Source of the DNA: a virus
Length of the DNA: 64,000 nucleotides
Reading direction: 5' to 3' (one strand)
IMG/VR virus record: IMGVR_UViG_3300020165_000007
Coordinates: 186,001-250,000 of that record
Positions 1 to 64,000 of this stretch are shown piece by piece. A model generated the notes under the pieces. It had not been told where the DNA came from, did no database searches, and saw only the letters and a list, made by a program, of their open reading frames with translations. The position numbers and the translations under genes were made by a program. Every line of letters begins with the position of its first letter. Within the stretch, counting starts at the first letter, position 1.

Positions 1-331
1 AACCAAATTCACTTTTATAATACCCTTTGTTACCATCCAACGATATCTCATCATCAATCTCTTTCATTTTATTTTCTAAGTATTCACTAACATCAGATGG
101 AAGATTTTCATCGTCTATCATACCATACTTTTTCAAAGAATTTCTAATATTACTAAACTCATTTTGAATTTTGTAATGTTCCGACCATATAGAATCCGGA
201 GCGTCTGTAACTCTAAGTATTTCAGATTCAGTAAATCCGTTTTCTAAAAATAAAGACCTTAATTTTCTATATAATACGTATAGATTACTATCTAAGTCAG
301 TTTGTATAATAAATTTTAGTGATGGTGACAT
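1..331 (-). CDS. hypothetical protein, 3' end beyond the window
   Basis: An open frame runs on the minus strand from an ATG at 331 to the window edge with no stop, giving at least 110 residues (starts MSPSLKFIIQ). It is charged, rich in Asp, Glu, Lys and Ser, and looks helical. No domain is recognised. It lies five bases downstream of the end of the neighbouring membrane-protein gene, so it is probably the last visible member of the same transcript. Only the start of the protein is seen, so its length and role are unknown. Confidence 0.7.
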   Translation of the reverse strand, partial: MSPSLKFIIQTDLDSNLYVLYRKLRSLFLENGFTESEILRVTDAPDSIWSEHYKIQNEFSNIRNSLKKYGMIDDENLPSDVSEYLENKMKEIDDEISLDGNKGYYKSEFG

Positions 332-336
332 ATTAA

Positions 337-750
337 TTATTCATTACTTAATACTACAGGTAAAATAGCCGTTAATACGGTGGTTAATATTGTGACATTA
401 CGTGTGTTTCTTAATCTTTTTATTTTATCCTCTTTAGATACAATTTCTAAAGATTGGTAAGTAGTCTTATCAATTAAACCTTGATTTATGAACATCAAAG
501 AATCTGTAGTCGTTTTAAATTTATCAATTAATATATTGTTCTGTTCTACAATACTATTCAAATCATTTACTTGAGATAAAAGGGAGTCTACTTCCATTTT
601 ACACAAATCATACTTAATTAAATCACTAGCGATTTGTTTGGCTTGGATTGTTGGAATGCAAACTAAGTCTTCACTCACTGTATCGCTTTGCGAAAAAATC
701 GGAAAGCTCATTATGAGACATATTGTCGATACCATTAAGTGTCTTATCAT
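337..750 (-). CDS. exported coiled-coil protein, candidate spanin partner
   Basis: A 137-residue protein with an N-terminal hydrophobic signal ending in FSQ (about residues 1-21), a central heptad-rich region (about 50-105) and a hydrophobic C-terminal segment. Its start lies inside the preceding gene in another frame (overlap about 80 bases). An overlapping pair, one with an N-terminal anchor and coiled coil and one exported, resembles phage Rz/Rz1 spanins. Unlike a typical outer spanin it has no lipobox cysteine after the signal. The spanin role is an inference from architecture only. Confidence 0.65.
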   Translation of the reverse strand: MIRHLMVSTICLIMSFPIFSQSDTVSEDLVCIPTIQAKQIASDLIKYDLCKMEVDSLLSQVNDLNSIVEQNNILIDKFKTTTDSLMFINQGLIDKTTYQSLEIVSKEDKIKRLRNTRNVTILTTVLTAILPVVLSNE

Positions 751-1048
751 AATCTTTTTTTAACTTATCTATCTGTTTATTCCTGTTTTGAATTGTAGTG
801 TTTAAACTATCTACCTTCGACTCGGTTTCAACTAAAGTAACCTCTAAACGTTCTTTTAATTTAGTTGCGTCATCAACTTTATCCTGTAACTTGTCTTTCT
901 CTTCTTCTAATAAAGAATCAAATCTTTCTTCAGCAGCCATAACAGCCTTATCTACAAAATTTTTAGTCATGGACCAAACCGCAACTCCGCCTAATATACC
1001 TCCTATTAGTAATCCGACTCCTAAGGAAATTAACCTAACATTTTTCAT
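671..1048 (-). CDS. membrane-anchored coiled-coil protein, candidate inner spanin
   Basis: 125 residues: a Gly-rich transmembrane helix near residues 6-27, then an almost continuous charged coiled coil (about 35-105). This is the layout of phage inner spanins and also of generic membrane coiled-coil proteins. It overlaps the next gene by 80 bases in a different frame, a common arrangement for spanin pairs. It is close to the tagged peptidoglycan-binding gene upstream (16 bases). No catalytic motif is present. Confidence 0.65.
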   Translation of the reverse strand: MKNVRLISLGVGLLIGGILGGVAVWSMTKNFVDKAVMAAEERFDSLLEEEKDKLQDKVDDATKLKERLEVTLVETESKVDSLNTTIQNRNKQIDKLKKDYDKTLNGIDNMSHNELSDFFAKRYSE

Positions 1049-1063
1049 ACTTCACCATATGAT

Positions 1064-1756
1064 TTATGCCTTCATCATCGAGGATGGAAAATCGGGTTTA
1101 GATGGAAAATCAGGTTTGTTAATCTTATCTCTTGGTGGTACTTTACCTCCTTCAAAACATTGTCCTATACCAACACATTGTAGCAAACCTTTTATTTTAT
1201 CTTCATCAATACAGAAATCCTCTTTTAGTCCTCCCATAAACTTAGATATACATCCTTGTACTTTCTCACAGTCCACATTGATACCACCGTCTTTAACTGG
1301 TACAGTACCTATTTGACCACCACCTTTACACTTATCACAAATTTCTTTAGGGATACAACCTAATTCACATAATTTACCTGTAGTTTCAGGTCCGATACCA
1401 CCGTCAACTTTAAGTCCATTTTTTCCTTGAAATACTTCAACAACATCCTTAGTCATACTTCCAAAGATACCATCAACAACTAATGGTTGTAGAGGTTCGA
1501 TACCACATGCGTTTAACGCTTCTTGAAATAACTTAACCAACTCACCTTTAGCACCTCTCTTAAGTTGTCCTTTACCGACCAATACTTGACAAAATTCGTC
1601 AGCAATTGGTAAGTATTTTTTTACAGGTACTTCTTTTTTTGGTGGAGCGTCGGTCATTGGTGGAGATACGACTTTCTCTTGTTCATTTAATAAACCCTTA
1701 TATAGACTCTGTATACTCAGTTTTTCATTTTCGGATAGTATGATTCTTTTTCCCAT
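1064..1756 (-). CDS. tagged peptidoglycan-binding protein
   Basis: 230 residues. The N-terminus (MGKRIILSENEK, then LLNEQ near residue 25) matches other proteins in this window and resembles a head-targeting tag that would be cut after Glu. Residues about 60-130 form a peptidoglycan-binding domain of the PGRP/PF01471 kind, with GAKG, a DGIFG motif and a KVDGGIGPET motif. The C-terminal half is Cys-rich (CDKCKGGG and further cysteines) and ends in a proline-rich repeat (KPDFPS twice). A TATTTAT box lies 16 bases before the ATG. I infer a virion protein that touches the host wall during entry; the domain call is firm, the packaging is not. Confidence 0.85.
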   Translation of the reverse strand: MGKRIILSENEKLSIQSLYKGLLNEQEKVVSPPMTDAPPKKEVPVKKYLPIADEFCQVLVGKGQLKRGAKGELVKLFQEALNACGIEPLQPLVVDGIFGSMTKDVVEVFQGKNGLKVDGGIGPETTGKLCELGCIPKEICDKCKGGGQIGTVPVKDGGINVDCEKVQGCISKFMGGLKEDFCIDEDKIKGLLQCVGIGQCFEGGKVPPRDKINKPDFPSKPDFPSSMMKA

Positions 1757-1772
1757 AATATTAAGTTTTACT

Positions 1773-1779
1773 ATAAATA
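1773..1779 (-). promoter_or_regulatory. putative phage promoter box TATTTAT
   Basis: Reads TATTTAT on the minus strand, 16 bases before the start codon of the tagged peptidoglycan-binding gene. It belongs to a set of similar boxes seen before many tagged genes. Confidence 0.45.
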
Positions 1780-1791
1780 CTTTTATAAATG

Positions 1792-1817
1792 AAAAATCCC
1801 CATTAATGAGGATTTTT
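1792..1817 (-). terminator. rho-independent terminator
   Basis: A ten-base stem (AAAAATCCYC with its complement) around a short loop, with the T-run on the minus-strand side. It follows the small gene ending at 1832. Confidence 0.7.
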
Positions 1818-1831
1818 CTTAATTAAAACAT

Positions 1832-1975
1832 TTATTTTTCATTCTTAAGTTCATCTCTTACGTCCCAATAATGTTCTCTAAGTCTTCTACCGAGTTGTTG
1901 CTCATTAAGCTTTTCATCTATAATCCATTTTGTTATTACGGAAATAGGTAGGTGGTGATATTCTTTATTACTCAT
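1832..1975 (-). CDS. small hypothetical protein
   Basis: A 47-residue protein (starts MSNKEYHHLP, ends ELKNEK). Its ATG overlaps the last codons and stop of the upstream nucleotidyltransferase gene by eight bases, which suggests translational coupling. It contains a basic segment (LGRRLREHYW). The good start overlap and the terminator just behind it support a real gene. No family recognised. Confidence 0.65.
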   Translation of the reverse strand: MSNKEYHHLPISVITKWIIDEKLNEQQLGRRLREHYWDVRDELKNEK

Positions 1976-2423
1976 TTTCTACTCTATTAATAATTTGTGG
2001 ATTCTGTTTAATGGTTTGTATAGTAATTAAGTCCTTAATCTTAGTCGTAGACCAGTTATGTGAACGAGTAGTATAGATAACGTCAATAGGTAAGTGGTCA
2101 CCTGTATATCTTTTACCGATATAATCATCACCCAATATACGAATGTCAGGCTTATAAAAGGTCATCAATTCGAGGAGTTCTTCTTCCGTCTGATAGCAAA
2201 CCACCTCATCGACATATTTTATCGACATAAGGGTCTTATATCGTTCATACAAGGGTATTACAGGTTTATACTTAGTGTTCCTTGTTTCAGAGGGGTCACT
2301 TTGCAAAAATACCATAAAGTAATCACAATGTTCTTTAGCCGTTTCAAATGTATAAATGTAACCAGGGTGTAATAAATCAAAATTACCCGCAGTAAATCCT
2401 ATTTTTCCTTTTTTACTATCCAT
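1968..2423 (-). CDS. cytidylyltransferase-like nucleotidyltransferase (TagD/RfaE type)
   Basis: 151 residues with the hallmarks of the HIGH-type nucleotidyltransferases: AGNFDLLHPGY near the N-terminus (the family HxGH motif, with Tyr in place of the second His), ILGDDYIGKRYTG in the middle and a SHNWSTTKIKDLI motif near the end (family ISTTxI). Such enzymes join CTP or ATP to a phosphorylated alcohol or sugar, as in glycerol-3-phosphate cytidylyltransferase or the ADP-heptose enzyme RfaE. The length fits the single-domain type. The substrate cannot be told. A role in modifying surface or DNA-linked sugars is possible. Confidence 0.85.
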   Translation of the reverse strand: MDSKKGKIGFTAGNFDLLHPGYIYTFETAKEHCDYFMVFLQSDPSETRNTKYKPVIPLYERYKTLMSIKYVDEVVCYQTEEELLELMTFYKPDIRILGDDYIGKRYTGDHLPIDVIYTTRSHNWSTTKIKDLITIQTIKQNPQIINRVENE

Positions 2424-2460
2424 GTGGTAATAGTATTACATATAAAATATATTGTAAATA

Positions 2461-2488
2461 AAAAACCCCTCAACAATAAGGGGTTTTT
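2461..2488 (-). terminator. rho-independent terminator
   Basis: AAAAACCCCT and its complement flank an eight-base loop. The hairpin sits 24 bases after the stop of the cysteine-rich lipoprotein gene and can work in either direction. Confidence 0.75.
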
Positions 2489-2511
2489 GTAATCACAAAA
2501 GGAATTATTGA

Positions 2512-2688
2512 TTATCCACAGCAGGACATATCACAACAATTTCCTTCACACTTTGTTTCATCACAGTGGTCCATTTGACAACATGTTGTCTCCTTAACAC
2601 ACTCTGACTCGGATTCACAACAGGACATTTCTGATGACGTTGCACAACTAAACAATCCGACAGATAACAGAATAAATAAATGTTTCAT
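2512..2688 (-). CDS. cysteine-rich lipoprotein, copy 1
   Basis: 58 residues: a signal peptide with a lipobox ending LFSC (Cys at about residue 15), then a short mature part with eleven cysteines, mostly in CC pairs (SCCES, TTCCQMDHC, GNCCD, SCCG). The ATG overlaps the TGA of the upstream gene (ATGA). A second copy of the same length lies at 7051-7227; the mature parts share the spacing of all cysteines and the CEGNCCD motif. The protein is probably lipid-anchored in the envelope and may bind metal or form disulfides. It is too short for the usual gene-length cut-offs but the paralogy makes it convincing. Confidence 0.85.
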   Translation of the reverse strand: MKHLFILLSVGLFSCATSSEMSCCESESECVKETTCCQMDHCDETKCEGNCCDMSCCG

Positions 2689-3233
2689 GTTGTTTTGTTA
2701 TTATTATTACAGAATCCCTTAACAGGTACACCTGAACTGGATATAAAATTATCGATAGCTTTAGCCAATTCATCACCCCTATCGTAAGAGACTCTTAATT
2801 CTTCGAGGACACCGTCTTTTAATTCCTTAGACATCTCAAAACTTCTACCCTTATTTACTGCTCTAATTATATCATCGATGAGGTTCACCAACTTACTATC
2901 TAATTTATCTAACAATAAACCGATAGCTTCGTCAGGTGTGTTTACCTTTTCACCCACCTGAACTTTTTTAATTACATTTTTAATTGCAAATACACACTGA
3001 GCAACAGCACCTTCGACGTTATCACAAAGACTGTCAGAATCTGCAAGACCATTTAAAGTTTTAAACAAGCTCATCATAACATTTTTATACTTAGTGACCA
3101 ACTCAAGGGCAGTAATTTTAGGGGGTCTGTTCTGAACTTTATCCTTTACCTTATCAATAATATTTTCATCGACTGAATACATGTTAAGAATGTCGTGTTT
3201 TTCAGACTCAGATATAATAATTCTTTTACTCAT
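2685..3233 (-). CDS. tagged hypothetical protein
   Basis: 182 residues. The N-terminus (MSKRIIISESEKHDILNMY) is the same tag type as at 1064-1756 and 7336-7980. The rest is helical with several Lys/Glu/Asp-rich stretches and four cysteines; no enzyme motif is seen. A TATTTAT box lies 14 bases before the ATG, and the gene is coupled by ATGA to the cysteine-rich lipoprotein gene. Candidate internal virion protein by the tag alone. Confidence 0.75.
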   Translation of the reverse strand: MSKRIIISESEKHDILNMYSVDENIIDKVKDKVQNRPPKITALELVTKYKNVMMSLFKTLNGLADSDSLCDNVEGAVAQCVFAIKNVIKKVQVGEKVNTPDEAIGLLLDKLDSKLVNLIDDIIRAVNKGRSFEMSKELKDGVLEELRVSYDRGDELAKAIDNFISSSGVPVKGFCNNNNKTT

Positions 3234-3247
3234 AATATTCTTTTATT

Positions 3248-3254
3248 ATAAATA
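3248..3254 (-). promoter_or_regulatory. putative phage promoter box TATTTAT
   Basis: Sense-strand TATTTAT, 14 bases before the ATG of the tagged gene ending at 2685. Confidence 0.45.
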
Positions 3255-3332
3255 TCACAAGAAAGAAAAAAGTTAACCCACATTATCTTAAAGAGTCACT
3301 ACAGGAGTTCCCATAAGAAGTCGAAAAAAACA

Positions 3333-3346
3333 CGTCCGAAAGGACG
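3333..3346 (-). terminator. hairpin with T-run, possible second terminator
   Basis: CGTCC and GGACG enclose a four-base loop; on the minus strand a run of T residues follows. It lies between the DoxX-like gene's own terminator and the next gene start, so it may end a short transcript from this 190-base gap, in which I see no coding frame. Confidence 0.5.
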
Positions 3347-3405
3347 AAAAAAAATTTTTCGGTAATCCGGCATCAGAGAGATTTACAAACAAATAAGCAA
3401 AATAA

Positions 3406-3431
3406 AACCCCCAAACCGAAGAAAGGGGGTT
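3406..3431 (-). terminator. rho-independent terminator
   Basis: AACCCCC pairs with GGGGGTT around a twelve-base loop, 21 bases behind the DoxX-like gene, followed on the minus strand by TTTTATT. Confidence 0.7.
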
Positions 3432-3452
3432 AAATTTACAAACGTAATAGGA

Positions 3453-3818
3453 TTACGCTCTACGGAGATAAGTTTCATCACGAAGGATATAACCAATAAA
3501 GGCAAATGAACCCAACATAATAGGTGCCATAACTCCTGAACCCCCCATCATAGAGAGATGCATGACCACAGCTCCCGTCATAATGGAACCCAAAAGAACG
3601 GAACCATATAATGAAGTACGGGGGTATACAAACAAAATAACACCAAGAACTTCAAGAATACCCACCATAGTAAGGTAAGGGGTTAAGTTCATAAATGTAA
3701 AATTGTTTATCATCTCTTCTGTACCGAAGATTTTAGAGAATCCTCCCATTCCCAACATAACAGCAACAAACGCCGTAAATAACCAACCTAAGTTGGCAAG
3801 TGTTAAATACTTTTTCAT
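3453..3818 (-). CDS. DoxX-like integral membrane protein
   Basis: 121 residues with four predicted transmembrane helices (about 8-25, 48-65, 72-90 and 96-112). The spacing, the N-terminal GxxKIFG-like segment and the loop YPRTSLYGS fit the small DoxX/DoxX-like family. Members sit in the inner membrane and have loose links to redox and quinone metabolism; function is not settled. It is a single-gene unit with its own terminator. It looks like a gene of bacterial origin carried by the phage. Confidence 0.75.
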   Translation of the reverse strand: MKKYLTLANLGWLFTAFVAVMLGMGGFSKIFGTEEMINNFTFMNLTPYLTMVGILEVLGVILFVYPRTSLYGSVLLGSIMTGAVVMHLSMMGGSGVMAPIMLGSFAFIGYILRDETYLRRA

Positions 3819-3890
3819 AATATATAATTTTAGTTTTATATAATATATAAAATGATAAAATACTTGTAAATAGATGATATATGAAGAAAC

Positions 3891-4046
3891 TTAACGATTA
3901 CCGTTAATAAATTCCAAATCCTCGATTTCCTTAATAATACTGTCGACACTGAAATTAACACCGTTAGTCGTAGGTATCTGAAAATGAGTGGTACCCCTTT
4001 CCTTGAGAATATATAACATGTCCTTAACTTGTGAGAGATTATTCAT
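3891..4046 (-). CDS. small hypothetical protein
   Basis: 51 residues (starts MNNLSQVKDM, ends EFINGNR), in a gap between two clear genes. It is mildly acidic and has no membrane segment. Codon use resembles its neighbours. No family recognised. Confidence 0.55.
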   Translation of the reverse strand: MNNLSQVKDMLYILKERGTTHFQIPTTNGVNFSVDSIIKEIEDLEFINGNR

Positions 4047-4064
4047 ACCAATAAATATATTAAA

Positions 4065-4613
4065 TTATTTAATACTAACAGTGATTTCTAAAGGAATCGT
4101 TACCTTCTTCTCATAAGGGGGACATACTTCCGTGTCGACGTCCCCGTCATAATCTATATACGTAATCTCTACTTTACCCCCGTCAAGAAGAACCTGAGAT
4201 ATAGGGGGGTAAATTCTTTTATAGTTATTTGTTGATGACCCTATGAAACCATATTCTGTAATTTGATTATTGTTTTGTGAATCACCTACTAATAGACATC
4301 CTGATGTATCCTCAGCAGTATTTCCAATATGAATTAAAATATATTCAAATCCTGGTACATCCCTAACCCATAACATCCCCTTATTAAAGTCTGTACCAAA
4401 TCGTTCATTATAATCTTGGTTCATACCTCCTTCTGTTCTAAGAGTTACGTTGTATGTTCCTGATGGTACCCGTGTCTTACCTGATACCTTTTCATCTCTA
4501 TACTCATCTTCCAAAGTATAAGATAGAAACTTACGTTTACCGTCAGTTACATCAAATAAAATCCCATTAGTTGATGTCCCCTCACTTGATATTCTTAATA
4601 CTTCTAGTTTCAT
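4065..4613 (-). CDS. DUF5675-like protein, possible cell-wall enzyme
   Basis: 182 residues. The segment with PSGTYNV, then FGTDF, then VPGFEYILIHIGNTAEDTSGC matches the DUF5675 family. It carries an HxGN...SGC pattern reminiscent of L,D-transpeptidase-like folds, with a possible catalytic Cys. Phages and prophages often carry this family close to lysis genes, but the activity is not proven. The gene starts seven bases after the end of the upstream gene, so the two are probably co-transcribed. Confidence 0.75.
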   Translation of the reverse strand: MKLEVLRISSEGTSTNGILFDVTDGKRKFLSYTLEDEYRDEKVSGKTRVPSGTYNVTLRTEGGMNQDYNERFGTDFNKGMLWVRDVPGFEYILIHIGNTAEDTSGCLLVGDSQNNNQITEYGFIGSSTNNYKRIYPPISQVLLDGGKVEITYIDYDGDVDTEVCPPYEKKVTIPLEITVSIK

Positions 4614-4620
4614 ATATTAA

Positions 4621-4974
4621 TCATTTAATAAAAGGTACCATATCTATATACCTAATATTAGCGTTTAATTTCTTATCGTTAAAAAATGTAGAATGTATTT
4701 CCGTTAACTTAGCAAAAATATCCCCCTTCACTCCCATACTGCCTATTCCTCTCATTCCTTTACAATCTTCTTTAACACTAACTTTAATTTTAGGGGTGAT
4801 ATATTCGTTAAATTTATCATTCATTCTTCTCTCAAAGTCATCTTTGGGTGGGTGTCGAACTAACGATTCACTACCAGAAACAAATCCATCAAACTCAATC
4901 TTATCAATACATTTATGTACTGAAGGTAACATGTACTTTACGAGTAAACTATATTTTTCTTCAAAGTCTTCCAT
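4621..4974 (-). CDS. hypothetical protein
   Basis: 117 residues from the ATG at 4974 (MEDFEEKYS). I prefer this start to one at 4989 because a TATTTAT box ends four bases before it, a spacing seen at several other genes here. The protein has several charged helices and the segment VSVKEDCKGMRGIGSMGVKG. No known domain. It is followed directly by the DUF5675-like gene. Confidence 0.65.
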   Translation of the reverse strand: MEDFEEKYSLLVKYMLPSVHKCIDKIEFDGFVSGSESLVRHPPKDDFERRMNDKFNEYITPKIKVSVKEDCKGMRGIGSMGVKGDIFAKLTEIHSTFFNDKKLNANIRYIDMVPFIK

Positions 4975-4978
4975 ATAA

Positions 4979-4985
4979 ATAAATA
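4979..4985 (-). promoter_or_regulatory. putative phage promoter box TATTTAT
   Basis: Sense-strand TATTTAT, four bases before the preferred ATG at 4974, which would give a nearly leaderless message. Confidence 0.4.
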
Positions 4986-5019
4986 TCATTATGTTTGGAT
5001 AATTGTACAGTTATCACTA

Positions 5020-5026
5020 TATTTAT
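5020..5026 (+). promoter_or_regulatory. putative phage promoter box TATTTAT
   Basis: TATTTAT three bases before the ATG at 5030 of the exported protein gene; divergent to the box at 4979-4985. Confidence 0.35.
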
Positions 5027-5029
5027 AGT

Positions 5030-5539
5030 ATGAAACAATTACTAAGTATTTACCTTTCTTTTTTTTCGTTGTGTGTATATTCACAAACAGATAGTTTAGT
5101 TTATTACAGACCTAACTACTACACACAGTTTTTGTTGGATTCTTTAAATGTACCATTTATTCCATTGGATTTAAGAAATGATACATCATATAATAACAAT
5201 GAATATATTAGTGAGTTTAATAACTATTTCGGTAATGACTTAGTTTATCTCCCTAATCAAAATACTGATTACTATGATTTTTTAGAATCTGACCTTGAGG
5301 ACCTTTTTGGTAATTTAAAGTCTTTATTAAAACCCGATGGTGTAATTGGTGAAAGATTTATTGAGGACGGAGATAATTTATATCGTTTAATTGAATACTT
5401 TGATATTGTAGATAATGAAAATATTAGGGTCTATTACTTTAAAACAACTCTATATAAATTAAGTACTAATGGTGGGTGGGTCTCAATTATTGACCCTCCT
5501 TCGGATAAGTTACCAAAATTTAACAAAACTTACATGTAA
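5030..5539 (+). CDS. exported hypothetical protein
   Basis: 169 residues from the ATG at 5030. The first 19 residues form a signal peptide (MKQLLSIYLS... ending VYSQ, the Gln-after-Ser style common in Bacteroidota). The mature part is Tyr/Asn/Asp-rich with repeated aromatic residues and an acidic centre. No domain recognised. It is one of few plus-strand genes in this part and ends in a strong hairpin shared with the converging gene. Confidence 0.7.
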   Translation: MKQLLSIYLSFFSLCVYSQTDSLVYYRPNYYTQFLLDSLNVPFIPLDLRNDTSYNNNEYISEFNNYFGNDLVYLPNQNTDYYDFLESDLEDLFGNLKSLLKPDGVIGERFIEDGDNLYRLIEYFDIVDNENIRVYYFKTTLYKLSTNGGWVSIIDPPSDKLPKFNKTYM

Positions 5540-5540
5540 T

Positions 5541-5566
5541 AAAAAAGGGTCAACTGACCCTTTTTT
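5541..5566. terminator. bidirectional terminator
   Basis: An almost perfect palindrome of AAAAAAGGGTC and its complement around AACT, placed between the converging ends at 5539 and 5586. Either direction yields a T-run. Confidence 0.8.
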
Positions 5567-5585
5567 ATTTAATATATGTAATGAC

Positions 5586-6203
5586 TTATAAAGAATTTGA
5601 TAATTCACCAAATCTCTCACTGATTTTATTACCAAACAATTTAATAACTTCTTCTTTATTTGATATAGTACTTAATGCGTTTTTAAAACTATCAAATGCG
5701 CTTTTCTTATTATGTTCAAAATTAATTCTAAACCATGAAGGATTATCTGGATATGTCTCAACATTAAGGCCATTCATGTCTTTTCTAATAACTACATATA
5801 CTCCTCCATAAGTATCAGATTCAGAATCTGATATATAAGGATAACCGTCCTTCGAATAAAGAGGTTTATATACATTCCATTTTAGATTATGTATATCTCC
5901 TGCAATATCCTTTTCTTCATTATTTTCACCATAATTTTTTAATTTAAAAATGTATCCGTTAAAAAAAAACGGAGTTTCCTTGTTTTGACTAGCAACCGAT
6001 AAGAAATTATTAAAGTTTCCATTATCTAATCCAAAGTCGGCATCGAACTTACTATATTTAATGTTTTCATATAGGTCAACCTGACCCAATTGTTTGTTGA
6101 CCATTTGCTGGAACTTCTCGTTCATCAGCTTCATACCACCTGAATGTTGTTCCCTTATAGAGTTTTTTTCTTCCTCCGATATGTTATTTAGTAAATGTTT
6201 CAT
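5586..6203 (-). CDS. tagged hypothetical protein
   Basis: 205 residues. The N-terminus (MKHLLNNISEEEKNSIREQ, then LMNE near residue 29) is a variant of the SEEEK tag seen in several genes here. The remainder has aromatic and Gly-rich segments such as PFFFNGYIFK and GGVYVVIRKD and looks beta-rich; no known domain. A TATTTAT box lies 17 bases before the ATG. Candidate packaged protein. Confidence 0.75.
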   Translation of the reverse strand: MKHLLNNISEEEKNSIREQHSGGMKLMNEKFQQMVNKQLGQVDLYENIKYSKFDADFGLDNGNFNNFLSVASQNKETPFFFNGYIFKLKNYGENNEEKDIAGDIHNLKWNVYKPLYSKDGYPYISDSESDTYGGVYVVIRKDMNGLNVETYPDNPSWFRINFEHNKKSAFDSFKNALSTISNKEEVIKLFGNKISERFGELSNSL

Positions 6204-6220
6204 ATTAATATCATTTTATT

Positions 6221-6227
6221 ATAAATA
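6221..6227 (-). promoter_or_regulatory. putative phage promoter box TATTTAT
   Basis: Sense-strand TATTTAT, 17 bases before the ATG at 6203 of a tagged gene. Confidence 0.45.
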
Positions 6228-6253
6228 CTCAGTAACATTAAAAAATTACAATT

Positions 6254-6439
6254 TTATATACCTAATTCAGTTACCCTACCCATAATATACGATTTCTTCT
6301 TTTCCAATAAGGTAATTTGTTTAGTTTCACTTTCGTCTAAATCAAATTTATTCATTTTAATTGAATTAATTTGATTCTCCAATCGATGGTATTCATTCAA
6401 ATAGTCATCATATAACTTAGCCTTTGCATTATCATTCAT
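6254..6439 (-). CDS. small coiled-coil hypothetical protein
   Basis: 61 residues, strongly helical with heptad-like spacing (YDDYLNEYHRLENQI, then LLEKKKSYIMGRV). I associate similar short helical proteins with T4-like marine phages, from memory. No function is known. Confidence 0.65.
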   Translation of the reverse strand: MNDNAKAKLYDDYLNEYHRLENQINSIKMNKFDLDESETKQITLLEKKKSYIMGRVTELGI

Positions 6440-6480
6440 ACTTAAAATTTAACAAATTAAATAATATAGTATATGGTAAA

Positions 6481-6687
6481 TTACTTTTTACTGTATTTTA
6501 CTTTTTTCTTATCATTTGGGAATCTACTGAAATTACCCATACCGTCGATATCCATTTCATCAGCCTCATTGGATAAACTCTTAAATTCTTTTTCTTGTTC
6601 TTTATGAGAACGATTAATCATTGTTAATAACCCCAACATATATAGGATGAAAATAATTGACCCGACAGTAAACATAATAATTTGCAT
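6481..6687 (-). CDS. single-pass membrane protein
   Basis: 68 residues with one N-terminal transmembrane helix (about residues 3-24), then a charged soluble tail ending in a basic KKKVKYSKK. It starts six bases behind the upstream membrane gene, so the two form a small operon. No family recognised. Confidence 0.65.
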   Translation of the reverse strand: MQIIMFTVGSIIFILYMLGLLTMINRSHKEQEKEFKSLSNEADEMDIDGMGNFSRFPNDKKKVKYSKK

Positions 6688-6692
6688 GATAA

Positions 6693-6893
6693 TCAGTTTT
6701 TGTTTTTGTAGTAATCATTTCGACGTTGACGAATAGTTGTCGACATACTCAAGATTGAAGGAACCCAAATCCCAACAAAGATACCCTCAAGTTGATATCC
6801 CATAAACCATAGTGTAACCGAATACAGGAATGAGATGAAAGCAAGAATAACGGGATAATAAATTTCCCAAAATGTAATTAGTTTGTTTTTCAT
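6693..6893 (-). CDS. two-helix membrane protein
   Basis: 66 residues from the ATG at 6893; an upstream in-frame ATG at 6920 is less likely because it would read through poorly coding sequence. Two hydrophobic helices (about 13-31 and 36-52) are followed by a basic tail (RQRRNDYYKNKN). I recall similar proteins (FWEIYYPVILAF, GIFVGIWVPSI) in marine phages and bacteria; role unknown. Confidence 0.65.
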   Translation of the reverse strand: MKNKLITFWEIYYPVILAFISFLYSVTLWFMGYQLEGIFVGIWVPSILSMSTTIRQRRNDYYKNKN

Positions 6894-7001
6894 ACCAAAA
6901 AGATAATAATAACTTTCCAATTTCTCAAGTTTTTTCTGGAAATTTTCAGAGAGGTTTTTACCCCTTTTTCAGAAAGAGGGTCTTGTTTCTATATAATAAA
7001 A

Positions 7002-7024
7002 AACCCCTCCGAGTTGGAGAGGTT
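7002..7024 (-). terminator. rho-independent terminator
   Basis: AACCCCTCC pairs with GGAGAGGTT (one mismatch), followed on the minus strand by T residues; it lies 27 bases behind the second cysteine-rich lipoprotein gene. Confidence 0.7.
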
Positions 7025-7050
7025 TTTAAAATCAGATAAGGATTGTTGGA

Positions 7051-7227
7051 TTATCCACAGCAGGACACATCACAACAATTACCTTCACACTTGTCGGTAT
7101 TACAGTGGTCCATTTCACAACATACAACATCTTTTGTACAATCTGTTTTAGATTCACAACAAGCCATCTCTGTTGATGCCGAACAACTGAATAATCCTAA
7201 CGTTAAGATTACTAATAAATTTTTCAT
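7051..7227 (-). CDS. cysteine-rich lipoprotein, copy 2
   Basis: 58 residues from the ATG at 7227 (MKNLLVILTL). A longer frame starts upstream, but this start gives a signal peptide with lipobox LFSC at the same place as copy 1. The mature part has CC pairs at the same spacing as copy 1 (ACCES, VVCCEMDHC, CEGNCCD, SCCG). The two copies differ mainly in the signal and the linker residues, so they are diverged paralogues kept at the same length. Likely envelope-anchored metal-binding or disulfide-rich protein; function unknown. Confidence 0.85.
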   Translation of the reverse strand: MKNLLVILTLGLFSCSASTEMACCESKTDCTKDVVCCEMDHCNTDKCEGNCCDVSCCG

Positions 7228-7264
7228 GATAATTAATTTATAATTGTTTATACCAATATGTATG

Positions 7265-7316
7265 CCAATTTTCCCAAAAATTTTAATCAATAAAAAACCC
7301 CTCCGTATTGGAGAGG
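7265..7316. repeat. intergenic direct repeat, copy 1
   Basis: About 52 bases starting CCAATTTT and ending in the GGAGAGG arm of a terminator recur at 8006-8058 with three or so differences. The unit joins the upstream region of one gene to the terminator of the next. Confidence 0.75.
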
Positions 7317-7318
7317 TT
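7296..7318 (-). terminator. rho-independent terminator
   Basis: AACCCCTCC pairs with GGAGAGGTT around GTATT, behind the tagged gene that ends at 7336. It is part of the duplicated intergenic unit. Confidence 0.7.
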
Positions 7319-7335
7319 CTTATTTTTTATTTTGG

Positions 7336-7980
7336 TCATAGAGGTGGTTTTGTCCCTGTTGGTTTTGGTACTGTACCTCCAATATGCGCAATCGAGTCTA
7401 AATAACGTAATGCTTTAGACAACTCTTCAACCCTATACTTTAAATCAGGAGGAGTCATACTCATTAGTTTTCCCTTTGAAGTTCCACTATTCCTAACTTC
7501 TTCTACAAAATCTGGTAGTCTAGATTTTTTAACACGGTTTATAAAATCTTTGAATTCAGTTTTACTTAAATACAACATGTCTTTTAACCATTTTAAGGGA
7601 AGATAGTCACCATCAATTTTTTGAGTTTGTATTAAATCACTTACGATATCAAAAGGTTCTTCGTATTGGTCTTCATATCCAGTACCTTTGACAGTACTAT
7701 TCCAAAAACCACCTATGTTATTCAATATACTACGATTTGTTTCATTAGTATTCATAACTTGATTCACCATTTCCTTATTACGAATATCAAGTAACTCTTC
7801 CCTAGTTTTATTTAAGATAGGTAAAACTTCAGATAATGATTGTTGAACAGTTTTCATTTTTGATAGTTGGTCTAATTGGTCACCCACTTTAAACTCATCA
7901 TTAGATTGTTCATCAATCAAACCATACATCTCTTGTATGTTTCTTTTTTCTTCTTCGGATAATAATATTTGTCGTCCCAT
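7336..7980 (-). CDS. tagged hypothetical protein
   Basis: 214 residues from the ATG at 7980 (MGRQILLSEEEKRNIQEMY, LIDEQ near residue 24). This start matches the tag in other genes and leaves a TATTTAT box 17 bases upstream. The body is helical and charged, with a Trp/Phe patch (NIGGFWNSTVKG) and a Pro-rich tail (VPKPTGTKPPL). No domain recognised. Candidate internal virion protein. Confidence 0.75.
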   Translation of the reverse strand: MGRQILLSEEEKRNIQEMYGLIDEQSNDEFKVGDQLDQLSKMKTVQQSLSEVLPILNKTREELLDIRNKEMVNQVMNTNETNRSILNNIGGFWNSTVKGTGYEDQYEEPFDIVSDLIQTQKIDGDYLPLKWLKDMLYLSKTEFKDFINRVKKSRLPDFVEEVRNSGTSKGKLMSMTPPDLKYRVEELSKALRYLDSIAHIGGTVPKPTGTKPPL

Positions 7981-7997
7981 AGTATTATTGTTTACCA

Positions 7998-8004
7998 ATA
8001 AATA
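7998..8004 (-). promoter_or_regulatory. putative phage promoter box TATTTAT
   Basis: Sense-strand TATTTAT, 17 bases before the ATG at 7980. Confidence 0.45.
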
Positions 8005-8005
8005 T

Positions 8006-8058
8006 CCAATTTTTCCAAAAAATTTTAATCAATAAAAAACCCCTCCGTATTGGAGAGG
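8006..8058. repeat. intergenic direct repeat, copy 2
   Basis: Near-identical to 7265-7316. Here the terminator arm also encodes the last residues of the metalloprotease gene. Confidence 0.75.
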
Positions 8059-8660
8059 GTCTTATTCCAACCTTCATACGCAATGGCTGTAGTACGTTCA
8101 AGTACTTCTGCAAAGTATTCTTCATTATCGTTAATTAAATCAACCATTACTGCCCTTTCATCTTCCCACCAATTATCAGTCTTTAAATTATTTCTCATCC
8201 ACTCGTTTTCAGACAGTGTTATTAAATAACGAGTTAAGTGTAATGATTCATGAGCCAAAATTCTGTTAATATATCCTGGTGATGATGCTCTTTGCACATT
8301 TATAAATTCAAATAGTTGGTCCCTATAAAAATTGGTTAAACCACCAATATATGCATCATCCATTTCCGTCCTTCCTTCAGATTCCATTTTGGTTATGTGT
8401 TCCTCAGCACCTTCTCTAGTTAGACCTGCAATTTCATTAGTACCAAAAGCATCAAAAATAGATAAACTACTATCCCCAAAAATTAAATGATAAGGTTGTA
8501 ATTTAATGTCCTTTTTATCTATAACATCAAATACACCAACGGTAACTAATTCATGTAGTAAAACACCTGTTTTTTTGGGTAAAGAAATGGACTTACTGAT
8601 AGATTTTTGTTCTCTATCTTCCAACTCTTCTTTTAATACTTTTCGGATTAATTCTTTCAT
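8025..8660 (-). CDS. tagged zinc-metalloprotease-like protein
   Basis: 211 residues from the ATG at 8660. The N-terminus (MKELIRKVLKEELEDRE) is one of four near-identical tags in the window. Around residues 137-170 an HESLH motif (HExxH zincin signature) is followed about 25 residues later by an acidic segment WWEDERA that could give the third zinc ligand. A TATTTAT box lies four bases before the ATG. The last residues are encoded by the terminator hairpin, so the natural C-terminus may have been extended by the duplication of that hairpin. I infer a packaged protease; the protease fold is moderately sure, the target is unknown. Confidence 0.75.
   Translation of the reverse strand: MKELIRKVLKEELEDREQKSISKSISLPKKTGVLLHELVTVGVFDVIDKKDIKLQPYHLIFGDSSLSIFDAFGTNEIAGLTREGAEEHITKMESEGRTEMDDAYIGGLTNFYRDQLFEFINVQRASSPGYINRILAHESLHLTRYLITLSENEWMRNNLKTDNWWEDERAVMVDLINDNEEYFAEVLERTTAIAYEGWNKTLSNTEGFFID
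8038..8060 (-). terminator. rho-independent terminator inside a gene end
   Basis: AACCCCTCC pairs with GGAGAGGG around GTATT; the stop codon of the metalloprotease gene lies just beyond the hairpin. Confidence 0.65.
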
Positions 8661-8664
8661 ACAA

Positions 8665-8671
8665 ATAAATA
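8665..8671 (-). promoter_or_regulatory. putative phage promoter box TATTTAT
   Basis: Sense-strand TATTTAT, four bases before the ATG at 8660 of the tagged metalloprotease gene. Confidence 0.45.
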
Positions 8672-8739
8672 CCAAATTTTCTCAAAAATTTTATAAACAA
8701 TTTTTTCAGGATTCCCATACAAATTTCATTTAGGCTATT

Positions 8740-8865
8740 GAACCCCCTTTTGACCCCCAAAACCCCCCAGGGGGAGGGGGGATACGGGACCCCATACAGG
8801 AGGGGGGGACCCCATAGGGGGGTATATAGGGGGGTTCTTAGGTAAACTCCATATGGGTCCCCCCT
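8740..8865. repeat. G-run/C-run cluster, possible structured nucleic acid
   Basis: Within A+T-rich DNA this 125-base stretch has C5-C6 runs followed by at least five G-runs of five to seven bases on the plus strand. GAACCCCC at 8740 can pair with GGGGGGTTC near 8829-8837, and the G-runs could also form quadruplexes. No plausible gene covers it. Confidence 0.7.
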
Positions 8866-8911
8866 TAGTGTATGTTTTTCTATGGGAGTCATGTCAGGAC
8901 AACTACATATA

Positions 8912-8919
8912 CAAATATA
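8912..8919 (-). promoter_or_regulatory. host-type promoter element TAnnTTTG
   Basis: TATATTTG on the minus strand, pointing into the G/C-run cluster. A transcript from here would carry the C-rich/G-rich hairpin region. Confidence 0.4.
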
Positions 8920-8999
8920 ATAGGGGGAAGTTATGAACAGACAATATGTCAGGTGTTAATAACTATAGGGGGAATTGTTTGGTATTGTCAAATATTATT

Positions 9000-9040
9000 C
9001 GTATCTTTATGTTGACGCTCTGGAGTTTGGTAGGGGGAAA
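9000..9040 (+). repeat. 41-base promoter-like repeat, copy 1
   Basis: Aligns without gaps to 9150-9190, exactly 150 bases downstream: a TATCTTTA element, then TTGACGCT, then TAGGGGGAAA. The host-type -7 element is degenerate in this copy. Confidence 0.65.
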
Positions 9041-9149
9041 GTATAAGGCAGGTTGGAGTATACTCGGTCCCCCTCGAACTTGTGATGGTTACACCACGAA
9101 GTTACAACAATCTTTTTTAATACACAACTTGTTTCTTAATTATTTTTGC

Positions 9150-9190
9150 CGTATATTTGTATTGACGCTTCAGATTTAGATAGGGGGAAA
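9150..9190 (+). repeat. 41-base promoter-like repeat, copy 2
   Basis: Contains a perfect host-type TATATTTG at 9152-9159, TTGACGCT and TAGGGGGAAA in the same spacing as copy 1. It lies about 70 bases upstream of the plus-strand gene at 9260. Other TAGGGGGAA boxes are at 8921, 8966 and 9702. Confidence 0.65.
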
Positions 9191-9236
9191 AATAAAGCAT
9201 CAACCTAAGTTACGGCGAATTAAACTAATATCCAAA

Positions 9237-9243
9237 TATTTAT
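9237..9243 (+). promoter_or_regulatory. putative phage promoter box TATTTAT
   Basis: TATTTAT 16 bases before the ATG at 9260. Confidence 0.45.
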
Positions 9244-9259
9244 TGTTAAATTATTCTAT

Positions 9260-9649
9260 ATGGAACAAGATTATTTCAAGACTCTCCCCTCAGGTTACCT
9301 TGAGTATATTGATAAGTTGATGAACAACTTGGTTGTGGGTAATCACATGAGAGCTAATTGGAGTACTGAATGGGAAATACGTTTGGATGATAAGAATGGT
9401 AATCCCGTATTTTCTATCTACGGTGATGTAGGTAGTGACTCCCCCATATATAGAATCATTTATTCCCCTCCAGCTTTCTTATTTAATATGGTTCCCATGG
9501 GGGGTGAAGGTCATCAGTTAGAATTCATGACTCAACTATATGAGAAGTATAATATTGAAGAGTTTGTTAATAACTTCTTTGAAAAGAGGAATGAAGATAT
9601 AGATATCATTGGTCACCATAGGGGGTTTGTCAAGAGGTCCGTCTTTTAA
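9260..9649 (+). CDS. hypothetical protein, paralogue A
   Basis: 129 residues. It shares with the protein at 10455-10856 an LPSGYLEYIDK-like start, an FLFNMVPM core and a conserved Arg-x-x-Asp-Ile-Asp near the end, so the two are diverged paralogues on opposite strands. It is rich in aromatic residues and looks like a small mixed alpha/beta protein. No known domain. It is flanked on both sides by non-coding DNA with repeated G-rich boxes. Confidence 0.7.
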   Translation: MEQDYFKTLPSGYLEYIDKLMNNLVVGNHMRANWSTEWEIRLDDKNGNPVFSIYGDVGSDSPIYRIIYSPPAFLFNMVPMGGEGHQLEFMTQLYEKYNIEEFVNNFFEKRNEDIDIIGHHRGFVKRSVF

Positions 9650-10060
9650 TAGGGTTTTATTTTATAACTTGTTCATAACTAATTCCTCCTGTTGATATCA
9701 TTAGGGGGAATTGTTGATAACTTTTTATGTCATTTTATTTGGTTTTGTCAAAATGTCATGTGGACTTTGCTCACAGCACAATCCCTTTGGAGGGTTTTGT
9801 ATTAGTATCCCCCCTCATATTTTCCAGCTAATAATAAATAAATCGATGATTTCATCGGCAGAATCCCCGATTTTCTTTAGTTCCCCCTTTTCTAAATGTC
9901 CATTCTGAGTGTATTAAAAGGGGTATATAATTTCCAGATAAAAAGGTGCATTATAAAGGGGGTGTGGGTGAGACGAAGTCCTATAATCCCCTCCAACGTT
10001 TCCCTATCCCCAATTCCTTTAGAAACCTGACAAAATGTCCATGTAAATAGACTTTCTTAA

Positions 10061-10090
10061 GTGGTAAAATGTGGTAGAAAGTGGTGTAAA
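10061..10090 (+). promoter_or_regulatory. three GTGGT repeats in exact 10-base register (MraZ-box-like)
   Basis: GTGGT starts at 10061, 10071 and 10081, each followed by an A-rich spacer. Bacterial MraZ, the regulator of division and cell-wall genes, binds short direct repeats of this kind with a 10-base period. No MraZ gene is seen here; a host MraZ site is an inference. Confidence 0.45.
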
Positions 10091-10403
10091 AATCCGAAGG
10101 ATTATGTATTACTTATGAATACATTTTCGTATATGGTTTTCCTTTTATAAAACCTCTTAGTAAGTATGTCTTTAAAGTCTCTGAGGGGGAAGACTTCTTC
10201 GGTTATTATGGGGGGAATGTAACTATGAACGAAACATAACGACCCGTGTAACGGGGAGTGGTTCACGAAGTGAAATGTATAGTGAGTAGTTACATTTACT
10301 CCATAATAATATCATTCTATATAAGTTATAGAAAAGTTTTATTGGTATCATCACACTAATTCTAATAGTTATTAGTTTCTTGGTATCTTAGAATCGTCCA
10401 CGT

Positions 10404-10429
10404 AGTGGCTAGTTGTAATCCCCTACCCC
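10404..10429 (+). repeat. GTGGCT...CCCCTACCCC box, copy 1
   Basis: One of three intergenic copies of a 25-26-base unit, GTGGCTRGTT, a short A/T stretch, then CCCCTACCCC and a T-run. Others are at 11810-11835 and 13019-13044. Confidence 0.65.
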
Positions 10430-10454
10430 TTTTGTTTTTATTAGTGAGTCTAAG

Positions 10455-10856
10455 TTAATAGTTAAGGGCTGCCCTTACTACAGGAGTCTTAAATGGTAGG
10501 TCTATATCTGCGTTCTGTCTTTCGTAGACATCATCAATAGGTTTCATAAAATGTTTTAAGAATATCTGTGTAGTAAAGACTGTTTGTTGTTCCTTACTCA
10601 TGGGTACCATATGGAATAGAAATATTTTGGAACCGTAGAATACAAAATACGTTTCTTGACTAACATTTCCCTGAACACCGAAGACCAAATCATTACCATG
10701 GACTATTTGACAATCAAAAGAATCATCCCATGTGGGTATCTCATTAACCTTTACCTCACATTCACTAACCATTTTATCTATATATTCTAAATAAGATGGT
10801 GGGAGAACAGTTAATGGTTCAAAATCATACTCACTTCTACCTAACCAATTACCCAT
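10455..10856 (-). CDS. hypothetical protein, paralogue B
   Basis: 133 residues, with LPPSYLEYIDK near the N-terminus, FLFHMVPM in the core and a RQNADIDL motif towards the C-terminus, all shared with the plus-strand gene at 9260. It has a longer N-terminal lead (MGNWLGRSEYDF). The pair flanks about 800 bases of non-coding DNA. No known function. Confidence 0.7.
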   Translation of the reverse strand: MGNWLGRSEYDFEPLTVLPPSYLEYIDKMVSECEVKVNEIPTWDDSFDCQIVHGNDLVFGVQGNVSQETYFVFYGSKIFLFHMVPMSKEQQTVFTTQIFLKHFMKPIDDVYERQNADIDLPFKTPVVRAALNY

Positions 10857-10966
10857 AGTTTAATTTATTTAATAATAAGTATTTGGTATCCCCTAATTAT
10901 TTTAGTTAGTCCCCATTTTATGACATATATCAGCTATAAATTATGACTGATGTATTCTTTCACCGA

Positions 10967-10973
10967 TATTTAT
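10967..10973 (+). promoter_or_regulatory. putative phage promoter box TATTTAT
   Basis: TATTTAT four bases before the ATG at 10978. Confidence 0.4.
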
Positions 10974-10977
10974 TAGT

Positions 10978-11148
10978 ATGAGTGATTTATTATTTTATGT
11001 GTTGGTTTCTTTGGGTATTATAATATCCCTTGTATTGGTAATTAAGTTAACAATGAATCTTTTATTTAAAGTGGAGTATTACCACGATTGGAAAGATAGA
11101 GACGAGAATATGGAACCTAAGATTAAGAAACGTTACGTAAAACGTTAA
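10978..11148 (+). CDS. small single-pass membrane protein
   Basis: 56 residues: a transmembrane helix at about 5-30 then a charged tail (VEYYHDWKDRDEN, basic end KKRYVKR). The layout resembles the 56-residue protein at 12846-13016, which also has (D/V)EYY(K/H)D just after its helix. Its end overlaps the converging gene by four bases. Confidence 0.65.
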   Translation: MSDLLFYVLVSLGIIISLVLVIKLTMNLLFKVEYYHDWKDRDENMEPKIKKRYVKR

Positions 11149-11789
11149 TTCCCCTGCTTCTTACACAGTTTGTTATCTATTACTACTGTGTTTTCGGTAA
11201 TATTGTATTTGGATAGTATTTCGAATACAACCCTTTCCATATCTTCTCTTGGTATCTCTAAATCACTACAAAGAGAACTATTTGATTCTATATACACTGT
11301 AAGTTTCCCCTCTGATTCCCATGCTACGGGATATATTCCGAAATTATATAAACCGTAAAAGTAATCTGATGTCATATCTAAGTTATATTCAGATATAATC
11401 TTTTGTACAATCTCTTCTGTTATTGATTGGAACTTTACACTCATCTCCGTCCATTTCTTTCCGTCTATAGAATCCCAGTCATAGTATGTTTCGATAATTA
11501 AGTTTGGTGCCCCTAAGTATTTTTTGATATCTTCTATATTGGCCGATTTCCATATTGTATCTACATACTGTGGGTCAAAATTTGGTGATAATGGATTTAG
11601 TTTATCTAAGTCAGGTTTGATTTCTATTGTTACGAGTGTGGCTCGCTTATTTTCTCTCCCCGAAAAGTACGCGTTATTGTGACCTAAGTATGCTTCGTAA
11701 TCTAAAATCCCTTTCGCATATAATGTACCGAACAGTTTCTTTACTGTTTCGAATAGTTGTACTTCCTCTTTAGAATATCCTATTTCCAT
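11145..11789 (-). CDS. hypothetical protein
   Basis: 214 residues, acidic, mixed alpha/beta in appearance, with a Trp/Tyr-rich centre (IETYYDWDSIDGKKWTEM) and a Cys near each end. No recognised motif, signal or membrane helix. A TATTTAT box lies about 60 bases upstream near 11855, beyond the CCCCTACCCC box at 11810-11835. Confidence 0.65.
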   Translation of the reverse strand: MEIGYSKEEVQLFETVKKLFGTLYAKGILDYEAYLGHNNAYFSGRENKRATLVTIEIKPDLDKLNPLSPNFDPQYVDTIWKSANIEDIKKYLGAPNLIIETYYDWDSIDGKKWTEMSVKFQSITEEIVQKIISEYNLDMTSDYFYGLYNFGIYPVAWESEGKLTVYIESNSSLCSDLEIPREDMERVVFEILSKYNITENTVVIDNKLCKKQGN

Positions 11790-11809
11790 TGATTAATATC
11801 TTTCATTGT

Positions 11810-11835
11810 GTGGCTGGTTTAAAATCCCCTACCCC
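11810..11835 (+). repeat. GTGGCT...CCCCTACCCC box, copy 2
   Basis: Same unit as at 10404 and 13019, followed by a run of seven T residues; it lies between divergent genes. Confidence 0.65.
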
Positions 11836-11906
11836 TTTTTTTAATAATCCTAATTATAAATATACTTTTATTTGATTATCTTTAACTTATCATTATATTA
11901 GTTAAT

Positions 11907-12482
11907 ATGATTTTTACTGAGTTATCACACGCACATATCACCTTTGTAATAGGTTTACCAGGTAGTGGTAAAAGTTACCTATTAAATTACCTAAAAGAAA
12001 ACCCTTTTATCGAACCTGTCGTTTATGATGATTGGTTAATAGTATACGAAAATGATTGTGGTAATGAAAATTTTAATTGTGACAGTAGATATCCTGAATT
12101 AATAGAAAACTTGAATAATAAGATACCTTGTATTATTTCTTCTATTAAGTTTTTGGAGCCTGAATTTTTAAATAGTTCCATAACCACATTAATTGAAGAA
12201 ATTAATGATTTAAAAATAGAATATTTATACTTTGATAATGACATAGAATCATGTAAGTTTAATGTGAAATGTAGAGATATTGAGTTGGGTGGTTATTGGA
12301 AACCTAATAATGAAGGAATTTTATGGTATTATGGTACTATATATAATAATAAACCTTTATATCTATCTGAGTTATCTAATATTGAGAATCTGTCATCCAC
12401 TTATGAAATTCCTACAAAATATACTCCGATAAAGATTGAACGTAATAAGAATATAACGAAATTACCTTTTGGATATGAATAA
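11907..12482 (+). CDS. P-loop kinase-like protein
   Basis: 191 residues. A Walker A motif GLPGSGKSY is at about residues 15-23, followed by a hydrophobic beta strand and a YDDWL acidic segment that may be a Walker B-like site. This fits small phage nucleoside, nucleotide or polynucleotide kinases, but no substrate motif is recognised. The stop overlaps the start of the next gene by eight bases, so the two are co-translated. Confidence 0.7.
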   Translation: MIFTELSHAHITFVIGLPGSGKSYLLNYLKENPFIEPVVYDDWLIVYENDCGNENFNCDSRYPELIENLNNKIPCIISSIKFLEPEFLNSSITTLIEEINDLKIEYLYFDNDIESCKFNVKCRDIELGGYWKPNNEGILWYYGTIYNNKPLYLSELSNIENLSSTYEIPTKYTPIKIERNKNITKLPFGYE

Positions 12483-12846
12483 AATAAAATCTCTAACTTT
12501 ATTAACTTTTCTTTTAATTTGTAATCTATCTTATTCCCAATATTGGTTGGATAGTTTAGATATAAAACCTATTTATGTCCCTAACGCGATTACCTTAGAT
12601 AATGATAACATTAATGATGGGTGGAGAGCTGAAAGTTGTGTAGAGTGGGATGATTATGAGGTTATGATATTTAACTGTTGGGGTGAATGTATTTGGTATA
12701 GTAAAGATATAGAGGAGTGGTGGATTGGTGATAAGGTTAAGAGTGGTACCCACTTTTCAAAAGACGGGTTATATACATATAAAATACAGGCTCGTAAAGG
12801 TTTTGAAACCACGGTTAAGGAAGGAGTAATTTATGTAATAAGATAA
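12475..12846 (+). CDS. secreted protein made almost only of a T9SS type-B-like sorting domain
   Basis: 123 residues from the ATG at 12475. A signal peptide (about 1-18, ending SYSQ) leads straight into a CHU_C/gliding-motility C-terminal-like domain: YVPNAITLDNDNINDGW (family PNAFxPxxDGxND), YEVMIFNCWGECIWYS (family IFNRWGxxIF), then GLYTYKI and a closing GVIYVIR. In Bacteroidota this domain normally ends a much larger secreted protein and routes it through the type IX secretion system. Here almost nothing precedes it. The canonical Arg of FNRWG is Cys, and the first Gly of the DG pair is changed. Possible decoy, adhesin fragment or virion part. Confidence 0.8.
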   Translation: MNKIKSLTLLTFLLICNLSYSQYWLDSLDIKPIYVPNAITLDNDNINDGWRAESCVEWDDYEVMIFNCWGECIWYSKDIEEWWIGDKVKSGTHFSKDGLYTYKIQARKGFETTVKEGVIYVIR

Positions 12847-13016
12847 TGGATTTATACGAAACAATACAAGACTCATTTACATTATCTTTAATAGTATGTT
12901 CCTCTTCGATTTCACTAGCAGCAGTTGTCTTATTAATGGTGTGGTTATTTGTTAGAAATAAAGATGAATATTACAAAGACGGTGTAAAAGTAGAGTTATT
13001 TGAGGATTCTCATTAA
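12846..13016 (+). CDS. small single-pass membrane protein
   Basis: 56 residues. The ATG overlaps the TAA of the sorting-domain gene (TAATG). A transmembrane helix spans about residues 13-35, followed by RNKDEYYKDGVKVE. It resembles the 56-residue protein at 10978 in size and layout. Third gene of the apparent operon with the P-loop kinase and sorting-domain protein. Confidence 0.65.
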   Translation: MDLYETIQDSFTLSLIVCSSSISLAAVVLLMVWLFVRNKDEYYKDGVKVELFEDSH

Positions 13017-13018
13017 TC

Positions 13019-13044
13019 GTGGCTGGTTCAAATTCCCCTACCCC
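13019..13044 (+). repeat. GTGGCT...CCCCTACCCC box, copy 3
   Basis: Third copy of the unit, followed by a T-run and then the TATTTAT box of the gene at 13075. Confidence 0.65.
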
Positions 13045-13062
13045 CTTTTTTTACTTCTTTAA

Positions 13063-13069
13063 TATTTAT
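13063..13069 (+). promoter_or_regulatory. putative phage promoter box TATTTAT
   Basis: TATTTAT five bases before the ATG at 13075. Confidence 0.4.
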
Positions 13070-13074
13070 CACTA

Positions 13075-13701
13075 ATGGAAGATAATCTATCAGAGAAGTA
13101 TAACGAGTCACAAAGGATTAAACTGTTGTTTGACGGTTTGTTCTTTAACAAGATGGGATTGCCTTGTGATGTAGTGTATCTACCATCCATTTTTCAACAT
13201 TTGGTTGTTGTAAATATTGATTTATCTAAGATGTATCCATCTCTTGGTGGGAACCCTGATACGATTGAAGAACTCAAGAAAGGTAGGTTTCATAGGGACT
13301 TAACTAATTCTTTGAGATATATTGATGTTCTACCTATGGATGTTTATCCATATCCTGTGTTCTCTCTCGATAAAAAAGGTTTTGATGATTTGGATAATAT
13401 TAGAGATGGTGTGTTGAAATCTTATGAAGAAGTGAAAGATGAGATTGGTCATTGTCTAACTGAGGTCGATGTTGAATGGGTTCCTGATTTGGATACTATT
13501 TTAGGTAGGGACACAGTGGATGCAATCGATGAGTATATACTTAGTTTAGATGATGATATATCATTAGCCTTCAAACCATATTTATATTTCATGTATGGTC
13601 AGGGTAAGTGTGATGATATGAGTTTACCGTCAGCATATAAAGTATTTGACGATATCAACCCTGATATAAAATACATGAGACCTGAAAGAATTAAGAAATG
13701 A
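13075..13701 (+). CDS. hypothetical protein
   Basis: 208 residues, acidic, with a Tyr/Pro-rich middle (PMDVYPYPVFSL) and several Asp clusters. No signal, membrane helix or catalytic motif is seen. It is coupled by ATGA to the tagged gene behind it, so it probably belongs to the same late transcript. Confidence 0.65.
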   Translation: MEDNLSEKYNESQRIKLLFDGLFFNKMGLPCDVVYLPSIFQHLVVVNIDLSKMYPSLGGNPDTIEELKKGRFHRDLTNSLRYIDVLPMDVYPYPVFSLDKKGFDDLDNIRDGVLKSYEEVKDEIGHCLTEVDVEWVPDLDTILGRDTVDAIDEYILSLDDDISLAFKPYLYFMYGQGKCDDMSLPSAYKVFDDINPDIKYMRPERIKK

Positions 13702-14183
13702 GAGATTTAATTAAGAAAGTGTTAAGAGAAGAGTCCGAGTCTATGGACCTGATGCATTTTTGGAGTAACTCACCTAAGGTTACTGATGCAGATAACACAG
13801 AACAAATGGATGATTTCATGTGGCACATCATCAACTATGTGAATTTTCCATCTGACGGTAACTACAGAAGAATTAAAACTTTTATCAAATCTTTAATTAG
13901 GTATGGTTTGATAGATGTTGAATTCTATACCAACATGTATAGATGGTTGAATCGTAAGTTAAGGGAGATATCAACAATTGAAGAAGAATTTCAACTATCT
14001 TTGGATTATGTAGGTGGTGACGACTCATATAACGATTGGAAATGGTATGTTCTGTCTTTTGGTAAAGGTAATTTTGAAAGATTAAAGGAAGGTTATGATG
14101 ATAATATTACATTTGTTGAGTCACTAAACCCTGTAGAATCATTTCAGTATGCATGGCCTCATCCATATGATTTTAGAGACTGA
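13698..14183 (+). CDS. tagged hypothetical protein
   Basis: 161 residues. The N-terminus (MRDLIKKVLREESES) is the fourth member of the MKELIRKxL(R/K)E tag family in this window. The rest is rich in Trp, Tyr and Asp and looks helical; no domain is recognised. The start overlaps the previous stop as ATGA. Candidate packaged protein by tag. Confidence 0.75.
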   Translation: MRDLIKKVLREESESMDLMHFWSNSPKVTDADNTEQMDDFMWHIINYVNFPSDGNYRRIKTFIKSLIRYGLIDVEFYTNMYRWLNRKLREISTIEEEFQLSLDYVGGDDSYNDWKWYVLSFGKGNFERLKEGYDDNITFVESLNPVESFQYAWPHPYDFRD

Positions 14184-14339
14184 TTAATTATCCGAAGTTA
14201 TTCTAAAAGTACATGCAGGTCTACCATTAATTAACGGCATTCCGTGTTCATCATAAGTAATCGTCTTTACCTTTGTCTTCTTATTCTTAAATCTCCCTGT
14301 TAGTATTGTATCACCAACCTTTATGTCTAACTTAATCAT
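14184..14339 (-). CDS. small hypothetical protein
   Basis: 51 residues (starts MIKLDIKVGDTILTGRFKNKK). The VGDTILTGRF and RPACTFRI segments suggest a small beta-barrel such as an SH3-like fold, which is only an impression. The start is coupled to the upstream gene by ATGA. Confidence 0.6.
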   Translation of the reverse strand: MIKLDIKVGDTILTGRFKNKKTKVKTITYDEHGMPLINGRPACTFRITSDN

Positions 14340-14494
14340 TTGGACATGGTTGGTCGTGGTATTGAGTTTAACAGTTCTTCCCTATCTTTTATCCATTCAC
14401 TAACAAAGTTAGGATTATTCACATAAGTTTTCCATATGTAAAAGTCTTTTAAGTCTTTGAGTAGTAACCCTACATCTATAATATTTTCGTCCAT
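14336..14494 (-). CDS. small hypothetical protein
   Basis: 52 residues (starts MDENIIDVGLLLKDL, ends RPTMSK), mostly helical with Trp and Tyr near the middle. The TGA stop overlaps the ATG of the next gene. No family recognised. Confidence 0.6.
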   Translation of the reverse strand: MDENIIDVGLLLKDLKDFYIWKTYVNNPNFVSEWIKDREELLNSIPRPTMSK

Positions 14495-14533
14495 TTTTTG
14501 ATATTAAGTCTTTTTTATTTTAAAAATATTTCT

Positions 14534-14541
14534 TATATTTG
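14534..14541 (+). promoter_or_regulatory. host-type promoter element TAnnTTTG
   Basis: TATATTTG, four bases before the ATG at 14546, so transcription would begin at or close to the start codon. Confidence 0.5.
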
Positions 14542-14545
14542 CTTT

Positions 14546-14629
14546 ATGGATAAATCAACACGACAATCGAATATTTTAGTCACTACCTTTTTTATTATTA
14601 TGTTAACAATTGCATTTTTAGTTAGTTAG
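14546..14629 (+). CDS. 27-residue membrane peptide
   Basis: A short polar head (MDKSTRQSN) and one hydrophobic helix to the end (FFIIMLTIAFLVS). The well-placed host-type promoter box makes a real gene likely despite the length. Function unknown. Confidence 0.5.
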   Translation: MDKSTRQSNILVTTFFIIMLTIAFLVS

Positions 14630-14636
14630 ATAATAA

Positions 14637-14942
14637 TTAATCGTTATATAACCATTCTTCTAAAACATTTAAACTAATTTCTGTAAATGTTTTTTTAACT
14701 GTAGATATGTCTTTTTCGTCTAAACTCATATATAACTTTAAACTATCTATTACTTGGTACATATCTGCATCTCCAACTAAGTAGGTATTTTGACTTAATG
14801 GTTTATTATTCCACCCTTTTTTAGCAGGTCTAAAAGTTATATAACCTTCCTGACCTCCAATCCCCTGAAATGTTACTTGATAGTTTTCATCAATTTTAGT
14901 GACGAATGTTTTAAAGTTTTTATCTAAGAATTCTTTAATCAT
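14637..14942 (-). CDS. hypothetical protein
   Basis: 101 residues with a central GIGGQEGYITFRPAKKGW segment and helical ends. No known family; no signal or membrane helix. It begins two bases before the next upstream gene ends, so it is probably co-transcribed with the membrane protein at 14944. Confidence 0.6.
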   Translation of the reverse strand: MIKEFLDKNFKTFVTKIDENYQVTFQGIGGQEGYITFRPAKKGWNNKPLSQNTYLVGDADMYQVIDSLKLYMSLDEKDISTVKKTFTEISLNVLEEWLYND

Positions 14943-14943
14943 T

Positions 14944-15105
14944 TTACCAATTTTTAATTATATTTACTACGATGAATAAGTTAGCTATAAATGCCTGTAA
15001 CACAATTAAAGTCCTAATAATTGCAACTTTATCACTATACCAATTATCTTCTTTATTAACTTTAGAACCTAAAGATTTAGCCCATATTTCCCATACTCTT
15101 CTCAT
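14944..15105 (-). CDS. small conserved phage-type membrane protein
   Basis: 53 residues: MRRVWEIWAKSLG, a hydrophilic linker, then an IIRT motif leading into one transmembrane helix and a C-terminal NW. I associate this layout (VWxIWAxxLG ... AIIRT ... W) with a small family common in T4-like marine phages, from memory. Function unknown. Confidence 0.75.
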   Translation of the reverse strand: MRRVWEIWAKSLGSKVNKEDNWYSDKVAIIRTLIVLQAFIANLFIVVNIIKNW

Positions 15106-15155
15106 AAAAAAGTTTTTATAAACAATAATAATTAATTATTATTATTAAATCAACT

Positions 15156-15530
15156 TTATAATTTTACTACATCCCCCTTTTCTAATGAGGATTTAAAAGA
15201 AGTTTCAATAAAATTTATGATTCTTTTATTCTTTACGTAATCATCTTTTAACTTTATATCGCTAGATATTCCCATGTTCGGAATAACAATATTGTTGTAA
15301 AAGTATTTTATATCTTCTATACTATTTATCCCAAGATAATCTATAATAAAAAAATATTCGTAGTTGGGTACAAAATTCTTAATCTTTGTGGAGTAGTATC
15401 CTGCCAATTTTTCTTTTAATGGGTCGTAAAATATAATTACTTCTTCACCTACTAAGTATTTATCTAACCCTTTACCTAAATCTTTAATTTGATTTAACAA
15501 TGGTTCTGGTATGTTATTTAACTGTTCCAT
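15156..15530 (-). CDS. hypothetical protein
   Basis: 124 residues, Lys/Asn/Ile-rich, with an aromatic motif (NYEYFFIIDYLGIN). The start codon shares a base with the stop of the upstream gene. No domain recognised. Confidence 0.6.
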   Translation of the reverse strand: MEQLNNIPEPLLNQIKDLGKGLDKYLVGEEVIIFYDPLKEKLAGYYSTKIKNFVPNYEYFFIIDYLGINSIEDIKYFYNNIVIPNMGISSDIKLKDDYVKNKRIINFIETSFKSSLEKGDVVKL

Positions 15531-16171
15531 TATCTCATACCTTTTTCACACATGAAATTATGATATGGAAATCCACTTTCTTTAACTCCGTTAGTTTCAA
15601 ACACACTGTCGGTAATCTCAATAAGTTTATCACAATCTACACCTCTATCCATAAACCTACTATCAGTACCTAATCCACTTTTACCTAATGAGTGTGAGTA
15701 AGCTAATATGTTAGTATCGCTTGGATAATCAGGGTTTTCTTGTAGTTGAACTAAAATATCATACTCTTGTATTAAGTCATACGGTATTTTGTATTCATGG
15801 GTTAAGATATTAATTATATCATCATTACAATTCTTAGCAACTTCTTGTACGTATTCATCATTTATGTACGTGTAATGTTGTAATACATCCGGACCTATTG
15901 GTGAAAGTCCTATATATTTTAAAATATCGTTTACCTTGTGTTCAATTTCATCAACTGTTTTTTGATAGTTTTCGTCATAGGTGGGTGAACCTTTGAATTG
16001 TTTGTCAATGTCGATATAAAATTGTAACAATACATAGGGACGTATGGAAGTTTTGGCTACGTGAAAATCATGCTTTACTTCGACATCTTTGAAAAGTACT
16101 TTGTCTACTATTTTGTCGAGTATATTAACTGACTGTTGCAAGTCCTCTATTCGTTTTTCCTCTTCCATCAT
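15530..16171 (-). CDS. hypothetical protein
   Basis: 213 residues, acidic and helical, with conserved-looking CDKL and HNFMCEKG segments near the C-terminus. Two adjacent ATG codons (16171 and 16168) are possible starts. It overlaps both neighbours by one or four bases. No function can be given. Confidence 0.6.
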   Translation of the reverse strand: MMEEEKRIEDLQQSVNILDKIVDKVLFKDVEVKHDFHVAKTSIRPYVLLQFYIDIDKQFKGSPTYDENYQKTVDEIEHKVNDILKYIGLSPIGPDVLQHYTYINDEYVQEVAKNCNDDIINILTHEYKIPYDLIQEYDILVQLQENPDYPSDTNILAYSHSLGKSGLGTDSRFMDRGVDCDKLIEITDSVFETNGVKESGFPYHNFMCEKGMR

Positions 16172-17067
16172 CCTATCTCTTGGTTAAAATATTCATGGAA
16201 TAACTCCTCAACTCTTCTATGGTCAGGATAAAAATTGTCAAGATACATTGTTTCAAGATTATGATAACTATCATCATAGTTTCTCATTTCAGCCAAGAAA
16301 CAAACAAAATTACTACATTCTGAAAATACATCAAAATCTTCATACGTACCATTTGTGTAATAATCGTGAACTATGTCGTTTAAGAAGTTGTCTACGTTTA
16401 TTGATAACAGTTTACCATTTTTGTTCTCATCAAACTTTATGTCGTCAGTTTTAAAATAAGTTTTAATATCACTCATTACCCTTTCAAATACCTCATCTTC
16501 TGAAGCCTGTCTATAAGCCCAAGTATATATGTTTTTAAGCTCATCAATAATATCACTATCTTCTAAATCATCAAAATCAAAGGATTCTTTACCCATTATT
16601 TTAGATAGAGTATTCTTTTCTTCATCATTTAAGGCATTCTCAATTTCATCATTTTCAAATTCAGGGAACCAGTCTTCGAACAATCCAGAATCATCTAAAA
16701 TACCAGCCAAGTAATCAGGTCTAATAAGATTAGCCAAATCTTGTTTATCTAAAAGAAGTCTGTTATCATCTACTATATCATACCTAAAAAGTTCTTTAAT
16801 ATCGTTAACGATATAATCAGCATCTTCGTAATATATTAACTTCATACCAACGTGTTCACAACCTACAGACTTTGATAACTCTAAAAACTCAGACTTATCT
16901 TCCGATAATTTATTATCTATAATATATTGTAAGTATGACTCACAGTCTTCATTAAAATAGTTTTGAAAAAACTCTATATCGAAAACATTATTACTGTAAC
17001 TTTCGAGCAGTTTTTTCCTATCAGTCAGTAAGACTTTTATTAGACCTTTTTTTCCTCCGTTTTTCAC
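16168..17067 (-). CDS. acidic hypothetical protein, GTG start
   Basis: 299 residues beginning with GTG at 17067. The start region has a segment GLIKVLLTDRKKLLES that resembles the basic amphipathic tags of other genes here, preceded by a G-rich CGGAGG. The body is very acidic (DDLEDSDIIDEL, EDFDVFSECS) and rich in aromatic residues. A TATTTAT box lies 19 bases upstream. Three-gene operon with the two genes behind it. No domain recognised; the exact start is uncertain. Confidence 0.6.
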   Translation of the reverse strand: MKNGGKKGLIKVLLTDRKKLLESYSNNVFDIEFFQNYFNEDCESYLQYIIDNKLSEDKSEFLELSKSVGCEHVGMKLIYYEDADYIVNDIKELFRYDIVDDNRLLLDKQDLANLIRPDYLAGILDDSGLFEDWFPEFENDEIENALNDEEKNTLSKIMGKESFDFDDLEDSDIIDELKNIYTWAYRQASEDEVFERVMSDIKTYFKTDDIKFDENKNGKLLSINVDNFLNDIVHDYYTNGTYEDFDVFSECSNFVCFLAEMRNYDDSYHNLETMYLDNFYPDHRRVEELFHEYFNQEIG

Positions 17068-17086
17068 TTATCTTTAAGTATATGTA

Positions 17087-17093
17087 ATAAATA
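17087..17093 (-). promoter_or_regulatory. putative phage promoter box TATTTAT
   Basis: Sense-strand TATTTAT, 19 bases before the GTG at 17067. Confidence 0.35.
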
Positions 17094-17103
17094 CTTATAA
17101 GAT

Positions 17104-17307
17104 ATGATTATCACCTCTAACTATGAATTAATTTGTTTATATCTACTTGTTGGTACGATTATTGGTTTCTTAATGGAAAAGATGTTTCGTTGGGTTGATG
17201 AAGACGTTTCAGGTATTGAGCGTTTTTGGTTAGTAACACTTTGGCCTCTTATGATATTAATTTTTATATACTACTTATTAGTAGGAATATTTGATTCAAA
17301 TGATTAA
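17104..17307 (+). CDS. two-helix membrane protein
   Basis: 67 residues with helices at about 8-25 and 41-62, separated by an acidic loop (EKMFRWVDEDVSGIERF). The end overlaps the exported protein gene by eight bases. A small inner-membrane role is likely; nothing more can be said. Confidence 0.65.
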   Translation: MIITSNYELICLYLLVGTIIGFLMEKMFRWVDEDVSGIERFWLVTLWPLMILIFIYYLLVGIFDSND

Positions 17308-18058
17308 ATTTTATACAACTATATTATTATTATTCTCTCCATTACTTTTGTTAAGTCAGAGTGAAAGAGATGAAAAGATAAGGAAGAGAAGTGAACGTAA
17401 CGCTCCTACAACTAATTATGTGGAGTCTACACCTGTGTTTGTACCAACTCCTGTACAATCACCTGTTTTCTATCCTAATAATTATTATTCCTCTTGGAAT
17501 CCGTATGTACCTTACAGAACAAGAAATGATAATGGTATTTTTAATAGACGTAACTCAAATAGTCAAACTGAAAGAAATTCAAAACCTCTTAAAGTAAATT
17601 TAGGGTTTACTTTTAGTCCTAACAAACCATCGTCAGTTGGTTTATATGGAACTATAGGTCGTGAAACATTTATTTATTTATCATATGAAGGTAGTAGTAA
17701 GTCTGAATATGAGCACTACTATAATATCACGTTTGAAGAAGTGATGAGCTGGGGAGATGAACAAATAGACACTTTTGAGGAGTATAGTTCTTTCTCTATC
17801 GGTGTTGGTGGTAAAGTATTTAATTCATTATCCCATTTTGCAGGTATAAATCTAAGTACAAAAAAAACCGATTTAGTATTCTATGATGAGTTTTCAGTTC
17901 TTTCTTCAAATGGAGAATATAGTATCACAGATAAGGTTGAAGAGGACTTTAATCTTATGTATGGTTTACTATATAACTATGAGAAGGTTACTTTCGGTTC
18001 TTCTGTGTATTTTTTAGGAGACACTCGTTTTAATTTAAGTATTGGTTTTAACTTTTAA
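17300..18058 (+). CDS. exported outer-membrane-type beta-barrel protein
   Basis: 252 residues from the ATG at 17300. A signal peptide ends near LLLSQ (about residue 19). A basic, Pro/Tyr/Asn-rich linker (about 20-90) leads into alternating hydrophobic strands with Gly-rich turns, ending in a typical C-terminal FNLSIGFNF. The final aromatic residue and strand pattern fit small outer-membrane barrels. It converges with the DHFR gene. Possible surface remodelling protein; no specific family recognised. Confidence 0.65.
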   Translation: MIKFYTTILLLFSPLLLLSQSERDEKIRKRSERNAPTTNYVESTPVFVPTPVQSPVFYPNNYYSSWNPYVPYRTRNDNGIFNRRNSNSQTERNSKPLKVNLGFTFSPNKPSSVGLYGTIGRETFIYLSYEGSSKSEYEHYYNITFEEVMSWGDEQIDTFEEYSSFSIGVGGKVFNSLSHFAGINLSTKKTDLVFYDEFSVLSSNGEYSITDKVEEDFNLMYGLLYNYEKVTFGSSVYFLGDTRFNLSIGFNF

Positions 18059-18432
18059 AAATAATAATTAAAAATCTTACAGTTAGGATTCATTTTACTT
18101 AAGTTAGGGAATGTTACATTTCCAATTTCGTTATTATCTATGTGTGATATATGTAATTCGGTAAAAGAATTACAGAATTTTTCATAGGTTTTTTTCCCTC
18201 CGATACACCAATCAACATCGTAATAATGATTTTCTGAGTGTTCTATCCTATCCACAACTATTAACTTTCTATTCCTTAAAGGTGGAAGTGCTTGTGCGGT
18301 TCTATAACCAACTAAAAGAGATGAATGTTCTGTGAGTTTTTTAAAGTGTAATAAATCCTCTTTATTGTACCAAAGTAATTTGTCATTCAGACCAATAAAC
18401 CCTAAATTATTTACCGCCACTATAGCTTTCAT
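18055..18432 (-). CDS. folA: short dihydrofolate reductase
   Basis: 125 residues against about 160 for the usual enzyme. The N-terminus AIVAVNNLGFIGLNDKLLWYNKEDLLHFKKLT fits DHFR (substrate Trp and an acidic residue in the next segment), and WCIGGKKTYEKF plus ELHISHI fit the cofactor-binding GG motif and following strand. The middle is shortened. The enzyme reduces dihydrofolate, which thymidylate synthase produces; a thyA gene lies 2.5 kb away. Coupled by ATGA to the phosphatase gene upstream. Activity of so short a form needs a test. Confidence 0.8.
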   Translation of the reverse strand: MKAIVAVNNLGFIGLNDKLLWYNKEDLLHFKKLTEHSSLLVGYRTAQALPPLRNRKLIVVDRIEHSENHYYDVDWCIGGKKTYEKFCNSFTELHISHIDNNEIGNVTFPNLSKMNPNCKIFNYYF

Positions 18433-18785
18433 ATCTCTTCTATTCTTTTGGCTTTGTCATCTATAACCAAATCAAAATGTGGTTTAGGGTTTGGGCTCAT
18501 CCCTGTTACTAAGTCATGAAACTTACATCCCCAGCCTGTCAGTTGGTCCCATGTGTAATCGGTATAATCTTTTTTAGATACTGAACCTCTCGCAGTCCAA
18601 TACACTATTTTCCAACCTTCGTCGTATAATTTATTTATCTTATCAATATTCTCTTCAATAGGTATTGATAAATCATACCTACGGTTGTTATTATCTTCGT
18701 AATAACAAATAGTCTCGTCAATATCTACGAGTACTACTTTTTGATTACCTTCTTCGGTAAGTCTTTTTGCGTTGTGAAATTTCAT
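18429..18785 (-). CDS. HAD-like phosphatase
   Basis: 118 residues. DIDETICYY gives the HAD motif I (DxDxT), VYWTARG motif II (Thr then Arg-Gly), and FDLVIDDKAKR motif IV (DD). The size fits small cap-less HAD enzymes related to capsule or 5'-nucleotide phosphatases often found in phages. It sits between folA and the adenylosuccinate synthetase, which suggests a nucleotide substrate, as inference. Confidence 0.8.
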   Translation of the reverse strand: MKFHNAKRLTEEGNQKVVLVDIDETICYYEDNNNRRYDLSIPIEENIDKINKLYDEGWKIVYWTARGSVSKKDYTDYTWDQLTGWGCKFHDLVTGMSPNPKPHFDLVIDDKAKRIEEI

Positions 18786-18804
18786 TTATTTCAGATTTTA
18801 AAAT

Positions 18805-19812
18805 TTATATCTCATAAGGTGACTCACTAAAGGTTACTTCTTTCAAAGTTGGACATTCTTTAACTAAGTGTTGTATGATAAACCCTTTAAATAACCTTTT
18901 ATCATTGAAGGTTAATAAGTTTCCATTTTCTTTTAGTTTAAAGGTCTTCACTTTCTCTAGTACGTCAATCTTATTCATAATTAGTTTATTAACACCGTTA
19001 ATCTTAATTCCTTTTTTTAAATCGTCTAAATCTAACCATCCAATTTGTCTAGGTCTACCTGTGGTTGCACCAAACTCATTACCAACTTGCCTAATTAAAT
19101 CAAAGGTTCTTGATGGTTCTTCAAATTTTTTATTACCAACATAAGTTCTATAGGCTTTAGCGATTCCATGTACATCCCTTACGGTTTGATATGGTATTCC
19201 GTTTTGTAATGCGCCGGCAACTGTACAATGAGATGAGGTCACGTATGGGTAATCTCCCCAATCTATATCCAACTCAAACCCTTGAGCACCCTCAAAAAGT
19301 ATCTTAACCTCATCTTCTCCATGTAGTTCATCAAAAATATCAACCACATAATCAAATATCTCTTCACAATCCTCTGCTCGTAATCCTGTTCTGTTATACT
19401 TTTCTCTGTATGTAGGTCCGTTACCTGTTTTAGTTGTACCTATCTTTATATCTTTAGAGTCTTCTTCCACATACTCATCTTTAGTTATGTGAACTCTTCT
19501 ATCTATTAGTAGATTTTCTCTTACCTTGAATCCTCCTTTTTCTAATGTCCTTATCTCTTCTTCAAGTTTTGATGGGTTTACTATACATCCAGGTCCAATT
19601 ATAGACTTAATACCATATAAGACCCCAACAGGTATATAGTGAGTCACAAATTTAGTACCGTCATGGTAAATAGTATGTCCTGCATTTCCACCTCCATTAT
19701 ATCTTATTATGTGTGTATATTCATCTTTTGTTGAAGCCAATGCATGGGCTACTTTTCCTTTTCCTGTGTCACCGGCTTGTAAATCGACGATGATGTCTGT
19801 GTATTTAATCAT
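18805..19812 (-). CDS. purA: compact adenylosuccinate synthetase
   Basis: 335 residues, about 100 shorter than cellular PurA. The N-terminal loop reads DLQAGDTGKGK: the DLQxGxTGKG frame resembles phage PurZ, but the catalytic Asp of PurA (Asp15 here) is kept, whereas PurZ of the diaminopurine pathway has Ser there. GGNAGHT, IGTTKTGNGP, NRTGLR, FEGAQG...YPYVTSS and GNEFGATTGRPR are all present. It should join IMP and aspartate using GTP. No MazZ or DatZ neighbour is visible. First gene of a run with the HAD phosphatase and DHFR. Confidence 0.85.
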   Translation of the reverse strand: MIKYTDIIVDLQAGDTGKGKVAHALASTKDEYTHIIRYNGGGNAGHTIYHDGTKFVTHYIPVGVLYGIKSIIGPGCIVNPSKLEEEIRTLEKGGFKVRENLLIDRRVHITKDEYVEEDSKDIKIGTTKTGNGPTYREKYNRTGLRAEDCEEIFDYVVDIFDELHGEDEVKILFEGAQGFELDIDWGDYPYVTSSHCTVAGALQNGIPYQTVRDVHGIAKAYRTYVGNKKFEEPSRTFDLIRQVGNEFGATTGRPRQIGWLDLDDLKKGIKINGVNKLIMNKIDVLEKVKTFKLKENGNLLTFNDKRLFKGFIIQHLVKECPTLKEVTFSESPYEI

Positions 19813-19838
19813 TTCTTTTCATTAACACTTAATTATAA

Positions 19839-19845
19839 TATTTAT
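19839..19845 (+). promoter_or_regulatory. putative phage promoter box TATTTAT
   Basis: TATTTAT 16 bases before the ATG at 19862, in the divergent gap with purA. Confidence 0.4.
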
Positions 19846-19861
19846 AAACAATTAATCAAGT

Positions 19862-20215
19862 ATGTCACACCCATTATTACACGCAAAATCATCAGTAAAA
19901 AAGTTCGGAGGAAAGGTCGAAGATTACATTGGTATTCACAATTGGTTCGATGAAACTAAATCGTGGATTGGACATAGTTACCACAGAGCCTTCAGACACC
20001 ATTCAGAGGGTATATTTGAGTGTGAAAAGGTCTTCGGTGAGTCATTTATCAACTCGGACGGAAAAGTCGTTTATACACGATATGTGGGAGAACAACACGT
20101 AAAAGAAGACTGTTATAATACAATACCTTCTGCTAAGGATTGGATAGACGCATTTAATAATAAAGAAAAACCTGCATGGATGACCCGTACTGTGAATTTA
20201 AAGTTTGATGACTGA
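19862..20215 (+). CDS. DUF6915-like phage protein
   Basis: 117 residues. HPLLHAKSSVKKFGG, YIGIHNWFDETK, HRAFRHHSEGIF and YVGEQHVKED are the landmarks of a small His-rich phage family (DUF6915 as I recall it). The conserved histidines suggest metal or nucleic-acid binding, but the function is unknown. A TATTTAT box precedes it. Confidence 0.75.
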   Translation: MSHPLLHAKSSVKKFGGKVEDYIGIHNWFDETKSWIGHSYHRAFRHHSEGIFECEKVFGESFINSDGKVVYTRYVGEQHVKEDCYNTIPSAKDWIDAFNNKEKPAWMTRTVNLKFDD

Positions 20216-20222
20216 TATTTAT
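20216..20222 (+). promoter_or_regulatory. putative phage promoter box TATTTAT
   Basis: TATTTAT four bases before the ATG at 20227; it overlaps the stop of the previous gene. Confidence 0.4.
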
Positions 20223-20226
20223 TGAC

Positions 20227-20919
20227 ATGGAAAAAGAACTTAAACAATTAAAAGTGGTACTAAATATGTTCCAAAAGTTTATGGAACTTAATAAGTGTAG
20301 TGTTGCGAGTTTTGACGTAGATGCTTATAACTTGCAATTACAATCAGGAAATAAATTTTATTGCAATAGTCAGTGGACAAATTCACCCATACCTATTGAT
20401 AAATTTATTGAAGATTTTATGGACGTTTTAAAAGGTAATAATGAATTAGATACTTGGGTTAACCTTCCTGGAGGTGGTGACGCCGAGATATATAACTATA
20501 CTTTTGAGATTAATCCTGAGGAGCGTATGGTAAGAATATATGGGGATTATAGTTACTATACCGAGGGTGAACAAAACAATAATGTATATGATGCTGACGT
20601 ATTACCTGAAGAAATTATTGAATTTTTAAATAAATTAAGTGAGGAAGGTCACGGTGAATTGGAGGTAGATTTCCAAGGTTCAGGTGATAGTGGTTGGCTA
20701 GAGGAAGATGGTAGAACAAGGAGAGATGACCATTATAAAATACCTGAGGTCGTAGAAAACTATTGTTATGAACTTTTAAAACAATATCCAGGTTGGGAAA
20801 TTAATGAAGGTTCTCAAGGTAATTTTTATTTTGATTCCTCAAAAATGATAGTTTCTTTTGAATTCCAATATAATGAAGAGGTTAGTGAGAGAGAATTAAT
20901 GTATCAGTTCAAATATTAA
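20227..20919 (+). CDS. hypothetical protein
   Basis: 230 residues, acidic, rich in Tyr, Gly and Asn. NLPGGGDAEIYNYTFEI and DFQGSGDSGWLEEDG are Gly/Asp-rich loops, suggesting a beta-rich fold. No domain recognised. Its end overlaps the converging thyA end by four bases. Confidence 0.65.
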   Translation: MEKELKQLKVVLNMFQKFMELNKCSVASFDVDAYNLQLQSGNKFYCNSQWTNSPIPIDKFIEDFMDVLKGNNELDTWVNLPGGGDAEIYNYTFEINPEERMVRIYGDYSYYTEGEQNNNVYDADVLPEEIIEFLNKLSEEGHGELEVDFQGSGDSGWLEEDGRTRRDDHYKIPEVVENYCYELLKQYPGWEINEGSQGNFYFDSSKMIVSFEFQYNEEVSERELMYQFKY

Positions 20920-21953
20920 TTACTTAATGGTGCCTTAATCGTTGGGTGTGATTCGTAGTTAATGATTTTATAATCAAACTCACCATTTAAAATGTCTTGT
21001 TCAATAAGATGAATCTTAGGTAATTTAAAAGGTTTTCTTTTAATTTGTTCTTTAGCCTGTTCTATATGGTTATTATATAAATGAACATCACCTAAGTTAC
21101 CAATCAAATCACCAGGGACCATACCAACTTCATCGGCAATAATTTCTAATAACATCGCATAAGACGCGATATTGAAAGGTAATCCTAAAAAGGTATCCAC
21201 ACTCCTTTGGTTCCACATAAGTGAAATCTCACGTCTTGGAATACCGTATACGTCCATATGTTCATGGAAGTAGTCATTAGAACGACTCATAGGATTTACC
21301 CCTTCATTATAAATGTCAATTCTCTCATCTAAATTCAATTCTCTTGTGTATACTTGAAAACCATAATGACATGGAGGTAATACCATTTTATCAATATCAC
21401 CTGGATTCCATGCGTTAACCATAAGTCTTCTTGAATCAGGATTATCTTTAACCTGCTCTATCAAATTCCTTATTTGGTCAACAGAAGACTTAACGTTTGG
21501 GAATCCCTCTTTATCGGTTAGTTGGTGGTCGTACTTATCCCACTTCTTCCATTGTTTACCGTAAACAGGGCCTAACTCCCCATACAAATCCGCAAAACTA
21601 TCATCAGTTTTAATGTTTTCTATAAATTCTTCCATAGACACATAATCGACATCCGTTACTAATAAGTTCATGAGTTTATAATTCTTATAAGCATCTCCGT
21701 TCCATATCTTACAATTATTTTCAACTAAGTAACGAATATTTGTATCTCCTTTTAAAAACCATTTAAGTTCTGTCATAAGTGATTTAATCGCCATCTTCTT
21801 AGTTGTAAGAAGAGGAAACCCATCTCTCATTTTATGACGTATAGAATAACCGAAGATTGACTTAGTACCTGTACCTGTTCTATCTTTTTTTTCTACACCA
21901 TATTCCAATATGGTCATCAAAAGTTCTTGATATTGTTTATCTAATTTATTCAT
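20916..21953 (-). CDS. thyA: thymidylate synthase
   Basis: 345 residues, longer than the 264 of E. coli because of an insert after about residue 90. The conserved RTGTGTKSIFG N-terminus, ELKWFLKGDTN, LPPCHYGFQVY with the catalytic Cys, SRRLMVNAWNP and LGDVHLYNNH are present. It makes dTMP from dUMP with methylene-tetrahydrofolate, feeding phage DNA synthesis, and depends on DHFR (18055-18432) to recycle the cofactor. It overlaps the upstream small gene by ATGA. Confidence 0.96.
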   Translation of the reverse strand: MNKLDKQYQELLMTILEYGVEKKDRTGTGTKSIFGYSIRHKMRDGFPLLTTKKMAIKSLMTELKWFLKGDTNIRYLVENNCKIWNGDAYKNYKLMNLLVTDVDYVSMEEFIENIKTDDSFADLYGELGPVYGKQWKKWDKYDHQLTDKEGFPNVKSSVDQIRNLIEQVKDNPDSRRLMVNAWNPGDIDKMVLPPCHYGFQVYTRELNLDERIDIYNEGVNPMSRSNDYFHEHMDVYGIPRREISLMWNQRSVDTFLGLPFNIASYAMLLEIIADEVGMVPGDLIGNLGDVHLYNNHIEQAKEQIKRKPFKLPKIHLIEQDILNGEFDYKIINYESHPTIKAPLSN

Positions 21954-22186
21954 AAGATAGTATTATTAAAATCTTCTTTATTAATCATAACGTACTCACC
22001 TCGATATTTTCCATACATTTCATAATCATATTCTTTGATTGATTCGAAATATTTTAAATTAAATTCTTTAACCAAAACGTAGTCGCTTTCATTACTAAAT
22101 CTCATCCTAACTGTTTGTAATTCACTAATAGCGTGGTTTAACACTCTATCCAATGCGTCTTCCTCATCAAATTCTATTTCATCCAT
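21950..22186 (-). CDS. small hypothetical protein
   Basis: 78 residues, acidic N-terminus (MDEIEFDEEDALDRV), Tyr-rich C-terminal half. ATGA-coupled to thyA. No family recognised. Confidence 0.6.
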   Translation of the reverse strand: MDEIEFDEEDALDRVLNHAISELQTVRMRFSNESDYVLVKEFNLKYFESIKEYDYEMYGKYRGEYVMINKEDFNNTIL

Positions 22187-22204
22187 AATGATGTATGTTA
22201 AAAT

Positions 22205-22408
22205 TTATTCATGATTAAATTCCAAAATAGTGTTACTAATCGGAACCCTTAGTAGAGGAGCGTTTTTTTCTGTTATATTTTGTTTTTGTAAAACTTCGTA
22301 ATAATTTTCATGAGTTTTTATAGTCATTACATTTTCAAATGTACGAGTAATATGGTCATACGTGTATTCTAACGAATGATTTAATGTATCAAATTTTAGT
22401 TCAATCAT
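22205..22408 (-). CDS. small hypothetical protein
   Basis: 67 residues from the ATG at 22408 (MIELKFDTL). A longer upstream frame would translate through the terminator at 22437-22470, so I reject it. Mixed alpha/beta appearance; function unknown. Confidence 0.6.
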   Translation of the reverse strand: MIELKFDTLNHSLEYTYDHITRTFENVMTIKTHENYYEVLQKQNITEKNAPLLRVPISNTILEFNHE

Positions 22409-22436
22409 AATTGTATTGTTATTTTTTAGGGTATAA

Positions 22437-22470
22437 AAAACCTTTCCCCTAAACATAAGGAAAAGGTTTT
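22437..22470 (-). terminator. rho-independent terminator
   Basis: AAAACCTTTCC pairs with GGAAAAGGTTTT, with T residues following on the minus strand; 24 bases behind the gene ending at 22494. Confidence 0.75.
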
Positions 22471-22493
22471 AATTTTTCAAGTTTATAATTATT

Positions 22494-22790
22494 TTAGTTG
22501 CCTATAACTAAATCATTAAAATCTAATTTATCCATTCCTCCTACCTCACCCTCTATCTCATCGTACATAAAAGCCTTAACAACCGCAACTATAGATTGTT
22601 CTGACTGTGCAATTTTAGACTCCATCCAATCCTCTAACTGTTCACCGTCTTCCATCGTTTCCCACATCTTATAAGCTAAAGTTGCTATGGTAAACATTTG
22701 TTGTTTGGCCATATACGACCCATCTTTATTCTCTTTGAGGTTCTCTTTTAATTTTTTAAGTTGTTGTTCTGTAATAACTATATTACTCAT
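22494..22790 (-). CDS. hypothetical protein with tag-like N-terminus
   Basis: 98 residues. The start (MSNIVITEQQLKKLKENLKE) is amphipathic and basic and ends in Lys-Glu, a further variant of the tag idea, though weaker than the others. The rest is helical and acidic (MEDGEQLEDWMESK). A CCCGTTATACGGG hairpin lies 30 bases upstream. No known domain. Confidence 0.6.
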   Translation of the reverse strand: MSNIVITEQQLKKLKENLKENKDGSYMAKQQMFTIATLAYKMWETMEDGEQLEDWMESKIAQSEQSIVAVVKAFMYDEIEGEVGGMDKLDFNDLVIGN

Positions 22791-22912
22791 GTCTTATTGT
22801 TTTATATTTTATAAGTATCCCGTATAACGGGTTATTCTATTATACCTACCGTTATTCTTTGTATTTCTTCTTCCATAATAGTATAAATATTATTATTTTT
22901 TTAATCCTTAAA

Positions 22913-23122
22913 CTATTTAATTTTTGACTTATTTTCAATTGATTTAACCCACTTACCCAGTTTAGTTATCTCTTTATTAAATTCAATGAATGTTCTTTTT
23001 ACTTCATTAATATAGTTGACATTTTTTTTAACTTCCGTTTTAACCACACCAACAATATAACCTATTAAAAATATAGATATTGCGATTAAAATAAAACCAA
23101 GAATTTTTAAAATTAGAATCAT
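22913..23122 (-). CDS. small membrane coiled-coil protein
   Basis: 69 residues: a transmembrane helix at about 2-26 with a Gly-x-x-x-Gly patch, then a basic helical tail with heptad spacing. It could be a membrane-anchored accessory protein; no family recognised. Confidence 0.6.
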   Translation of the reverse strand: MILILKILGFILIAISIFLIGYIVGVVKTEVKKNVNYINEVKRTFIEFNKEITKLGKWVKSIENKSKIK

Positions 23123-23141
23123 GTTTTAAAATTATAGATGT

Positions 23142-23549
23142 TTATTCAATATTCTCATATTGTTCACAATATTTGTACTTACCGTTATTACTTCTAACCC
23201 TTATTTTAATATAATAATCGCGGTTTTCTTTTGTTTCCCCAATTAATTTTAATACTCCATTTGGTATTATATGTGCCTCCCACCACCCTGGGTCTATGTT
23301 ATAATAAAACCATAAATCATCACAACTAATATACTCTTTATCAGTGTTTAAATACATAGTAATATCTAATAATTTACTCATGTCAGGTGATGACCACCTA
23401 TCTTTAGTCTCTGTACTTTTCGATATTTCTTTCAATTCCACATTAAACCTATCAATATCAGAATCTCCTTCTTTATTTTTACCTAAGTAATTTAAATACG
23501 TTGGTGTATTTAATATTTTTTCAACTAATTGAGCTTTTTCTACCTCCAT
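23142..23549 (-). CDS. hypothetical protein
   Basis: 135 residues from the ATG at 23549 (MEVEKAQLVEKIL). A longer frame up to 23657 would read through a terminator and is not believed. Several Trp-rich segments (WFYYNIDPGWWEAHIIP) suggest a compact beta-rich domain. No function recognised. Confidence 0.65.
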   Translation of the reverse strand: MEVEKAQLVEKILNTPTYLNYLGKNKEGDSDIDRFNVELKEISKSTETKDRWSSPDMSKLLDITMYLNTDKEYISCDDLWFYYNIDPGWWEAHIIPNGVLKLIGETKENRDYYIKIRVRSNNGKYKYCEQYENIE

Positions 23550-23592
23550 AATAATAAATATAACATGTTGATAAATATAAGTTAAATAAAAA

Positions 23593-23616
23593 AGGTGGAG
23601 AGTTTCCTCCCCACCT
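23593..23616 (-). terminator. rho-independent terminator
   Basis: Ten-base stem with a GAAA loop on the minus strand, followed by six T residues. It ends the transcript of the gene at 23665-23928. Confidence 0.8.
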
Positions 23617-23664
23617 GTAAGGCCGACTTGGATGTCGAACTCCACCACTCGTTTCACAACGAGA
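23617..23664 (-). other. structured 3' untranslated segment
   Basis: Between the stop at 23665 and the terminator lies a second hairpin, CTCGTT-GTGA-AACGAG (23648-23663, a GNRA-type loop), then GGAGTTCGACATCC. Short pieces (TTGTGAAAC, TCGTGG, GTCGGCC) resemble parts of the large RNA at 27180-28061. It may be a small processed RNA. Confidence 0.4.
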
Positions 23665-23928
23665 TTAACTAACCCCCTCTTTCATTTTAGTAACTGCGTA
23701 CTGTCCGAGAGTCATGGAAGATGTGTTTCCTACAATCACACATTCCTTTAGAATATCATAAGGGATGTGAATAAGATTGTCAACCCCGTTGAACATAGAA
23801 AGTGGATTTTTCAGAGCCAAAGCTGAGTGAACCGCATTAAGATAGATTTTGTGTTGGTTTTGTTCGTTATCAAACTCTTGATTCAACAACTGTCCAAACT
23901 GTGGGTGAATAATGACTACGTTTTTCAT
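23665..23928 (-). CDS. hypothetical protein
   Basis: 87 residues (starts MKNVVIIHPQFG), alpha/beta in look, with no recognised motif. A host-type TATATTTG lies four bases before its ATG, so the message is nearly leaderless and probably early. Confidence 0.65.
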   Translation of the reverse strand: MKNVVIIHPQFGQLLNQEFDNEQNQHKIYLNAVHSALALKNPLSMFNGVDNLIHIPYDILKECVIVGNTSSMTLGQYAVTKMKEGVS

Positions 23929-23932
23929 ATCA

Positions 23933-23940
23933 CAAATATA
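23933..23940 (-). promoter_or_regulatory. host-type promoter element TAnnTTTG
   Basis: TATATTTG on the minus strand, four bases before the ATG at 23928. Confidence 0.5.
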
Positions 23941-23946
23941 AGAAAA

Positions 23947-24201
23947 TTAATTCATACAAACAAGTAATTCGTCCCTAATATCTGTTAATTCTTCGATAGT
24001 ACAGTCTTCAAACAAATATTCATATTCTTCAGGTACCTCATCCACAAACAACTCATGTATTGGGTTATGTTTGATGTAATTGTTTAGGTGATGTAGAAAA
24101 AATGTATTGTCTTTTAAGTCACATTCGATTGATTGCCACCTCATAGGTTCGTTATGAATCATATTATCAAATAGGTTGAATGAGATTTCGTTATTTTCCA
24201 T
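23947..24201 (-). CDS. acidic hypothetical protein
   Basis: 84 residues, acidic, rich in Asn, Glu and His, ending in a helix with Cys near the end. It has a host-type promoter element right before its ATG, as does its downstream neighbour. No family recognised. Confidence 0.65.
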   Translation of the reverse strand: MENNEISFNLFDNMIHNEPMRWQSIECDLKDNTFFLHHLNNYIKHNPIHELFVDEVPEEYEYLFEDCTIEELTDIRDELLVCMN

Positions 24202-24205
24202 ATGT

Positions 24206-24213
24206 CAAATATA
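24206..24213 (-). promoter_or_regulatory. host-type promoter element TAnnTTTG
   Basis: TATATTTG on the minus strand, four bases before the ATG at 24201. Confidence 0.5.
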
Positions 24214-24257
24214 TACATTTATTACGATGTATCCTATTTTTTTAAAAAAAAAGTTAC

Positions 24258-25190
24258 ATGAGAATTATAGTTACAGGAGGATTAGGTTTTATAGGTTCTA
24301 ATTTTGTTAATCTATTGAATGAGAGATTACCAAAAATCGAAGTAGTAATTTTAGATAAGATGACCTACGCAGCAGACCCAAATAGTATTATTAAGAATAA
24401 TAAATTAATTAAAAAAGATATTTGTGATGTCACACCTGAAGATTTAGGTGTATATGATTATATTGTTCATTTTGCCGCTGAAAGTCATGTAGATAATTCA
24501 ATATCAGATGGTAGACCTTTTATGAACACGAACATTATTGGAACATTTAACTTAGTTGAATGTGCAAAACAAAATAAATCTTTGAAAAAGTTTATTCACA
24601 TATCCACTGATGAGGTATACGGTGATATGGCAGATTCTGAATGGTTAAGTTCGAATGAGGACCACAACTTATCCCCAAGTTCTTATTACTCATCATCTAA
24701 AGCATCTTCAGACATGATTGTGTTGTCGTCTCACAGAACATTTGGTTTACCTTACCTTTTGACAAGAACTTGTAACAACTATGGTGAAAACCAAAATAAA
24801 GAGAAGTTTTTACCTAAAATTTTTGATTCTATAATTAACGAAAAAACAGTTCCTGTTTACGGTGATGGAAAACAGATTAGAGAGTGGATGTATGTTAAAG
24901 ATAATGTTGAAGTAATCTTTGACTTGATGATGGATGATAAAGTCGTAAATGAAGTATACAATATTGGTACTGACAATACTTTCTATAATTTAGAATTAGT
25001 TAAAAAGATATCTGAAATTATCGGTAAAGACGTAACATTTGAATTTGTTACTGACCGTTTAGGTCACGATAGAAAATACAATTTAGATTGTACGAAACTT
25101 AAAGAATACTACAAGTCAAAGGGTAAAGAGTACCAACCAAAAGATATTATTGATTGGATGAATCAGTTCCTCCTTGAAGAAGTGGTATAA
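24258..25190 (+). CDS. rmlB: dTDP-glucose 4,6-dehydratase-like enzyme
   Basis: 310 residues of the extended short-chain dehydrogenase type. GGLGFIGSN near the N-terminus binds NAD; HFAAESHVDNSI, STDEVYGD and SSYYSSSKASSD (active-site YxxxK) follow, then RTCNNYGENQ and YNIGTDN. These fit RmlB, which makes dTDP-4-keto-6-deoxyglucose. The gene stands alone on the plus strand, without RmlA, C or D. It could alter host surface sugars or glycosylate a virion protein; close relatives with other sugar nucleotides cannot be excluded. Confidence 0.85.
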   Translation: MRIIVTGGLGFIGSNFVNLLNERLPKIEVVILDKMTYAADPNSIIKNNKLIKKDICDVTPEDLGVYDYIVHFAAESHVDNSISDGRPFMNTNIIGTFNLVECAKQNKSLKKFIHISTDEVYGDMADSEWLSSNEDHNLSPSSYYSSSKASSDMIVLSSHRTFGLPYLLTRTCNNYGENQNKEKFLPKIFDSIINEKTVPVYGDGKQIREWMYVKDNVEVIFDLMMDDKVVNEVYNIGTDNTFYNLELVKKISEIIGKDVTFEFVTDRLGHDRKYNLDCTKLKEYYKSKGKEYQPKDIIDWMNQFLLEEVV

Positions 25191-25527
25191 GTATATTTAA
25201 GTACTTCTTTTCTTCTGTTCTATTCAATACATAGGACATGTCAAAGTCTATACCTAGTCTTTCTTTTATACTGTTTTCTAAGTACTCCTGCATTTCAGGT
25301 GATTGTTCATAACCATAAAGAATAAGATTAGAAACTGATGGGAGTACTTTTAAATCAATAAAATCCAGTATATTTCTAACAATTATAAAGTAAGGTTTAC
25401 CATTCTTATGTAATACCGCAGTATCGTAGAGAAAACCTGGTAGGGTTCTATCTTCTAACTCTTGAAATTTGAGTCCATCGACAATATTGTCTATTTGTTT
25501 CTTTAATACATCAGGTAGAGTACTCAT
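25147..25527 (-). CDS. hypothetical protein
   Basis: 126 residues, alpha/beta in appearance (KPYFIIVRNILDFIDL) with a Leu/Pro-rich centre. Its end overlaps the end of the dehydratase gene by 44 bases on the other strand; its start overlaps the stop of the upstream tagged gene. No known domain. Confidence 0.6.
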   Translation of the reverse strand: MSTLPDVLKKQIDNIVDGLKFQELEDRTLPGFLYDTAVLHKNGKPYFIIVRNILDFIDLKVLPSVSNLILYGYEQSPEMQEYLENSIKERLGIDFDMSYVLNRTEEKKYLNILIPLLQGGTDSSNQ

Positions 25528-26438
25528 TTTTTTAATTTTTTTAAGTTAATAGGTACTACATTTCCTTTATCTAAATACATTAATATATCCACTGATTTAT
25601 AACTACCATTCAAATATCTTTTAATGAAATCTTCTTTTTGACCTACACCAGTTTTTACCTGTACAGTATATAGTTTTCCTTTAAATTCTACTATTAAGTC
25701 GATACCTAATTTCATATCTATAAAATCACCATCCCCGCCTTGTCTTACAACTGTACCTCCCCACTTATCACTTTCAATCCACTTTACCGCTTTATTTTCA
25801 GTCGCTAAACCTATTCTATCCGTAACCCCTAATTTTTTATCTGCTATATCTATTAAGTTATGCCCATCAAACATATTACCAAACTCATCTTGGATATCAT
25901 TTTTATATTTTTTTAAGATGTCTTTTAATCGGGTCGGGTTATTTTCCTCAGAAATTTGTTGTAAGATATCATTTCTACCTTGTTCAAATAAAATGTCAGT
26001 AACCAACTCAGAAAGTAAGGTATAATTTGTGTTTATCTTATTTGAGTGGTGCCACCTTCCGTTAACTTCAACTCTTTTAAAATTTTCTAACTCTTCTAAG
26101 AGTTTATTGTAATACCAAGAATTTATTTTATTAGCATTTTTTAACTTAAGTAACCATTCTTTTGAGTTTTCCTTTTCCTCGTTACTCATAGGTGATTTTA
26201 TTTCATCCTGAATGTCGTTAACCAATTTTTTAAGACCTAATCCATTATCACTATGTAAAAATGCTCTTAAATTATTAATTTTTTTTCGTATCTCTGACTT
26301 ATTAAAACTCACGGGCTCGTTATTGGGTATACCGTCCATATTTGGTATACCGTCATAGTTGTCCCCCCGCGGGTGCATTGGGTCATTGGGTCCGATAAGG
26401 TCTTGTTCTCTTAATATTTTACGTATAAGTTCTTTCAT
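25524..26438 (-). CDS. tagged PD-(D/E)XK-nuclease-like protein
   Basis: 304 residues. The N-terminus (MKELIRKILREQDLIG) is the same tag as the neighbour at 26477. A short repeat GIPNMDGIPN follows, then helical sequence. Near the end, KAVKWIESDKWGG leads to GIDLIVEFKGKLYTVQVKT, an Asp plus Q/E-x-Lys arrangement typical of PD-(D/E)XK nucleases and Holliday-junction resolvase-like folds. I infer a nuclease carried in the head and delivered with the DNA. The catalytic acid set is not fully certain. Confidence 0.7.
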   Translation of the reverse strand: MKELIRKILREQDLIGPNDPMHPRGDNYDGIPNMDGIPNNEPVSFNKSEIRKKINNLRAFLHSDNGLGLKKLVNDIQDEIKSPMSNEEKENSKEWLLKLKNANKINSWYYNKLLEELENFKRVEVNGRWHHSNKINTNYTLLSELVTDILFEQGRNDILQQISEENNPTRLKDILKKYKNDIQDEFGNMFDGHNLIDIADKKLGVTDRIGLATENKAVKWIESDKWGGTVVRQGGDGDFIDMKLGIDLIVEFKGKLYTVQVKTGVGQKEDFIKRYLNGSYKSVDILMYLDKGNVVPINLKKLKK

Positions 26439-26476
26439 ACTTCAGGTAATTTCATGTTATTGTTTTTATCTATTAC

Positions 26477-27148
26477 TTATGACCCATATAATCTCCATGC
26501 ATTTCTATAGTTGTGGTCCATACCAGTCATATACAATCCGTACTTATCGATTATATCTAAAAAAGATTCTTTTGCTGCCATCCCTATTTCAGTAGTTACT
26601 TCATACAAATCATCTTGATGAATATCGTGGTCAATCATAAATAGTTCGTCAAAGTCCCATCTAGTATCATCATCTCTATCTAAAAATTGTACTGAACCGT
26701 TAGTTATGCGGACCTTCATACCTAATTCAGTACCATATGGATTTTCATCAGGGTTACCTTCCGTCCTACTGATAATCCCAATAGATAAAGGTGTCACATC
26801 CATTTCATATCCTCCTGAAGATATATGTCTTTTTTTACCTATACCTATTTCTTTTTTGGCTAATTCAAGTGCTTTATCATATCCACCATAGAATTTTATT
26901 TTCAGTTTGTCAATCTCCTCTTCGTATTCTAAACAATTTATACCAATATATCTACAGGGTGTTAGTTCTGTACCATTTTTACTCCAATAGTCAAATAAGA
27001 ATTCTTCTACTTGAGGACTTAGTTCCTTTTTTTTAGGTGCTCCTTGCCAACCTTCACTCATTTCATACTCATCACTTTTAGGTGAAGCGTCAGTAACATG
27101 TGAATACTCTAAGTCTTCTCTCAATATTTTACGTATAAGTTCTTTCAT
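26477..27148 (-). CDS. tagged hypothetical protein
   Basis: 223 residues, starting MKELIRKILREDLEYS, twelve residues of which match the next gene's tag almost exactly. The body is acidic with PCRYIGINCLEYEEEI and an RDDDTRWDFDELF stretch; no known domain. A TATTTAT box lies nine bases before the ATG. It is directly behind the large structured RNA gene, on the same strand. Confidence 0.75.
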   Translation of the reverse strand: MKELIRKILREDLEYSHVTDASPKSDEYEMSEGWQGAPKKKELSPQVEEFLFDYWSKNGTELTPCRYIGINCLEYEEEIDKLKIKFYGGYDKALELAKKEIGIGKKRHISSGGYEMDVTPLSIGIISRTEGNPDENPYGTELGMKVRITNGSVQFLDRDDDTRWDFDELFMIDHDIHQDDLYEVTTEIGMAAKESFLDIIDKYGLYMTGMDHNYRNAWRLYGS

Positions 27149-27157
27149 AGTATGTTA

Positions 27158-27164
27158 ATAAATA
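27158..27164 (-). promoter_or_regulatory. putative phage promoter box TATTTAT
   Basis: Sense-strand TATTTAT, nine bases before the ATG at 27148 and just behind the RNA gene's terminator. Confidence 0.4.
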
Positions 27165-27179
27165 TCGTTAAAGTAAAAA

Positions 27180-27205
27180 AACCTCAGTCGACTAAGACTG
27201 AGGTT
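27180..27205 (-). terminator. rho-independent terminator of the large RNA
   Basis: A perfect ten-base stem (AACCTCAGTC with its complement) and a six-base loop, followed by seven T residues on the minus strand. Confidence 0.85.
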
Positions 27206-28061
27206 TTTAATGTTATATATATTGGGGTAGGGAATTAAAGGACGCTGAGATTACACGTTTGAATGACTCGTCTTTTGTGGGATTATTATTACTTTTTCCC
27301 CACTTATCCACCCCATTGACAGGGGTATCGAATCAGTGTCGGTTACTATCGGTAACCACTCGTATCGTTGATAACTACTCAACCGTTACTAAAATCTCTT
27401 AAGACTTGCGGTCTCATAAAGGGTCGGCCAACCCACGAGTTGTTTCACAATCGACATCCTTAGACTTGCGGTCTGAAGGAAAACTTCGTTGACAAAGGTC
27501 CGAAGTATTAGACACCTTTCGTCATCAACGCTCGAAGACTCTTGCTTTTCTAATTGATTTTAGATAAACAACATGGATTTATGAAAGATGCGCTTCGAGA
27601 GAAGTTCTATACCTTTGGAGTACAGAATGCTTCACACCTCTCTGTAAGTCTGTCAACTTACGGTAAGTTAGGACCACGTCGACTTGTCGTCTCGGAGACC
27701 CCTCATACTGGTACTCAGCCCTACAACACCTGACAGGGTGTGTCGAACCGTCACCTGTAGCTTTTCCTATTGATATCACTATCTCAACTCTGATATTCCA
27801 CGGACTCAGAGTGGTTTCATCCCTTTAGCAGTTGCCCTTAGGGTTTTGACCGTAGCCACTTTGTTTAGTTGTCAGAGTAAACTCTGCGGATATCTGAGAG
27901 TTGCTCAACACTCTTCAATCCCTTTAGTCCTGTTACCAGGGTTATCTAACGACGCTAAACCGCCGATGACTAATAACTCACTGTGATTTTAAAAAAAGGG
28001 GGTTAATCTTTTTTGATATAAACTCGATTCAGTGAGTGTTCGTCATTATTATTTCAAAGAA
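27180..28061 (-). ncRNA. very large structured non-coding RNA (GOLLD/ROOL-like class)
   Basis: About 880 nt without a believable gene but with dense complementarity on the minus strand: CCTG-GTAA-CAGG (GNRA loop), CAGAG-TTTA-CTCTG, GGTTAC-CGATA-GTAACC, ACCCC-TGTCAAT-GGGGT, a long GTTGATGACGAAAGG/CCTTTGTCAAC helix, and two copies of an AGAC-CGCAA-GTCT hairpin. A GGTTCGA element resembles a tRNA T-loop. CTCACTG near 28030 can pair with CAGTGAG near 27980. It has a host-type promoter (28068-28075) and a strong terminator. Base composition is far less A+T-rich than the genes. The size and phage context fit GOLLD best, ROOL less well; a new class is possible. Confidence 0.85.
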
Positions 28062-28067
28062 CTTCTA

Positions 28068-28075
28068 CAAAGATA
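28068..28075 (-). promoter_or_regulatory. host-type promoter of the large RNA
   Basis: TATCTTTG on the minus strand with an upstream TTG 21 bases away, close to the Bacteroidota -33/-7 consensus. It would start the RNA near 28061. A second TATATTTG (28162-28169) and a TATTTAT box (28131-28137) lie further upstream. Confidence 0.65.
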
Positions 28076-28130
28076 AGAAACTTTTTTCTTAATCTCCAAT
28101 TTTTTTTTACTTTTTTTTAAAAGGTAATAT

Positions 28131-28137
28131 ATAAATA
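28131..28137 (-). promoter_or_regulatory. putative phage promoter box TATTTAT
   Basis: Sense-strand TATTTAT about 55 bases upstream of the RNA's main promoter; it could add late transcription of the same RNA. Confidence 0.3.
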
Positions 28138-28161
28138 TACTGTTTTGTCTAAAAGGTTGTA

Positions 28162-28169
28162 CAAATATA
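28162..28169 (-). promoter_or_regulatory. host-type promoter element TAnnTTTG
   Basis: TATATTTG on the minus strand, upstream of the large RNA and behind the gene ending at 28206. Confidence 0.45.
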
Positions 28170-28205
28170 TAAAAAATCTTTCATATATCAATCAAAAACA
28201 CCATA

Positions 28206-28418
28206 TTATTTAGAATACTGTTTATAATTACTATTTAATGTATCTAAATTACCCTCAGCAGTAGCAAGTTTTTCTATTAATTTATCCATTTCTTCAATAA
28301 TACCTGGATGTTCTCCAATACCCGTGGGATTGTTAAAGTAAATTTCTAATGTAGCTAAACACTCTAACTTGTCAGCCTCATACTTAGACTTTAATGCTTT
28401 GTAAATATAGTTTTTCAT
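28206..28418 (-). CDS. small helical phage-type protein
   Basis: 70 residues. YIYKALKSKYEADKLECLATLEIYFNNPTGIGEHP is a pattern I associate with a widespread small family in marine T4-like phages, from memory; the C-terminus is a coiled helix. ATGA-coupled to the NUDIX gene. Function unknown. Confidence 0.7.
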   Translation of the reverse strand: MKNYIYKALKSKYEADKLECLATLEIYFNNPTGIGEHPGIIEEMDKLIEKLATAEGNLDTLNSNYKQYSK

Positions 28419-28822
28419 TTTAAAATTATGTTTAATAGTTTATTAAGTTGTTTCGTCATTGGTTCCGGTAATTCGTCTTTACCGAAGTATCCACATTCAC
28501 TGTGTTCATCACCATCTATAGCGTTATCCAAGTCAGGATATATAGGTTCTTCTGTATCTAAAAGATGACAATACATCACTCCCTTTAAAATTTCTCCGTC
28601 TCTTGTGTACCTTTTTATTGCACCAATAAATTCGACATTACCGTAGATAGGTAAATCTGTTTCTTCAATAAATTCCCTAACCGCAGCTTCTCTCGGTGTC
28701 TCTCCTTGCTCCATTTTCCCGCCAGGACAAGACCAAAAACCTGGTAATGTTCCTTCATTGTTTCTTTTACATAGTAAAACTTTATTTTCATGTCTCACTA
28801 TTATTCCAGCATATTTCTTCAT
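28415..28822 (-). CDS. NUDIX hydrolase
   Basis: 135 residues with a complete NUDIX box: GGKMEQGETPREAAVREFIEET (Gx5Ex7REUxEExGU). The enzyme cleaves a nucleoside diphosphate linked to another group; the family covers MutT, ADP-ribose and mRNA-cap substrates. YAGIIVRHENKVLLCKR upstream and FWSCPGG fit small MutT-like members. In a phage it may clean the nucleotide pool or act on NAD-type compounds. The substrate cannot be told. Confidence 0.92.
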   Translation of the reverse strand: MKKYAGIIVRHENKVLLCKRNNEGTLPGFWSCPGGKMEQGETPREAAVREFIEETDLPIYGNVEFIGAIKRYTRDGEILKGVMYCHLLDTEEPIYPDLDNAIDGDEHSECGYFGKDELPEPMTKQLNKLLNIILK

Positions 28823-28828
28823 GTATAA

Positions 28829-28835
28829 TATTTAT
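28829..28835 (+). promoter_or_regulatory. putative phage promoter box TATTTAT
   Basis: TATTTAT four bases before the preferred ATG at 28840. Confidence 0.4.
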
Positions 28836-28839
28836 GTAT

Positions 28840-29196
28840 ATGAAGGTAATGATAAATAATAACATTTTTAAAGTCAAATTATGTACGAGACAAAAATCGA
28901 TAGAGGAGGGAATGCAAAATAAAAACTTTAACGAATCTTTTAATGGAATGTTATTTATGATGCCAAAAACTACCGAACAAAGTTTTTGGACGTATAACTG
29001 TATTATTCCTTTAGATATATTAATGATTAATAGAGGCGAAATAAATGAGGTACATCATAACTGCAAACCTTGTCACAAACAATCACAATGTGATTCATAT
29101 AAAGGTTACGGTGGTGAAGTATTAGAATTACCTGGAGGTACTTGTAAAAGTTTAGACATTAAAAAAGGAGACTCAGTCTCCTTTTCTTTAGTTTGA
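28840..29196 (+). CDS. DUF192-like protein
   Basis: 118 residues from the ATG at 28840; this start fits the promoter-box spacing. NGMLFMMPKTTEQSFWTYNCIIPLDILMIN matches the core of DUF192 (family FWM.N..IPLDI.F). An inserted CKPCHKQSQC segment adds four cysteines that could bind metal, which I do not recall in ordinary members. DUF192 proteins are often exported or haloarchaeal and of unknown function. The terminator hairpin encodes the end. Confidence 0.8.
   Translation: MKVMINNNIFKVKLCTRQKSIEEGMQNKNFNESFNGMLFMMPKTTEQSFWTYNCIIPLDILMINRGEINEVHHNCKPCHKQSQCDSYKGYGGEVLELPGGTCKSLDIKKGDSVSFSLV
29163..29185. terminator. terminator overlapping a gene end
   Basis: AAAAGGAGA pairs with TCTCCTTTT; both flanking genes end here, and the hairpin encodes the last residues of the DUF192-like protein. 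Confidence 0.65.
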
Positions 29197-30603
29197 TTTA
29201 CTTTCGTTAATCTTTTCTTTTAGAACTTCAACGAATCTTCGTTGAATCATCTTTACAAACTTAACGTATGGAGTGTCTCCCTCTTTTTTACCATACTTCT
29301 TCTTACCTGAAGGAGGTCTCTTACTTCTACCAAAATAATTTAGTGCTGAAATATTTGTAATACATTTATGTCCTCCTGAATTTGCTTGAATCATCTCCCA
29401 AGCAGGAACACCTAACTTATCAAGTATTGCCCATTCACCATCCGTTAAATCATTATATGGTTTGTTCATTATTGTCTTTAATCTATCCATATACTCTTCA
29501 CCACCGTCTATAGACCTAACTTTATCTCCATAAAACGCTTCTAAATCGGCGTTAGTAAACCCTACAGACTCTTGGTCAAAACTTTTACCTGATTCTGATA
29601 TCCACTTAATAGTTGATAATGGTATTATTTTATCTCTGAGTTGTGGTTCCCATTTCGCTAAGACTTCTTGAGCAATCTCACCTAAGTTTACACCTTTAAG
29701 TTCTCTCTCACCCTTAAATGGATTACAACTTGCCTGAACTAATCCCATGGGCCAAGCGATAACTAAAAAATCTGCGTCAGGATTGTTTTTAAATGGTGTA
29801 TATCTATCATATGAACCCGGTTTAAACATAGAACCTCCACCATATTGAACGATTATTCCGTCATCTACTTTTACTTTATCACTACTATCTTGTTTTTTCA
29901 CATAACCTTGTTGATTTAAAACCATTTCCTCAGGTGATGCATATCCTTCTTCTTGTGCAATTCTATTAATATTTTGAAATATATTTAATAGTGATGGTGA
30001 TGAAGACATAACTAATTTTTCTAAGAACTTAGGTTTGTTTTTATAAGCCAGTAGTAGTTTATTCGTGGCCAACCCTAAAGCCATTTTATTTTTTTGTAAT
30101 GATTTATCCTTTTGTAATTTAAATATAAAGTTCATTATATCTTGAGGTTCAAGACCAAATCTAGCGAAATCTGCCGAATCAACTGTTGATATTAGTGTAA
30201 TATCATCTGATGGGAATATGTCTGATGGTGACATAATATCAGAAAGTGTTGCCACATTTGAACGAGATGACCTAAAGGATGTTGAAGTATCTCCCTCAAC
30301 ACCCGTCTGACTATCGTGGTGGTCTGTATGAACCACAAACATAGGTTTACCATGTGCAAAATCTACAAGAACTGGCATTGTGTCTCCTTGAGCGTCCTGT
30401 TTTTTGACTGCAAACTCTTTATCTCCGTATTGAATTATCTCAGAGTCTACTACTTCTATTCCGTTATTTTCCAAATAGTTTTTCATCGCTAAGGCGGTAG
30501 TTACACCGTCTAAGTCTTGGTGGAAATATATCTTAGCCTTCTTGTACCTATCTGCAAGTGCCTTAATATTTCTTAATCCTGTCTCGTTTAATATTTTTTT
30601 CAT
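29188..30603 (-). CDS. DHH-family phosphoesterase
   Basis: 471 residues. HQDLDGVTTAL (DxDG metal site) and HTDHHDSQTG (DHH motif) are in the first 120 residues, followed by an STVDSADFARFG segment that supplies another Asp. A SGGHKCITNIS motif near residue 420 fits the GGGH nucleotide-binding site of DHHA1 domains. RecJ nucleases and nano-RNases belong here. The N-terminus MKKILNETGLRN ends in a possible cut site (LNE/T), so it may carry a short tag. Substrate unknown. Confidence 0.85.
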   Translation of the reverse strand: MKKILNETGLRNIKALADRYKKAKIYFHQDLDGVTTALAMKNYLENNGIEVVDSEIIQYGDKEFAVKKQDAQGDTMPVLVDFAHGKPMFVVHTDHHDSQTGVEGDTSTSFRSSRSNVATLSDIMSPSDIFPSDDITLISTVDSADFARFGLEPQDIMNFIFKLQKDKSLQKNKMALGLATNKLLLAYKNKPKFLEKLVMSSSPSLLNIFQNINRIAQEEGYASPEEMVLNQQGYVKKQDSSDKVKVDDGIIVQYGGGSMFKPGSYDRYTPFKNNPDADFLVIAWPMGLVQASCNPFKGERELKGVNLGEIAQEVLAKWEPQLRDKIIPLSTIKWISESGKSFDQESVGFTNADLEAFYGDKVRSIDGGEEYMDRLKTIMNKPYNDLTDGEWAILDKLGVPAWEMIQANSGGHKCITNISALNYFGRSKRPPSGKKKYGKKEGDTPYVKFVKMIQRRFVEVLKEKINESKSN

Positions 30604-30917
30604 TACGCTCCTATACTTCCAATGTTTAAGTCACCATCCAAAGCGAATGATGCCACTTTTAAATCAGGGTTCTCTTCAACTCTAAACCTATACTGAGTTC
30701 CGTATCCACCATGACAAACTTCACTTAATTTATCACCTCCCAACTCTATTAACCAATTTAGTTTGTTTTTATCTTTTACGACTTCTTCAATACCTTCTAC
30801 TTGATTTATTGGTATACATTTACCTTCTTGCTCATTCAAATATTGTCTTTTTGTTGCTGACTCGTGAAGGTTTAATATTCTATCTTTTTCCGAGTTATCA
30901 ATTCTGAATTGTCTCAT
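30603..30917 (-). CDS. tagged hypothetical protein
   Basis: 104 residues. MRQFRIDNSEKDRILNLHES, then YLNEQEG at about residue 29, is a variant of the SEEEK...NEQ tag. The remaining 70 residues include CHGGYGTQYRFRVEENP, a compact beta-like piece. A TATTTAT box lies 16 bases before the ATG. It shares a base with the DHH gene start, so the two are co-transcribed. Confidence 0.75.
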   Translation of the reverse strand: MRQFRIDNSEKDRILNLHESATKRQYLNEQEGKCIPINQVEGIEEVVKDKNKLNWLIELGGDKLSEVCHGGYGTQYRFRVEENPDLKVASFALDGDLNIGSIGA

Positions 30918-30933
30918 AGTAACTTATTTTAAT

Positions 30934-30940
30934 ATAAATA
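30934..30940 (-). promoter_or_regulatory. putative phage promoter box TATTTAT
   Basis: Sense-strand TATTTAT, 16 bases before the ATG at 30917. Confidence 0.45.
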
Positions 30941-30953
30941 TCACGTATAACAA

Positions 30954-30978
30954 AAAACCCCTCACAAGGAGGGGTTTT
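30954..30978 (-). terminator. rho-independent terminator
   Basis: AAAACCCCTC pairs with GAGGGGTTTT around ACAAG, behind the fasciclin gene. Confidence 0.75.
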
Positions 30979-31001
30979 AAGTTAATTTAAATATTTTAAT
31001 C

Positions 31002-32060
31002 TTACTCTTGAGTCATAATATACTTCTTACCATTATAGATATATAAACTACCAAATGGAAGGTCTAATAAATTATCGATTCTCTGACCCATAACATTATA
31101 ATAGTTATTATCTAGTGGTCGTTGAGTATTTTGAATCTCACCTACACTGTTAGTAGTGTTGTCTAACAAGACCGCATCAATTGCATGTACTACACCATTT
31201 TGAGCTTCTAAATCAGCTAAGACGACTGTAGCAGTGCCGTTAATTGTTACTGTTTCACCGACACCGACTGTCAAAGTACCACCACCAACTGTGGTCGCTT
31301 CCAGTCCATCATATAAATCAGTACTCATAACAGTAGTACCTAATACGTGATACAAAAGAATGTCAGTCAAATTAGGAAGAACTAAAAGGTCAGTAACCTC
31401 AACACCCAACGTAGTTGCCAATGCGACGAACGCATCGTCAGTCGGTGCGAATACTGTAAAGGTACCTTCACCTTCTAAAGTACTTTGTAGACCTCCGGCA
31501 ATAACAGCTGCTTCGAGGTAGTTATGGACATCACTTCCTTCAATCCAGTCCCATACTGTTGCCACTGCAGGTGTACCCGGTGGAAAAACAACCGCATCGA
31601 TAACGTGGACTACACCATTGTCAGTAATAAGGTCTGCCACAGTTACTGAAGCTACACCATTTATTGTAATAGTCATACCATCTGATTGTATGTACATTGG
31701 TTCTTCAGGGAGTAAAGTGCCTAACATAGAATTAATTGACGGTGGAAGAAGCACCTCTCCTAAATATACTTCCGGAAGTACGTGGTATAAAAGAATATCA
31801 GTAAGATTAGGTAGTGCAAGTAAATCTTCTACCTCAACATTCAATTCATATGCTAACGCAATAAATGCATCATCAGTTGGTGCAAATACGGTAAAAGTGC
31901 CCGATGTGTCACTTAATGCATCGACAAGACCAGCAGATACAACAGCGGCTTCCAACAATGTATGGTCTTCACTATTAACGATTACATCTACTACTGTAGA
32001 TTGAGAAAAACTAATTAGGGATGTTAAGGCCAACCCAAAGGCCATTAGTACTTTTTTCAT
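31002..32060 (-). CDS. secreted two-domain fasciclin protein with T9SS-like tail
   Basis: 352 residues. Signal peptide (about 1-19, ending SFSQ), then two fasciclin/FAS1 domains (about 25-160 and 165-300), each with a TVFAPTDDAF motif, a LLYHVL motif and a GVVHVIDAV/GVVHAIDAV end. The last 35 residues (YYNVMGQRIDN...LYIYNGKKYI) resemble the type-A sorting tail of Bacteroidota T9SS cargo. FAS1 proteins act in adhesion. A host-like surface adhesin in a phage is unusual. Single-gene unit with its own terminator. Confidence 0.9.
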   Translation of the reverse strand: MKKVLMAFGLALTSLISFSQSTVVDVIVNSEDHTLLEAAVVSAGLVDALSDTSGTFTVFAPTDDAFIALAYELNVEVEDLLALPNLTDILLYHVLPEVYLGEVLLPPSINSMLGTLLPEEPMYIQSDGMTITINGVASVTVADLITDNGVVHVIDAVVFPPGTPAVATVWDWIEGSDVHNYLEAAVIAGGLQSTLEGEGTFTVFAPTDDAFVALATTLGVEVTDLLVLPNLTDILLYHVLGTTVMSTDLYDGLEATTVGGGTLTVGVGETVTINGTATVVLADLEAQNGVVHAIDAVLLDNTTNSVGEIQNTQRPLDNNYYNVMGQRIDNLLDLPFGSLYIYNGKKYIMTQE

Positions 32061-32161
32061 TTTTTTTGAAATTTGTTTTTTATTGTTCCTTTAGTATAGT
32101 GTGTAGAGTTTTATTAGTCAATTGTTTTTTTGTGAAAGTTTTATTAAAAATATTTAAACAA

Positions 32162-32190
32162 AAAAGACTCCTCATTATAAGGAGTCTTTT
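32162..32190 (-). terminator. terminator overlapping the pckA end
   Basis: AAAAGACTCC pairs with GGAGTCTTTT; the pckA stop codon is in the loop, and six T residues follow on the minus strand. Confidence 0.75.
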
Positions 32191-33647
32191 AACATAGTAA
32201 AAAATTTATCTTGTCTATTATTATCAGGTTTTTCAAAAACTTTTTCCATATTGTACTTACCTATTCTTTTTGGAATTTTTAATTCATTGTATTCTATGTA
32301 ATCATCTTCATAATCTCTTTCAATAACCCCATTAATAACTCCACGGGTTTGTGATAATGAGAATCTTTTATAATTTTTATCAAAACCTGTATTCACTAAC
32401 CACACTTTTACTTTGTGGTTATTCTCAACCCTATTTCTAAACATATTGGTGTAATCAGATATTTTCCTTGGTAGGAATGGGTCCCCAAAACAAGGTGAGA
32501 ACGTTGTGGTAGGTTCAGTAACTCCAACTTCAGTACCCGCAACTTTTGAAGTATACCCTAACTTAAAGTACTCAACTGCTTGTTCTGTATTTAATAATGA
32601 TATAGGTGGTAATACACCAAAAGCGTCAAAAGATAGAAAAAATATATTCTCAACCCCTAAACCTCTACCTGGCATACTTACCTTAACCTCACGTCTTATT
32701 TGGTCCAATGGATAAGAAACCCTAATGTTCTCTGTTATACTACTATCACTAAAATCAACATCACCTTCCTCATCAACTATAACATTCTCTAATAATGAGG
32801 TATTTGTTTTAGTGAATTTACTATGTATTGCGTCCCATATTACAGGTTCTTTATACTCATCTAAATCTATGAGTTTAGCGTAACATCCTCCTTCAAAGTT
32901 ATATATATAATCATCATACCATCCGTGTTCATCATCACCAATAAAATACTTTAAAGGGTCAGAAGATAGGGTAGTCTTACCAGTACCTGATAGTCCAAAA
33001 AATAAATTAACACCTCTACCGTCTTTAGTATTAGAATTAGCAGAACAATGCATCGGTAAGACTCCTCTATCAACTAAAAGAGTATTCATAACGGTAAAGA
33101 CACTTTTCTTTATCTCACCCGTATAACTCGTACCAGCTATTAAGATTTTTCTATCATCAAAATCTAATATTACAAAATTTTCATTTTTAACATCTTCAGG
33201 TCTATTTTTACTTACAAAATCAGGGCAATGTAATATTTCCCATTCAGTAAATGTAGTTGAGAATGTTGTGACAAAACTTTGTGGGTCAATTAACATATTA
33301 TTAAAGAATATGATAGCCCATGGTTCTGTACTTTCTATATTAAAAGTTGCACTGTGTTCATAATTGTAACCTGCAACTTGTCTAGCTCTGAAAGTTTTTG
33401 CGTTTTCTATATATTCTTTAATTTCATTTTTTAATGAAATATAACTATCTCTACTAACTCGTTGGTTTATGATTCTTTCAAAATCGATAGTCTTATCTGT
33501 ATATTTCCCCTCAGAAAAGTATCTATCTTTAGGTGACCTACCCGTAAATTTACCAGTATTAAAATGTAATAAACCCTCTTTGGTGGTCTTCATTCCTCTC
33601 TCCTTAGCAAGGGTCATTAATTGCTCAGTAGTTTCGTAATAAACCAT
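32175..33647 (-). CDS. pckA: ATP-type phosphoenolpyruvate carboxykinase
   Basis: 490 residues; cellular enzymes have about 530, and the shortening is at the N-terminus. TGRSPKDRYF (oxaloacetate site), MHCSAN, the kinase-1 loop FGLSGTGKTTLSSD, the kinase-2 GDDEHGW, RVSYPL and TEPTTTFSPCFGDPF are all kept, so it looks active. It interconverts oxaloacetate plus ATP and PEP plus CO2. It starts five bases behind a DNA methyltransferase gene and ends in a terminator. I know of no common phage use of this enzyme; it may shift carbon towards PEP, sugars and PRPP. Confidence 0.95.
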   Translation of the reverse strand: MVYYETTEQLMTLAKERGMKTTKEGLLHFNTGKFTGRSPKDRYFSEGKYTDKTIDFERIINQRVSRDSYISLKNEIKEYIENAKTFRARQVAGYNYEHSATFNIESTEPWAIIFFNNMLIDPQSFVTTFSTTFTEWEILHCPDFVSKNRPEDVKNENFVILDFDDRKILIAGTSYTGEIKKSVFTVMNTLLVDRGVLPMHCSANSNTKDGRGVNLFFGLSGTGKTTLSSDPLKYFIGDDEHGWYDDYIYNFEGGCYAKLIDLDEYKEPVIWDAIHSKFTKTNTSLLENVIVDEEGDVDFSDSSITENIRVSYPLDQIRREVKVSMPGRGLGVENIFFLSFDAFGVLPPISLLNTEQAVEYFKLGYTSKVAGTEVGVTEPTTTFSPCFGDPFLPRKISDYTNMFRNRVENNHKVKVWLVNTGFDKNYKRFSLSQTRGVINGVIERDYEDDYIEYNELKIPKRIGKYNMEKVFEKPDNNRQDKFFTMLKDSL

Positions 33648-33652
33648 TTTTT

Positions 33653-34528
33653 TTAATTTGTTAATTCATCAACCTGTATTTTAAGTTGTTGTTGTTCCAA
33701 CTGATAATCTTTAATTCTTTTTTTGGCGACTTCACAATAGTTTTTTGAGATATCAATTCCTATCCATTTTCTACCTAACATTTCGGCGGCTAAGCAAGTT
33801 GTTCCTGAACCGTTGAATGGGTCGAGTATTATATCTTCTTTATATGAAAGTATTTTAATCGCTCTGTACGGTATATCTAAAGAGAATGTCGCCTTTGTTT
33901 TTTGTTTGGTATCTGCAAAGTAATTCCATTGACCGAAAACTAGTGACATGAAATCTTTCTTATCTTTATCTTCATAAACAAGTTTCTTTCTCATCCCACC
34001 TTTTTTAGTGTCTTCAACCATTTGGTGTTCACCTTTCCATTGTGGAGTACCTTTTACCTTTTTCTTATGTAAGTTTTTATAAGCCAAAATGACACATTCC
34101 TTAGGGTTATAAATATACGGTGAAGAAGGACTCATCCAACTTCCCCAAGCAGTGGTCTTACTTCTATGAGGTGAACTTTCCTCTAAATCAACAATACCGA
34201 AGAATCCAAAACCAATCTCTTTCATTATCATCCACATCTCTGCAGAAAAATAAATTCTACCACCTTTGTCCTGTCGGTTTATTTCATAAGGTATGTTGAT
34301 AGCAATCCTACCATCATCTTTAAGTACTCTGTAAGCCTGTGTTAACCAATCTTTCGCAAAGACTTTATACTCTTCGAAATATTTGTCGTCATCCCAACTA
34401 TCATAATCAATACCAACACCATAAGGTGGTGATGTAACAATAAGGTCAATCGACCCCTCCTCCATCACCTCCATTTTCTTTATAGAGTCTGACGTATAAA
34501 TCGTGTTTGTTTCCATCTTCATTTTCAA
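33653..34528 (-). CDS. beta-class DNA methyltransferase (N4-C or N6-A)
   Basis: 291 residues. Motif IV TSPPYGVGID comes first and motif I DPFNGSGTTCLAAEMLGRKWIGID comes near the end, the beta order. SPPY is compatible with N4-cytosine or N6-adenine methylation. The recognition part in the middle is basic and aromatic. No restriction enzyme is near, so it is more likely a protective or regulatory phage methylase. The N-terminus overlaps the DUF3310 gene by about 80 bases; a start at 34516 is also possible. Confidence 0.92.
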   Translation of the reverse strand: MKMKMETNTIYTSDSIKKMEVMEEGSIDLIVTSPPYGVGIDYDSWDDDKYFEEYKVFAKDWLTQAYRVLKDDGRIAINIPYEINRQDKGGRIYFSAEMWMIMKEIGFGFFGIVDLEESSPHRSKTTAWGSWMSPSSPYIYNPKECVILAYKNLHKKKVKGTPQWKGEHQMVEDTKKGGMRKKLVYEDKDKKDFMSLVFGQWNYFADTKQKTKATFSLDIPYRAIKILSYKEDIILDPFNGSGTTCLAAEMLGRKWIGIDISKNYCEVAKKRIKDYQLEQQQLKIQVDELTN

Positions 34529-34739
34529 TTGTTTTTATTCTTCTTTCCAAATACCATAAAGCTTTCTTTAAGTCTTGTAAAGGGGGGTTATCATCTTTTT
34601 TTCCACTACGTCCAATATATTTTAAAACATTAAATAGATAGGCGTCTTTATCTATACCCCAAGCTTCCGCTACTTTTACAACCTCATATGGGTTATCCTC
34701 ACCACCGTAATGTGAAGGATGATTTACCTGTTCTTTCAT
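34446..34739 (-). CDS. DUF3310 protein
   Basis: 97 residues. VNHPSHYGGEDNPYEVVKVAEAWG and LFNVLKYIGRSGKK followed by DLKKALWYLERRI fit DUF3310, a small phage family related in part to the T7 gp1.7 nucleotide kinase. Function in most phages is not known. It overlaps the methyltransferase start and is overlapped by the stop of the upstream gene. Confidence 0.9.
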   Translation of the reverse strand: MKEQVNHPSHYGGEDNPYEVVKVAEAWGIDKDAYLFNVLKYIGRSGKKDDNPPLQDLKKALWYLERRIKTIENEDGNKHDLYVRLYKENGGDGGGVD

Positions 34740-34900
34740 TCTTCTAATAGTTTTTTTATCTTTTCTTCTGTTAAAACAGCCTGACTGTAGTATTCATCAG
34801 ATTTTTTTCTGTCAATATTTCCGTATTTATGAGAAAGTTCAAAAAATTTATCTTTTTTACTATTTAATCTCTTTAGTTTTATGTTTTTAAAAATACCCAT
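34736..34900 (-). CDS. small helical protein
   Basis: 54 residues, strongly basic then acidic helices (MGIFKNIKLKRLNSKKDKFF, ending KKLLEE). ATGA-coupled to the DUF3310 gene. No family recognised. Confidence 0.6.
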   Translation of the reverse strand: MGIFKNIKLKRLNSKKDKFFELSHKYGNIDRKKSDEYYSQAVLTEEKIKKLLEE

Positions 34901-34901
34901 A

Positions 34902-35123
34902 TTACTTTGATTCGTATTTCTTCTTTTTATTTTCTTTCCTCATTTTTCTCTTTTTCTTATCTGACATATTGTCAGATTCATACTCTAATTCCTGTACAGG
35001 TTTTTTCTTACTACCTTCTTTCCATAGGTTCTTTGGGCAATATTCCCATCCAAATTTAACCATATTAATAGCCTCTTTATCTGAGACTCTTTTTACTTCT
35101 ACACCTCTTTTAATTGTTTTCAT
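34902..35123 (-). CDS. small basic hypothetical protein
   Basis: 73 residues with a very basic C-terminus (DKKKRKMRKENKKKKYESK) that could bind nucleic acid. The N-terminal part has WEYCPKNLWKEG. Start overlaps the upstream gene by 14 bases. Function unknown. Confidence 0.6.
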   Translation of the reverse strand: MKTIKRGVEVKRVSDKEAINMVKFGWEYCPKNLWKEGSKKKPVQELEYESDNMSDKKKRKMRKENKKKKYESK

Positions 35124-35301
35124 AGTTTTTGAGTTTTTCTTTTATTTCATTTATTGGTTTGTTTTCCGAAAACATTTTATAAAAATCGTGTGACCAATCA
35201 TCACCAAAAATTAACGCATCTGAATTGAAGAGGTTATCTATGTAGTTATCCTCAGTCATTTCAATTATTTCTTTAGTTATAAATCTTTTATTGAAACCCA
35301 T
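35110..35301 (-). CDS. small hypothetical protein
   Basis: 63 residues, acidic, with an aromatic centre (FGDDWSHDFYKMF). It overlaps both neighbours by 14 and 25 bases. No family recognised; part of a five-gene minus-strand run. Confidence 0.55.
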   Translation of the reverse strand: MGFNKRFITKEIIEMTEDNYIDNLFNSDALIFGDDWSHDFYKMFSENKPINEIKEKLKNYENN

Positions 35302-35696
35302 TTTAGTTCTGAATTTAATTTTACCGATACAATATGTTCTTGTTCTTTATCCCATTCATCTGGTGATATTAATGATAAGAATTTTTTTCCATTATTTCCA
35401 TAGTATAAGTGATAGATATAACCTACCACAGGCTCGAAAGAATAAGTCGAATTGTAAATCATATTATTTAGGTTAACTTCTTCTATTAATTTATTGTATT
35501 TGTCGACAATTTGTTCAAACTCAGATTTAAATATTTTTTGTATTTTATGAGTCCCTTTTTGTCTAAATAAATCAATGTCCTCTACTTCAATTTTAGGTCC
35601 TGATAAATTAGAAGCGTATGGTAATATATTAGCGTGGAATTTTTCATTCTCTTCGTCCCATACGATATTATCAGGGTATCTAGATTTTTTACTCAT
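35277..35696 (-). CDS. hypothetical protein
   Basis: 139 residues, basic N-terminus, then mixed structure with SFEPVVGYIYHLYYGNNGKKF. No motif recognised. ATGA-coupled to the upstream gene. Confidence 0.6.
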   Translation of the reverse strand: MSKKSRYPDNIVWDEENEKFHANILPYASNLSGPKIEVEDIDLFRQKGTHKIQKIFKSEFEQIVDKYNKLIEEVNLNNMIYNSTYSFEPVVGYIYHLYYGNNGKKFLSLISPDEWDKEQEHIVSVKLNSELKWVSIKDL

Positions 35697-36403
35697 TTTA
35701 TATTACTTTCTTTGAGTTCATCTAATTTTATTGTTTGAGTAATGTAATTAATTACCTTTCTTTTAATTATCGAAAGTAGACACCCGTCAATAGGAAATTC
35801 ACTATCGAATTTTGCCTCGAAAATTATGTGATTCTTTTTAAATTTATGTGTGATTAATTCTCCCCTTTCTTTTAATATAAAATCACACTTCTTTTCGTCA
35901 TATCTTCTATGAATTTTTTTTATACGATATTCATATAAAAATTTTTCGTCATTATAGTCAAATATTAAATAACCTTTATTCGCATTTTTATTATTTAATT
36001 TAACTTCTCTGTTAGTAGGCTTTACTAATACAGATTCAAATACGATAGACCATATTGACTTGGCAATTAAAAAGTAATCTTTTAATTGTTCATTAGCCTT
36101 TTTAGATATTTTTACAATTTCTATTAAGTTATCGTCACTAATACCTGTTAATTTTTTATGGGATAAATGAGCTAAAAGTATTTCATCGTCAACATTTTCA
36201 GGTTCTTTTTTTAATACTATTCTAGTTAAGTTTTTACTTATAGAATTAAGATTGGCTAAATGTAAAGAAAGTTCTTGAAATGTTGGGTATAGTTTAAAGT
36301 TTTCTAAGTCTTTATCTATTTTAGAAATATAGTCTAATAGAACATACTCTTTATGTTCCATATCTATAGGTTCTTGTAAAATCCAATCTAAAGGTAATCT
36401 CAT
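35693..36403 (-). CDS. hypothetical protein
   Basis: 236 residues, Lys/Leu/Glu-rich and mainly helical for 150 residues, then a basic beta-like part (KKIHRRYDEKKCDF, HKFKKNHIIFEAKF). It may bind nucleic acid, which is only an impression from charge. First gene of the run down to 34446. Confidence 0.6.
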   Translation of the reverse strand: MRLPLDWILQEPIDMEHKEYVLLDYISKIDKDLENFKLYPTFQELSLHLANLNSISKNLTRIVLKKEPENVDDEILLAHLSHKKLTGISDDNLIEIVKISKKANEQLKDYFLIAKSIWSIVFESVLVKPTNREVKLNNKNANKGYLIFDYNDEKFLYEYRIKKIHRRYDEKKCDFILKERGELITHKFKKNHIIFEAKFDSEFPIDGCLLSIIKRKVINYITQTIKLDELKESNIK

Positions 36404-36450
36404 AATTAATTATTATACCTTAAGAATAAAAAAAACTTTTAATTAATCAA

Positions 36451-38082
36451 TTAATCTACCCTAAATACATAATAATCGTGACCATCAATTCTAATATCAT
36501 ATTCTACACCATCATAATGTGATATATTGTGACCAACACCATCCGTATCCACCGCATCCTCAATTATCTCATCTTTATTTAAGAATTCCTCAAGGTCTAA
36601 ATCGTAATCTTTAATATAATTTTGTGGGTTAGACCTAACGTCACTTAAATACTCATCCACCTTTTTTTCTATCATTTCCTCAGTGGGTTCTCCCTCAGGA
36701 CTTAATGTTAAATCATCTCTCTCCTCTTCTAACTCATCTATTTTATCATATACTTCACCCCTTTCATCACTACTATAAGGTAACGAGTCAGTATCTCTTG
36801 TCTTTCTATAAAGTTCTTCAATCTCTTGGTCTAATTCTTCGTGTCTTTCCTTTTGTTCTGTAGATAACGGTAGTTCATCTTCATCGAATATAGATTCCCA
36901 ATCATCTCTAACATAATCATAATACCAACTCTCAAAATAACTGACAATAGAATCTATGTCTATGTAATTCATCAAATAGTCTTCGTTAAATGACTCCATT
37001 AACCCTACGTCATTAACCAAGTCGTTTAATCTAGATTTTGCGAGTTCGTAAACATCATCCCATTCACCCACAATATATTCACTATCTGTTTCATTTTCAC
37101 CCATCCATTTAAATGCTAAAATTTCTCCAGGATAAAAATTATTAGTCTCAGGTATTAAATTATATATGTCCTCATCTTCACCAACTTCATTCACTAACCA
37201 CTCATTTCTTAAACCACTCATCACAGCATTTGCCTTTCTTCCTACCTCATCTAATTCGTTGTTTTCAGGATTCCACGCATCTCTTTCTCTTATATCGTCC
37301 ATCCTCCTTAGTAATCTTTCTCTTCTTATTCTATCATCTCTTTGGGTTCGTCTTTGTAACTCTTGTTTCGCTTTAATTTCGTCTTTAAATAATTCGATAT
37401 CACTAGCGTAATTTGTTGACATGTATCTTTGTATAACATTATCAATCTTTTCAAACTCAGGTGTCCCTAAAATCCACCCCACTTTAAATGAATCATCAGG
37501 CGCATCATAGAAAATTTGTTTTCCATCATATTTTTGTAACATTGCAACTTTATAAAACTTACTACCTGATTTAGCTTTTTTATCTAAAAAATAAAATAAT
37601 TTACCGTCTCTATTGTAGGACATAAAGTGACTATCACTACTTTTAGCTGCTGTACACCATTTACTGCCCGCTCCGTAATAACAACTAGCCTCATGTGTCT
37701 TTGGTGTTATTACAGTAAACCTGTCGTCTTCATACACTATGTCGGCCCCATCTATTTTTTTAACGTCCCTCCTTACCTTATTTTCGTGTTTTTCAATCGC
37801 ATCTGTAATATCTTTTAAAGTATTGTATTGATTAATATCTTTTATTTCTAAATTTTTTTGAAATTTTATAAACTTCTCTACCGCAATTTTCGCTTTAACT
37901 AAATCATCATTTACATTTTCAGATGAAATGACCTTACCTAAAAAGTTTAAAAACTTTTGGTTGGATGATAGTTCTATAGATAATAAAAATATTTTTTTTA
38001 TATCCTCAGGTTTGAACTTATCTTTATATCTTAATAAAAACTCGTCTTTTCTTCCTTCTAATAATACTTTACTAAGATTCAT
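36451..38082 (-). CDS. large tagged WCT-motif protein
   Basis: 543 residues. It starts MNLSKVLLEGRKDEF, a tag-like amphipathic lead. Residues about 115-195 hold CYYGAGSKWCTAAK, then FMSYNRDGKLFYFLDKK, a pattern also present in the protein at 47858-49186 and distantly like the Cys-containing core of PcfJ-type proteins. The C-terminal half is very acidic and coiled (EELDQEIEELYRKTRD). A TATTTAT box lies 17 bases before the ATG. Candidate packaged protein; activity unknown. Confidence 0.75.
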   Translation of the reverse strand: MNLSKVLLEGRKDEFLLRYKDKFKPEDIKKIFLLSIELSSNQKFLNFLGKVISSENVNDDLVKAKIAVEKFIKFQKNLEIKDINQYNTLKDITDAIEKHENKVRRDVKKIDGADIVYEDDRFTVITPKTHEASCYYGAGSKWCTAAKSSDSHFMSYNRDGKLFYFLDKKAKSGSKFYKVAMLQKYDGKQIFYDAPDDSFKVGWILGTPEFEKIDNVIQRYMSTNYASDIELFKDEIKAKQELQRRTQRDDRIRRERLLRRMDDIRERDAWNPENNELDEVGRKANAVMSGLRNEWLVNEVGEDEDIYNLIPETNNFYPGEILAFKWMGENETDSEYIVGEWDDVYELAKSRLNDLVNDVGLMESFNEDYLMNYIDIDSIVSYFESWYYDYVRDDWESIFDEDELPLSTEQKERHEELDQEIEELYRKTRDTDSLPYSSDERGEVYDKIDELEEERDDLTLSPEGEPTEEMIEKKVDEYLSDVRSNPQNYIKDYDLDLEEFLNKDEIIEDAVDTDGVGHNISHYDGVEYDIRIDGHDYYVFRVD

Positions 38083-38099
38083 CTTATAATACTTTTATG

Positions 38100-38106
38100 A
38101 TAAATA
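38100..38106 (-). promoter_or_regulatory. putative phage promoter box TATTTAT
   Basis: Sense-strand TATTTAT, 17 bases before the ATG at 38082. Confidence 0.45.
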
Positions 38107-38182
38107 TTAGTAGTTTATAAAATAAACTTTTTAAAGACTATTTATATATTAAATAAACTCTCACTATTAAAAAATTAAACTC

Positions 38183-38314
38183 ATGGGATGTGGATGTAAA
38201 AAAAAGGCTCAACAAGCTCAACAACAAGCACAAGTTCAGCAACAAGATAATACTAAGTCTGTACAAGAAGCGGTAAATAAAACTGTGGAAAAGTATTATA
38301 AGAAAAAAGACTAA
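38183..38314 (+). CDS. MGCGC-type Gln-rich small protein
   Basis: 43 residues: MGCGCKKK, a Gln/Ala repeat (AQQAQQQAQVQQQ) and a basic helical end. Short proteins that begin MGCGCKKK occur, as I recall, in phages of Bacteroidota. The two cysteines at the very start could be modified or bind metal. It has its own terminator. Confidence 0.65.
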   Translation: MGCGCKKKAQQAQQQAQVQQQDNTKSVQEAVNKTVEKYYKKKD

Positions 38315-38334
38315 GTAAAATCCGCCATAAACTT

Positions 38335-38361
38335 AAAAAGGGGTGTAATACATCCCTTTTT
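38335..38361 (+). terminator. rho-independent terminator
   Basis: AAAAAGGGGTGT pairs with ACATCCCTTTTT around AAT, 21 bases behind the small plus-strand gene. Confidence 0.75.
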
Positions 38362-38409
38362 CTATTTATAGTATTTTTATTTATTGGTATATTTCATAAA
38401 AAGTATAAT

Positions 38410-39240
38410 ATGGAGACAATTTTTTTTGGGGAGAATTTAGGGAATTTATTTTTAAATGAAATAATAAAGGAGTACGATAATATTGACACTTCTCATAAAA
38501 CCAATTTAGAGTTAATTGATGTTACTCAATTTATTATATTAAAAGGTAAAACTTCAATATCTAACCCTATAAATTATTCTAAATTATTTAGAAATTATAT
38601 GGAAAGTAAGATAGGTGTTGAGAATAACTATAGTATTATAGACTTAATTGAGTACGGGTCTTCAATTAATTACAAAGATGTAATAGTAAAAAGTGTTTTC
38701 GATAGTAATTCGTTATACCCTAATCGTCTTTTTTTAGATTCACATCAACAAGGAGAGTATGTGATTGACGACATTCAAAATATAATATACACTACAAGTG
38801 AGTCGTTATATTCTAAAATATTATTAGAAGGTGATTATTCTCAATATATAAATAAGAGGTTAAAAAACAATAAGTCATTTATTTGTGATAAATTTTATGG
38901 AATGAGCTTATCCCCACTCAAAATATATGAAACATATTTAAAATATATTTCACATAATCTTTTTGAAAAACAACTGTGTAAAGACATATCTTATAATCTA
39001 TACTACGAAGGTGATATAAATAAATTAAATTGGGAGACCATGTCTTTTGTAATTGATAGTAATTCTTTAGTTGTTAATAAAGAATGGGTGAAGTCATTAA
39101 TATTGGACTTATTTGACTTTAACATTAATCATGTGAAAAAACATTTATCTTTGGATAAATATGACTTTGAGAATGACATTACTGGTGTATCTCCTTGTTG
39201 GAAGGTTAGAGATAGAACTTCAGAAATGGTTCTACTATAA
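38410..39240 (+). CDS. hypothetical protein
   Basis: 276 residues, Asn/Lys/Ile/Ser-rich as expected for this A+T-rich DNA. LFLDSHQQGEYVIDDI and SPCWKVRDRTSEMVLL look like conserved patches, but I do not recognise a family. No signal or membrane helix. It converges with the glutaredoxin gene and overlaps its end by six bases. Confidence 0.65.
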   Translation: METIFFGENLGNLFLNEIIKEYDNIDTSHKTNLELIDVTQFIILKGKTSISNPINYSKLFRNYMESKIGVENNYSIIDLIEYGSSINYKDVIVKSVFDSNSLYPNRLFLDSHQQGEYVIDDIQNIIYTTSESLYSKILLEGDYSQYINKRLKNNKSFICDKFYGMSLSPLKIYETYLKYISHNLFEKQLCKDISYNLYYEGDINKLNWETMSFVIDSNSLVVNKEWVKSLILDLFDFNINHVKKHLSLDKYDFENDITGVSPCWKVRDRTSEMVLL

Positions 39241-39516
39241 TAGGAATTCTTTGACCTTGTGAATTGCTTCATTTAAGTCTTTGAACGATAGGTCTGGAGC
39301 TAACAATTGTATATCAGGTTTTTCCCCTTCTTTAATCTCTACTAATGTTAGAGCGGGTAGATATTCATTTTTAGTTACATCAACAAATTGTTTATATTCT
39401 TTTTCATGTTCATCGACATTTCTTTCAATATACTCTAAATTTTCTTCTTTAAACATTTTTTTTAAAGAATAACAGTGAGGACACCCTTCCATACTATATA
39501 AGATTACTGTTTTCAT
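39235..39516 (-). CDS. glutaredoxin-like protein
   Basis: 93 residues. SMEGCPHCYSLKKMF gives the CPxC active site (CPHC instead of the common CPYC), and YLPALTLV supplies the cis-Pro region, weaker than the usual TVP. It probably serves disulfide exchange, for example for a ribonucleotide reductase. It overlaps the thioredoxin gene start by one base, forming a redox pair. Confidence 0.85.
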   Translation of the reverse strand: MKTVILYSMEGCPHCYSLKKMFKEENLEYIERNVDEHEKEYKQFVDVTKNEYLPALTLVEIKEGEKPDIQLLAPDLSFKDLNEAIHKVKEFLL

Positions 39517-39833
39517 TATAATACGTTTTTAACCATTTCTAATATTTGATTTTCACTAACTAAACCAACTTTATTACCCACATTTTCTCCTCCACTAAAA
39601 ATTTTAATATAGGGAATAGAACGTACCCCTAGTTGAGTAGCCATTTGTTGGTCTTCTTCAATGTTAAATTTATAAACTTTCATTTCACTTCCTTCTTCCT
39701 CCAATTTTTTAGCAACACTTTCGATAATCGGACTTAACATTCTGCAAGGTCCGCACCAATCCGCGTACAAATCTACTATAAATTTTTCACCTGAATTTAT
39801 TTTTTCTTGCAATTCCTGTGCATTTATTTTCAT
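39516..39833 (-). CDS. trxA: thioredoxin
   Basis: 105 residues, normal length. YADWCGPCRMLSP is the canonical active site, and RSIPYIKIF holds the cis-Pro. It is cytoplasmic (no signal). Paired with the glutaredoxin gene behind it, it likely reduces ribonucleotide reductase or serves as a polymerase partner. Confidence 0.95.
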   Translation of the reverse strand: MKINAQELQEKINSGEKFIVDLYADWCGPCRMLSPIIESVAKKLEEEGSEMKVYKFNIEEDQQMATQLGVRSIPYIKIFSGGENVGNKVGLVSENQILEMVKNVL

Positions 39834-40180
39834 ATTGTTTTATATTTTTTAAGTTGATTTAAGTAGAAGATTATACTATCAGAAGAATCTTCATTACATA
39901 AGTAATAAAATTTATATGTATTTTCATATTCATTTTTAGTAAAGTATAATAATGTTTTAGTATCTAAAAACTGTATTAATCCTTTATTGTAAATAGTGAC
40001 TTGACCATCAAAATATTTTTTTGACCATATAATTTTATTTTTTTTTAAAGTTATTCTTAACGCGTCAATAGTATAAAAATCAGTCTCAATAATAGAAGGT
40101 AAACTTCCAATTATATTCTCAGATAAGATTGATACTTTATTTGGTATACCATAATTGTTATGTTTTTCTTTATCTTTCAT
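39830..40180 (-). CDS. hypothetical protein
   Basis: 116 residues, rich in Ile, Lys, Tyr and Asn, alpha/beta in appearance. It lies between glutamine synthetase and thioredoxin with ATGA or one-base overlaps on both sides, so it is part of the same operon. No motif recognised. Confidence 0.6.
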   Translation of the reverse strand: MKDKEKHNNYGIPNKVSILSENIIGSLPSIIETDFYTIDALRITLKKNKIIWSKKYFDGQVTIYNKGLIQFLDTKTLLYFTKNEYENTYKFYYLCNEDSSDSIIFYLNQLKKYKTI

Positions 40181-41250
40181 TAAACTTCAAGTAATTCTTT
40201 TTCTATACTTTTTGAGTTTTTTACATAATCAATACTATCACTAATTACTTTAGTTATTTTATATGGGTCAGCGTTAGACGCAGGTCTTCTATCTTCTAGA
40301 TACCCCTTCCACGTTTTACTCGTTTGTAGTGGAACTCGTATAGACGCCCCTCTATCAGAAACACCCCAACTAAATTTAGTAATATTCTGGGTTTCATGTA
40401 ACCCTGTTAGTCTCATCTCATTACTTGAACCATAATTATTAATGTGTATATCATGTCTATCCTTGAAAGATTTAAATATATTTTGATAGTACTCTTCATC
40501 TCCGTCTTCCCTCATTTTTTTATTAGAGAAGTTACAGTGAAGTCCTGAACCGTTCCAATCACCTGTAACAGGTTTAGGATGAAATTCGATATCATAACCG
40601 TAATCCTCAGACATCTGATGTAAAATATATCTAGTAATCCATAGGTCATCTCCAGCCTTAATTTTACCCTTACTGAATACTTGGTATTCCCACTGACCTA
40701 GCATGACCTCAGCGTTCGTTCCAGTGATGTCTATACCGGCCATTATACAGTTTTCCATATGTTTATCAACAAACTCCCTACCTGTTACTTGTCCGTTACC
40801 TACACCGCAATAGTACTTTCCTTGTGGTTCAGGAAATCCATTTTTAGGAAAACCTATAGGTTTGCCGTCTTTCATTAGAGTATATTCTTGTTCAAATCCA
40901 AACCATAAATCCTCATCATCTTCATTAAATAATCCCCTACTATTACTTTCGTGTAATGTACCATCAGGGTTTAAAACTTCACATAGAACTAAATAACTTT
41001 CTAATAATCCATTATTCAGTGGATTTGGATAAAGTGTTACAGGTTTTAGTATACAATCGGAAAAATGTCCCTCAGCTTGTTCAGTGGACGACCCATCGAA
41101 TGACCATTCAGGGCAATCAGTTAACCCTACACCATGAACCGTTTTACCATGAATAGTGTGTGTAGGTGGGTTGATTACTTTTACTTTACTTCTGAGATTA
41201 GGTTCAGGATTATACCCATCTAACCATATGTATTCTAATTTAATTTTCAT
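40180..41250 (-). CDS. glnA: type II glutamine synthetase
   Basis: 356 residues, the length of eukaryote-type GSII and not of GSI (about 450). EWSFDGSSTEQAEG, WFGFEQEYTL, AGTNAEVM-like GTNAEVMLGQWEYQV, GDWNGSGLHCNFS, NEMRLTGLHET and SWGVSDRGASIRVP...DRRPASNADPY cover the active site. It makes glutamine from glutamate, ammonia and ATP, the nitrogen donor for purine and pyrimidine synthesis. Some Bacteroidota carry GSII, so capture from the host group is likely. Leads an operon with trxA and the glutaredoxin. Confidence 0.95.
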   Translation of the reverse strand: MKIKLEYIWLDGYNPEPNLRSKVKVINPPTHTIHGKTVHGVGLTDCPEWSFDGSSTEQAEGHFSDCILKPVTLYPNPLNNGLLESYLVLCEVLNPDGTLHESNSRGLFNEDDEDLWFGFEQEYTLMKDGKPIGFPKNGFPEPQGKYYCGVGNGQVTGREFVDKHMENCIMAGIDITGTNAEVMLGQWEYQVFSKGKIKAGDDLWITRYILHQMSEDYGYDIEFHPKPVTGDWNGSGLHCNFSNKKMREDGDEEYYQNIFKSFKDRHDIHINNYGSSNEMRLTGLHETQNITKFSWGVSDRGASIRVPLQTSKTWKGYLEDRRPASNADPYKITKVISDSIDYVKNSKSIEKELLEV

Positions 41251-41279
41251 TTTTTATTTAATTAAAGTTTTATGTAAAT

Positions 41280-41936
41280 TTATTTAACCGGAATTGGAGT
41301 ACCAACGGGATATGGTGACCCTTCTTTCGCAGCAGTGACAGAAGTCATACCTGAATCTACAGGAATAGCAAATCTTAATGGAATTGCCGCCTCATTTAAA
41401 GGACCATAACATTTGGATAATATTATACCATTGTCAAGTGTGTCTATTATGTCACATGGCATTGCGAACATATTACTCATACTGGTACTTGGTGAATTTG
41501 TGTCAACAATAAACTTACGATTAGTTGGTGGTAACCATTCCCATCCGTTAGTTTCAGGATTAAATTGTGGTACTGTATCACTTGATGTAAAGAACCAAAA
41601 GAATGACCATGTTGTTCCGTCTGTCCCATCAGGAGTTTGTTGATTTTCTTTTACATTAAACTCTCCCCAAGTTTCACTTTTACCTTCCATAGCCAAGTTG
41701 GAAATTGATAGTCCGTTCATAACAGGACAAATTGCACAACCTTCGTCGAACTCAGTTCCTTGTACAGTTATTTTTTTACCTGTAGGTACAGCACCTGACG
41801 CCCCACAGAATGAGAAAGAACCTTCATGTAGTACAACCACTTCTTCAGGTTCAGGAGCGCATGTATCCACTTCCGTTTGTTGTCCACAACTTAGTAGTAA
41901 GAAGGATGACAACAATGTTAATAATGTTTTTTTCAT
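41280..41936 (-). CDS. exported lipoprotein
   Basis: 218 residues. Signal peptide with lipobox LLSC at about residues 14-17. The mature part has SFCGASGAVPTGKKITVQGTEFDEGCAICPVM, five or so cysteines and Trp-rich strands (GTTWSFFWFF, NGWEWLPP), pointing to a beta-rich domain. No family recognised. It sits 30 bases upstream of glnA and may be co-transcribed with it; a palindrome lies just ahead. Confidence 0.75.
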   Translation of the reverse strand: MKKTLLTLLSSFLLLSCGQQTEVDTCAPEPEEVVVLHEGSFSFCGASGAVPTGKKITVQGTEFDEGCAICPVMNGLSISNLAMEGKSETWGEFNVKENQQTPDGTDGTTWSFFWFFTSSDTVPQFNPETNGWEWLPPTNRKFIVDTNSPSTSMSNMFAMPCDIIDTLDNGIILSKCYGPLNEAAIPLRFAIPVDSGMTSVTAAKEGSPYPVGTPIPVK

Positions 41937-41960
41937 TGTTTATGTTTTTTAATGAGTTTA

Positions 41961-41981
41961 TTTGATATTAATAATATCAAA
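41961..41981. promoter_or_regulatory. perfect 21-base palindrome, possible operator
   Basis: TTTGATATTA, one central base, then its exact complement, 25 bases upstream of the lipoprotein ATG. It could bind a dimeric regulator; no promoter element is clear. Confidence 0.45.
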
Positions 41982-42028
41982 TTATAAGTATTAGTATACC
42001 TAATATTTTAAATTTTTTTAAAAAAAAA

Positions 42029-42051
42029 AGGGGTTCAAAAACTGAACCCCT
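42029..42051 (-). terminator. rho-independent terminator
   Basis: AGGGGTTCA pairs with TGAACCCCT; a run of eight or more T residues follows on the minus strand, behind the TonB-receptor gene. Confidence 0.8.
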
Positions 42052-42081
42052 CTTTCATATATTTTATAATATTATCGTAAA

Positions 42082-44835
42082 TTAGAAGTTATATCTTAAA
42101 GATGCATTCCAAGTTCTACCAAATCCAAACCACACTGAGTTACGTGTGTCAATACCGTTCCACGTATCTGATGTTTCAGATGCGTGAATATTAGTGTTTG
42201 ACTCCGCAATGTATGTAGTGTCGAATAAGTTATTTACGTTAACTCTAAACGTTGCATTGTTACCTAACAAGTCAAAACGAGTGGTAACACCCAAATCAAC
42301 TAAATTGTATGACGGTAACTTCAACGCCCCTTGGTTATCGGGTGTGAAGAAGTCAGAACCTGTGATTGAGTAGTCAGCGTAAAGTCCGTCAACATATCTC
42401 ATACCTAAGTCTACATTCACACCTCTAGTTACTCTGTAGTCAACACCTAAGTTTCCAACAACTTGTGCTGCGTCACCAACTTTAGCCCCTTCAGTATAAA
42501 GAACTCCTGTACCAATCTCTTCTTGATTCTCATCAAACAAGGTGGTTTCAAAATCCTTTGTATACTTCCAATCTCCCAATGATAACATACCTGTAAGTTT
42601 TAGGTTGTTAGTAGGTCTATATGTAGACTCTAACTCGATACCATTGTGTTGAACGTCAATATCTCTAAACTGTGCAAATCCATCGACACCTTGAGCATTA
42701 GTCAATGAAAGTGCTCTAAATCTATTACCCCATGTTGTTGCATATGCATTAACATTAACAGTAAGCTCGTCACCTAAGTATCCGTAACCTAACTCAAATG
42801 AAGTAATTTCTTCATTTTGTAAGTCGTCATTAATGTCATTACCATAACTTGGGAATACCGCTGAGAAGTTTGGTTGACGTGAGATGAATCCCGCGTTAGC
42901 AAAAACATTAGACTTTTCATCGATATTATAGTTAGCACCACCTTTAATGTATCCACCACCTAAATTAGCCGTTTCTGAAATTGGATTACCTGGTTGGTCA
43001 AAGTAATCTTCTCTTTGGAATGATTGGTTCGATAACCCCGCTTGTACAACCGCGTTTATTCTTCCATCATCATTATATTCAATAAGTCCGTTTACACCGG
43101 CCCATCCAACGTTTCCTACATTATAGTAGTCAATTTTTGGACCGTTAAGACCTGTGTTATTAAACGGACTAGCGTTTACAGTTGTGTTAACAAACTGACC
43201 TACACTATTATCATTACCTGTTGAGTAGTATGCGTCAAAACCCATTAGGTTATTTACTGTACGATAGTGATAACCTTTGTACTTTCTGAGGTCAATACCT
43301 ACAGAAGCCCTAATCTTGTCTTTATCGTACTCTAAATTAGAGATTGCACCTACCCAGTCGTGTGAGTTCATAGACGCTCTACGAATCATCCCACTTCTAT
43401 TAACACCACCTTCATCATATCCATTTGAACCGATGAGTTGTCCGAAAAAAGGACTGTCCATTAAGGTTGAGTCAGGAATTGTTCCGTCAGCATCAATACC
43501 ATAAGTCTGTGCCCCTGATTGGTTATCAGCGACAATAGCGTCAAAATCAATTGTACCATCATCGTTACGAAATTGTGTTGTACTGTCTTCATACATGAAT
43601 TCATACAAATCCTTTCTATAAGGATGGACATCGTAGTTTCTACCACGAGGACCTGTTCCTCCACCTCGACCAGCAGAACCATAGACTGAAGTATTCAATG
43701 TTAAATCTTCGTTGATGTCCCAATCCCAGTTAAAGGTTGCAAGTGGTTTGTTATAAAAGTTTCTTCTCATAGAGAACTCTTCCCCATTTAAAGTACCTCC
43801 GTTTGTGTTCCAACGAGCGTTGATACCATCGTCATTCTGTTCACCAAATGTTTGAAAGTCTCTAATAGAAACCCAAACGTCTCTTTGGTGGTGCCATTGA
43901 CCCGCACCTAAAATAGATAGGTTCAATGCGTGTTTTGAACCTTCAGGTTGGTAACCTACAGCTCCGAAGTATGTCCAACCTTCACCACTGGTGTTGTCGA
44001 CATATCCATTACCTGCCCATCTACTCATTAAGAACGATGACGCCCATCCATTCTCATTTTTACCGGTATTGTAGTTAACACTTGTCTTAGTGTAACCATC
44101 ATTACCAATAGTTTCAGATACTGAACCACCTTGTTCTTTCTCCGCCGCTTTAGTAGAAATAGAAACGGTACCACCAACAGATGGAACCGCAAGACGAGTA
44201 GCACCCAATCCTCTCTGGATTTGAATACCTGAAGCAACGTCAGTAAGACCTTGCCAATTAGACCAATATACCCATCCATTTTCCATATCATTAACAGGTT
44301 GACCGTTAATTAGGAATGATGTGTTACGTTGGTCGAAACCTCTAAGAGATATTCTTGAGTCACCATAACCACCACCTTGTTTCGTAGCATAGACACCAGG
44401 TGTTCTATTCATGATTTCAGGGAATTCTTGGTTTCCGACTTTCAAAGCAATCTCTGACGGACCAATGGTTGATACCGCAACTGGTGTTTCTCTCACTTTC
44501 GCAAAGTCAACAACGTTAACGATTACGGATGCCTCATCCAAACCCAACGCAGTAGCGGTTAATGATATGGTACCCATATCTTTTAGTGCCGGTGTAGTTA
44601 TTGTTTCATACCCGATAAAACGTACAACTAGGTTTCCTGTGGCCTCACTGTTGAGAGTGAATTCACCTGATACATTAGTTGATGTTCCTCGTGTGTTACC
44701 TTCAAGATAGACATTCGCTCCGATGAGCTCATTACCTGTCTTAGAGTCAACAACTTTACCTGTAATTTGGGAGAATAGACTCGTAGTTGAGACCATCATT
44801 ACTCCTAAGATAAACAATCGATTAATTAATTTCAT
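42082..44835 (-). CDS. TonB-dependent outer-membrane receptor
   Basis: 917 residues, apparently complete. Signal peptide (about 1-22, ending LFSQ), a carboxypeptidase-like regulatory domain (about 23-100, GKVVDSKTGNELIGANVYL), a plug (about 115-230, with RGFDQRNTSFLINGQPVND) and a large barrel with aromatic girdles ending SLRYNF. The typical substrate class of such receptors is siderophores, B12, peptides or sugars; none can be assigned. Its presence in a phage-like contig is striking: it could feed the infected cell, alter the surface, or replace a receptor. It is a single-gene unit with its own terminator. Confidence 0.95.
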   Translation of the reverse strand: MKLINRLFILGVMMVSTTSLFSQITGKVVDSKTGNELIGANVYLEGNTRGTSTNVSGEFTLNSEATGNLVVRFIGYETITTPALKDMGTISLTATALGLDEASVIVNVVDFAKVRETPVAVSTIGPSEIALKVGNQEFPEIMNRTPGVYATKQGGGYGDSRISLRGFDQRNTSFLINGQPVNDMENGWVYWSNWQGLTDVASGIQIQRGLGATRLAVPSVGGTVSISTKAAEKEQGGSVSETIGNDGYTKTSVNYNTGKNENGWASSFLMSRWAGNGYVDNTSGEGWTYFGAVGYQPEGSKHALNLSILGAGQWHHQRDVWVSIRDFQTFGEQNDDGINARWNTNGGTLNGEEFSMRRNFYNKPLATFNWDWDINEDLTLNTSVYGSAGRGGGTGPRGRNYDVHPYRKDLYEFMYEDSTTQFRNDDGTIDFDAIVADNQSGAQTYGIDADGTIPDSTLMDSPFFGQLIGSNGYDEGGVNRSGMIRRASMNSHDWVGAISNLEYDKDKIRASVGIDLRKYKGYHYRTVNNLMGFDAYYSTGNDNSVGQFVNTTVNASPFNNTGLNGPKIDYYNVGNVGWAGVNGLIEYNDDGRINAVVQAGLSNQSFQREDYFDQPGNPISETANLGGGYIKGGANYNIDEKSNVFANAGFISRQPNFSAVFPSYGNDINDDLQNEEITSFELGYGYLGDELTVNVNAYATTWGNRFRALSLTNAQGVDGFAQFRDIDVQHNGIELESTYRPTNNLKLTGMLSLGDWKYTKDFETTLFDENQEEIGTGVLYTEGAKVGDAAQVVGNLGVDYRVTRGVNVDLGMRYVDGLYADYSITGSDFFTPDNQGALKLPSYNLVDLGVTTRFDLLGNNATFRVNVNNLFDTTYIAESNTNIHASETSDTWNGIDTRNSVWFGFGRTWNASLRYNF

Positions 44836-44877
44836 TAGTTTTTTTTTAAGTGTTTATTGGTTGTTTATATAATAAAA

Positions 44878-44902
44878 AACTACCCCCACTCTGAGGGTAG
44901 TT
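44878..44902 (-). terminator. rho-independent terminator
   Basis: AACTACCC pairs with GGGTAGTT; six T residues follow on the minus strand, twelve bases behind the gene ending at 44914. Confidence 0.75.
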
Positions 44903-44913
44903 CTAAATTCAAT

Positions 44914-45510
44914 TTATGTGGTTTTTTCGGTTTCCGTTTCCGTAAACACGAAGGGGTCACCTTCCCCATCATTAATAAATGCGTAACCTCTTTCTATAAA
45001 AGCGTCCTGTGTCATACCAACACTATCATAAAGTTCCATCATCGCATCTTCATACGCCTCTTCATTTTCCATATCATCCTCATCAGGATATTCGAAGTCC
45101 TCATCCTCATCTGCGAATATTTGATTTTTATAAACCAATATACCACCGACTGGGTCGTATCCTTCATCTTCATATCTGTTCTCAACAGCCACATCGGGGT
45201 CTAACTCAACAAGTAAATTGTAAAGGTGCATCGTAAATTCTTTAACCGGATGCCATGCCGATGTAACTTTAATTTCGTTATCATCTATAGTGTGTTCAAA
45301 ATATGCCCATTTAGCTCCTAAATTTTCACCAGCCCATGAGTTGAATGTTCCTCCATTTTCACTTATGTGTGGGTTTTTATAAAAGATTTTTGCGAAACCT
45401 CCTGTGTCTGAGTATTCTAAAGAATCAAGTAAATCGATGTACTCATTCATCTTATTAGTTACTTTTTCATTTCCAACAACTCTAATGTTGTTACTTACGT
45501 GATTTGCCAT
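44914..45510 (-). CDS. Api92/YubB-like ferredoxin-fold protein
   Basis: 198 residues. MANHVSNNIRVVGNE at the start and NSWAGENLGAKWAYFEHTIDDNEIKVTSAWHPVKEF in the middle fit the Api92-like phage and plasmid family with a ferredoxin-like fold. The C-terminal third is very acidic (DEDEDFEYPDEDDMENEE), a possible DNA mimic feature. Function unknown; family members often lie among phage early genes. Confidence 0.8.
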   Translation of the reverse strand: MANHVSNNIRVVGNEKVTNKMNEYIDLLDSLEYSDTGGFAKIFYKNPHISENGGTFNSWAGENLGAKWAYFEHTIDDNEIKVTSAWHPVKEFTMHLYNLLVELDPDVAVENRYEDEGYDPVGGILVYKNQIFADEDEDFEYPDEDDMENEEAYEDAMMELYDSVGMTQDAFIERGYAFINDGEGDPFVFTETETEKTT

Positions 45511-45587
45511 TATTTTAATTTTTTTATTTTAAACTTGTTAAAGTTAATTGAACTAAACCATAAGGAAAGTCTTAATATTAAATAATA

Positions 45588-45719
45588 TTATCGACCTTGA
45601 CCTCTATAAGATTTACGATAATTTTTAGAATTTTTATTCTTAGATGATTTTGTTTTGGAGTGAACTCCTGGTCGATTTACTTTGTTTTTACTTTCGTAAC
45701 CTCCTGCAATTTTTGCCAT
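45588..45719 (-). CDS. small basic conserved phage-type protein
   Basis: 43 residues. MAKIAGG, then NKVNRPGVHSKTKSSKNKNSKNY, ending YRGQGR. I recall this RPGVHSKxKxSKxKxSKNYxKxYRGQG pattern from many phage genomes. It is almost all basic and polar, so RNA or DNA binding is likely. It has a host-type promoter element 32 bases before its ATG. Confidence 0.75.
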   Translation of the reverse strand: MAKIAGGYESKNKVNRPGVHSKTKSSKNKNSKNYRKSYRGQGR

Positions 45720-45750
45720 AATTTTTTATTATTTAAAATGTTTTACTAAT

Positions 45751-45758
45751 CAAATATA
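45751..45758 (-). promoter_or_regulatory. host-type promoter element TAnnTTTG
   Basis: TATATTTG on the minus strand, upstream of the small basic protein gene. Confidence 0.5.
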
Positions 45759-45777
45759 CAACATTTTTTTTAATAAA

Positions 45778-47469
45778 TCAAAAAGGTAAATCGAAATCTA
45801 CGAATTCATCTATATTTCCAATATTATCTTCCCATACCAAAAAATCAAAACTATTATTAAGTTTTTTATTTTTATGGAAATATGATTTGGTTTTCATTAC
45901 TTTACCATTACTAAACTCTTTAATCATTTTAGGTAAATCAAAATTATTACTATTAAACAATAATTCAATTTTATTATCTAAAACTTCTAAAGGAACGTTC
46001 CACGTATCATCTAAATTACTATTAAATTTTCCTCTACTCTGAACTCGTTTTAAACTACTTTTTAATATTCTATATTCTACTGTTGCCCTGTCTTTATTCA
46101 ATATATCATTTTTTCTTAATGATATAATTAAAGATTCAGGTTTTTCAATATAGGTCCTAACACAATTGGACTGTACTTGAGACTCCTCATTATATTCTCC
46201 TGAACTTGTTAAAACTACAGGGTAATAATTTTCATTTGGCAGTACTTCTATCGGTATTTCTATAACCTGAAGGGTATGGTCGTTATATATTCTCTTTATT
46301 TTACCTTTCTTGTATGTTTCAACTAATTCACTTATGATATAATGTTCATCATTAAATTGAGTTATGTTAGTAAATTTCATCTTGAAGTCTTCTCCATACT
46401 TTTTTAAAGATTTTATAATATGTAGATGGTCTTTTATGATTGACCAATTCATATCTTTATTTTCGTTAATTAAATTAACTATTCTTTTTTTATCGATATT
46501 ACTAAGGTCGAAGTAAGACCTTCTATTAAAATCAACGAAATTGAACCATGTGGAATACATATCCACACTATTTTTACTAAAAAAACTTTCTCTTATTTTA
46601 TTAAAATAGTCTACCCCTAAATTGTGAAATACTTCGAATAAAATAAAAAAGTCAATATCTCTACCTTGGTTTAGTATCTTTCTGACTTTCTTACCCTTTA
46701 ATCTATTTTTATCCATAAAAAACTGTGTTAGGTTTCCCTTTTTAATAAGTTCTCTTTTTGGGAGTTGTAGGACTCTATACTCTAATACCGAATCAGGGTA
46801 AGACACTTTGTTAACTTTTAAGTATAGTTTATACATTTCACCCTCTAAGTGGTTTGACGTATATTCCATTAAAATATTGGTTTGCTTATGTAGTTGATTA
46901 ATAAATATTTTTATTGATTGTAGAGCAATTTCATCTCCTACCGTATTAAAGTTATTAGTTGTGGAAATCATATCTTTCCATTCCTTATTTTTACTTACTA
47001 CATGATTAAAGTTTCTTCTTACAGCAAGTTTTATTTCTGTTAAAAATGGTAACTGAAATCCATTACATCTTACTTTTTTGGAAATTATCTTTTTACGTTT
47101 CTTAGATATGTGTCCGTGGTAAAAATTTTTACTTTTAGTATTATAAGTAACAAAACTAATTTCTTTATTGACTTTAAAGTATTGACTACCAACCAATCTT
47201 TTAAAAATATTATGATAAAACCTAATACTGATTTTATCGCCTGATTGTACAACTTTAACCTTTATTTTAATAAGATGTAGTTGTTTAGTCTTATCAGAAT
47301 AAAACTTTTTTACATCTTCGTCTTTAATTATCTCATCTTTTTCAAAAAAAAATTTTCCGTATTTTAGAGTTGATTTTTCGGACTGTACGTAACTTATTTC
47401 ACAACTATTTTTAAAATATTCTAATATGTTAATTGTCCCTTCTTTTTCATACAGTATAGTTTCACCCAT
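45778..47469 (-). CDS. PcfJ-like protein
   Basis: 563 residues, basic. The last 150 residues hold SQVQSNCVRTYIEKPESLIISLRKN, then ATVEYRI and RVQSRGKFN, the core of the PcfJ-like family (xHCVxxY...I.S.R...R.T.E......Q.RG..N), with Asn instead of His before the Cys. The long N-terminal part is helical with no known motif. PcfJ-like proteins occur on conjugative elements and phages; their activity is unclear. Together with the proteins at 36451 and 47858 it forms a set with related Cys motifs. Confidence 0.8.
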   Translation of the reverse strand: MGETILYEKEGTINILEYFKNSCEISYVQSEKSTLKYGKFFFEKDEIIKDEDVKKFYSDKTKQLHLIKIKVKVVQSGDKISIRFYHNIFKRLVGSQYFKVNKEISFVTYNTKSKNFYHGHISKKRKKIISKKVRCNGFQLPFLTEIKLAVRRNFNHVVSKNKEWKDMISTTNNFNTVGDEIALQSIKIFINQLHKQTNILMEYTSNHLEGEMYKLYLKVNKVSYPDSVLEYRVLQLPKRELIKKGNLTQFFMDKNRLKGKKVRKILNQGRDIDFFILFEVFHNLGVDYFNKIRESFFSKNSVDMYSTWFNFVDFNRRSYFDLSNIDKKRIVNLINENKDMNWSIIKDHLHIIKSLKKYGEDFKMKFTNITQFNDEHYIISELVETYKKGKIKRIYNDHTLQVIEIPIEVLPNENYYPVVLTSSGEYNEESQVQSNCVRTYIEKPESLIISLRKNDILNKDRATVEYRILKSSLKRVQSRGKFNSNLDDTWNVPLEVLDNKIELLFNSNNFDLPKMIKEFSNGKVMKTKSYFHKNKKLNNSFDFLVWEDNIGNIDEFVDFDLPF

Positions 47470-47518
47470 AGTAAGTTTAATTTACTAAAGAATAAAATAC
47501 AATATCTGAACTTTCAAC

Positions 47519-47794
47519 TCAATTTAAATATATTTTACCAAACTTACCTTCCATAGTTACTTTATATTCTTTCTTACTTTCAACTACATTCAACTTTAAA
47601 ATAACCTCTATCATTTGTTTTTGGGTAAGTTGTATGTCATTACCTTCTTTATGGTTAATTAACGCTTTCTTATATATTGCATCAAAAAAATTATCAATAG
47701 GTGAGTCACCGATTAAACTATACAATTCTTTTGGATTTTCTTTAAAGAATGTTTTAATCTGTGAAAGATATATTTGCACGTCAACATCACTCAT
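47519..47794 (-). CDS. small conserved phage-type protein
   Basis: 91 residues. MSDVDVQIYLSQIKTFFKENPKEL and LTQKQMIEVILKLN fit a small helical family that I recall from T4-like marine phages. No activity known. It lies between the PcfJ-like gene and the LRR gene. Confidence 0.7.
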   Translation of the reverse strand: MSDVDVQIYLSQIKTFFKENPKELYSLIGDSPIDNFFDAIYKKALINHKEGNDIQLTQKQMIEVILKLNVVESKKEYKVTMEGKFGKIYLN

Positions 47795-47825
47795 TTAATT
47801 ATTTTTTAAAAAACTATGTAAAATG

Positions 47826-47853
47826 AAAATAACCGATTTAACGGTTATTTTCA
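47826..47853 (-). terminator. rho-independent terminator
   Basis: GAAAATAACCG pairs with its complement around ATTTAA, directly behind the LRR protein gene. Confidence 0.7.
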
Positions 47854-47857
47854 AGTA

Positions 47858-49186
47858 TTACCTAAAGATATGTAATTTTTTATTATTCTCAATCTCGTCA
47901 GGTATTTTAACGTTTGGACTATTCTTTAAGTTAATTACCTGTAGGTTTTTCAAGTTACTTATCCCCTTAGGTATCGTTGTAAGATTATTATTGTTCGGTA
48001 AGGATAGGAATACTAAATCTTTCAACTCTTCGATTTCTTTAGGTAGTTCTTTAATAATACCTTCCAAGTGAAGGGCATTTAGATTTTTAAATCTACCTAG
48101 CGTTTTTGGGATAGTAAGTGCGACTTCATCTGAAGATTCCCCGTATCTATTATTCGACTTAACAAAATCAAATCTTTCAAGATTATCAGGTAGAGTTTCA
48201 AAAAACTCATCAAACCCATATAATGATATAAACTTAGAAGCGGAATCTTTTGGATATTCAACAGATATCGAAGTTCCTTCTCTATTAGTTAAACTTTTCA
48301 TAAATTCCGGTTTAAATACTTCTTTAAGTTCTTCGTTTTTATTCAAAAATTCTATTAGATTAATTTGTCTATCATTTGCCCCCATATACTGATTAGATGG
48401 GAAATGAAACTGATACCTATTTGCAGGTAATCCACTTTTTTCTCCTGTAGTCACACCTCCATCTCGGAAAGATTCAGGTTTGTTTGGAATTACCACATAT
48501 AAAGGACCATCTTTAATATAAGTATTAAAGTAGTTACTTCTTCCAGGTGCAGATGTACACCAACCACTTTCACCTTTTGCAATATCTAAACCATATCCAC
48601 CGTAAAAACAAGCCGCATCGTGCCCTAACTTTCCAGTGTCTTCGATTTTTACAACGGTCCACTTACTACCTTTAAAAATTACTTCACCACCTGGATGTTC
48701 ATAAGTTTTAGCGGCTTCTTCTTTTTCTGATTTAGAAGCTTTAGTTTTATCCAAACTAAAATCTACAGTAATATCTGCTAATTTTTCAATATTAAGTTTA
48801 TTAATATCTCTAAGTTCTTGGTCAAGTTGACCTTTGAACCTGTCGAACTTTTGTAAAGACTCTGTAGTTTTATATAAATCCTCAAAAAATAGTTCTTGTA
48901 ACCTACTCATTTCACTTTTAAATTCTGAAGTACCATACTCCGATTCAGGCTCAAGTCTAAGAAATTGTTTTACCAACCACGGTGTATATGTACCGGCCTT
49001 TTTAATTTCGTCTCCGTCTCTACGAGTCGTAGGGTCAGCTAATACTATTTTATTCAAATCCTCTAAAGACATTCTAGCAGGTTTTACTTTGTCACCTTTT
49101 TTCTTAGGTTCAGTATAAGTCTTCCTAAGAATTTCATAACGACCCTGTTCTAAAATTATATGTCTAATAATACCACTAAATTTCAT
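47858..49186 (-). CDS. tagged WCT-motif protein with leucine-rich repeats
   Basis: 442 residues from the ATG at 49186, chosen because it begins with the tag-like MKFSGIIRHIILEQGRYE and leaves a TATTTAT box 15 bases upstream. Residues about 185-260 carry CFYGGYGLDIAKGESGWCTSAPG and YFNTYIKDGPLYVVIPNK, related to the protein at 36451. The last 90 residues are three to four leucine-rich repeats (LKDLVFLSLPNNNNLTTIPKGISNLKNLQVINL). LRRs bind proteins. I infer a packaged protein acting on a host target. Confidence 0.8.
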   Translation of the reverse strand: MKFSGIIRHIILEQGRYEILRKTYTEPKKKGDKVKPARMSLEDLNKIVLADPTTRRDGDEIKKAGTYTPWLVKQFLRLEPESEYGTSEFKSEMSRLQELFFEDLYKTTESLQKFDRFKGQLDQELRDINKLNIEKLADITVDFSLDKTKASKSEKEEAAKTYEHPGGEVIFKGSKWTVVKIEDTGKLGHDAACFYGGYGLDIAKGESGWCTSAPGRSNYFNTYIKDGPLYVVIPNKPESFRDGGVTTGEKSGLPANRYQFHFPSNQYMGANDRQINLIEFLNKNEELKEVFKPEFMKSLTNREGTSISVEYPKDSASKFISLYGFDEFFETLPDNLERFDFVKSNNRYGESSDEVALTIPKTLGRFKNLNALHLEGIIKELPKEIEELKDLVFLSLPNNNNLTTIPKGISNLKNLQVINLKNSPNVKIPDEIENNKKLHIFR

Positions 49187-49201
49187 ATTATTCTTTTTCA
49201 T

Positions 49202-49208
49202 ATAAATA
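49202..49208 (-). promoter_or_regulatory. putative phage promoter box TATTTAT
   Basis: Sense-strand TATTTAT, 15 bases before the ATG at 49186. Confidence 0.45.
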
Positions 49209-49226
49209 TATAGTTAACTTAAAAGA

Positions 49227-50072
49227 TTACGAATTATAATTCAAAATTAATAGTTCGGTTCCTTTATTTTGTGTTTTTCCTTTTTTAGCTGACGCCGCTT
49301 TGACGAAGTCTTTCTGTTCCCAAAGATAATCATTTTTTGGAAACCACCCATTTAAAAGTTCAAAATCATAGTAAGATAATGAAAACTTTCCTTTGATATT
49401 GTTTAGAATTTTTGCCAACCTTTCGTGGTCATTCCTATCAAAGTCGTGATTAGAATAGTAGTTCTCTGTTTTCCAGTACGGTGGGTCTAAGTAAAAGTAT
49501 GTCTTATCTCCATCATATTTGTTAATGAGTTCTTCAAAGTCCATATTTTCAACAAAGTTAATTTTTGAGAATTTGTCTATCCACTTTTCGTTTTTCAGTT
49601 TATCTCTAAAAGTAAGGTATTTTGATTTGTACTTACCCTTTAAGTCGATGTAATTTGATGACTCTGGTTTACTGCCGCTGAATACCTGTGTAAGAATGTA
49701 AGCATACTTAGCAGCAACATCATAGTCAGGGTAATTTATTTCAAAGTCATCTGCAAATATCTCAGACTGGAACTCTTTGAATAGGTCTTTATATTCTGTA
49801 GGTGTGTTCTCCACTCCTCGTTGTTGACAAGGGATAGACTCAACAGATTTAAGAAGTTCTGTAGGGTTTTGCACACACATAAAGAGATTGTAGTTCAACG
49901 GATTGAAATCGTTATAAACAATGTTCTTTAGATTTGGGTACTCATCCAAATCCATATTGTAGTAACACCAAAACATACCTCCGAATGGTTCAACATATGT
50001 CTCCATATCTTTAGGGTAATATGGGACTATCCATTTACCTATCCTACTTTTTCCTCCTATATAACTAAGCAT
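49227..50072 (-). CDS. Dam-type adenine DNA methyltransferase
   Basis: 281 residues of the D12/alpha class. YIGGKSRIGKWIVPYYP (motif X), YVEPFGGMFWCYYNM (motif I, FxGG) and FYLDPPYWKTENYY (motif IV, DPPY) are in the proper order. It should put a methyl on N6 of adenine; the site is not known. No restriction partner is near. A host-type promoter element lies 18 bases before the ATG, suggesting early expression. Confidence 0.93.
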   Translation of the reverse strand: MLSYIGGKSRIGKWIVPYYPKDMETYVEPFGGMFWCYYNMDLDEYPNLKNIVYNDFNPLNYNLFMCVQNPTELLKSVESIPCQQRGVENTPTEYKDLFKEFQSEIFADDFEINYPDYDVAAKYAYILTQVFSGSKPESSNYIDLKGKYKSKYLTFRDKLKNEKWIDKFSKINFVENMDFEELINKYDGDKTYFYLDPPYWKTENYYSNHDFDRNDHERLAKILNNIKGKFSLSYYDFELLNGWFPKNDYLWEQKDFVKAASAKKGKTQNKGTELLILNYNS

Positions 50073-50089
50073 ACTTATTAATTTTACTA

Positions 50090-50097
50090 CAAATATA
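50090..50097 (-). promoter_or_regulatory. host-type promoter element TAnnTTTG
   Basis: TATATTTG on the minus strand, 17 bases before the ATG at 50072 of the Dam-type gene. Confidence 0.5.
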
Positions 50098-50120
50098 GTA
50101 AAGAAAATTCAAAAAGAAAA

Positions 50121-50231
50121 TTAATCTTGATTTTTGAATTTTTCAATCAATACAGATATAACGGATATAGTTATTATTGAGATTGAAAGGATTAAAAAAA
50201 GTATGTCGAATATTGGGAAACCTTTATACAT
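50121..50231 (-). CDS. 36-residue membrane peptide
   Basis: MYKGFPIFD followed by one strongly hydrophobic helix and a short KFKNQD tail. Its ATG overlaps the stop of the PiT-like gene by eight bases, so it may be a small partner of that permease. Confidence 0.5.
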   Translation of the reverse strand: MYKGFPIFDILFLILSISIITISVISVLIEKFKNQD

Positions 50232-51159
50232 AATGTATTAATAATACTATAGCTACTGAAACAAGTAGACCAACTAATAACTTTAAGAAATCTTTAGCTA
50301 CTATAGGAAATACTTGTTTTAAATTACCTTTCTTAGTTAGGTATGTGTTTAAAGCAAGTTCTCTACCACACAACAATCCAACAAATACCCATGTAGTTGA
50401 CATAGGGACGTTATTTAATTGTTTAAAATACAATAGTAGGAAAGCATACACTAAGTCAATTAAAGTCGCTGAGCGAACGTATTTTGTATTTTGTTTGTCA
50501 AGAACTATCTGTTGTATCTTACCACCTTGTTGATAAAATATCCATCCCAATCCTATAGTAAAAAAGGTTATAACACCTGACAGTTCAACAACTGAAAGTT
50601 GTCTTGGTAAGAACACTGCGATGTTTGCGATATCGTGTGAAAGCCACGTAAACCACAAAAAACTTGTGGTTAACCATTGTCCTATTCTCCAATATTTTTT
50701 ATTACTTTCTTTTATGTCGTTATCTTCGTTGAATACTCCTGATATTAAGAACCATAATCCGTACGCCGCCACAGCTGCCAGACCATATCCTACAATACTT
50801 TTCATTAACATCTTCTCTAATACAAATGTTGACGCAAAAGCCGATAATACCAAAAATGATGTAGACACAGGAATACCTTTTCTTGTTAGTGCAACTAAAG
50901 CAAGAGGTGCAAGTGCGTGATACCACTGTACTTCTTGGAAGGGTATCTTATCTAATCTACCAAAGGATATGTCACCGTCATATACATTCCATCCATATAT
51001 TAATGTGAAAGCCATTACGACTGAAGCTGCTAACCATAATACATACCATTTAAATTTTTCTTTATTTGATGCAATCCATGTGCCGAGCGTTTGTACACTA
51101 TCATTGGCAATTACTGAGTAACCCGCCAATGTAAATCCTATTAACGAAAGTAATGTCAT
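50224..51159 (-). CDS. PiT-like inorganic phosphate permease
   Basis: 311 residues with about nine hydrophobic helices. VIANDSVQTLGTWIASN near the N-terminus, SHDIANIAVFLPRQL in the middle and VPMSTTWVFVGLLCGRE near the end resemble the duplicated GANDxxN and P-S/T-STH signatures of PiT/SLC20 carriers, in diverged form. PiT carriers move phosphate, often as a metal complex, with protons or Na+. Together with the small barrel gene just upstream it suggests a phosphate uptake pair. The exact substrate is an inference. Confidence 0.75.
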   Translation of the reverse strand: MTLLSLIGFTLAGYSVIANDSVQTLGTWIASNKEKFKWYVLWLAASVVMAFTLIYGWNVYDGDISFGRLDKIPFQEVQWYHALAPLALVALTRKGIPVSTSFLVLSAFASTFVLEKMLMKSIVGYGLAAVAAYGLWFLISGVFNEDNDIKESNKKYWRIGQWLTTSFLWFTWLSHDIANIAVFLPRQLSVVELSGVITFFTIGLGWIFYQQGGKIQQIVLDKQNTKYVRSATLIDLVYAFLLLYFKQLNNVPMSTTWVFVGLLCGRELALNTYLTKKGNLKQVFPIVAKDFLKLLVGLLVSVAIVLLIHYV

Positions 51160-51163
51160 ATTT

Positions 51164-51610
51164 TTAAATTTTTATAGAAAATCTGAATCTTATGGTTTTA
51201 GAATTATCCCATCCAATTCTGTAAACAAATTTATTATTTTTATATGGTATGTCAACAGCTACTGCCAAATTATATAATTTATCATACCAAAATTCTTGTT
51301 GTACCCAAAGTTTGAACTTTTCAAATTTGTAAATTAATCTAGGTTCAAACGTTGGTTGGTTATTTTCAATCTTATAATGTAGTGGTACACTAAATACTAT
51401 CGGTGATTCTGCAAAATTAAAGTTGTGTCTGTATGTGACTCTATTCTCATCCAACTTTGTTTTGTGTCTGAGTTCAAGTCCTCCCTTCTCAGTAATTTTG
51501 TGACTAAATGTTATGTAGGATTTTCCGTTGGTTCTCATCTCATAACCTATTTTTTGGGATAGGAGACTACAACTGATTAATAACATTAAAAATGTTAGTG
51601 TTAGTTTCAT
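51164..51610 (-). CDS. small outer-membrane barrel-type protein
   Basis: 148 residues. Signal peptide ends near SLLSQ (about residue 18). The rest alternates charged and hydrophobic residues in strands (KGGLELRHKTKL, VTYRHNFNF, FKLWVQQEFWYDKL) and ends IRFRFSIKI, a beta-signature-like end. It starts four bases ahead of the PiT-like gene on the same strand. I infer a small porin or surface protein working with the permease. Confidence 0.7.
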   Translation of the reverse strand: MKLTLTFLMLLISCSLLSQKIGYEMRTNGKSYITFSHKITEKGGLELRHKTKLDENRVTYRHNFNFAESPIVFSVPLHYKIENNQPTFEPRLIYKFEKFKLWVQQEFWYDKLYNLAVAVDIPYKNNKFVYRIGWDNSKTIRFRFSIKI

Positions 51611-51703
51611 AATAATCTATTTCTAACCATATATAGAAATAGATTATTTAAAATTTCACATTATCTAATATGTTAACCTTGTGTTAACAATTAAGAAACA
51701 ATA

Positions 51704-51874
51704 TTACTTATAGCAATTCTTATAAGGTCTACACGAAGCTTTCTGTGAGAACCCCATATCTTTACAAAGCGTTTTTTCACAATAAGATTTACTCATCTTA
51801 CGAGTTCCCTTATCATTACTTTGTTCTTTCTCCTCTAAGTAGGATTTAATAACACGTTTAATAATACTATTCAT
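51704..51874 (-). CDS. small Cys-motif phage-type protein with tag-like start
   Basis: 56 residues: MNSIIKRVIKSYLEEKEQ, then MSKSYCEKTLCKDMGFSQKASCRPYKNCYK. The second part matches a pattern I recall from marine phages (KSYCxKTxxxxMGFSQxASC), and the first part is tag-like with a Glu-Glu cut site. Four cysteines may bind zinc. A TATTTAT box lies five bases before the ATG. Confidence 0.75.
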   Translation of the reverse strand: MNSIIKRVIKSYLEEKEQSNDKGTRKMSKSYCEKTLCKDMGFSQKASCRPYKNCYK

Positions 51875-51879
51875 TAAAA

Positions 51880-51886
51880 ATAAATA
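51880..51886 (-). promoter_or_regulatory. putative phage promoter box TATTTAT
   Basis: Sense-strand TATTTAT, five bases before the ATG at 51874. Confidence 0.4.
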
Positions 51887-51888
51887 TC

Positions 51889-52038
51889 ATGAAAGAAAAA
51901 AAAGAAGAAGGTTGTAGTAGTTGTAAAAAAGGATTAGACATTAAACAAAAGTCTATGGTAGTATTATCAGTTTATATATTTATTACCTCTATATATGGAA
52001 CCTATAAAATAATACAGAATGTAGTTTCACACTTTTAA
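51889..52038 (+). CDS. small CxxC membrane protein
   Basis: 49 residues: a basic start, a GCSSCKKG motif, then one transmembrane helix. Divergent from the neighbouring small gene; its end overlaps the dnaJ end by 12 bases. Function unknown. Confidence 0.6.
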   Translation: MKEKKEEGCSSCKKGLDIKQKSMVVLSVYIFITSIYGTYKIIQNVVSHF

Positions 52039-53001
52039 TTTTTCTATAATATTATTTTTCATCTCTGCATCCATAATTTCGTTAACTACACTCATTTTAA
52101 CGTAAAAATCACCTACCCCACCATTAGTTTTATATCCTTTACCTTTTAACCTTAATGGTTTACCCGTCTCAGTATTTTTAGGGATACTTATTAATACTTC
52201 ACCGTCAGGGTGAGGGAGACTAATTTCATTTTCCATAATTAAATCATATAATTTAACCGATTTAGTATAAACTAAATCATGATTAATTTTTTCAAAGTTA
52301 TCACTATTAATTACCTCTATTTGTAATATTAAATCACCAAAACCTAAATTAGGTGTAAAATCACCCTTACCTTTAACTCTTAAATATTCACCCGTATTTA
52401 CATTTGGTGGAATATCTACAGTTATGTTCTCTATTTTTTGTTTAATCCCCTTACCCTGACAATTAAAACATGGGTCTATCATAATACTACCCACTCCATT
52501 ACAACTACTACACGGAGTATCTATTATATGGTTAACAAACCCTGAACCCATCTTTCTTCTTATGTTACCACTTCCTTTACAAGTTTGACATACATTCTTT
52601 TTACCTCCACTTCCAGCACAGGTACCACAAGTATTATTGGTTTGATAGGTTATCGCTTTACTAACACCTTTAAATGATTCGATAGGGTTAATTTGTATAT
52701 TTATTTTTTTGTCAGGTCTTCTTCTATTTTTTTGATTTTGACTCCTAAACTGATTCATAAAATTAGAAAAAGGGTCAAATCCATTACTTCTTTGATTATT
52801 GAATAGATTAGGATTATCGTATTTCGCTTTTTTATCATCATCCGTCAATGTTTCATATGCCTCAACAATCTCTTTGAACTTGTCTCCCCCATTGGGGTTA
52901 ACATCAGGGTGATACTTTTTAGATAACTTTCGATAAGATTTCTTAATCTCATCTTTGGTTGATTTTTTATTAACACCTAGTATTTTATAGTAATCCTTCA
53001 T
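52027..53001 (-). CDS. dnaJ: DnaJ-type co-chaperone
   Basis: 324 residues, about 50 fewer than E. coli DnaJ. J-domain with YHPDVNPNGG (HPD motif), a Gly/Phe-type linker with NGFDPFSNF, four CxxCxGxG zinc repeats (the first reading CGTCAGSG), and C-terminal substrate domains. It should work with the host DnaK. It is the type-I (class A) layout in slightly shortened form. Divergent from the plus-strand gene at 53004. Confidence 0.95.
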   Translation of the reverse strand: MKDYYKILGVNKKSTKDEIKKSYRKLSKKYHPDVNPNGGDKFKEIVEAYETLTDDDKKAKYDNPNLFNNQRSNGFDPFSNFMNQFRSQNQKNRRRPDKKINIQINPIESFKGVSKAITYQTNNTCGTCAGSGGKKNVCQTCKGSGNIRRKMGSGFVNHIIDTPCSSCNGVGSIMIDPCFNCQGKGIKQKIENITVDIPPNVNTGEYLRVKGKGDFTPNLGFGDLILQIEVINSDNFEKINHDLVYTKSVKLYDLIMENEISLPHPDGEVLISIPKNTETGKPLRLKGKGYKTNGGVGDFYVKMSVVNEIMDAEMKNNIIEKLKV

Positions 53002-53003
53002 TT

Positions 53004-53648
53004 ATGGAAAATTTTATAATAGTATTATTTAAGAATAAGAAAAAGAAAAAAATTATCAAAGGTTATTCTACAGAGAAAAACGCTTTATCTAAATTTAATT
53101 CTTTATTAAAAAGTAATAACGTTTTATTTGATACTAAATATGAAAATTCGGAAAAGGTTAAGTACGAGTTAGCACTACTCTCTAAGATAGACGACTATCA
53201 ATTACCCTTATATAAAATGGATGAGATTGGTCGAAATAATCGAGTTTTTATGGATGACCAATCAGGTTATATAATTAAAAATATATCAGACTATAAGTTA
53301 GAAGAATTAGTGTATGACTGGCAGTCATCTTCTCGTATTTCTTTTAATCAATTAATATCAAAATATTGTAAGAAAAAAGACTTTAAAGTTATATCTAAAT
53401 TAAATAATAAAATTGTTATTCAAATAGACGAAATTTTTAGTTTATTTTCTCTAAAAAACACAGAAGACTCTGAACGTCTAATCGACACTCTAGAGTCTTC
53501 ATTTAGAGAGTTAGGAAGGAGTGACGCCATGTTTATTAAAGATAGTACTCAAACTCAACGTAAATGGTTATATAACGTATTAGAAAAAAATGGATTTGAT
53601 AAGAAAAAACTTTATAGACAAAAGACTACTTTTTCAAAACGAACTTAA
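53004..53648 (+). CDS. conserved phage-type hypothetical protein
   Basis: 214 residues. It begins MENFIIVLFKNKKKKK and has KLNNKIVIQIDEIFSLFSLKN, then FRELGRSDAMFIKDSTQTQRKW near the end. I associate this pattern with a family of marine phages, from memory; function unknown. The end overlaps the converging gene by 23 bases. Confidence 0.7.
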   Translation: MENFIIVLFKNKKKKKIIKGYSTEKNALSKFNSLLKSNNVLFDTKYENSEKVKYELALLSKIDDYQLPLYKMDEIGRNNRVFMDDQSGYIIKNISDYKLEELVYDWQSSSRISFNQLISKYCKKKDFKVISKLNNKIVIQIDEIFSLFSLKNTEDSERLIDTLESSFRELGRSDAMFIKDSTQTQRKWLYNVLEKNGFDKKKLYRQKTTFSKRT

Positions 53649-53856
53649 AACTAACCTTACCAAAAGTAATAAAAAACTTTTCTGAATTCCAATCAATCTC
53701 TCTAAAGTGTTTTAATATCTTATCGTATTTAGGTTTTTCTAAATTAAGTTTTATCTGTACTTCTTCATCCTTTAATAAAGAATTTTTCTCAATTAAATCT
53801 GCAATTTCCGCAAATGATTTTATGTTATCCCCAAAGTTTTCTTGATTCTTTTCCAT
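53626..53856 (-). CDS. hypothetical protein
   Basis: 76 residues, helical, with EIDWNSEKFFITFGKVSFKF at the end. It overlaps the small coiled-coil gene upstream by 37 bases. No family recognised. Confidence 0.55.
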   Translation of the reverse strand: MEKNQENFGDNIKSFAEIADLIEKNSLLKDEEVQIKLNLEKPKYDKILKHFREIDWNSEKFFITFGKVSFKFVLKK

Positions 53857-54023
53857 AATGAATATTTTTCTTCTTCGTTAACTTTAGTCTCTACTATGAG
53901 TTTTTGAGTACTTTTTATTTCTTTAATAAGAACTTGTTTATGTTGTTTTAGGTTCTGTTGATTTTTCTCTATCTGTAGTTTCAACTTCTCCACTTCCTTC
54001 TGAACTTTGTCCATTTTCTTCAA
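53820..54023 (-). CDS. small coiled-coil protein
   Basis: 67 residues, or 64 if it starts at the second ATG (54014). Almost entirely a coiled coil (VEKLKLQIEKNQQNLKQHK), basic end. Nested overlaps with both neighbours. Function unknown. Confidence 0.55.
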   Translation of the reverse strand: MKKMDKVQKEVEKLKLQIEKNQQNLKQHKQVLIKEIKSTQKLIVETKVNEEEKYSLWKRIKKTLGIT

Positions 54024-54408
54024 TGTTATTAGTTAATAGGGTAAACTCATCAATATCAAACTTAAGATTCTTTAGTATATCCAGATTTTTATCTTCAAAA
54101 ATACTCTTTAATTCTTGAACTTTATTTTTAAACAGTCTTTCTTTCTCCTCTTTTTCGATATTGAATTTAATTATAGAGTTAATAGTATTTTCTATTTTAT
54201 TAATTGACTCTTCTTTAAAAGGAGTTACGAAGGATATTATAATTCTTCCAGTCTCACCTTTATTTTTAATTATTTCAATTCCTTCTGAATGTTCTTTTAG
54301 AATTACCCATTTATCAGGAAATGACATATCAAAACTTATATAGTCTTTTATAACCCTAACCGACTTAAGGTAGTCTTTAGTAGAATTTATGAAATTATAG
54401 TACGACAT
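53938..54408 (-). CDS. conserved phage-type hypothetical protein
   Basis: 156 residues. MSYYNFINSTKDYLKSVR and ISFDMSFPDKWVILKE, then a long helical part (EKEEKERLFKNKVQELKSIFED) and a polar Ser/Thr/Glu tail. I recall similar proteins in marine phages; role unknown. Overlaps its neighbour by 86 bases in another frame. Confidence 0.7.
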   Translation of the reverse strand: MSYYNFINSTKDYLKSVRVIKDYISFDMSFPDKWVILKEHSEGIEIIKNKGETGRIIISFVTPFKEESINKIENTINSIIKFNIEKEEKERLFKNKVQELKSIFEDKNLDILKNLKFDIDEFTLLTNNIEENGQSSEGSGEVETTDREKSTEPKTT

Positions 54409-54614
54409 TATGTTATAATATTAAATAAAACTGTAATTAAAAAAGATAAACATATCCCATAGTAAATTAGTGCGTTATTACCCATTACAAACTTTTCTGG
54501 TGGTGTGGACAACAACGCACTAATAAATTTAAACAACAACCTAAATAATGAAATTATTGCAAAAACAAATAAAAAAGTGATAATATATCCCAGTATAGGT
54601 ATTTCTATATTCAT
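54408..54614 (-). CDS. small membrane protein
   Basis: 68 residues with two hydrophobic helices (about 6-30 and 46-66). It starts one base before the histone-like gene ends region and shares a base with the next gene. No family recognised. Confidence 0.6.
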   Translation of the reverse strand: MNIEIPILGYIITFLFVFAIISLFRLLFKFISALLSTPPEKFVMGNNALIYYGICLSFLITVLFNIIT

Positions 54615-54615
54615 A

Positions 54616-54786
54616 TTATTTACTTCTCTCTTCTAAAATTTCTTTTCTTAAGTCTTGAAGTAAAGCTTTTAGTTCCTGTGCTGACTTTCTAGCTCTAGTA
54701 CCCGCTGATTTATTACCTCCGTAAAATTTAACAGTATCTACTGATAGTGTTTCAACAAGTGTCTTAATGTTTTCTAAAGTTTCCAT
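54616..54786 (-). CDS. histone-H1-like protein
   Basis: 56 residues. METLENIKTLVETLSVDTVKFYGGNKSAGTRARKSAQELK matches the N-terminal half of the Bacteroidota/Chlamydia Hc1-like family (KFYxxGNKxAGTRxRKxxQxLKxLxQxxRKE). The lysine/alanine-rich tail of the bacterial protein is missing; it ends EILEERSK. It probably binds DNA or interferes with the host's H1-like protein. Too short for most gene finders, but the match is clear. Confidence 0.8.
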   Translation of the reverse strand: METLENIKTLVETLSVDTVKFYGGNKSAGTRARKSAQELKALLQDLRKEILEERSK

Positions 54787-54863
54787 TTGTGTATTTTTTT
54801 TATTTTTATTATTCTATAAAAAAGTAATTTTTTTACATTTATAGTAAATAGATAACCACTTTT

Positions 54864-55349
54864 TTAAATATGTAAAGACCTTTCAAGTGTTTTGTAAACA
54901 TCAGTAAACATCTCTAAGTCGGACTTACTGGTTGGTCTTTTTCTATTGAACATCTGTTTTAAGAAATCGTTAAGAGCCTCTCTCATTTCCTTATCTTCTT
55001 GGTCATAAAATACTTCGAAAAAAAAGTCTTTAAAGTACTCTTCGTCTTTTTCACTAAATTTAAAGATTATATTTTCTTTTTTAAAGCTGTCTATTGTTTT
55101 ATTCCAACACCACTGATAGTGTTTGACTTTATCTACTGTCGTCATACCTATTTTAGTCTCTTTAGAATCATTATAACTGTCTCCTAAATATGTACCCCTA
55201 ACTAAGTAATAAAAAGAGAAACAGAAGTCTTTAAATAACTCTGTCAGTTCTGGCATTATATTATGAGCCATATTCCATGTATGTATGTCTTCCTTTCTCA
55301 TAGGTTCAGATAACCACTTAAAGAATTGGTCCGGATTATATCTCTTCAT
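54864..55349 (-). CDS. conserved phage-type hypothetical protein
   Basis: 161 residues, helical and aromatic. YNPDQFFKWLSEPMRKEDIHTW and HYQWCWNKTIDSFKKENIIF, ending KSDLEMFTDVYKTLERS, fit a family I recall from marine phages; function unknown. A near-consensus TATATTTC lies before its ATG. Confidence 0.7.
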   Translation of the reverse strand: MKRYNPDQFFKWLSEPMRKEDIHTWNMAHNIMPELTELFKDFCFSFYYLVRGTYLGDSYNDSKETKIGMTTVDKVKHYQWCWNKTIDSFKKENIIFKFSEKDEEYFKDFFFEVFYDQEDKEMREALNDFLKQMFNRKRPTSKSDLEMFTDVYKTLERSLHI

Positions 55350-55395
55350 ATAAGAAATATAACACGGACCAATAAAAAATGAATAATAAGTTTTA

Positions 55396-57396
55396 TTATT
55401 GTGACTTATAATTGTGTGAGAATAATTTTTTCATTCTGTCAACATTCTCATTAATTTTTAATTTATTTTTATCTTCTTTTTTAGATTCAGGTAACGTAAT
55501 ACCTGCCATCTTACTATTATGTCTTTTTTTACCTGGGTAATCAGTTATAGGTTGGGTTGCCTTATTATAAGCCATATTTTTAAGTTGAGCTAAGACATTC
55601 TTTTCCATTCTTTGTTTAACTTCGTCTCCGACATCAGTAGCCACAGCATTTCCCCACTCAGGATTATTACCTGTATCAGATGAACCCATAATGTTTTTAT
55701 CTAACCATTCCTCATCTGGCTTAATTTGGTCGTATTCTAAGTTTTCTTGTCCTCCTGAACGTGCAATTTGTTCTATATACTCCTCAACACCATCCGAAGC
55801 CGTATACATCATCTTATCATCTTTTATGTCTCCATTACCTGATGGAAATTTTTTGGGGTTAGTTTCATACTTCGCGTTGGAACCTTTTAAAAAGTTTGAT
55901 AGTTTGGACGCTAAATCTTTCATATAACTTTCGGTGTCTTTTTTGCTCTGTTTAAGAGCTTTGTTTTGAGAAGTTATTCCCTCTATCTTTTGTTCTTCAA
56001 TTATTTTTTCAATCAAGTCTATCATATCCTCCTCACTTAACTGTAAACTCTTTTTACCTTCATGAAAATCTAAAGGTGCATTAAAAGAACCTGAAGATGA
56101 CGCACCAGTGGCTTCTTTAGTCTCTTTCTTTTTCTTTTTCTTATCTTTAGCAGCTTTTTTCATAGATTCTTTTTTGTTTCCATCACCATCTAAATCTAAA
56201 AAGTCAGGTTTTTCATCTTCCTTCATTTCATCTTGTTTTTTAATGTTAGAATCAACACCAATAACTTCTCCTGGTCTACCATCAAATTCATCTCTGTCTT
56301 CAGGAGCCTTACCCATATCTTCTTTGGTGACCATTCTTTCCTGTTTTCTCTGTTTAGCAATCTCATAGAATTCAGTCATATCATCAATTTCTTCTGAGAC
56401 AGACTCTGTTATATGTTTGGCTTTTTTATTAATCTCTTCAGACAGTACTTTGTCTACTATCCCATCAATCATATTTTCAATTTCTTTATTCATTTCGGTA
56501 CTTTTATAATAAATATTAGTGTTTTCTAAAATAACACCTTTTATGTAATCTTGATTTAATTTATATCTTGTTGATATGTTTTTTATTGCTTCGTTTACTA
56601 AATTATTTTCAAAAAACTCTAAAGCTTTTATATCTCCCTGATTACAATATGGGAAAGTTTTACATTTATTTTTTATCTTAACGAACTTACCTCCCGGTCC
56701 TCCATACTTTGGGAAGTTCTTGTCTTTCACAGACCTTAAATCTTTATAAACAGTATCAGGGTTGGAAAGTTTCAGTGGGTCTTTCTTTGGTCCCCCAAAT
56801 GGTGCGTCATAAGGTCCTGATGATGATGCTGTTGTCGCTTCTTTGGCTTCTTCCTTATGTGATTTAGATTCCATATCTTCTAATTTATCGTAATAATATA
56901 AATCTTCATATATATGGTCCATAGCAATTTCAATAGCTATGGATTTATCATTAGTGTGTTCCATTTCAACATTAACACCCTTTTCCATTTTATCTAAAAG
57001 TTGTGTAATATCGACCTCATGTTTATTAGCTAAATCACTAACAGTCATTCCGTCAGCTAATCCTCCAGGTATTTCATCTTCATTCACAGATTTAGATAGT
57101 TTTGTTTCAGTGTCAGGTTGAAATAATGTATTTTTAACGGGTTCGGTAAACATCGGCTTTTCGAAAGACCCTGATGAAGATGAGCCAGTCGCTTCTTTAG
57201 CCTCAACTTTAGTAATCTCCTCGAAAAACTCATCATAATCCTCTTCCTTTATCTCTTTTTCCGCTTTACTCAAACTAGTCATCATTTTTCCATAATTTTT
57301 TATCGGTATTGGGTTTTTGCCTGTGGTAATCTGTGTAGCGGCGTCTCTAAACTCACCGCTTAAGGCTTTTTTAAATTGTTGGTTAACTGAACTCAT
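55396..57396 (-). CDS. large acidic repeat protein, probable virion-associated
   Basis: 666 residues. Three copies of a KEAT(G/T)(S/A)SSSG(S/P)(F/Y)xxP element (about residues 70, 190 and 430) are spread through acidic, coiled regions. KPDFLDLDGDGNKKESMKKA has an EF-hand-like DxDxDG loop followed by a very basic run (KDKKKKKKETKEAT). Similar elements occur, as I recall, in hypothetical proteins of marine T4-like phages. The gene is behind a run of probable late genes and shares a base with the next upstream gene. Probably late and structural or scaffolding-like; not proven. Confidence 0.75.
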   Translation of the reverse strand: MSSVNQQFKKALSGEFRDAATQITTGKNPIPIKNYGKMMTSLSKAEKEIKEEDYDEFFEEITKVEAKEATGSSSSGSFEKPMFTEPVKNTLFQPDTETKLSKSVNEDEIPGGLADGMTVSDLANKHEVDITQLLDKMEKGVNVEMEHTNDKSIAIEIAMDHIYEDLYYYDKLEDMESKSHKEEAKEATTASSSGPYDAPFGGPKKDPLKLSNPDTVYKDLRSVKDKNFPKYGGPGGKFVKIKNKCKTFPYCNQGDIKALEFFENNLVNEAIKNISTRYKLNQDYIKGVILENTNIYYKSTEMNKEIENMIDGIVDKVLSEEINKKAKHITESVSEEIDDMTEFYEIAKQRKQERMVTKEDMGKAPEDRDEFDGRPGEVIGVDSNIKKQDEMKEDEKPDFLDLDGDGNKKESMKKAAKDKKKKKKETKEATGASSSGSFNAPLDFHEGKKSLQLSEEDMIDLIEKIIEEQKIEGITSQNKALKQSKKDTESYMKDLASKLSNFLKGSNAKYETNPKKFPSGNGDIKDDKMMYTASDGVEEYIEQIARSGGQENLEYDQIKPDEEWLDKNIMGSSDTGNNPEWGNAVATDVGDEVKQRMEKNVLAQLKNMAYNKATQPITDYPGKKRHNSKMAGITLPESKKEDKNKLKINENVDRMKKLFSHNYKSQ

Positions 57397-57644
57397 TACT
57401 TAACATTTTTTAAAGATGGTTCCCAAAAACTTCTTCTAGTCCACATAATCTTATAGAACTCTTTCATGATTTTAGTCACTATTTCGTTTATATCACCACG
57501 TATCTTTCCGTTATTAATTTCTTTTTGAATATTATCTACAATTTTTTTTTCGAATTGTTGAATCGTATTAGAGTTAAGAAAGTCTTTAATCTCTTTCCTA
57601 ACTATCACTTCAATATCCTTTTTATCTGTATTACTTAGTGCCAT
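57396..57644 (-). CDS. small conserved phage-type protein
   Basis: 82 residues from the ATG at 57644. MALSNTDKKDIEVIVRKEIKDFL and KEFYKIMWTRRSFWEP fit a small family I recall from marine T4-like phages, next to structural genes. A TATTTAT box lies five bases before this ATG. It precedes the large repeat protein and shares a base with it. Confidence 0.75.
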   Translation of the reverse strand: MALSNTDKKDIEVIVRKEIKDFLNSNTIQQFEKKIVDNIQKEINNGKIRGDINEIVTKIMKEFYKIMWTRRSFWEPSLKNVK

Positions 57645-57649
57645 CACAT

Positions 57650-57656
57650 ATAAATA
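57650..57656 (-). promoter_or_regulatory. putative phage promoter box TATTTAT
   Basis: Sense-strand TATTTAT, five bases before the ATG at 57644. Confidence 0.45.
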
Positions 57657-58283
57657 TCACTCATTCTTTAATTTCCAATGAATACCTCCTCCAATTGATA
57701 AATTATTTTCTATATCTGTTCCTAAACCTAAAATAAATAGATTTCCTTTTCTACTCTTTACCGCACCTTCTAAACCCATCCAATTAATTTTTTTCATATT
57801 ATATCTTGTCCCAAAACCCACGTATAATTCTAACTTATTAATATCTTCTATTCTGTTAATAGTTTTTATTGGTATTTCTATATCTTGAATATAACTTCTT
57901 GATAAGATATTATTATTATATATGGTGTCAATCACCTCTACATAACCTATACTATCAATCTGTAATGTATCAATATATACGTTTCTTTGGTGGTATCTTT
58001 GAATAATATTTAATGTATCTACTTCTATAGGTACATTAACAATTACAGTATCATATATAAACTTTGTATTTGTTTTCCATAGTGTCTTAATCTTAACAGT
58101 CTCTATGGTGTCGATTAGAGTTTCAGTCTCAATAATAGTTATAGGCTCAGATATTGTAAGTTTATTATCCTCTTCACACTTAATTAAAAAAAGAATTACA
58201 ACAATTAAAGTAAAAATTGTTATGTTTTTTACTCTTCCCCTGCGGGCATAGTTTTCTTTCTTTGTGCTAACGTTTTGGCCCAT
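57657..58283 (-). CDS. membrane-anchored exported protein, spanin-like layout
   Basis: 208 residues if it starts at 58283, inside the upstream gene; a GTG at about residue 18 is also possible. A transmembrane or signal helix (about 21-36, ending LIKC) is followed by a long Thr/Ile/Asp-rich extended region and then Gly-rich strands (YVGFGTRY, FILGLGTDIENNLSIGGGIHW), which look like a small barrel. It follows the amidase and so may help outer-membrane disruption. Function is an inference from position. Confidence 0.6.
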   Translation of the reverse strand: MGQNVSTKKENYARRGRVKNITIFTLIVVILFLIKCEEDNKLTISEPITIIETETLIDTIETVKIKTLWKTNTKFIYDTVIVNVPIEVDTLNIIQRYHQRNVYIDTLQIDSIGYVEVIDTIYNNNILSRSYIQDIEIPIKTINRIEDINKLELYVGFGTRYNMKKINWMGLEGAVKSRKGNLFILGLGTDIENNLSIGGGIHWKLKNE

Positions 58284-58810
58284 TTTGATTTAAATTTTTC
58301 ATAAAAAGATGTTAATTTATTTATTAACTCAACTAACTCTGTATCTAATTTAATCATATCTCCATTAATATATACGCCGTTATTTTCTCCTATAGTAAAA
58401 TAAAATTCTAAATCAAAGTCAATTACTTTACCTGACCAATCAACATTATTAGGGTAAATATTTAACGTACCAAAGTCAGATAGGTCAGAGACTTCATTAA
58501 CAAAATCATCCATAGTCTCTTGGTAGGATAGCTTCTCATCTGTAGATAGTTCTAAGTCTTGCTTATTCTTTCCATGAAGTGTTATTAAACCTCCAGATAC
58601 CCTATATGTCTTTTGCTTATCTTCTTTAGGTCTTGTATCTAATTCAATCTCCTCCTCACTATCAGCGGCTAAATTATCTGGTTTAATGTCCATTTCTTTT
58701 AAGAGTCCACTTTTAATTAAAGTTTTTTTAGACTCCTCTAATCCACTAACACCCATTAAGTTTCTACTACTTTTTAGTAGATTTTTGATTTCGTCGTATT
58801 GGTTACTCAT
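58229..58810 (-). CDS. conserved late phage protein with tag-like start
   Basis: 193 residues. MSNQYDEIKNLLKSSRNLM is a helical N-terminus; the middle has YRVSGGLITLHGK and NNVDWSGKVIDFDLEFYFTIGENNGVYINGD, then a basic helix (FKSKWAKTLAQRKK). I recall this pattern from T4-like marine phages near structural genes. A TATTTAT box lies 14 bases before the ATG. Probably a virion or assembly protein. Confidence 0.75.
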   Translation of the reverse strand: MSNQYDEIKNLLKSSRNLMGVSGLEESKKTLIKSGLLKEMDIKPDNLAADSEEEIELDTRPKEDKQKTYRVSGGLITLHGKNKQDLELSTDEKLSYQETMDDFVNEVSDLSDFGTLNIYPNNVDWSGKVIDFDLEFYFTIGENNGVYINGDMIKLDTELVELINKLTSFYEKFKSKWAKTLAQRKKTMPAGEE

Positions 58811-59399
58811 CTTTTATTTTATTTATAAATATATCGAAATCAAAAGCAGGATTCAAATCAGTATTAATTATATCATAATTACTATTACTAGATATACCTT
58901 TAAATCTTTCTATTTTGTCTACCTTAACATTATGTCCTACACTCATTTTAGGTATTTCGTAATCCTCACATAGTTTATTCACTACATTAATCAGTGATTC
59001 CATTTGGTTATCTGTGTATGGTTGCCAAAAGTGATGACCTCTCCATTTTCTACTATATATTTCATCTTCATGTATATCACCTATCCAATTAATAAAATTA
59101 TGAGTTAAAGGGTTTTTTCTCAACCACCCTAAATTTTCCAAACAAACGATTATAGACTGTTTGTTACTCTTGTTAGTTTCCATATAATAACTGTACGTGT
59201 CCGTTGGTATTATACTATATATGTCCCCTTCTCTTCCGATAATAAAATGTGGTAATTTTTTATTATCTCCATTATACCTGTACTTTAATGAGGAAATATA
59301 ATCTTTTAGATTTCTAGAAGTATGAGTGAGAATTATTTGTTTTTTTTTCTTATATCTTCCTACAGGTTTAAAACCATCAATAATATTAACTTTTATCAT
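58803..59399 (-). CDS. N-acetylmuramoyl-L-alanine amidase (endolysin)
   Basis: 198 residues of the amidase_2/PGRP type. LTHTSRN holds the first zinc His, LPHFIIGREGDIYSIIP the following strand with the conserved Gly-x-x-Tyr-like segment, IIVCLENLGW the core strand, and YTDNQMESLINVVNKLCEDYEIP the typical helix, then VGHN for the second His. It cuts the bond between MurNAc and the stem peptide. No signal peptide, so it needs a holin. It overlaps the neighbouring genes by a few bases. Confidence 0.85.
   Translation of the reverse strand: MIKVNIIDGFKPVGRYKKKKQIILTHTSRNLKDYISSLKYRYNGDNKKLPHFIIGREGDIYSIIPTDTYSYYMETNKSNKQSIIVCLENLGWLRKNPLTHNFINWIGDIHEDEIYSRKWRGHHFWQPYTDNQMESLINVVNKLCEDYEIPKMSVGHNVKVDKIERFKGISSNSNYDIINTDLNPAFDFDIFINKIKDE
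58825..58831 (-). promoter_or_regulatory. putative phage promoter box TATTTAT
   Basis: Sense-strand TATTTAT inside the amidase gene end, 14 bases before the ATG at 58810. Confidence 0.4.
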
Positions 59400-60420
59400 T
59401 ACGTTTTTTATAAACTAACCTTTTATTGTTTTGAACTTTTTCCATTGTAATCGGTTCTTCTATAATCTCTTCTTTAGGTTCTTCTATAATCTCTTCTTTA
59501 GGTTCTTCTATAATCTCTTCTTTAGGTTCTTCTTTAGGTTCTTCTATAATCTCTTCTATAATAATAGTATTATTTTTTTGTGATAAGTCATTATTATTTT
59601 CTTTTTTTCTTATAGTTTTAAATAAGAAGTTAGCCGCAATTACAAGTGCAATAGCGAGTGGGTCAAATACAAAAATTATAACTAAGAGTAAGTAATTAAT
59701 AATTTTATTCATCGGTAGCCCTGTTAATTCACTTAAGTATTTTAACGGTCCTAATTCAGCTGCTACATCAGAATTAGATTCTATATTTAATATTTTAATA
59801 TCTAAAGATGTTATAGAATCTGTAACTGATTCTAGTTTTACTGATAAATTATTTTTATTATCTATTGCCTCGTCTAACTGTGATTGTAAAGCTCGTCTAT
59901 TAGAAGATGAAGTTGTTGTGATTATTTGACCTGTCTCTTGGTCTTTATATTGAATTACATTGTTGGAGATACCGTCCCTAAGTGATGATATACTTTCTTC
60001 AACAATTTTCTTTTCTTCTATAATATATTCTCGATTTTCAATGAAACGACTACGTTTAACATCTAATAAATTAATTTCTTTATCAATTATTCCTGATTTT
60101 GAGGCGGTTTCTTGATATGCCGCAGATAAAAATCCATATATACCCATAGAGGTAATAATAACTAATGTAGTTGCCGCTACGGTTAAATAGAATCGTAACA
60201 CTTTATTTAATTCATCCCAATATTGATACAGTAATGAGGCGATAATAAGTTTAGAAACTTCTAATGAAGAAGCCATAATTATTACTTCAAAACTTGCACC
60301 GGCAAACAATTTACTTAATCCAGTTATTGAATAAAATGCCGCGGAAGCACTAACTGACAACGCAGATAGTGCAACCATGGTTGGGAATAATATTTCTTTT
60401 AATCTTTGTATAAATCTCAT
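59386..60420 (-). CDS. membrane coiled-coil protein of T4-like marine phages
   Basis: 344 residues. Three transmembrane helices lie in the first 115 residues (FPTMVALSALSVSASAAF, then FEVIIMASSLEVSKLIIASL and a third), a long coiled coil follows (about 120-210) with a TTTSSSNRRALQSQLD patch, and a fourth helix (ALVIAANFLF) precedes a tail with tandem EEPKEEII repeats. I recall this layout from many marine phages, function unknown. Its place next to the amidase suggests a role at the membrane, perhaps in lysis. A TATTTAT box lies 21 bases upstream. Confidence 0.8.
   Translation of the reverse strand: MRFIQRLKEILFPTMVALSALSVSASAAFYSITGLSKLFAGASFEVIIMASSLEVSKLIIASLLYQYWDELNKVLRFYLTVAATTLVIITSMGIYGFLSAAYQETASKSGIIDKEINLLDVKRSRFIENREYIIEEKKIVEESISSLRDGISNNVIQYKDQETGQIITTTSSSNRRALQSQLDEAIDNKNNLSVKLESVTDSITSLDIKILNIESNSDVAAELGPLKYLSELTGLPMNKIINYLLLVIIFVFDPLAIALVIAANFLFKTIRKKENNNDLSQKNNTIIIEEIIEEPKEEPKEEIIEEPKEEIIEEPKEEIIEEPITMEKVQNNKRLVYKKRNDKS
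59453..59560. repeat. 24-base tandem repeat coding EEPKEEII
   Basis: Three perfect 24-base copies start at 59453, 59477 and 59501, then a 12-base partial copy and a final copy with one change ending at 59560. All lie in frame in the tail of the membrane coiled-coil protein. Confidence 0.85.
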
Positions 60421-60441
60421 TTGATTATTTTTAGTCTACCT

Positions 60442-60448
60442 ATAAATA
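60442..60448 (-). promoter_or_regulatory. putative phage promoter box TATTTAT
   Basis: Sense-strand TATTTAT, 21 bases before the ATG at 60420; it sits in a small palindrome (AGTCTA...TAGACT). Confidence 0.4.
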
Positions 60449-60458
60449 GACTAAGTTA

Positions 60459-61274
60459 TTACAAATAATCAAAAAGTATACTACTCTCGTTTCTTAGTTT
60501 TCTTAAAGCCTTTTCTTTAATTTGTCTAACTCTTTCCTTTGTTAGGTTAAAATCTTTACCTATTTCTTCTAAAGTTTTAGGTGTTCCGCTTATTCCGTAA
60601 TAATCTTTAACTATTACTTGCTCTCTTTTATCTAAAGTTTTCATAATCGCAAATAATTTACCTTTTAAAGCCTTATCATCATTAAAAGTTGCGTCAGGAC
60701 TGCTAGAGTTTTCATTCTCAATTAAATCAAGTAACGTATCACCTTCCTCATTGATGTGATTATCTAAACCTGTAACTTTCGGTAAAGAAGTGAATTTTGC
60801 ATCCATCTCTTTATTTGTCTTTTGACACTCTTTTTTAGCCTTATAAAGGTCTTGGACTACATTTACCGGTAGACGGATTGTACGAGAGTTCTCATTTAAT
60901 GATTGCAAAATTGATTGCTTAATCCACCAAACCGCGTAAGATATAAATCTTAGGTTCTTAGTCCAATCAAAGTTTTTTATCGCCTTCATGAGTCCGTAAT
61001 TACCCTCAGCGATTAAATCACTTAAGTCTAACCCCTGATTTTGGTATTGTTTGGCCACTGTAATAACAAACCTTAGATTACCTTGTAAAAGTTCTTGGTG
61101 AATTTCTTCTTTTTGTTTTTCAGTACATTCGACTGAACATATGATTTTTGCCAATTCTTTTTCTCTTTCTGGCGTCATAACTTTAATCTTACGGATATCT
61201 TTAAGATACATTTGTATCTCATCTTGATTGATAGGATTGTGATTGTTCATTAAATTAAGTTTTTGAGTATTCAT
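60459..61274 (-). CDS. sigma-70 family RNA polymerase sigma factor
   Basis: 271 residues, near the length of Bacteroidota RpoD. Region 1.2 (IQMYLKDIRKIKVMT), region 2 (NLRFVITVAKQYQNQG, DLIAEGNYGLMKAI, RFISYAVWWIKQSI), region 3 and region 4 with TLEEIGKDFNLTKERVRQIKEKALRKLR are complete. It resembles the host's primary sigma but the region 2.4 context is shifted (NSRTIRLPVNV). I infer it directs host core polymerase to phage promoters, possibly the TATTTAT class. It overlaps the upstream gene by 20 bases. Confidence 0.95.
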   Translation of the reverse strand: MNTQKLNLMNNHNPINQDEIQMYLKDIRKIKVMTPEREKELAKIICSVECTEKQKEEIHQELLQGNLRFVITVAKQYQNQGLDLSDLIAEGNYGLMKAIKNFDWTKNLRFISYAVWWIKQSILQSLNENSRTIRLPVNVVQDLYKAKKECQKTNKEMDAKFTSLPKVTGLDNHINEEGDTLLDLIENENSSSPDATFNDDKALKGKLFAIMKTLDKREQVIVKDYYGISGTPKTLEEIGKDFNLTKERVRQIKEKALRKLRNESSILFDYL

Positions 61275-61836
61275 CTAAAATTTGTTTTTCTATTTTGGTT
61301 AGTGAGGTCATACCTTCCTCTTTTATTTTTTCAAGGATGTCGTCCATACTTGGTTTTTCTTCATTTACTTTAGCCATAATATTCTCAAACATCTCATTCA
61401 TTTTTTCCTCTGGTAAAACGTTTTCAGGTAATATAGTAGATGCCGCATTTAATAAAAAGTTGTCTATAATATCTGTCATATCTTTAAAATTAAAATCTTT
61501 TTGTTCAACATTATCATTCTCTTCATTTAAATCAAATAGATTTAACTTTAATTCAGGAGGCATAAAAGCATACATATGTTGTGGTCTCTCTATGAGAAAG
61601 TATTGTGGAGCCACCTTTTCTAAAACCAAATGAATATAATCCCTAATCTCATAAAAAGGTAGAAGACTTTCTAAATTCATTACGATACCATAATCACCAT
61701 AATTATATTTTAGATATGAGTCTTTATTAGTAAAAGGAGATATTTGAGTCGCTATTAATCTGACTAACTCGTCGTCGTTTTTGAAGTTTCCAAAAATGAA
61801 TATCATGTATTGGAATTTCTCGGTTTTATTATCCAT
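61255..61836 (-). CDS. hypothetical protein upstream of the sigma gene
   Basis: 193 residues, acidic. QYMIFIFGNFKNDDELVRLIA and QYFLIERPQHMYAFMPPELKLNLFDL are followed by helices ending TSLTKIEKQILDEYSK. I recall similar proteins from marine phages, without a known role. The coupling with the sigma gene suggests a link to transcription or assembly. Confidence 0.7.
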   Translation of the reverse strand: MDNKTEKFQYMIFIFGNFKNDDELVRLIATQISPFTNKDSYLKYNYGDYGIVMNLESLLPFYEIRDYIHLVLEKVAPQYFLIERPQHMYAFMPPELKLNLFDLNEENDNVEQKDFNFKDMTDIIDNFLLNAASTILPENVLPEEKMNEMFENIMAKVNEEKPSMDDILEKIKEEGMTSLTKIEKQILDEYSKT

Positions 61837-61889
61837 ATGTTGTGTTTTATATTTATATATACTTATCTTAATATGTAAAAATTTACGTA

Positions 61890-62279
61890 TTAAAGTTGTA
61901 TTTCAAATCTGTTCTTCATTCTCTCAATAGATTCTGAAGGAACTCCATGAATATTATCACCACTATGACGATTTTCCACAATCAAAGAGAATACCAAATA
62001 ACCTTTTTCTTCAGACATATCTATATATGGTTTCATCTCCCACTCTTGTGTTGAAGTGTTAGATACTACGATTCTCTCAACCTCTTCGTCCATCCATTCA
62101 TTAACCATATTCTGACACCACTTGTGTGCGATAGGTAGACTCGTAGGGTCAAAGTTATATTCTCCATCATCATTAGTAAAATACATGTCGGCTTCGATGT
62201 GATATCCACCAAGAGATTCTGCAAGAGTGGACTTACCACTACCGGGAAGTCCTCGAAGGATATAAAGTTCTTTTTTCAT
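61890..62279 (-). CDS. P-loop kinase (polynucleotide-kinase-like)
   Basis: 129 residues. RGLPGSGKSTLAESL is the Walker A motif, EADMYF the next acidic strand, VVSNTSTQEWEM the core and ENRHSGDNIHGVPSESIERM the lid with HGVP, typical of the AAA_33/N4BP2-like kinases. Such proteins may phosphorylate RNA or DNA 5' ends or nucleosides. It shares a base with the gene upstream, so they are co-transcribed. Confidence 0.85.
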   Translation of the reverse strand: MKKELYILRGLPGSGKSTLAESLGGYHIEADMYFTNDDGEYNFDPTSLPIAHKWCQNMVNEWMDEEVERIVVSNTSTQEWEMKPYIDMSEEKGYLVFSLIVENRHSGDNIHGVPSESIERMKNRFEIQL

Positions 62280-62578
62280 TATGCAAATTTTACTTCAGTA
62301 TTAACAACTTTAACCACATTCACAACACTATCGTTATTAATCATCTCAATAACACGGTAAGTGAACCCTTCTTTGGTTTCACCCGGTAGATTCTCTACCG
62401 GAAGTTTGTTACCTTTACGGTATCCAACCTGCATGTTACTCAACGCAAATGCAGTACCACTACTACTATGACCTCCATAAAAGCTATACTTAAGGCTACC
62501 ATCGACCAAGTTACACACAAGTGTTTTCTTGTTCTTCATACCATCTTCAAGATGGAAATGGAATATTTTTTCTGACAT
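62279..62578 (-). CDS. hypothetical protein
   Basis: 99 residues, mostly beta-like with a Gly/Ser-rich loop (YGGHSSSGTAFALS). No known domain. A host-type promoter element lies 19 bases upstream, suggesting early expression together with the kinase gene. Confidence 0.65.
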   Translation of the reverse strand: MSEKIFHFHLEDGMKNKKTLVCNLVDGSLKYSFYGGHSSSGTAFALSNMQVGYRKGNKLPVENLPGETKEGFTYRVIEMINNDSVVNVVKVVNTEVKFA

Positions 62579-62597
62579 GTTTATTTTGTTTGTGGTA

Positions 62598-62605
62598 CAA
62601 ATATA
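62598..62605 (-). promoter_or_regulatory. host-type promoter element TAnnTTTG
   Basis: TATATTTG on the minus strand, 19 bases before the ATG at 62578. It lies behind the prs stop codon. Confidence 0.5.
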
Positions 62606-62616
62606 GGTATAAAGTT

Positions 62617-63549
62617 TTAACTGACCAAAAAAGTATCACTAATTGAACGATTTTCTACTAAACAATGTAATGTGGTTGCAAAAAGTTCGTTAGTTGGGAT
62701 TACTTTTATCTTACCGTTAGTCTTGGTTTTGTCAATAGGTATTGTGTCTGTGACAATAAGTTCTGTTAGAACACTTTCTTCAATTCTCTGATATGCGGGT
62801 CCACTAAGAACTGCATGTGTACATAGAGCTCTAACGGATTTTGCTCCGTTATCCATCATTAGTGATGCGGCCTTAGTTAAAGTACCCGCAGTGTCACATA
62901 TATCGTCAACCAACACCACATCCTTACCACTAACGTCACCGATTACTGTCATACTGTCAACTTGATTAGCGACCTTACGTTGTTTGTAACAAATAGCCAT
63001 ATCAACACCCAAAAATTTTGAGTAAGAATTAGCTCTCTTAGTTCCGCCAGTGTCAGGGGTTGCAATACATAGGTTATTAATATTCATTTTTTGAAGATGT
63101 GGTACAAATAGTGTATTAGCATATAGGTGGTCTACAGGTACTTCAAAAAACCCTTGTATTTGGTCTGCATGTAAGTCCATAGTCACTACTCTATCAACAC
63201 CTGAAGCAGTTAAAAGGTTAGCCACAAGTTTTGCTCCGATGGGTACTCGTGGTTTATCTTTTCTATCTTGCCTTGCATATCCGAAATAGGGGATAACTGC
63301 GATGATTCTTTTCGCACTAGCTCTTTTCGCTGCGTCAACCAATAATAATAATTCCATAAGGTTATCAGTTGGTGGGAAGGTTGATTGAATAATTGCCACC
63401 TCATCTCCTCTAATAGTTTCTTCAATACTAACTGAGAATTCACCATCACTAAACCGATGTGTCTTAACAGGAACCAATTTAGTTCCAAACGATTTTGCCA
63501 CTTTTTGGGCATACTCTTTTGATGCCGAGCCAGCCATAATTTTTAACAT
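62617..63549 (-). CDS. prs: ribose-phosphate diphosphokinase (PRPP synthetase)
   Basis: 310 residues, normal class I length. FSDGEFSVSIEETIRG, IIAVIPYFGYARQDRKDKPR (catalytic loop), MDLHADQIQGFFEVPVDHL, SPDTGG-like TPDTGGTKRA and the PRPP loop DVVLVDDICDTAGTL are all kept. It makes PRPP from ribose-5-phosphate and ATP for purine, pyrimidine and NAD synthesis. With purA, thyA, folA and glnA it completes a nucleotide supply set. It follows a partial gene by two bases. Confidence 0.96.
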   Translation of the reverse strand: MLKIMAGSASKEYAQKVAKSFGTKLVPVKTHRFSDGEFSVSIEETIRGDEVAIIQSTFPPTDNLMELLLLVDAAKRASAKRIIAVIPYFGYARQDRKDKPRVPIGAKLVANLLTASGVDRVVTMDLHADQIQGFFEVPVDHLYANTLFVPHLQKMNINNLCIATPDTGGTKRANSYSKFLGVDMAICYKQRKVANQVDSMTVIGDVSGKDVVLVDDICDTAGTLTKAASLMMDNGAKSVRALCTHAVLSGPAYQRIEESVLTELIVTDTIPIDKTKTNGKIKVIPTNELFATTLHCLVENRSISDTFLVS

Positions 63550-63551
63550 TT

Positions 63552-64000
63552 TTAAACTCTTTTTGAATATCCAACTACTTGATAAAAATCCTTTTTTCCT
63601 TCTGTATACTCTTTAACAAGACCCAAAAGGTTTCTAAACATAAACGCCCCCTCTGTCTGTTTCTCACATTTAGTGAATAACTCAATAAATGTTGTGAGTG
63701 TACTTACAGTGTAATAACCACTTTTAGATAAACTACCGTATTTTTCTTGTAGTTGGTTATTAACGTATTGTAATTCGTAACCATTTCTCTCATCGATACT
63801 ATTGAATGGTTGTATGGTATCATACATACCAATCATATCATTAATGTAATTTTTTACAGTATCTTTTTGTGTTTCACATTTAACCAATAGGTCCACAATC
63901 CAGTGAGTGTGGGAAGGCGTCCGAAGACGCCCTCCTTCCTCTTTATATTTGACGATGAAATCTAACTCAGGATTCCCGCCACGGAACCCCTGATAGATAG
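63552..64000 (-). CDS. hypothetical protein, start beyond the window
   Basis: The frame stays open to the window edge: before the internal GTG at 63896 it reads IYQGFRGG, PELDFIVKYKEEGGRLRTP and SHTHWIVDLL, which is protein-like and in phase, so the true gene is longer than 115 residues and begins outside. The visible C-terminal 149 residues are helical, with cysteines near KCETQKD and KCEKQTEG. It precedes prs by two bases in the same operon. Family unknown. Confidence 0.75.
   Translation of the reverse strand, partial: IYQGFRGGNPELDFIVKYKEEGGRLRTPSHTHWIVDLLVKCETQKDTVKNYINDMIGMYDTIQPFNSIDERNGYELQYVNNQLQEKYGSLSKSGYYTVSTLTTFIELFTKCEKQTEGAFMFRNLLGLVKEYTEGKKDFYQVVGYSKRV

Follow-up and report, generated by a model that had tools for sequence, protein, structure and literature searches.

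Small cysteine-rich lipoproteins of a T4-like phage: an accessory gene family with a composition suggestive of metal capture in the host envelope

Two genes for cysteine-rich lipoproteins and their surroundings

In the window (the whole stretch of 64,000 nucleotides that was analysed), which belongs to a 270-kb T4-like phage record, two short genes coding for lipoproteins, copies A and B, were confirmed at the positions given in an earlier note (Table 1). That note had named no strand; both are located on the minus strand. The product of A is composed of a signal peptide (residues 1-14), the predicted lipidation site Cys15 and a mature part of 44 aa. Both products display the lipobox LFSC and 12 cysteines, i.e. 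the lipobox cysteine and 11 more, corresponding to about every fourth residue, and they share 62% identity. Coordinates, identity, lipobox and cysteine counts thus bear out the earlier description of paralogous 58-residue lipoproteins with 11 mature cysteines. The same note had regarded one gene as hidden in a longer frame, which is correct for A, the frame of which runs to 79 aa if read from a TTG further upstream. Among the 192 ATG-started frames of at least 40 aa in the window, A and B are the top two in cysteine content (20.7% vs 12.2% in the next-richest frame). This rank, together with relatives showing an excess of synonymous changes (see below), indicates that they are not chance frames.

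Table 1. Features of the two lipoprotein loci in the window.
Feature	Position	Strand	Basis	Sequence
Copy B, Cys-rich lipoprotein gene, 58 aa	2688..2512	-	sequence	MKHLFILLSVGLFSCATSSEMSCCESESECVKETTCCQMDHCDETKCEGNCCDMSCCG
Copy A, Cys-rich lipoprotein gene, 58 aa	7227..7051	-	sequence	MKNLLVILTLGLFSCSASTEMACCESKTDCTKDVVCCEMDHCNTDKCEGNCCDVSCCG
Gene directly upstream of B	2685..3233	-	coordinates	begins MSKRIIISESEK
Terminator-like hairpin after B	2466..2482	-	sequence	
Intrinsic-terminator-like hairpin after A	6999..7027	-	sequence	
Promoter-like module upstream of A	7256..7281	-	sequence resemblance only	
Terminator-like hairpin of the gene upstream of A; other edge of cassette A	7293..7321	-	sequence	

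The stop codon of the gene directly upstream of B overlaps the start of B (ATGA); B is thus its probable downstream partner in translation. The core of the hairpin after A recurs unchanged in the sister contig L009 and, in two places, in L005. The promoter-like module of A is a near-copy of the module found before a neighbouring gene (start 8022, minus strand). A DoxX_2 gene with weak likeness to MauE is located between A and B.

An accessory family under purifying selection

Viral contigs of IMG/VR were scanned with the pattern CCxMDHCxxxxC. Twelve loci matched, eight of which carry the family (one in a broken form) while the other four do not. The IMG/VR scans place the family in eight further contigs from at least four lineages. 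The longer pattern CCxMDHC...CEGNCCDxSCCG, proposed in the earlier note, proved to be the key to this wider family, with the reservation that two positions vary: two members have R in place of the final G, and two have Q in place of N in EGN. A stricter eight-cysteine version of the scan gave 11 loci, only two of which hold the family (L263, L266); the others were of low complexity or contained stops. Scanning the viral contigs for the eight-cysteine scaffold alone delivered at least 120 loci with 177 in-frame matches, all read as repeats or low complexity, and is thus uninformative on distant members.

The lipobox of all seven intact members reads LFSC or LFGC, its cysteine being residue 15, or 16 in the 59-aa members. 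Substrates of signal peptidase II have a positive N-terminus, a hydrophobic stretch and a lipobox ending in [GAS]-Cys. The mature part has 44 residues in each of the seven, and the cysteines amount to 11 or 12 in total. Ten of them are invariant (24, 30, 36, 37, 42, 47, 51, 52, 56 and 57, which includes the last eight), as are M39, D40, H41, E48, G49, D53 and S55; one member (L289) lacks the first cysteine of the first pair.

The family is an accessory cassette in large phages. The content of sister phages ranges from no copy, through A only or a single copy at a third site, to both A and B. Both genes are absent from the corresponding sites of L009, B is replaced in L008, and one family copy is broken by a frameshifting deletion of 61 nt (L297/L308). 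Neighbouring genes differ among the carrier phages, and no gene besides the lipoprotein is common to all seven loci compared. The earlier note had made its case depend on conservation of the frame in relatives: the frame is kept in carriers, but one close relative lacks the gene and one contig has it in broken form. Such losses and the replacement of B would fit a neutral hitch-hiking gene that is being lost and brings no benefit to the phage. This explanation is very improbable, however, as pS exceeded pN in 21 of 21 pairs of the seven members, dN/dS was at most 0.39 wherever computable, one genome keeps two copies, and lipobox and cysteine spacing are kept across lineages. A and B are genuine protein genes under purifying selection.

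Relatives, structure models and orientation

Phage and plasmid records, profile libraries, solved structures and the bacterial genomes sampled yielded no acceptable relative. Searches of Pfam, NCBIfam and PHROGs gave no acceptable family match, metallothionein families included, no metallothionein was among the PDB hits, and PADLOC defence models matched none of the seven members. A weak tblastn match in a human faecal phage record (35% identity, E 0.2) was set aside as chance.

A bacterial origin was addressed by two genome-contig scans and two profile searches (395 Bacteroidia genomes each), which delivered no acceptable relative. None of the 68 stretches from the first scan was confirmed by tblastn. 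All but one of the 46 loci from the second were read as repeats, low-complexity regions, longer proteins or stop-containing frames; L249, L250, L234, L237 and L241 are also cysteine-rich, mostly as tandem repeats. The first profile search matched 56 of the 395 genomes at E <=0.1, and no cysteine-rich lipoprotein could be read in the 20 loci fetched. The second matched a single genome (E 1.6e-4), and the matching locus, L309, has no frame with at least six cysteines in 45 residues. The exception among the 46 loci, chosen post hoc from these hits, is L252, located at 1238-1459 in a Bacteroidia MAG. It encodes a short, exported-looking protein with a hydrophobic N-terminus, the only such bacterial protein found that shares the spacing of the last eight cysteines with the family, and lies upstream of two multicopper-oxidase-family genes. 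Unlike the family, it shows no lipobox at the corresponding place. It belongs to no Pfam family, its resemblance does not exceed that from cysteine positions alone, and a profile of three family members did not recover its genome.

From three rows, AlphaFold2 predicted a better model that contains strands (mean pLDDT 60.5; 72-77 as block means at residues 21-50), whereas seven rows produced no stable fold (mean pLDDT 48.7). Confidence in these models was too low to support a fold search. One profile search matched TGF-beta receptor type 1 and a homologue of three-finger toxins (best E 0.041), and a separate one matched TGF-beta/activin receptors (best E 0.024); these hits raised the idea of a disulfide-knotted envelope or adhesion peptide with a known eukaryote-like fold (CC-x-x-D-x-C, three-finger receptors) and a structural or binding role. 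The three-finger-type hits over the CCxxDHC region cover only 20-26 residues with marginal E-values (0.024 to 2.4), five extra cysteines follow the motif, and model confidence dropped when more sequences were used. No full-length three-finger (Ly6/TGF-beta receptor-like) domain with three loops was found, and three fingers would need a longer protein than that of the phage. Such a fold is highly unlikely.

Known surface-export motifs of Bacteroidota lipoproteins after Cys+1 are K-(D/E)2 and Q-A-(D/E)2 (PMC5080379). Allowing also S-(D/E)2, no such signal was detected at positions +2 to +7 in any of the six distinct mature sequences. Family members should therefore face the periplasm, and the disulfide-bonded surface cap considered in the earlier note is unlikely from these sequences. 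Its other proposals fared better: the genes do code for conserved small phage lipoproteins, and their composition, with the conserved M-D-H-C, fits a metal-thiolate role.

Candidate functions in the host envelope

Few I, L or V residues, few or no aromatics and dense cysteines are a make-up typical of metallothioneins. All seven intact members are likewise small and cysteine-rich, with 10 or 11 cysteines beyond the anchor. Their mature parts are devoid of F, Y, W and P, contain one to three I/L/V residues and consist of 25-27% cysteine, a composition that is poor for a hydrophobic core or a docking face. In six of seven members the number of cysteines beyond the anchor is odd (11), so that at least one would lack an intramolecular partner if the others formed disulfides. 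The make-up of the peptide suggests, and does not prove, metal-ion capture in the host cell envelope.

The best explanation, tentative and at somewhat below even confidence, is that the family acts as a periplasm-facing, lipid-anchored, metallothionein-like metal trap. In the course of events proposed here, we infer lipidation, periplasmic orientation, metal binding, the metal concerned and the benefit to the phage. Copies A and B would be used during infection to make the tiny lipoprotein, which host signal peptidase and the lipid-transfer machinery would anchor by Cys15, probably to the outer membrane on its periplasmic side. The 44-residue tail would form a thiolate domain from 10 or 11 cysteines besides the anchor, with Met39 and His41, and bind several Cu(I) or Zn(II) ions. 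Envelope metal would thereby be sequestered, and either detoxified or withheld from host envelope enzymes. The absence of a stable fold with seven rows is what a peptide with strictly metal-dependent folding would show, and the spacing and gene context of L252 were also counted in favour. On the other side, HMA metal-binding domains gave no match in the phage record, the control being positive in 13 of 14 genomes; as the seven loci also share no gene other than the lipoprotein, no metal partner gene supports the metal trap. The periplasm is oxidising and cysteines there may be disulfide-bonded, the three-row model would be compatible with a disulfide-rich fold, and L289 has lost a cysteine.

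Small size and cysteine density are shared with the bacterial metallothioneins SmtA/BmtA of cyanobacteria and MymT of Mycobacterium tuberculosis. SmtA has a histidine near the cysteines, as in the phage family. The ORF of MymT, too, is small and had not been annotated (PMC7558416). These are cytosolic cellular proteins, whereas the phage-encoded family is predicted to be exported and lipid-anchored. Copper-storage proteins of the Csp1 type are exported and rich in cysteines; Csp1 binds 13 Cu(I) ions in its structure and is a Tat-exported four-helix bundle folding without metal, whereas the mature family proteins count 44 residues and are not predicted to form a helix bundle.

The main rival to the metal trap is a disulfide-bonded superinfection-exclusion lipoprotein modelled on T5 Llp on FhuA and Rtp45 of phage Rtp on LptDE. 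Its tail would bind the periplasmic side of the phage's outer-membrane receptor and alter the outer loops, blocking adsorption of a second phage or of released progeny. Llp and Rtp45 are small phage lipoproteins of the outer membrane that face the periplasm, as proposed for the family, and act from there (PMC12685063); superinfection exclusion hence stays within reach of a periplasm-facing peptide. Size, lipobox and the absent surface-export signal agree with these models, and presence or absence between sister phages suits a host-dependent moron. Rtp45, however, is described in the same paper as a protein of about 6 kDa with a single disulfide (Cys30-Cys38), far below the cysteine count of the family, and Llp too has far fewer cysteines; no sequence relation to either came up. 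Exclusion proteins should track the receptor, whereas the cysteine domain is strongly conserved, and aromatics and aliphatics for docking are absent or few. In the general comparison of neighbouring genes at these loci, no receptor-binding gene was recognised beside the lipoprotein. As residues remain invariant despite differing phage neighbourhoods, a universal small ligand fits better than a host-specific receptor. Exclusion is therefore considered rather unlikely.

A thiol-redox decoy is improbable. Here the tail would consume or supply disulfides, through DsbA/VKOR-type enzymes or a phage thioredoxin, and so perturb oxidative folding or quench envelope oxidants. Cysteine density, the thioredoxin gene that the phage record also carries and the DoxX_2 gene between A and B would fit. 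However, the domain match of the thioredoxin frame (107 aa) covers model positions 4-102 and leaves little room for a signal peptide, L009 keeps DoxX without the cysteine gene, and exact conservation of M-D-H and C-E-G would be unneeded.

Gene callers readily overlook phage lipoproteins of fewer than 60 residues, of which the best-known two, Llp and Rtp45, block receptors. Even as an exclusion factor, the present family would be unusual in its chemistry. With the metal trap, it is possible, though doubtful, that this is the first family of lipid-anchored metallothioneins encoded by phages: a mobile one-gene cassette by which large T4-like Bacteroidota phages would place a trap for copper or zinc in the envelope of the infected cell and so starve envelope enzymes or protect them during infection. 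The seven known sequences and the clean presence/absence pairs make the envelope-chemistry idea directly testable, and a conserved cysteine-dense phage lipoprotein would point to envelope metal or thiol chemistry as a target of phage takeover.

Two cysteine-rich lipoprotein genes in a phage record

The virus record is 270,383 bases long, with the window covering its bases 186001–250000. Among its genes are those for a major capsid protein of T4 type (Gp23, E 1.7e-62) and for a prohead protease (Peptidase_S77, E 1.1e-23); neither occurred in any of 14 control genomes. The lipoprotein gene is a phage gene. The nearest named isolates by major capsid protein include Flavobacterium phage immuto (38.6% identity over 67%), Microcystis phage Mel-JY01 and Rhodothermus phage RM378, which makes a Bacteroidota host likely.

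Both cysteine-rich genes were found at the coordinates given in the earlier note; they lie on the minus strand. Copies A and B each encode 58 residues, consisting of a hydrophobic signal stretch, the lipobox LFSC, from which lipidation is predicted, and a 44-residue tail that starts with the cysteine to be lipidated and contains 11 more. They are 62% identical without gaps, show the two highest cysteine contents among the window's 192 frames that start with ATG and reach 40 residues or more, and were the only two matches in a search of the whole record. B is coupled to the preceding gene by an ATGA overlap, and A has, by sequence resemblance, a promoter-like module of its own. A terminator-like hairpin follows each copy.

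At least eight otherwise unlike window proteins have the N-terminal tag KRIIxSExEK...LxEQ or MKELIRKxLREE in common, which we take to resemble the T4-type capsid-targeting tag. Together with the S77 prohead protease, these tags make it look as if many proteins were packaged in the head. Other phages with the lipoprotein family display the tag MKKVVRLTESDLxxIVKRVI instead. The window also encodes a TonB-dependent receptor, a thioredoxin and three host-like metabolic genes; the matches of the latter were all under curated cut-offs, with very low E-values except for PHO4.

Coordinates of the features in the window, in sister contigs 3300025892 (L009) and 3300021371 (L008), in locus L005 and in the Bacteroidia MAG locus L252
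Feature	Sequence	Position	Strand	Remark
Lipoprotein gene, copy A	window	7051-7227	minus	
Lipoprotein gene, copy B	window	2512-2688	minus	
N-terminally tagged genes	window	1064-1756, 2685-3233, 5586-6203, 7336-7998, 8025-8675, 25524-26438, 26477-27148	minus	
N-terminally tagged gene	window	13698-14183	plus	
TonB-dependent outer-membrane receptor	window	42082-44835	minus	plug, barrel, CarbopepD_reg_2
Lipoprotein-like protein, 218 aa	window	41280-41936	minus	adjoins the receptor
PEP carboxykinase-like	window	32175-33647	minus	
Type II glutamine synthetase-like	window	40180-41250	minus	
Phosphate-transporter-like (PHO4)	window	50224-51159	minus	
Phage thioredoxin	window	39528-39830	minus	PF00085, E 1.3e-23
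MKHLLNN-tagged gene, slot B	L009	11337-11489		different 50-codon frame, opening bases nearly the same as B's
MKHLLNN-tagged gene, slot B	L008	8920-9627		
Hairpin CCTCTCCAAnnCGGAGGGG	window	7022, 7316, 8058	minus	
Hairpin CCTCTCCAAnnCGGAGGGG	L009	6370		
Hairpin CCTCTCCAAnnCGGAGGGG	L005	3298, 4410		
Cysteine-rich exported-looking protein, 73 aa	L252	1238-1459		
Two multicopper-oxidase-family genes	L252	2984-5077		downstream of the 73-aa protein

Family extent, selection and accessory behaviour

An IMG/VR scan with copy A as query gave three contigs. The cysteine pattern put forward in the earlier note did lead to more members: scanning IMG/VR for CCxMDHCxxxxC returned 12 loci, with the family in eight and absent from four, and a final scan with the seven-member alignment confirmed 8 contigs. 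Nine contigs, the window's record included, thus carry the family. They represent at least four lineages, namely the window's group (3300020187, 3300021371), 3300024262, 3300027782 with 3300027732, and 3300031963 with 3300008267 and 3300027720.

The alignment of the seven intact members has 24 invariant columns, comprising Cys 15, 24, 30, 36, 37, 42, 47, 51, 52, 56 and 57 and, among other residues, M39-D40-H41, E48-G49, D53 and S55; in one member (L289) the first pair begins with Ser in place of Cys. In the mature part, the synonymous proportion exceeded the non-synonymous one in all 21 pairwise comparisons, and dN/dS was at most 0.39 in every computable pair, dS being saturated in five of the 21. 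The frame is therefore selected as a protein, and the lipoprotein genes are real genes.

The lipoprotein gene behaves as an accessory cassette. Both copies are present in 3300020187, and both are missing from 3300025892 despite DoxX and nucleotidyltransferase proteins 95% and 91% identical to those of the window. At site A, the alignment of the latter contig with the window restarts within the terminator downstream of A, the two phages being identical in the core of this terminator. In 3300021371, copy A and the nucleotidyltransferase are 100% identical to the window's, and another gene substitutes for B and the gene preceding it. The slot ahead of the nucleotidyltransferase gene holds either the cysteine-rich gene or, in sister phages, differing MKHLLNN-tagged genes. 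A single copy occupies a third site in 3300024262, with genes related to 6254-6439 and 4065-4613 of the window on either side. The copy of 3300008267 (record IMGVR_UViG_3300008267_000598, locus L308) is broken by a 61-nt frameshifting deletion at about 9950-10080 of that locus; its neighbour genes match those of 3300031963, and the deletion is either a real loss or an assembly collapse. Only three distinct sequences of the A/B kind occurred in the 91 records scanned (the window and 90 loci, 80 of them retrieved with the nucleotidyltransferase), and all-against-all blastp of seven lipoprotein loci revealed no second gene common to all. The terminator-like hairpin CCTCTCCAAnnCGGAGGGG is repeated between genes and borders the exchanged ones in the manner of a recombination seam.

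Predicted location and function of the cysteine-rich tail

The earlier note had suggested metal capture or a disulfide-bonded cap, perhaps for surface exclusion. Bacteroidota surface-export motifs, as given in PMC5080379, were found at positions +2 to +7 in none of six distinct mature sequences, which speaks against an outward-facing cap; a lipoprotein facing the periplasm is the simplest prediction.

The tail is devoid of F, Y, W and P, and contains one to three I/L/V, 7–10 acidic residues and 25–27% Cys. Its conserved non-cysteine residues include Met, Asp and His adjoining Cys, and together these features give it the look of a metal-thiolate peptide. A fold held by disulfides only is less likely, since 11 cysteines beyond the anchor (six of seven members) make complete intramolecular pairing impossible. 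AlphaFold2 with seven sequences predicted no fold (mean pLDDT 48.7), an argument which is weak because the model from three sequences was moderately confident (60.5). Receptor blocking is a serious rival by analogy with Llp and Rtp45, phage lipoproteins of similar size which, according to PMC12685063, block receptors from the periplasmic face; the conservation of the cysteine domain across phages differing in gene surroundings argues against it.

Towards copper in particular, one genomic hint was obtained. Among 46 loci from a bacterial scan for the eight-Cys spacing, L252 was, by reading, the sole short exported-looking protein ending in this scaffold, with multicopper-oxidase-family genes downstream. 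This hint counts little, since the choice was post hoc, a profile of three lipoprotein members did not recover L252, and its similarity does not go beyond what its cysteine positions give: 560 and 311 of 2000 Cys-fixed shuffles reached the observed scores. L252 was not accepted as a relative.

No acceptable family was found in Pfam (best LSR, E 0.005, under its cut-off), NCBIfam, PHROGs or PADLOC, and neither phage records queried with copy B nor plasmid records queried with copy A gave a match. The member at locus L288 gave one match in phage records, dismissed as chance level. The PDB gave short matches of the CCxxDHC stretch to three-finger receptors. Among the open-access literature matches listed, in one search the best 15 of 443, no title or abstract opening pointed to a phage metallothionein or such a lipoprotein. 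The A/B family is best placed with the small envelope lipoproteins of phages, as one of metallothionein-like composition, rather than among the metallothioneins themselves.

Follow-up and report, generated by a model that had tools for sequence, protein, structure and literature searches.

A cargo-less type B sorting-domain protein encoded by a giant phage with genes for an adhesin of type B and for a PorP/SprF shuttle

Results

Genomic context of the locus

The window analysed here, a stretch of 64,000 nucleotides, corresponds to bases 186001-250000 of a virus record of 270,383 bases, which encodes a large terminase subunit, a major head protein, a tail tube and a baseplate wedge, and is therefore from a jumbo-sized tailed phage, probably one that infects Bacteroidota bacteria. 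Near the start of the window, a small gene encoding a type B C-terminal domain (CTD) of the type IX secretion system (T9SS), the CHU_C domain, lies in a group of three genes with the following features (window coordinates):

11907..12482, plus strand: gene lying upstream, 191-aa product with a weak match to P-loop ATPases; 8-base overlap with the CHU_C gene; absent at this place in the related contig L035
12475..12846, plus strand: cargo-less type B CTD (CHU_C) gene, 123 aa; ATG at 12475, TAA at 12844-12846; PF13585 E 4.8e-14; ortholog at L035:5407-5772
12475..12537, plus strand: predicted signal peptide, residues 1-21, cleavage between SYS and Q; from sequence inspection, with a modelled helix at residues 4-26
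12574..12837, plus strand: CHU_C domain, residues 34-121; Pfam model 2-86/86; beta fold; best Foldseek match in the PDB 8glk_D
12667..12684, plus strand: IFNCWG, residues 65-70, the FNRWG motif with Arg replaced by Cys; YNKWG in the ortholog
12846..13016, plus strand: gene lying downstream, 56-aa product with a single hydrophobic segment; the CHU_C stop codon runs into its ATG; retained in L035

The three-gene group is flanked by a 24-base element, GGCTGGTTYAAATYCCCCTACCCC, with a T run behind it, at window 11812-11835 and 13021-13044 (chance expectation 0), and a partial copy of this element lies at window 10413. The search for promoters and terminators around the CHU_C gene returned no more than chance, and the upstream RNA fold at this gene had a z of -0.09.

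The products of the phage include a TonB-dependent receptor, a fasciclin-domain protein, an M43 metalloprotease, a CAP protein and a secreted-type nuclease, so the phage has many envelope or secreted proteins. The TonB-dependent receptor-like protein (917 aa; window 42082-44835, minus strand) has Plug, barrel and CarboxypepD_reg domains, and the product of window 31002-32060 (minus strand) has two fasciclin domains and a C-terminus that resembles, by eye, a type A T9SS tail. The type A tails on the metalloprotease and fasciclin genes are by-eye look-alikes without a Pfam or NCBIfam match, and are not claimed here. Other genes of the window encode a protein of 255 aa (17291-18058) that carries a signal peptide, is barrel-like in sequence, has no Pfam match and is 98% identical in L035, as against 63% for the nearby CHU_C protein; an adenylosuccinate synthetase-like protein (18805-19812, minus strand; phrog_1211 '2-aminooxy adenylosuccinate synthetase', E 5e-70); and two products similar by eye (LP.YLEYIDK; 9260-9649 and 10455-10856), of which L035 has two such adjoining genes.

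A CHU_C domain without cargo

The open reading frame at 12475-12846 is intact, and its 123-aa product reads MNKIKSLTLLTFLLICNLSYS up to the predicted signal peptide cleavage and QYWLDSLDIKPIYVPNAITLDNDNINDGW... thereafter. Read by eye, hydrophobic residues 4-21 followed by SYS and Q fit a Bacteroidota signal peptide, and the Gln behind the cleavage site agrees with the Bacteroidetes Q-rule (PMC5837995). The mature protein would comprise about 102 aa; because only about 12 residues then precede the CHU_C domain, the protein has no cargo, and the initial annotation was right in describing it as little beyond a signal peptide and CHU_C.

The domain occupies the extreme C-terminus (residues 34-121 of 123), behind the signal peptide predicted by inspection. 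Two profiles had been named as a check on the domain, and they divided: Pfam CHU_C (PF13585) matched with E 4.8e-14 and 52.7 bits over model positions 2-86 of 86, above its curated cut-off of 27 bits, and the stricter NCBI model TIGR04131 (Bac_Flav_CTERM) gave E 2.3e-5 and 24.5 bits, under its cut-off of 35 bits. The CHU_C score, together with the terminase, head and tail genes of the record, bears out the identification of a phage gene for a T9SS type B sorting domain that stands alone. Against PHROGs, the sole match of the protein had E 0.2 and function unknown, and no structural-protein profile matched.

Motif residues P36, N37, N47, N67, W69, G70, W83, G85, Y100 and G117 are kept, and F39, P41, R68 and D84 (motifs PNxFxP, NRWG and WDG) are replaced in both this protein and its ortholog. 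Both orthologs deviate at positions 39, 41 and 68, none of which varies among the 21 CHU_C tails of other phage proteins. For 39 and 68, this constancy is partly built in by the patterns with which the tails were collected (the NRWG region and the PN.FT start). Both also deviate at position 84, which is Asp in 71% of the 21 tails and never Ile. The exchange of Arg for Cys in FNRWG, reported initially, is present (FNCWG); the Arg is lost in both orthologs, with Lys in the other (YNKWG), and the argument that the Cys makes the protein block fails for that reason. The Cys as blocking residue is thus ruled out, and C55 is also replaced there, by Met.

Predicted fold

The AlphaFold2 model (23-row alignment; pLDDT 79, pTM 0.64) has a confident strand core (pLDDT >90). 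Structure prediction had also been named as a check, and its outcome agrees with a sorting domain: the first of all PDB matches found by Foldseek was 8glk_D (E 1.8e-3, target TM 0.63; no match under E 0.001), a T9SS translocon with NucA substrate bound, and PorZ and PorU were also among the PDB fold matches. The modelled fold thus resembles solved T9SS sorting tails. By sequence, the PDB held a single strong relative, the C-terminal end of GhpA, the Aureispira grappling hook protein (E 1e-11). The best fold matches in BFVD include phage proteins annotated 'gliding motility-associated C-terminal domain'; those of the uncultured phages A0A6J5NJX2, A0A6J5L8Z9 and A0A7S9STS8 have the same fold as the cargo-less protein, but their annotation is automatic and, at 187-406 aa, they are not bare.

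In sum, the protein is like the T9SS type B CTDs (PF13585; TIGR04131) in its Pfam score over cut-off, its full C-terminal domain, its predicted signal peptide and its matching beta fold, and unlike them in being phage-encoded and without cargo, in its changes at 39, 41 and 68, and in its TIGR04131 score below cut-off.

Ortholog and selection

The ortholog (L035:5407-5772; 63% aa identity) lies on one related contig, IMGVR_UViG_3300025892_000032, flanked by the same neighbours, with the ATPase gene missing at that place. The DNA differences between the two genes fall on codon positions 1/2/3 as 32/29/72 (P 2e-6 against equal spread), a spread that marks constraint on the protein, which, as judged from this pair of sequences, is under purifying selection. 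Their synonymous sites are saturated while neighbouring genes have dS of 0.04-0.8, which suggests that the place of the CHU_C gene may have been exchanged by recombination. An exact-peptide search among viral contigs returned no close relatives of the cargo-less protein.

An adhesin and a shuttle in the same phage

Two further genes of the phage bear on type B secretion, both outside the window:

G000:137649-140645 (= L016:3149-6145): adhesin-like protein, 998 aa; TIGR04131 45.6 bits
G000:147458-148447 (= L016:12958-13947), minus strand: PorP/SprF shuttle; PF11751 and TIGR03519

In the adhesin, a signal sequence is followed by repeats rich in cysteine (GCTD..NYN..A..DDGSC) and by a CHU_C tail of canonical form. 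The shuttle matched PF11751 with E 4e-45 and 154.9 bits (cut-off 22.3) and TIGR03519 with 179.6 bits (cut-off 90.55), and both genes are retained on four more contigs of the clade (G001, G002, G003 and G028). The C-terminal Cys-X-Cys, which bonds to GldK in gliding-type SprF, was looked for in the phage shuttles and not found; they have one Cys near the end (PSCSF, PQCTY), and the G028 shuttle has two with another spacing (PPCTYPPSCTFQ). In the relative L019, the first 200 aa of the shuttle are near-identical and the remainder is divergent, as if by recombination.

A PorP/SprF gene was seen in none of 24 other CHU_C-bearing viral contigs, 18 further contigs and the huge phages LR745206 and LR756502, many of the contigs being fragments; those behind L038, L047, L054 and L056 belong to the clade by the cargo-less mini protein or the adhesin, and here the missing shuttle may reflect incompleteness only. 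Phages without a shuttle would rely on those of the host. An exact-peptide search for shuttle relatives in genome contigs returned none.

Of the phage giants compared, the adhesins of its own clade match the cargo-less protein best, with tails 34-35% identical to it; the tree does not resolve the position of this protein and gives it a long branch. As in SprB/SprF of Flavobacterium johnsoniae, the phage pairs an adhesin of type B with a PorP/SprF shuttle that has a short Cys-bearing tail; unlike there, ~7 kb separate the adhesin and shuttle genes, which lie on opposite strands, a single Cys (PSCSF) stands in the shuttle tail instead of the Cys-X-Cys of SprF, and there is a second, cargo-less substrate. 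In PG1035/PorP/PorE of Porphyromonas gingivalis, a type B protein is likewise held on a PorP-like barrel, as the phage protein would be, but PG1035 carries a cargo part.

Distribution in phages and bacteria

The scan of viral contigs found 196 loci encoding CHU_C relatives, of which 80 were kept, 71 with a closed 5' end. Among the latter, 16 have ORFs of <=220 codons, most of which encode ~185 aa with CHU_C preceded by a single extra domain. Only 1/49 closed CHU_C ORFs in the bacterial scan, sized by match coordinates, was shorter than 260 aa; the excess of short viral ORFs (Fisher P 0.001; dereplicated 0.0006) is indicative, the two scans having used different query alignments. The ~185-aa proteins (signal peptide, extra domain, CHU_C) are found at L058, L060, L061, L063, L064, L073, L076, L080, L094 and L107; they retain the motifs, and one of them, searched against PHROGs, gave no match.

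Bare proteins of signal peptide and CHU_C also occur once each in the huge phages LR745206 (107 aa) and LR756502 (116 aa), beside several giants. The former lacks the DGDG loop and the latter has YNRNS in place of YNRWG, while the giants of the same genomes are unaltered (small numbers). In the poorly resolved tree, the bare phage proteins are not gathered in a single group, and that of LR756502 clusters with the giant tail from its own genome (support 99/81), which suggests more than one origin. INPHARED phage records gave no match beyond the two huge metagenomic ones.

Seven bacterial genomes have 19-66 CHU_C places each, and bare proteins were found at L189 (142 aa), L229 (136 aa), L230 (137 aa) and L231 (112 aa); at L229:2799-4147, in a Fluviicola genome, the gene for the bare protein overlaps a PorP/SprF gene (PF11751 E 4.6e-47). 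They share with the phage protein the plan of signal peptide and CHU_C, but are chromosomal, have mostly intact motifs and are not closely kin to it by sequence. Bare CHU_C as a phage-only invention is thereby ruled out, and the bare domain beside a shuttle gene in bacteria means that bareness by itself is no proof of blocking. The statement that CHU_C usually forms the final 80-100 residues of very large proteins agrees with the single short ORF in 49 and has to be softened by these bare bacterial examples.

Discussion

Type B substrates leave SprA on their cognate PorP/SprF shuttle and remain bound to it (PMC9143113, PMC12618676, PMC12635249). The shuttles are limiting and of low abundance, overproduced tails being unsecreted without extra shuttle, and each of five CTD motifs (A-E) is required for secretion, which mutations in the SprB motifs abolished; moreover, efficient type B secretion is reported to need 150-235 aa (PMC12618676). 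Since motifs A-E are needed and such lengths are reported, it is plausible that a bare, motif-altered domain is a shuttle ligand secreted poorly or not at all; by the same length requirement, the cargo-less protein may go wholly unexported.

In this context, we tentatively propose, at somewhat short of an even chance, that the cargo-less protein blocks or caps a PorP/SprF shuttle and so alters which type B adhesins are displayed. The phage probably alters the surface display of the infected cell. The protein would be produced during infection and, given its signal peptide, exported via Sec to the periplasm, where its CHU_C fold would be recognised by a PorP/SprF shuttle, either the phage's (G000:147458-148447) or the host's. 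With shuttles in short supply and each retaining the substrate it carries, the protein would take up shuttle and translocon places, and different type B adhesins would reach the surface; it might remain bound and block, or be exported and cap the shuttle. The expected gain would be fewer host adhesins, arrested gliding and rival phages kept off, with the phage adhesin and shuttle as replacement, and superinfection exclusion or gliding arrest might be the purpose. Indeed, sprA, gldK, gldM, gldN or sprE mutants of F. columnare are phage-resistant (PMC9233685), and for this reason a phage that lowers T9SS adhesin display could exclude rivals.

The initial annotation had proposed that the protein could jam or decoy the host's T9SS. 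Limiting shuttles, the five required motifs (PMC12618676) and the altered invariant positions lend this indirect support, but a general block is unlikely, since the phage has its own adhesin and shuttle and appears to need T9SS; an effect at the shuttle step is favoured. Against the proposed action on a shuttle, harm to the shuttle could also harm the phage's own adhesin, and the sequence comparisons, with a tail only about 34% identical to that of the phage adhesin and TIGR04131 below cut-off, speak for caution over a binding that is inferred.

The main rival, which we consider somewhat unlikely, is that of a small surface protein of the ordinary kind, which T9SS would secrete whole and which would be anchored on a shuttle, with the bare domain itself as the product (a cap or a receptor-masking coat) and no blocking. 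Bare CHU_C proteins 112-142 aa long exist in bacteria, one of them in overlap with a PorP/SprF gene of its own, P. gingivalis has a non-essential type B protein that is PorP-anchored (PMC9143113), and many viral loci encode the ~185-aa proteins with retained motifs; yet positions 39, 41 and 68, invariant in the 21 phage tails, are changed in both orthologs, as is 84, mutations in the SprB motifs stop secretion (PMC12618676), and the cargo-less protein lacks the extra stretch reported to aid it. A role in the assembly or quality control of the phage adhesin, in which the protein would bind the phage shuttle ahead of the adhesin or stabilise it, fits a shared genome and a tail nearest to the clade adhesin tails among those compared, but the genes are ~58 kb apart and adhesin and shuttle occur on contigs (fragments) where the mini protein was not found, which leaves this reading improbable.

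Equally slim is the prospect of a relic, the decaying tail of a once-large adhesin: the altered motif positions, the TIGR04131 score and the long branch would suit decay, and against it stand the signal peptide joined directly to the domain in both orthologs, the third-position excess (72 vs 32 and 29) with an intact frame at 63% aa identity, and the bare proteins of like build in further huge phages. Phage tails often contain beta-sandwich domains and the gene sits in a phage genome, but a virion part, either tail fibre or decoration, is highly improbable given the predicted Sec signal peptide, the sorting-tail fold and the distance to the tail genes found; the tail-fibre role suggested at the outset is unsupported, the best fold match being a T9SS substrate tail.

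Returning to the proposed action on a shuttle, its widest form would join adhesin, dedicated shuttle and dummy substrate: some giant phages of Bacteroidota would seize type IX display at the shuttle step, so that host adhesins are displaced, gliding adhesins and phage receptors are lost and a phage surface is shown. We regard this full scenario as quite unlikely.

The family, fold and pathway are already known, and such phage proteins are annotated automatically in public databases; in the papers searched, none was found on phage-encoded T9SS substrates or shuttles, nor on phage genes acting on the type IX or gliding pathway. In flavobacteria, phage sensitivity is tied to type IX secretion and gliding (PMC9233685), and a phage-borne adhesin, shuttle and cargo-less substrate would be a new route of host-surface remodelling. 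Furthermore, separating recognition from secretion in type B signals is a current question (PMC12618676), for which a phage that brings along an adhesin of type B, a shuttle and a cargo-less substrate would be a natural tool.
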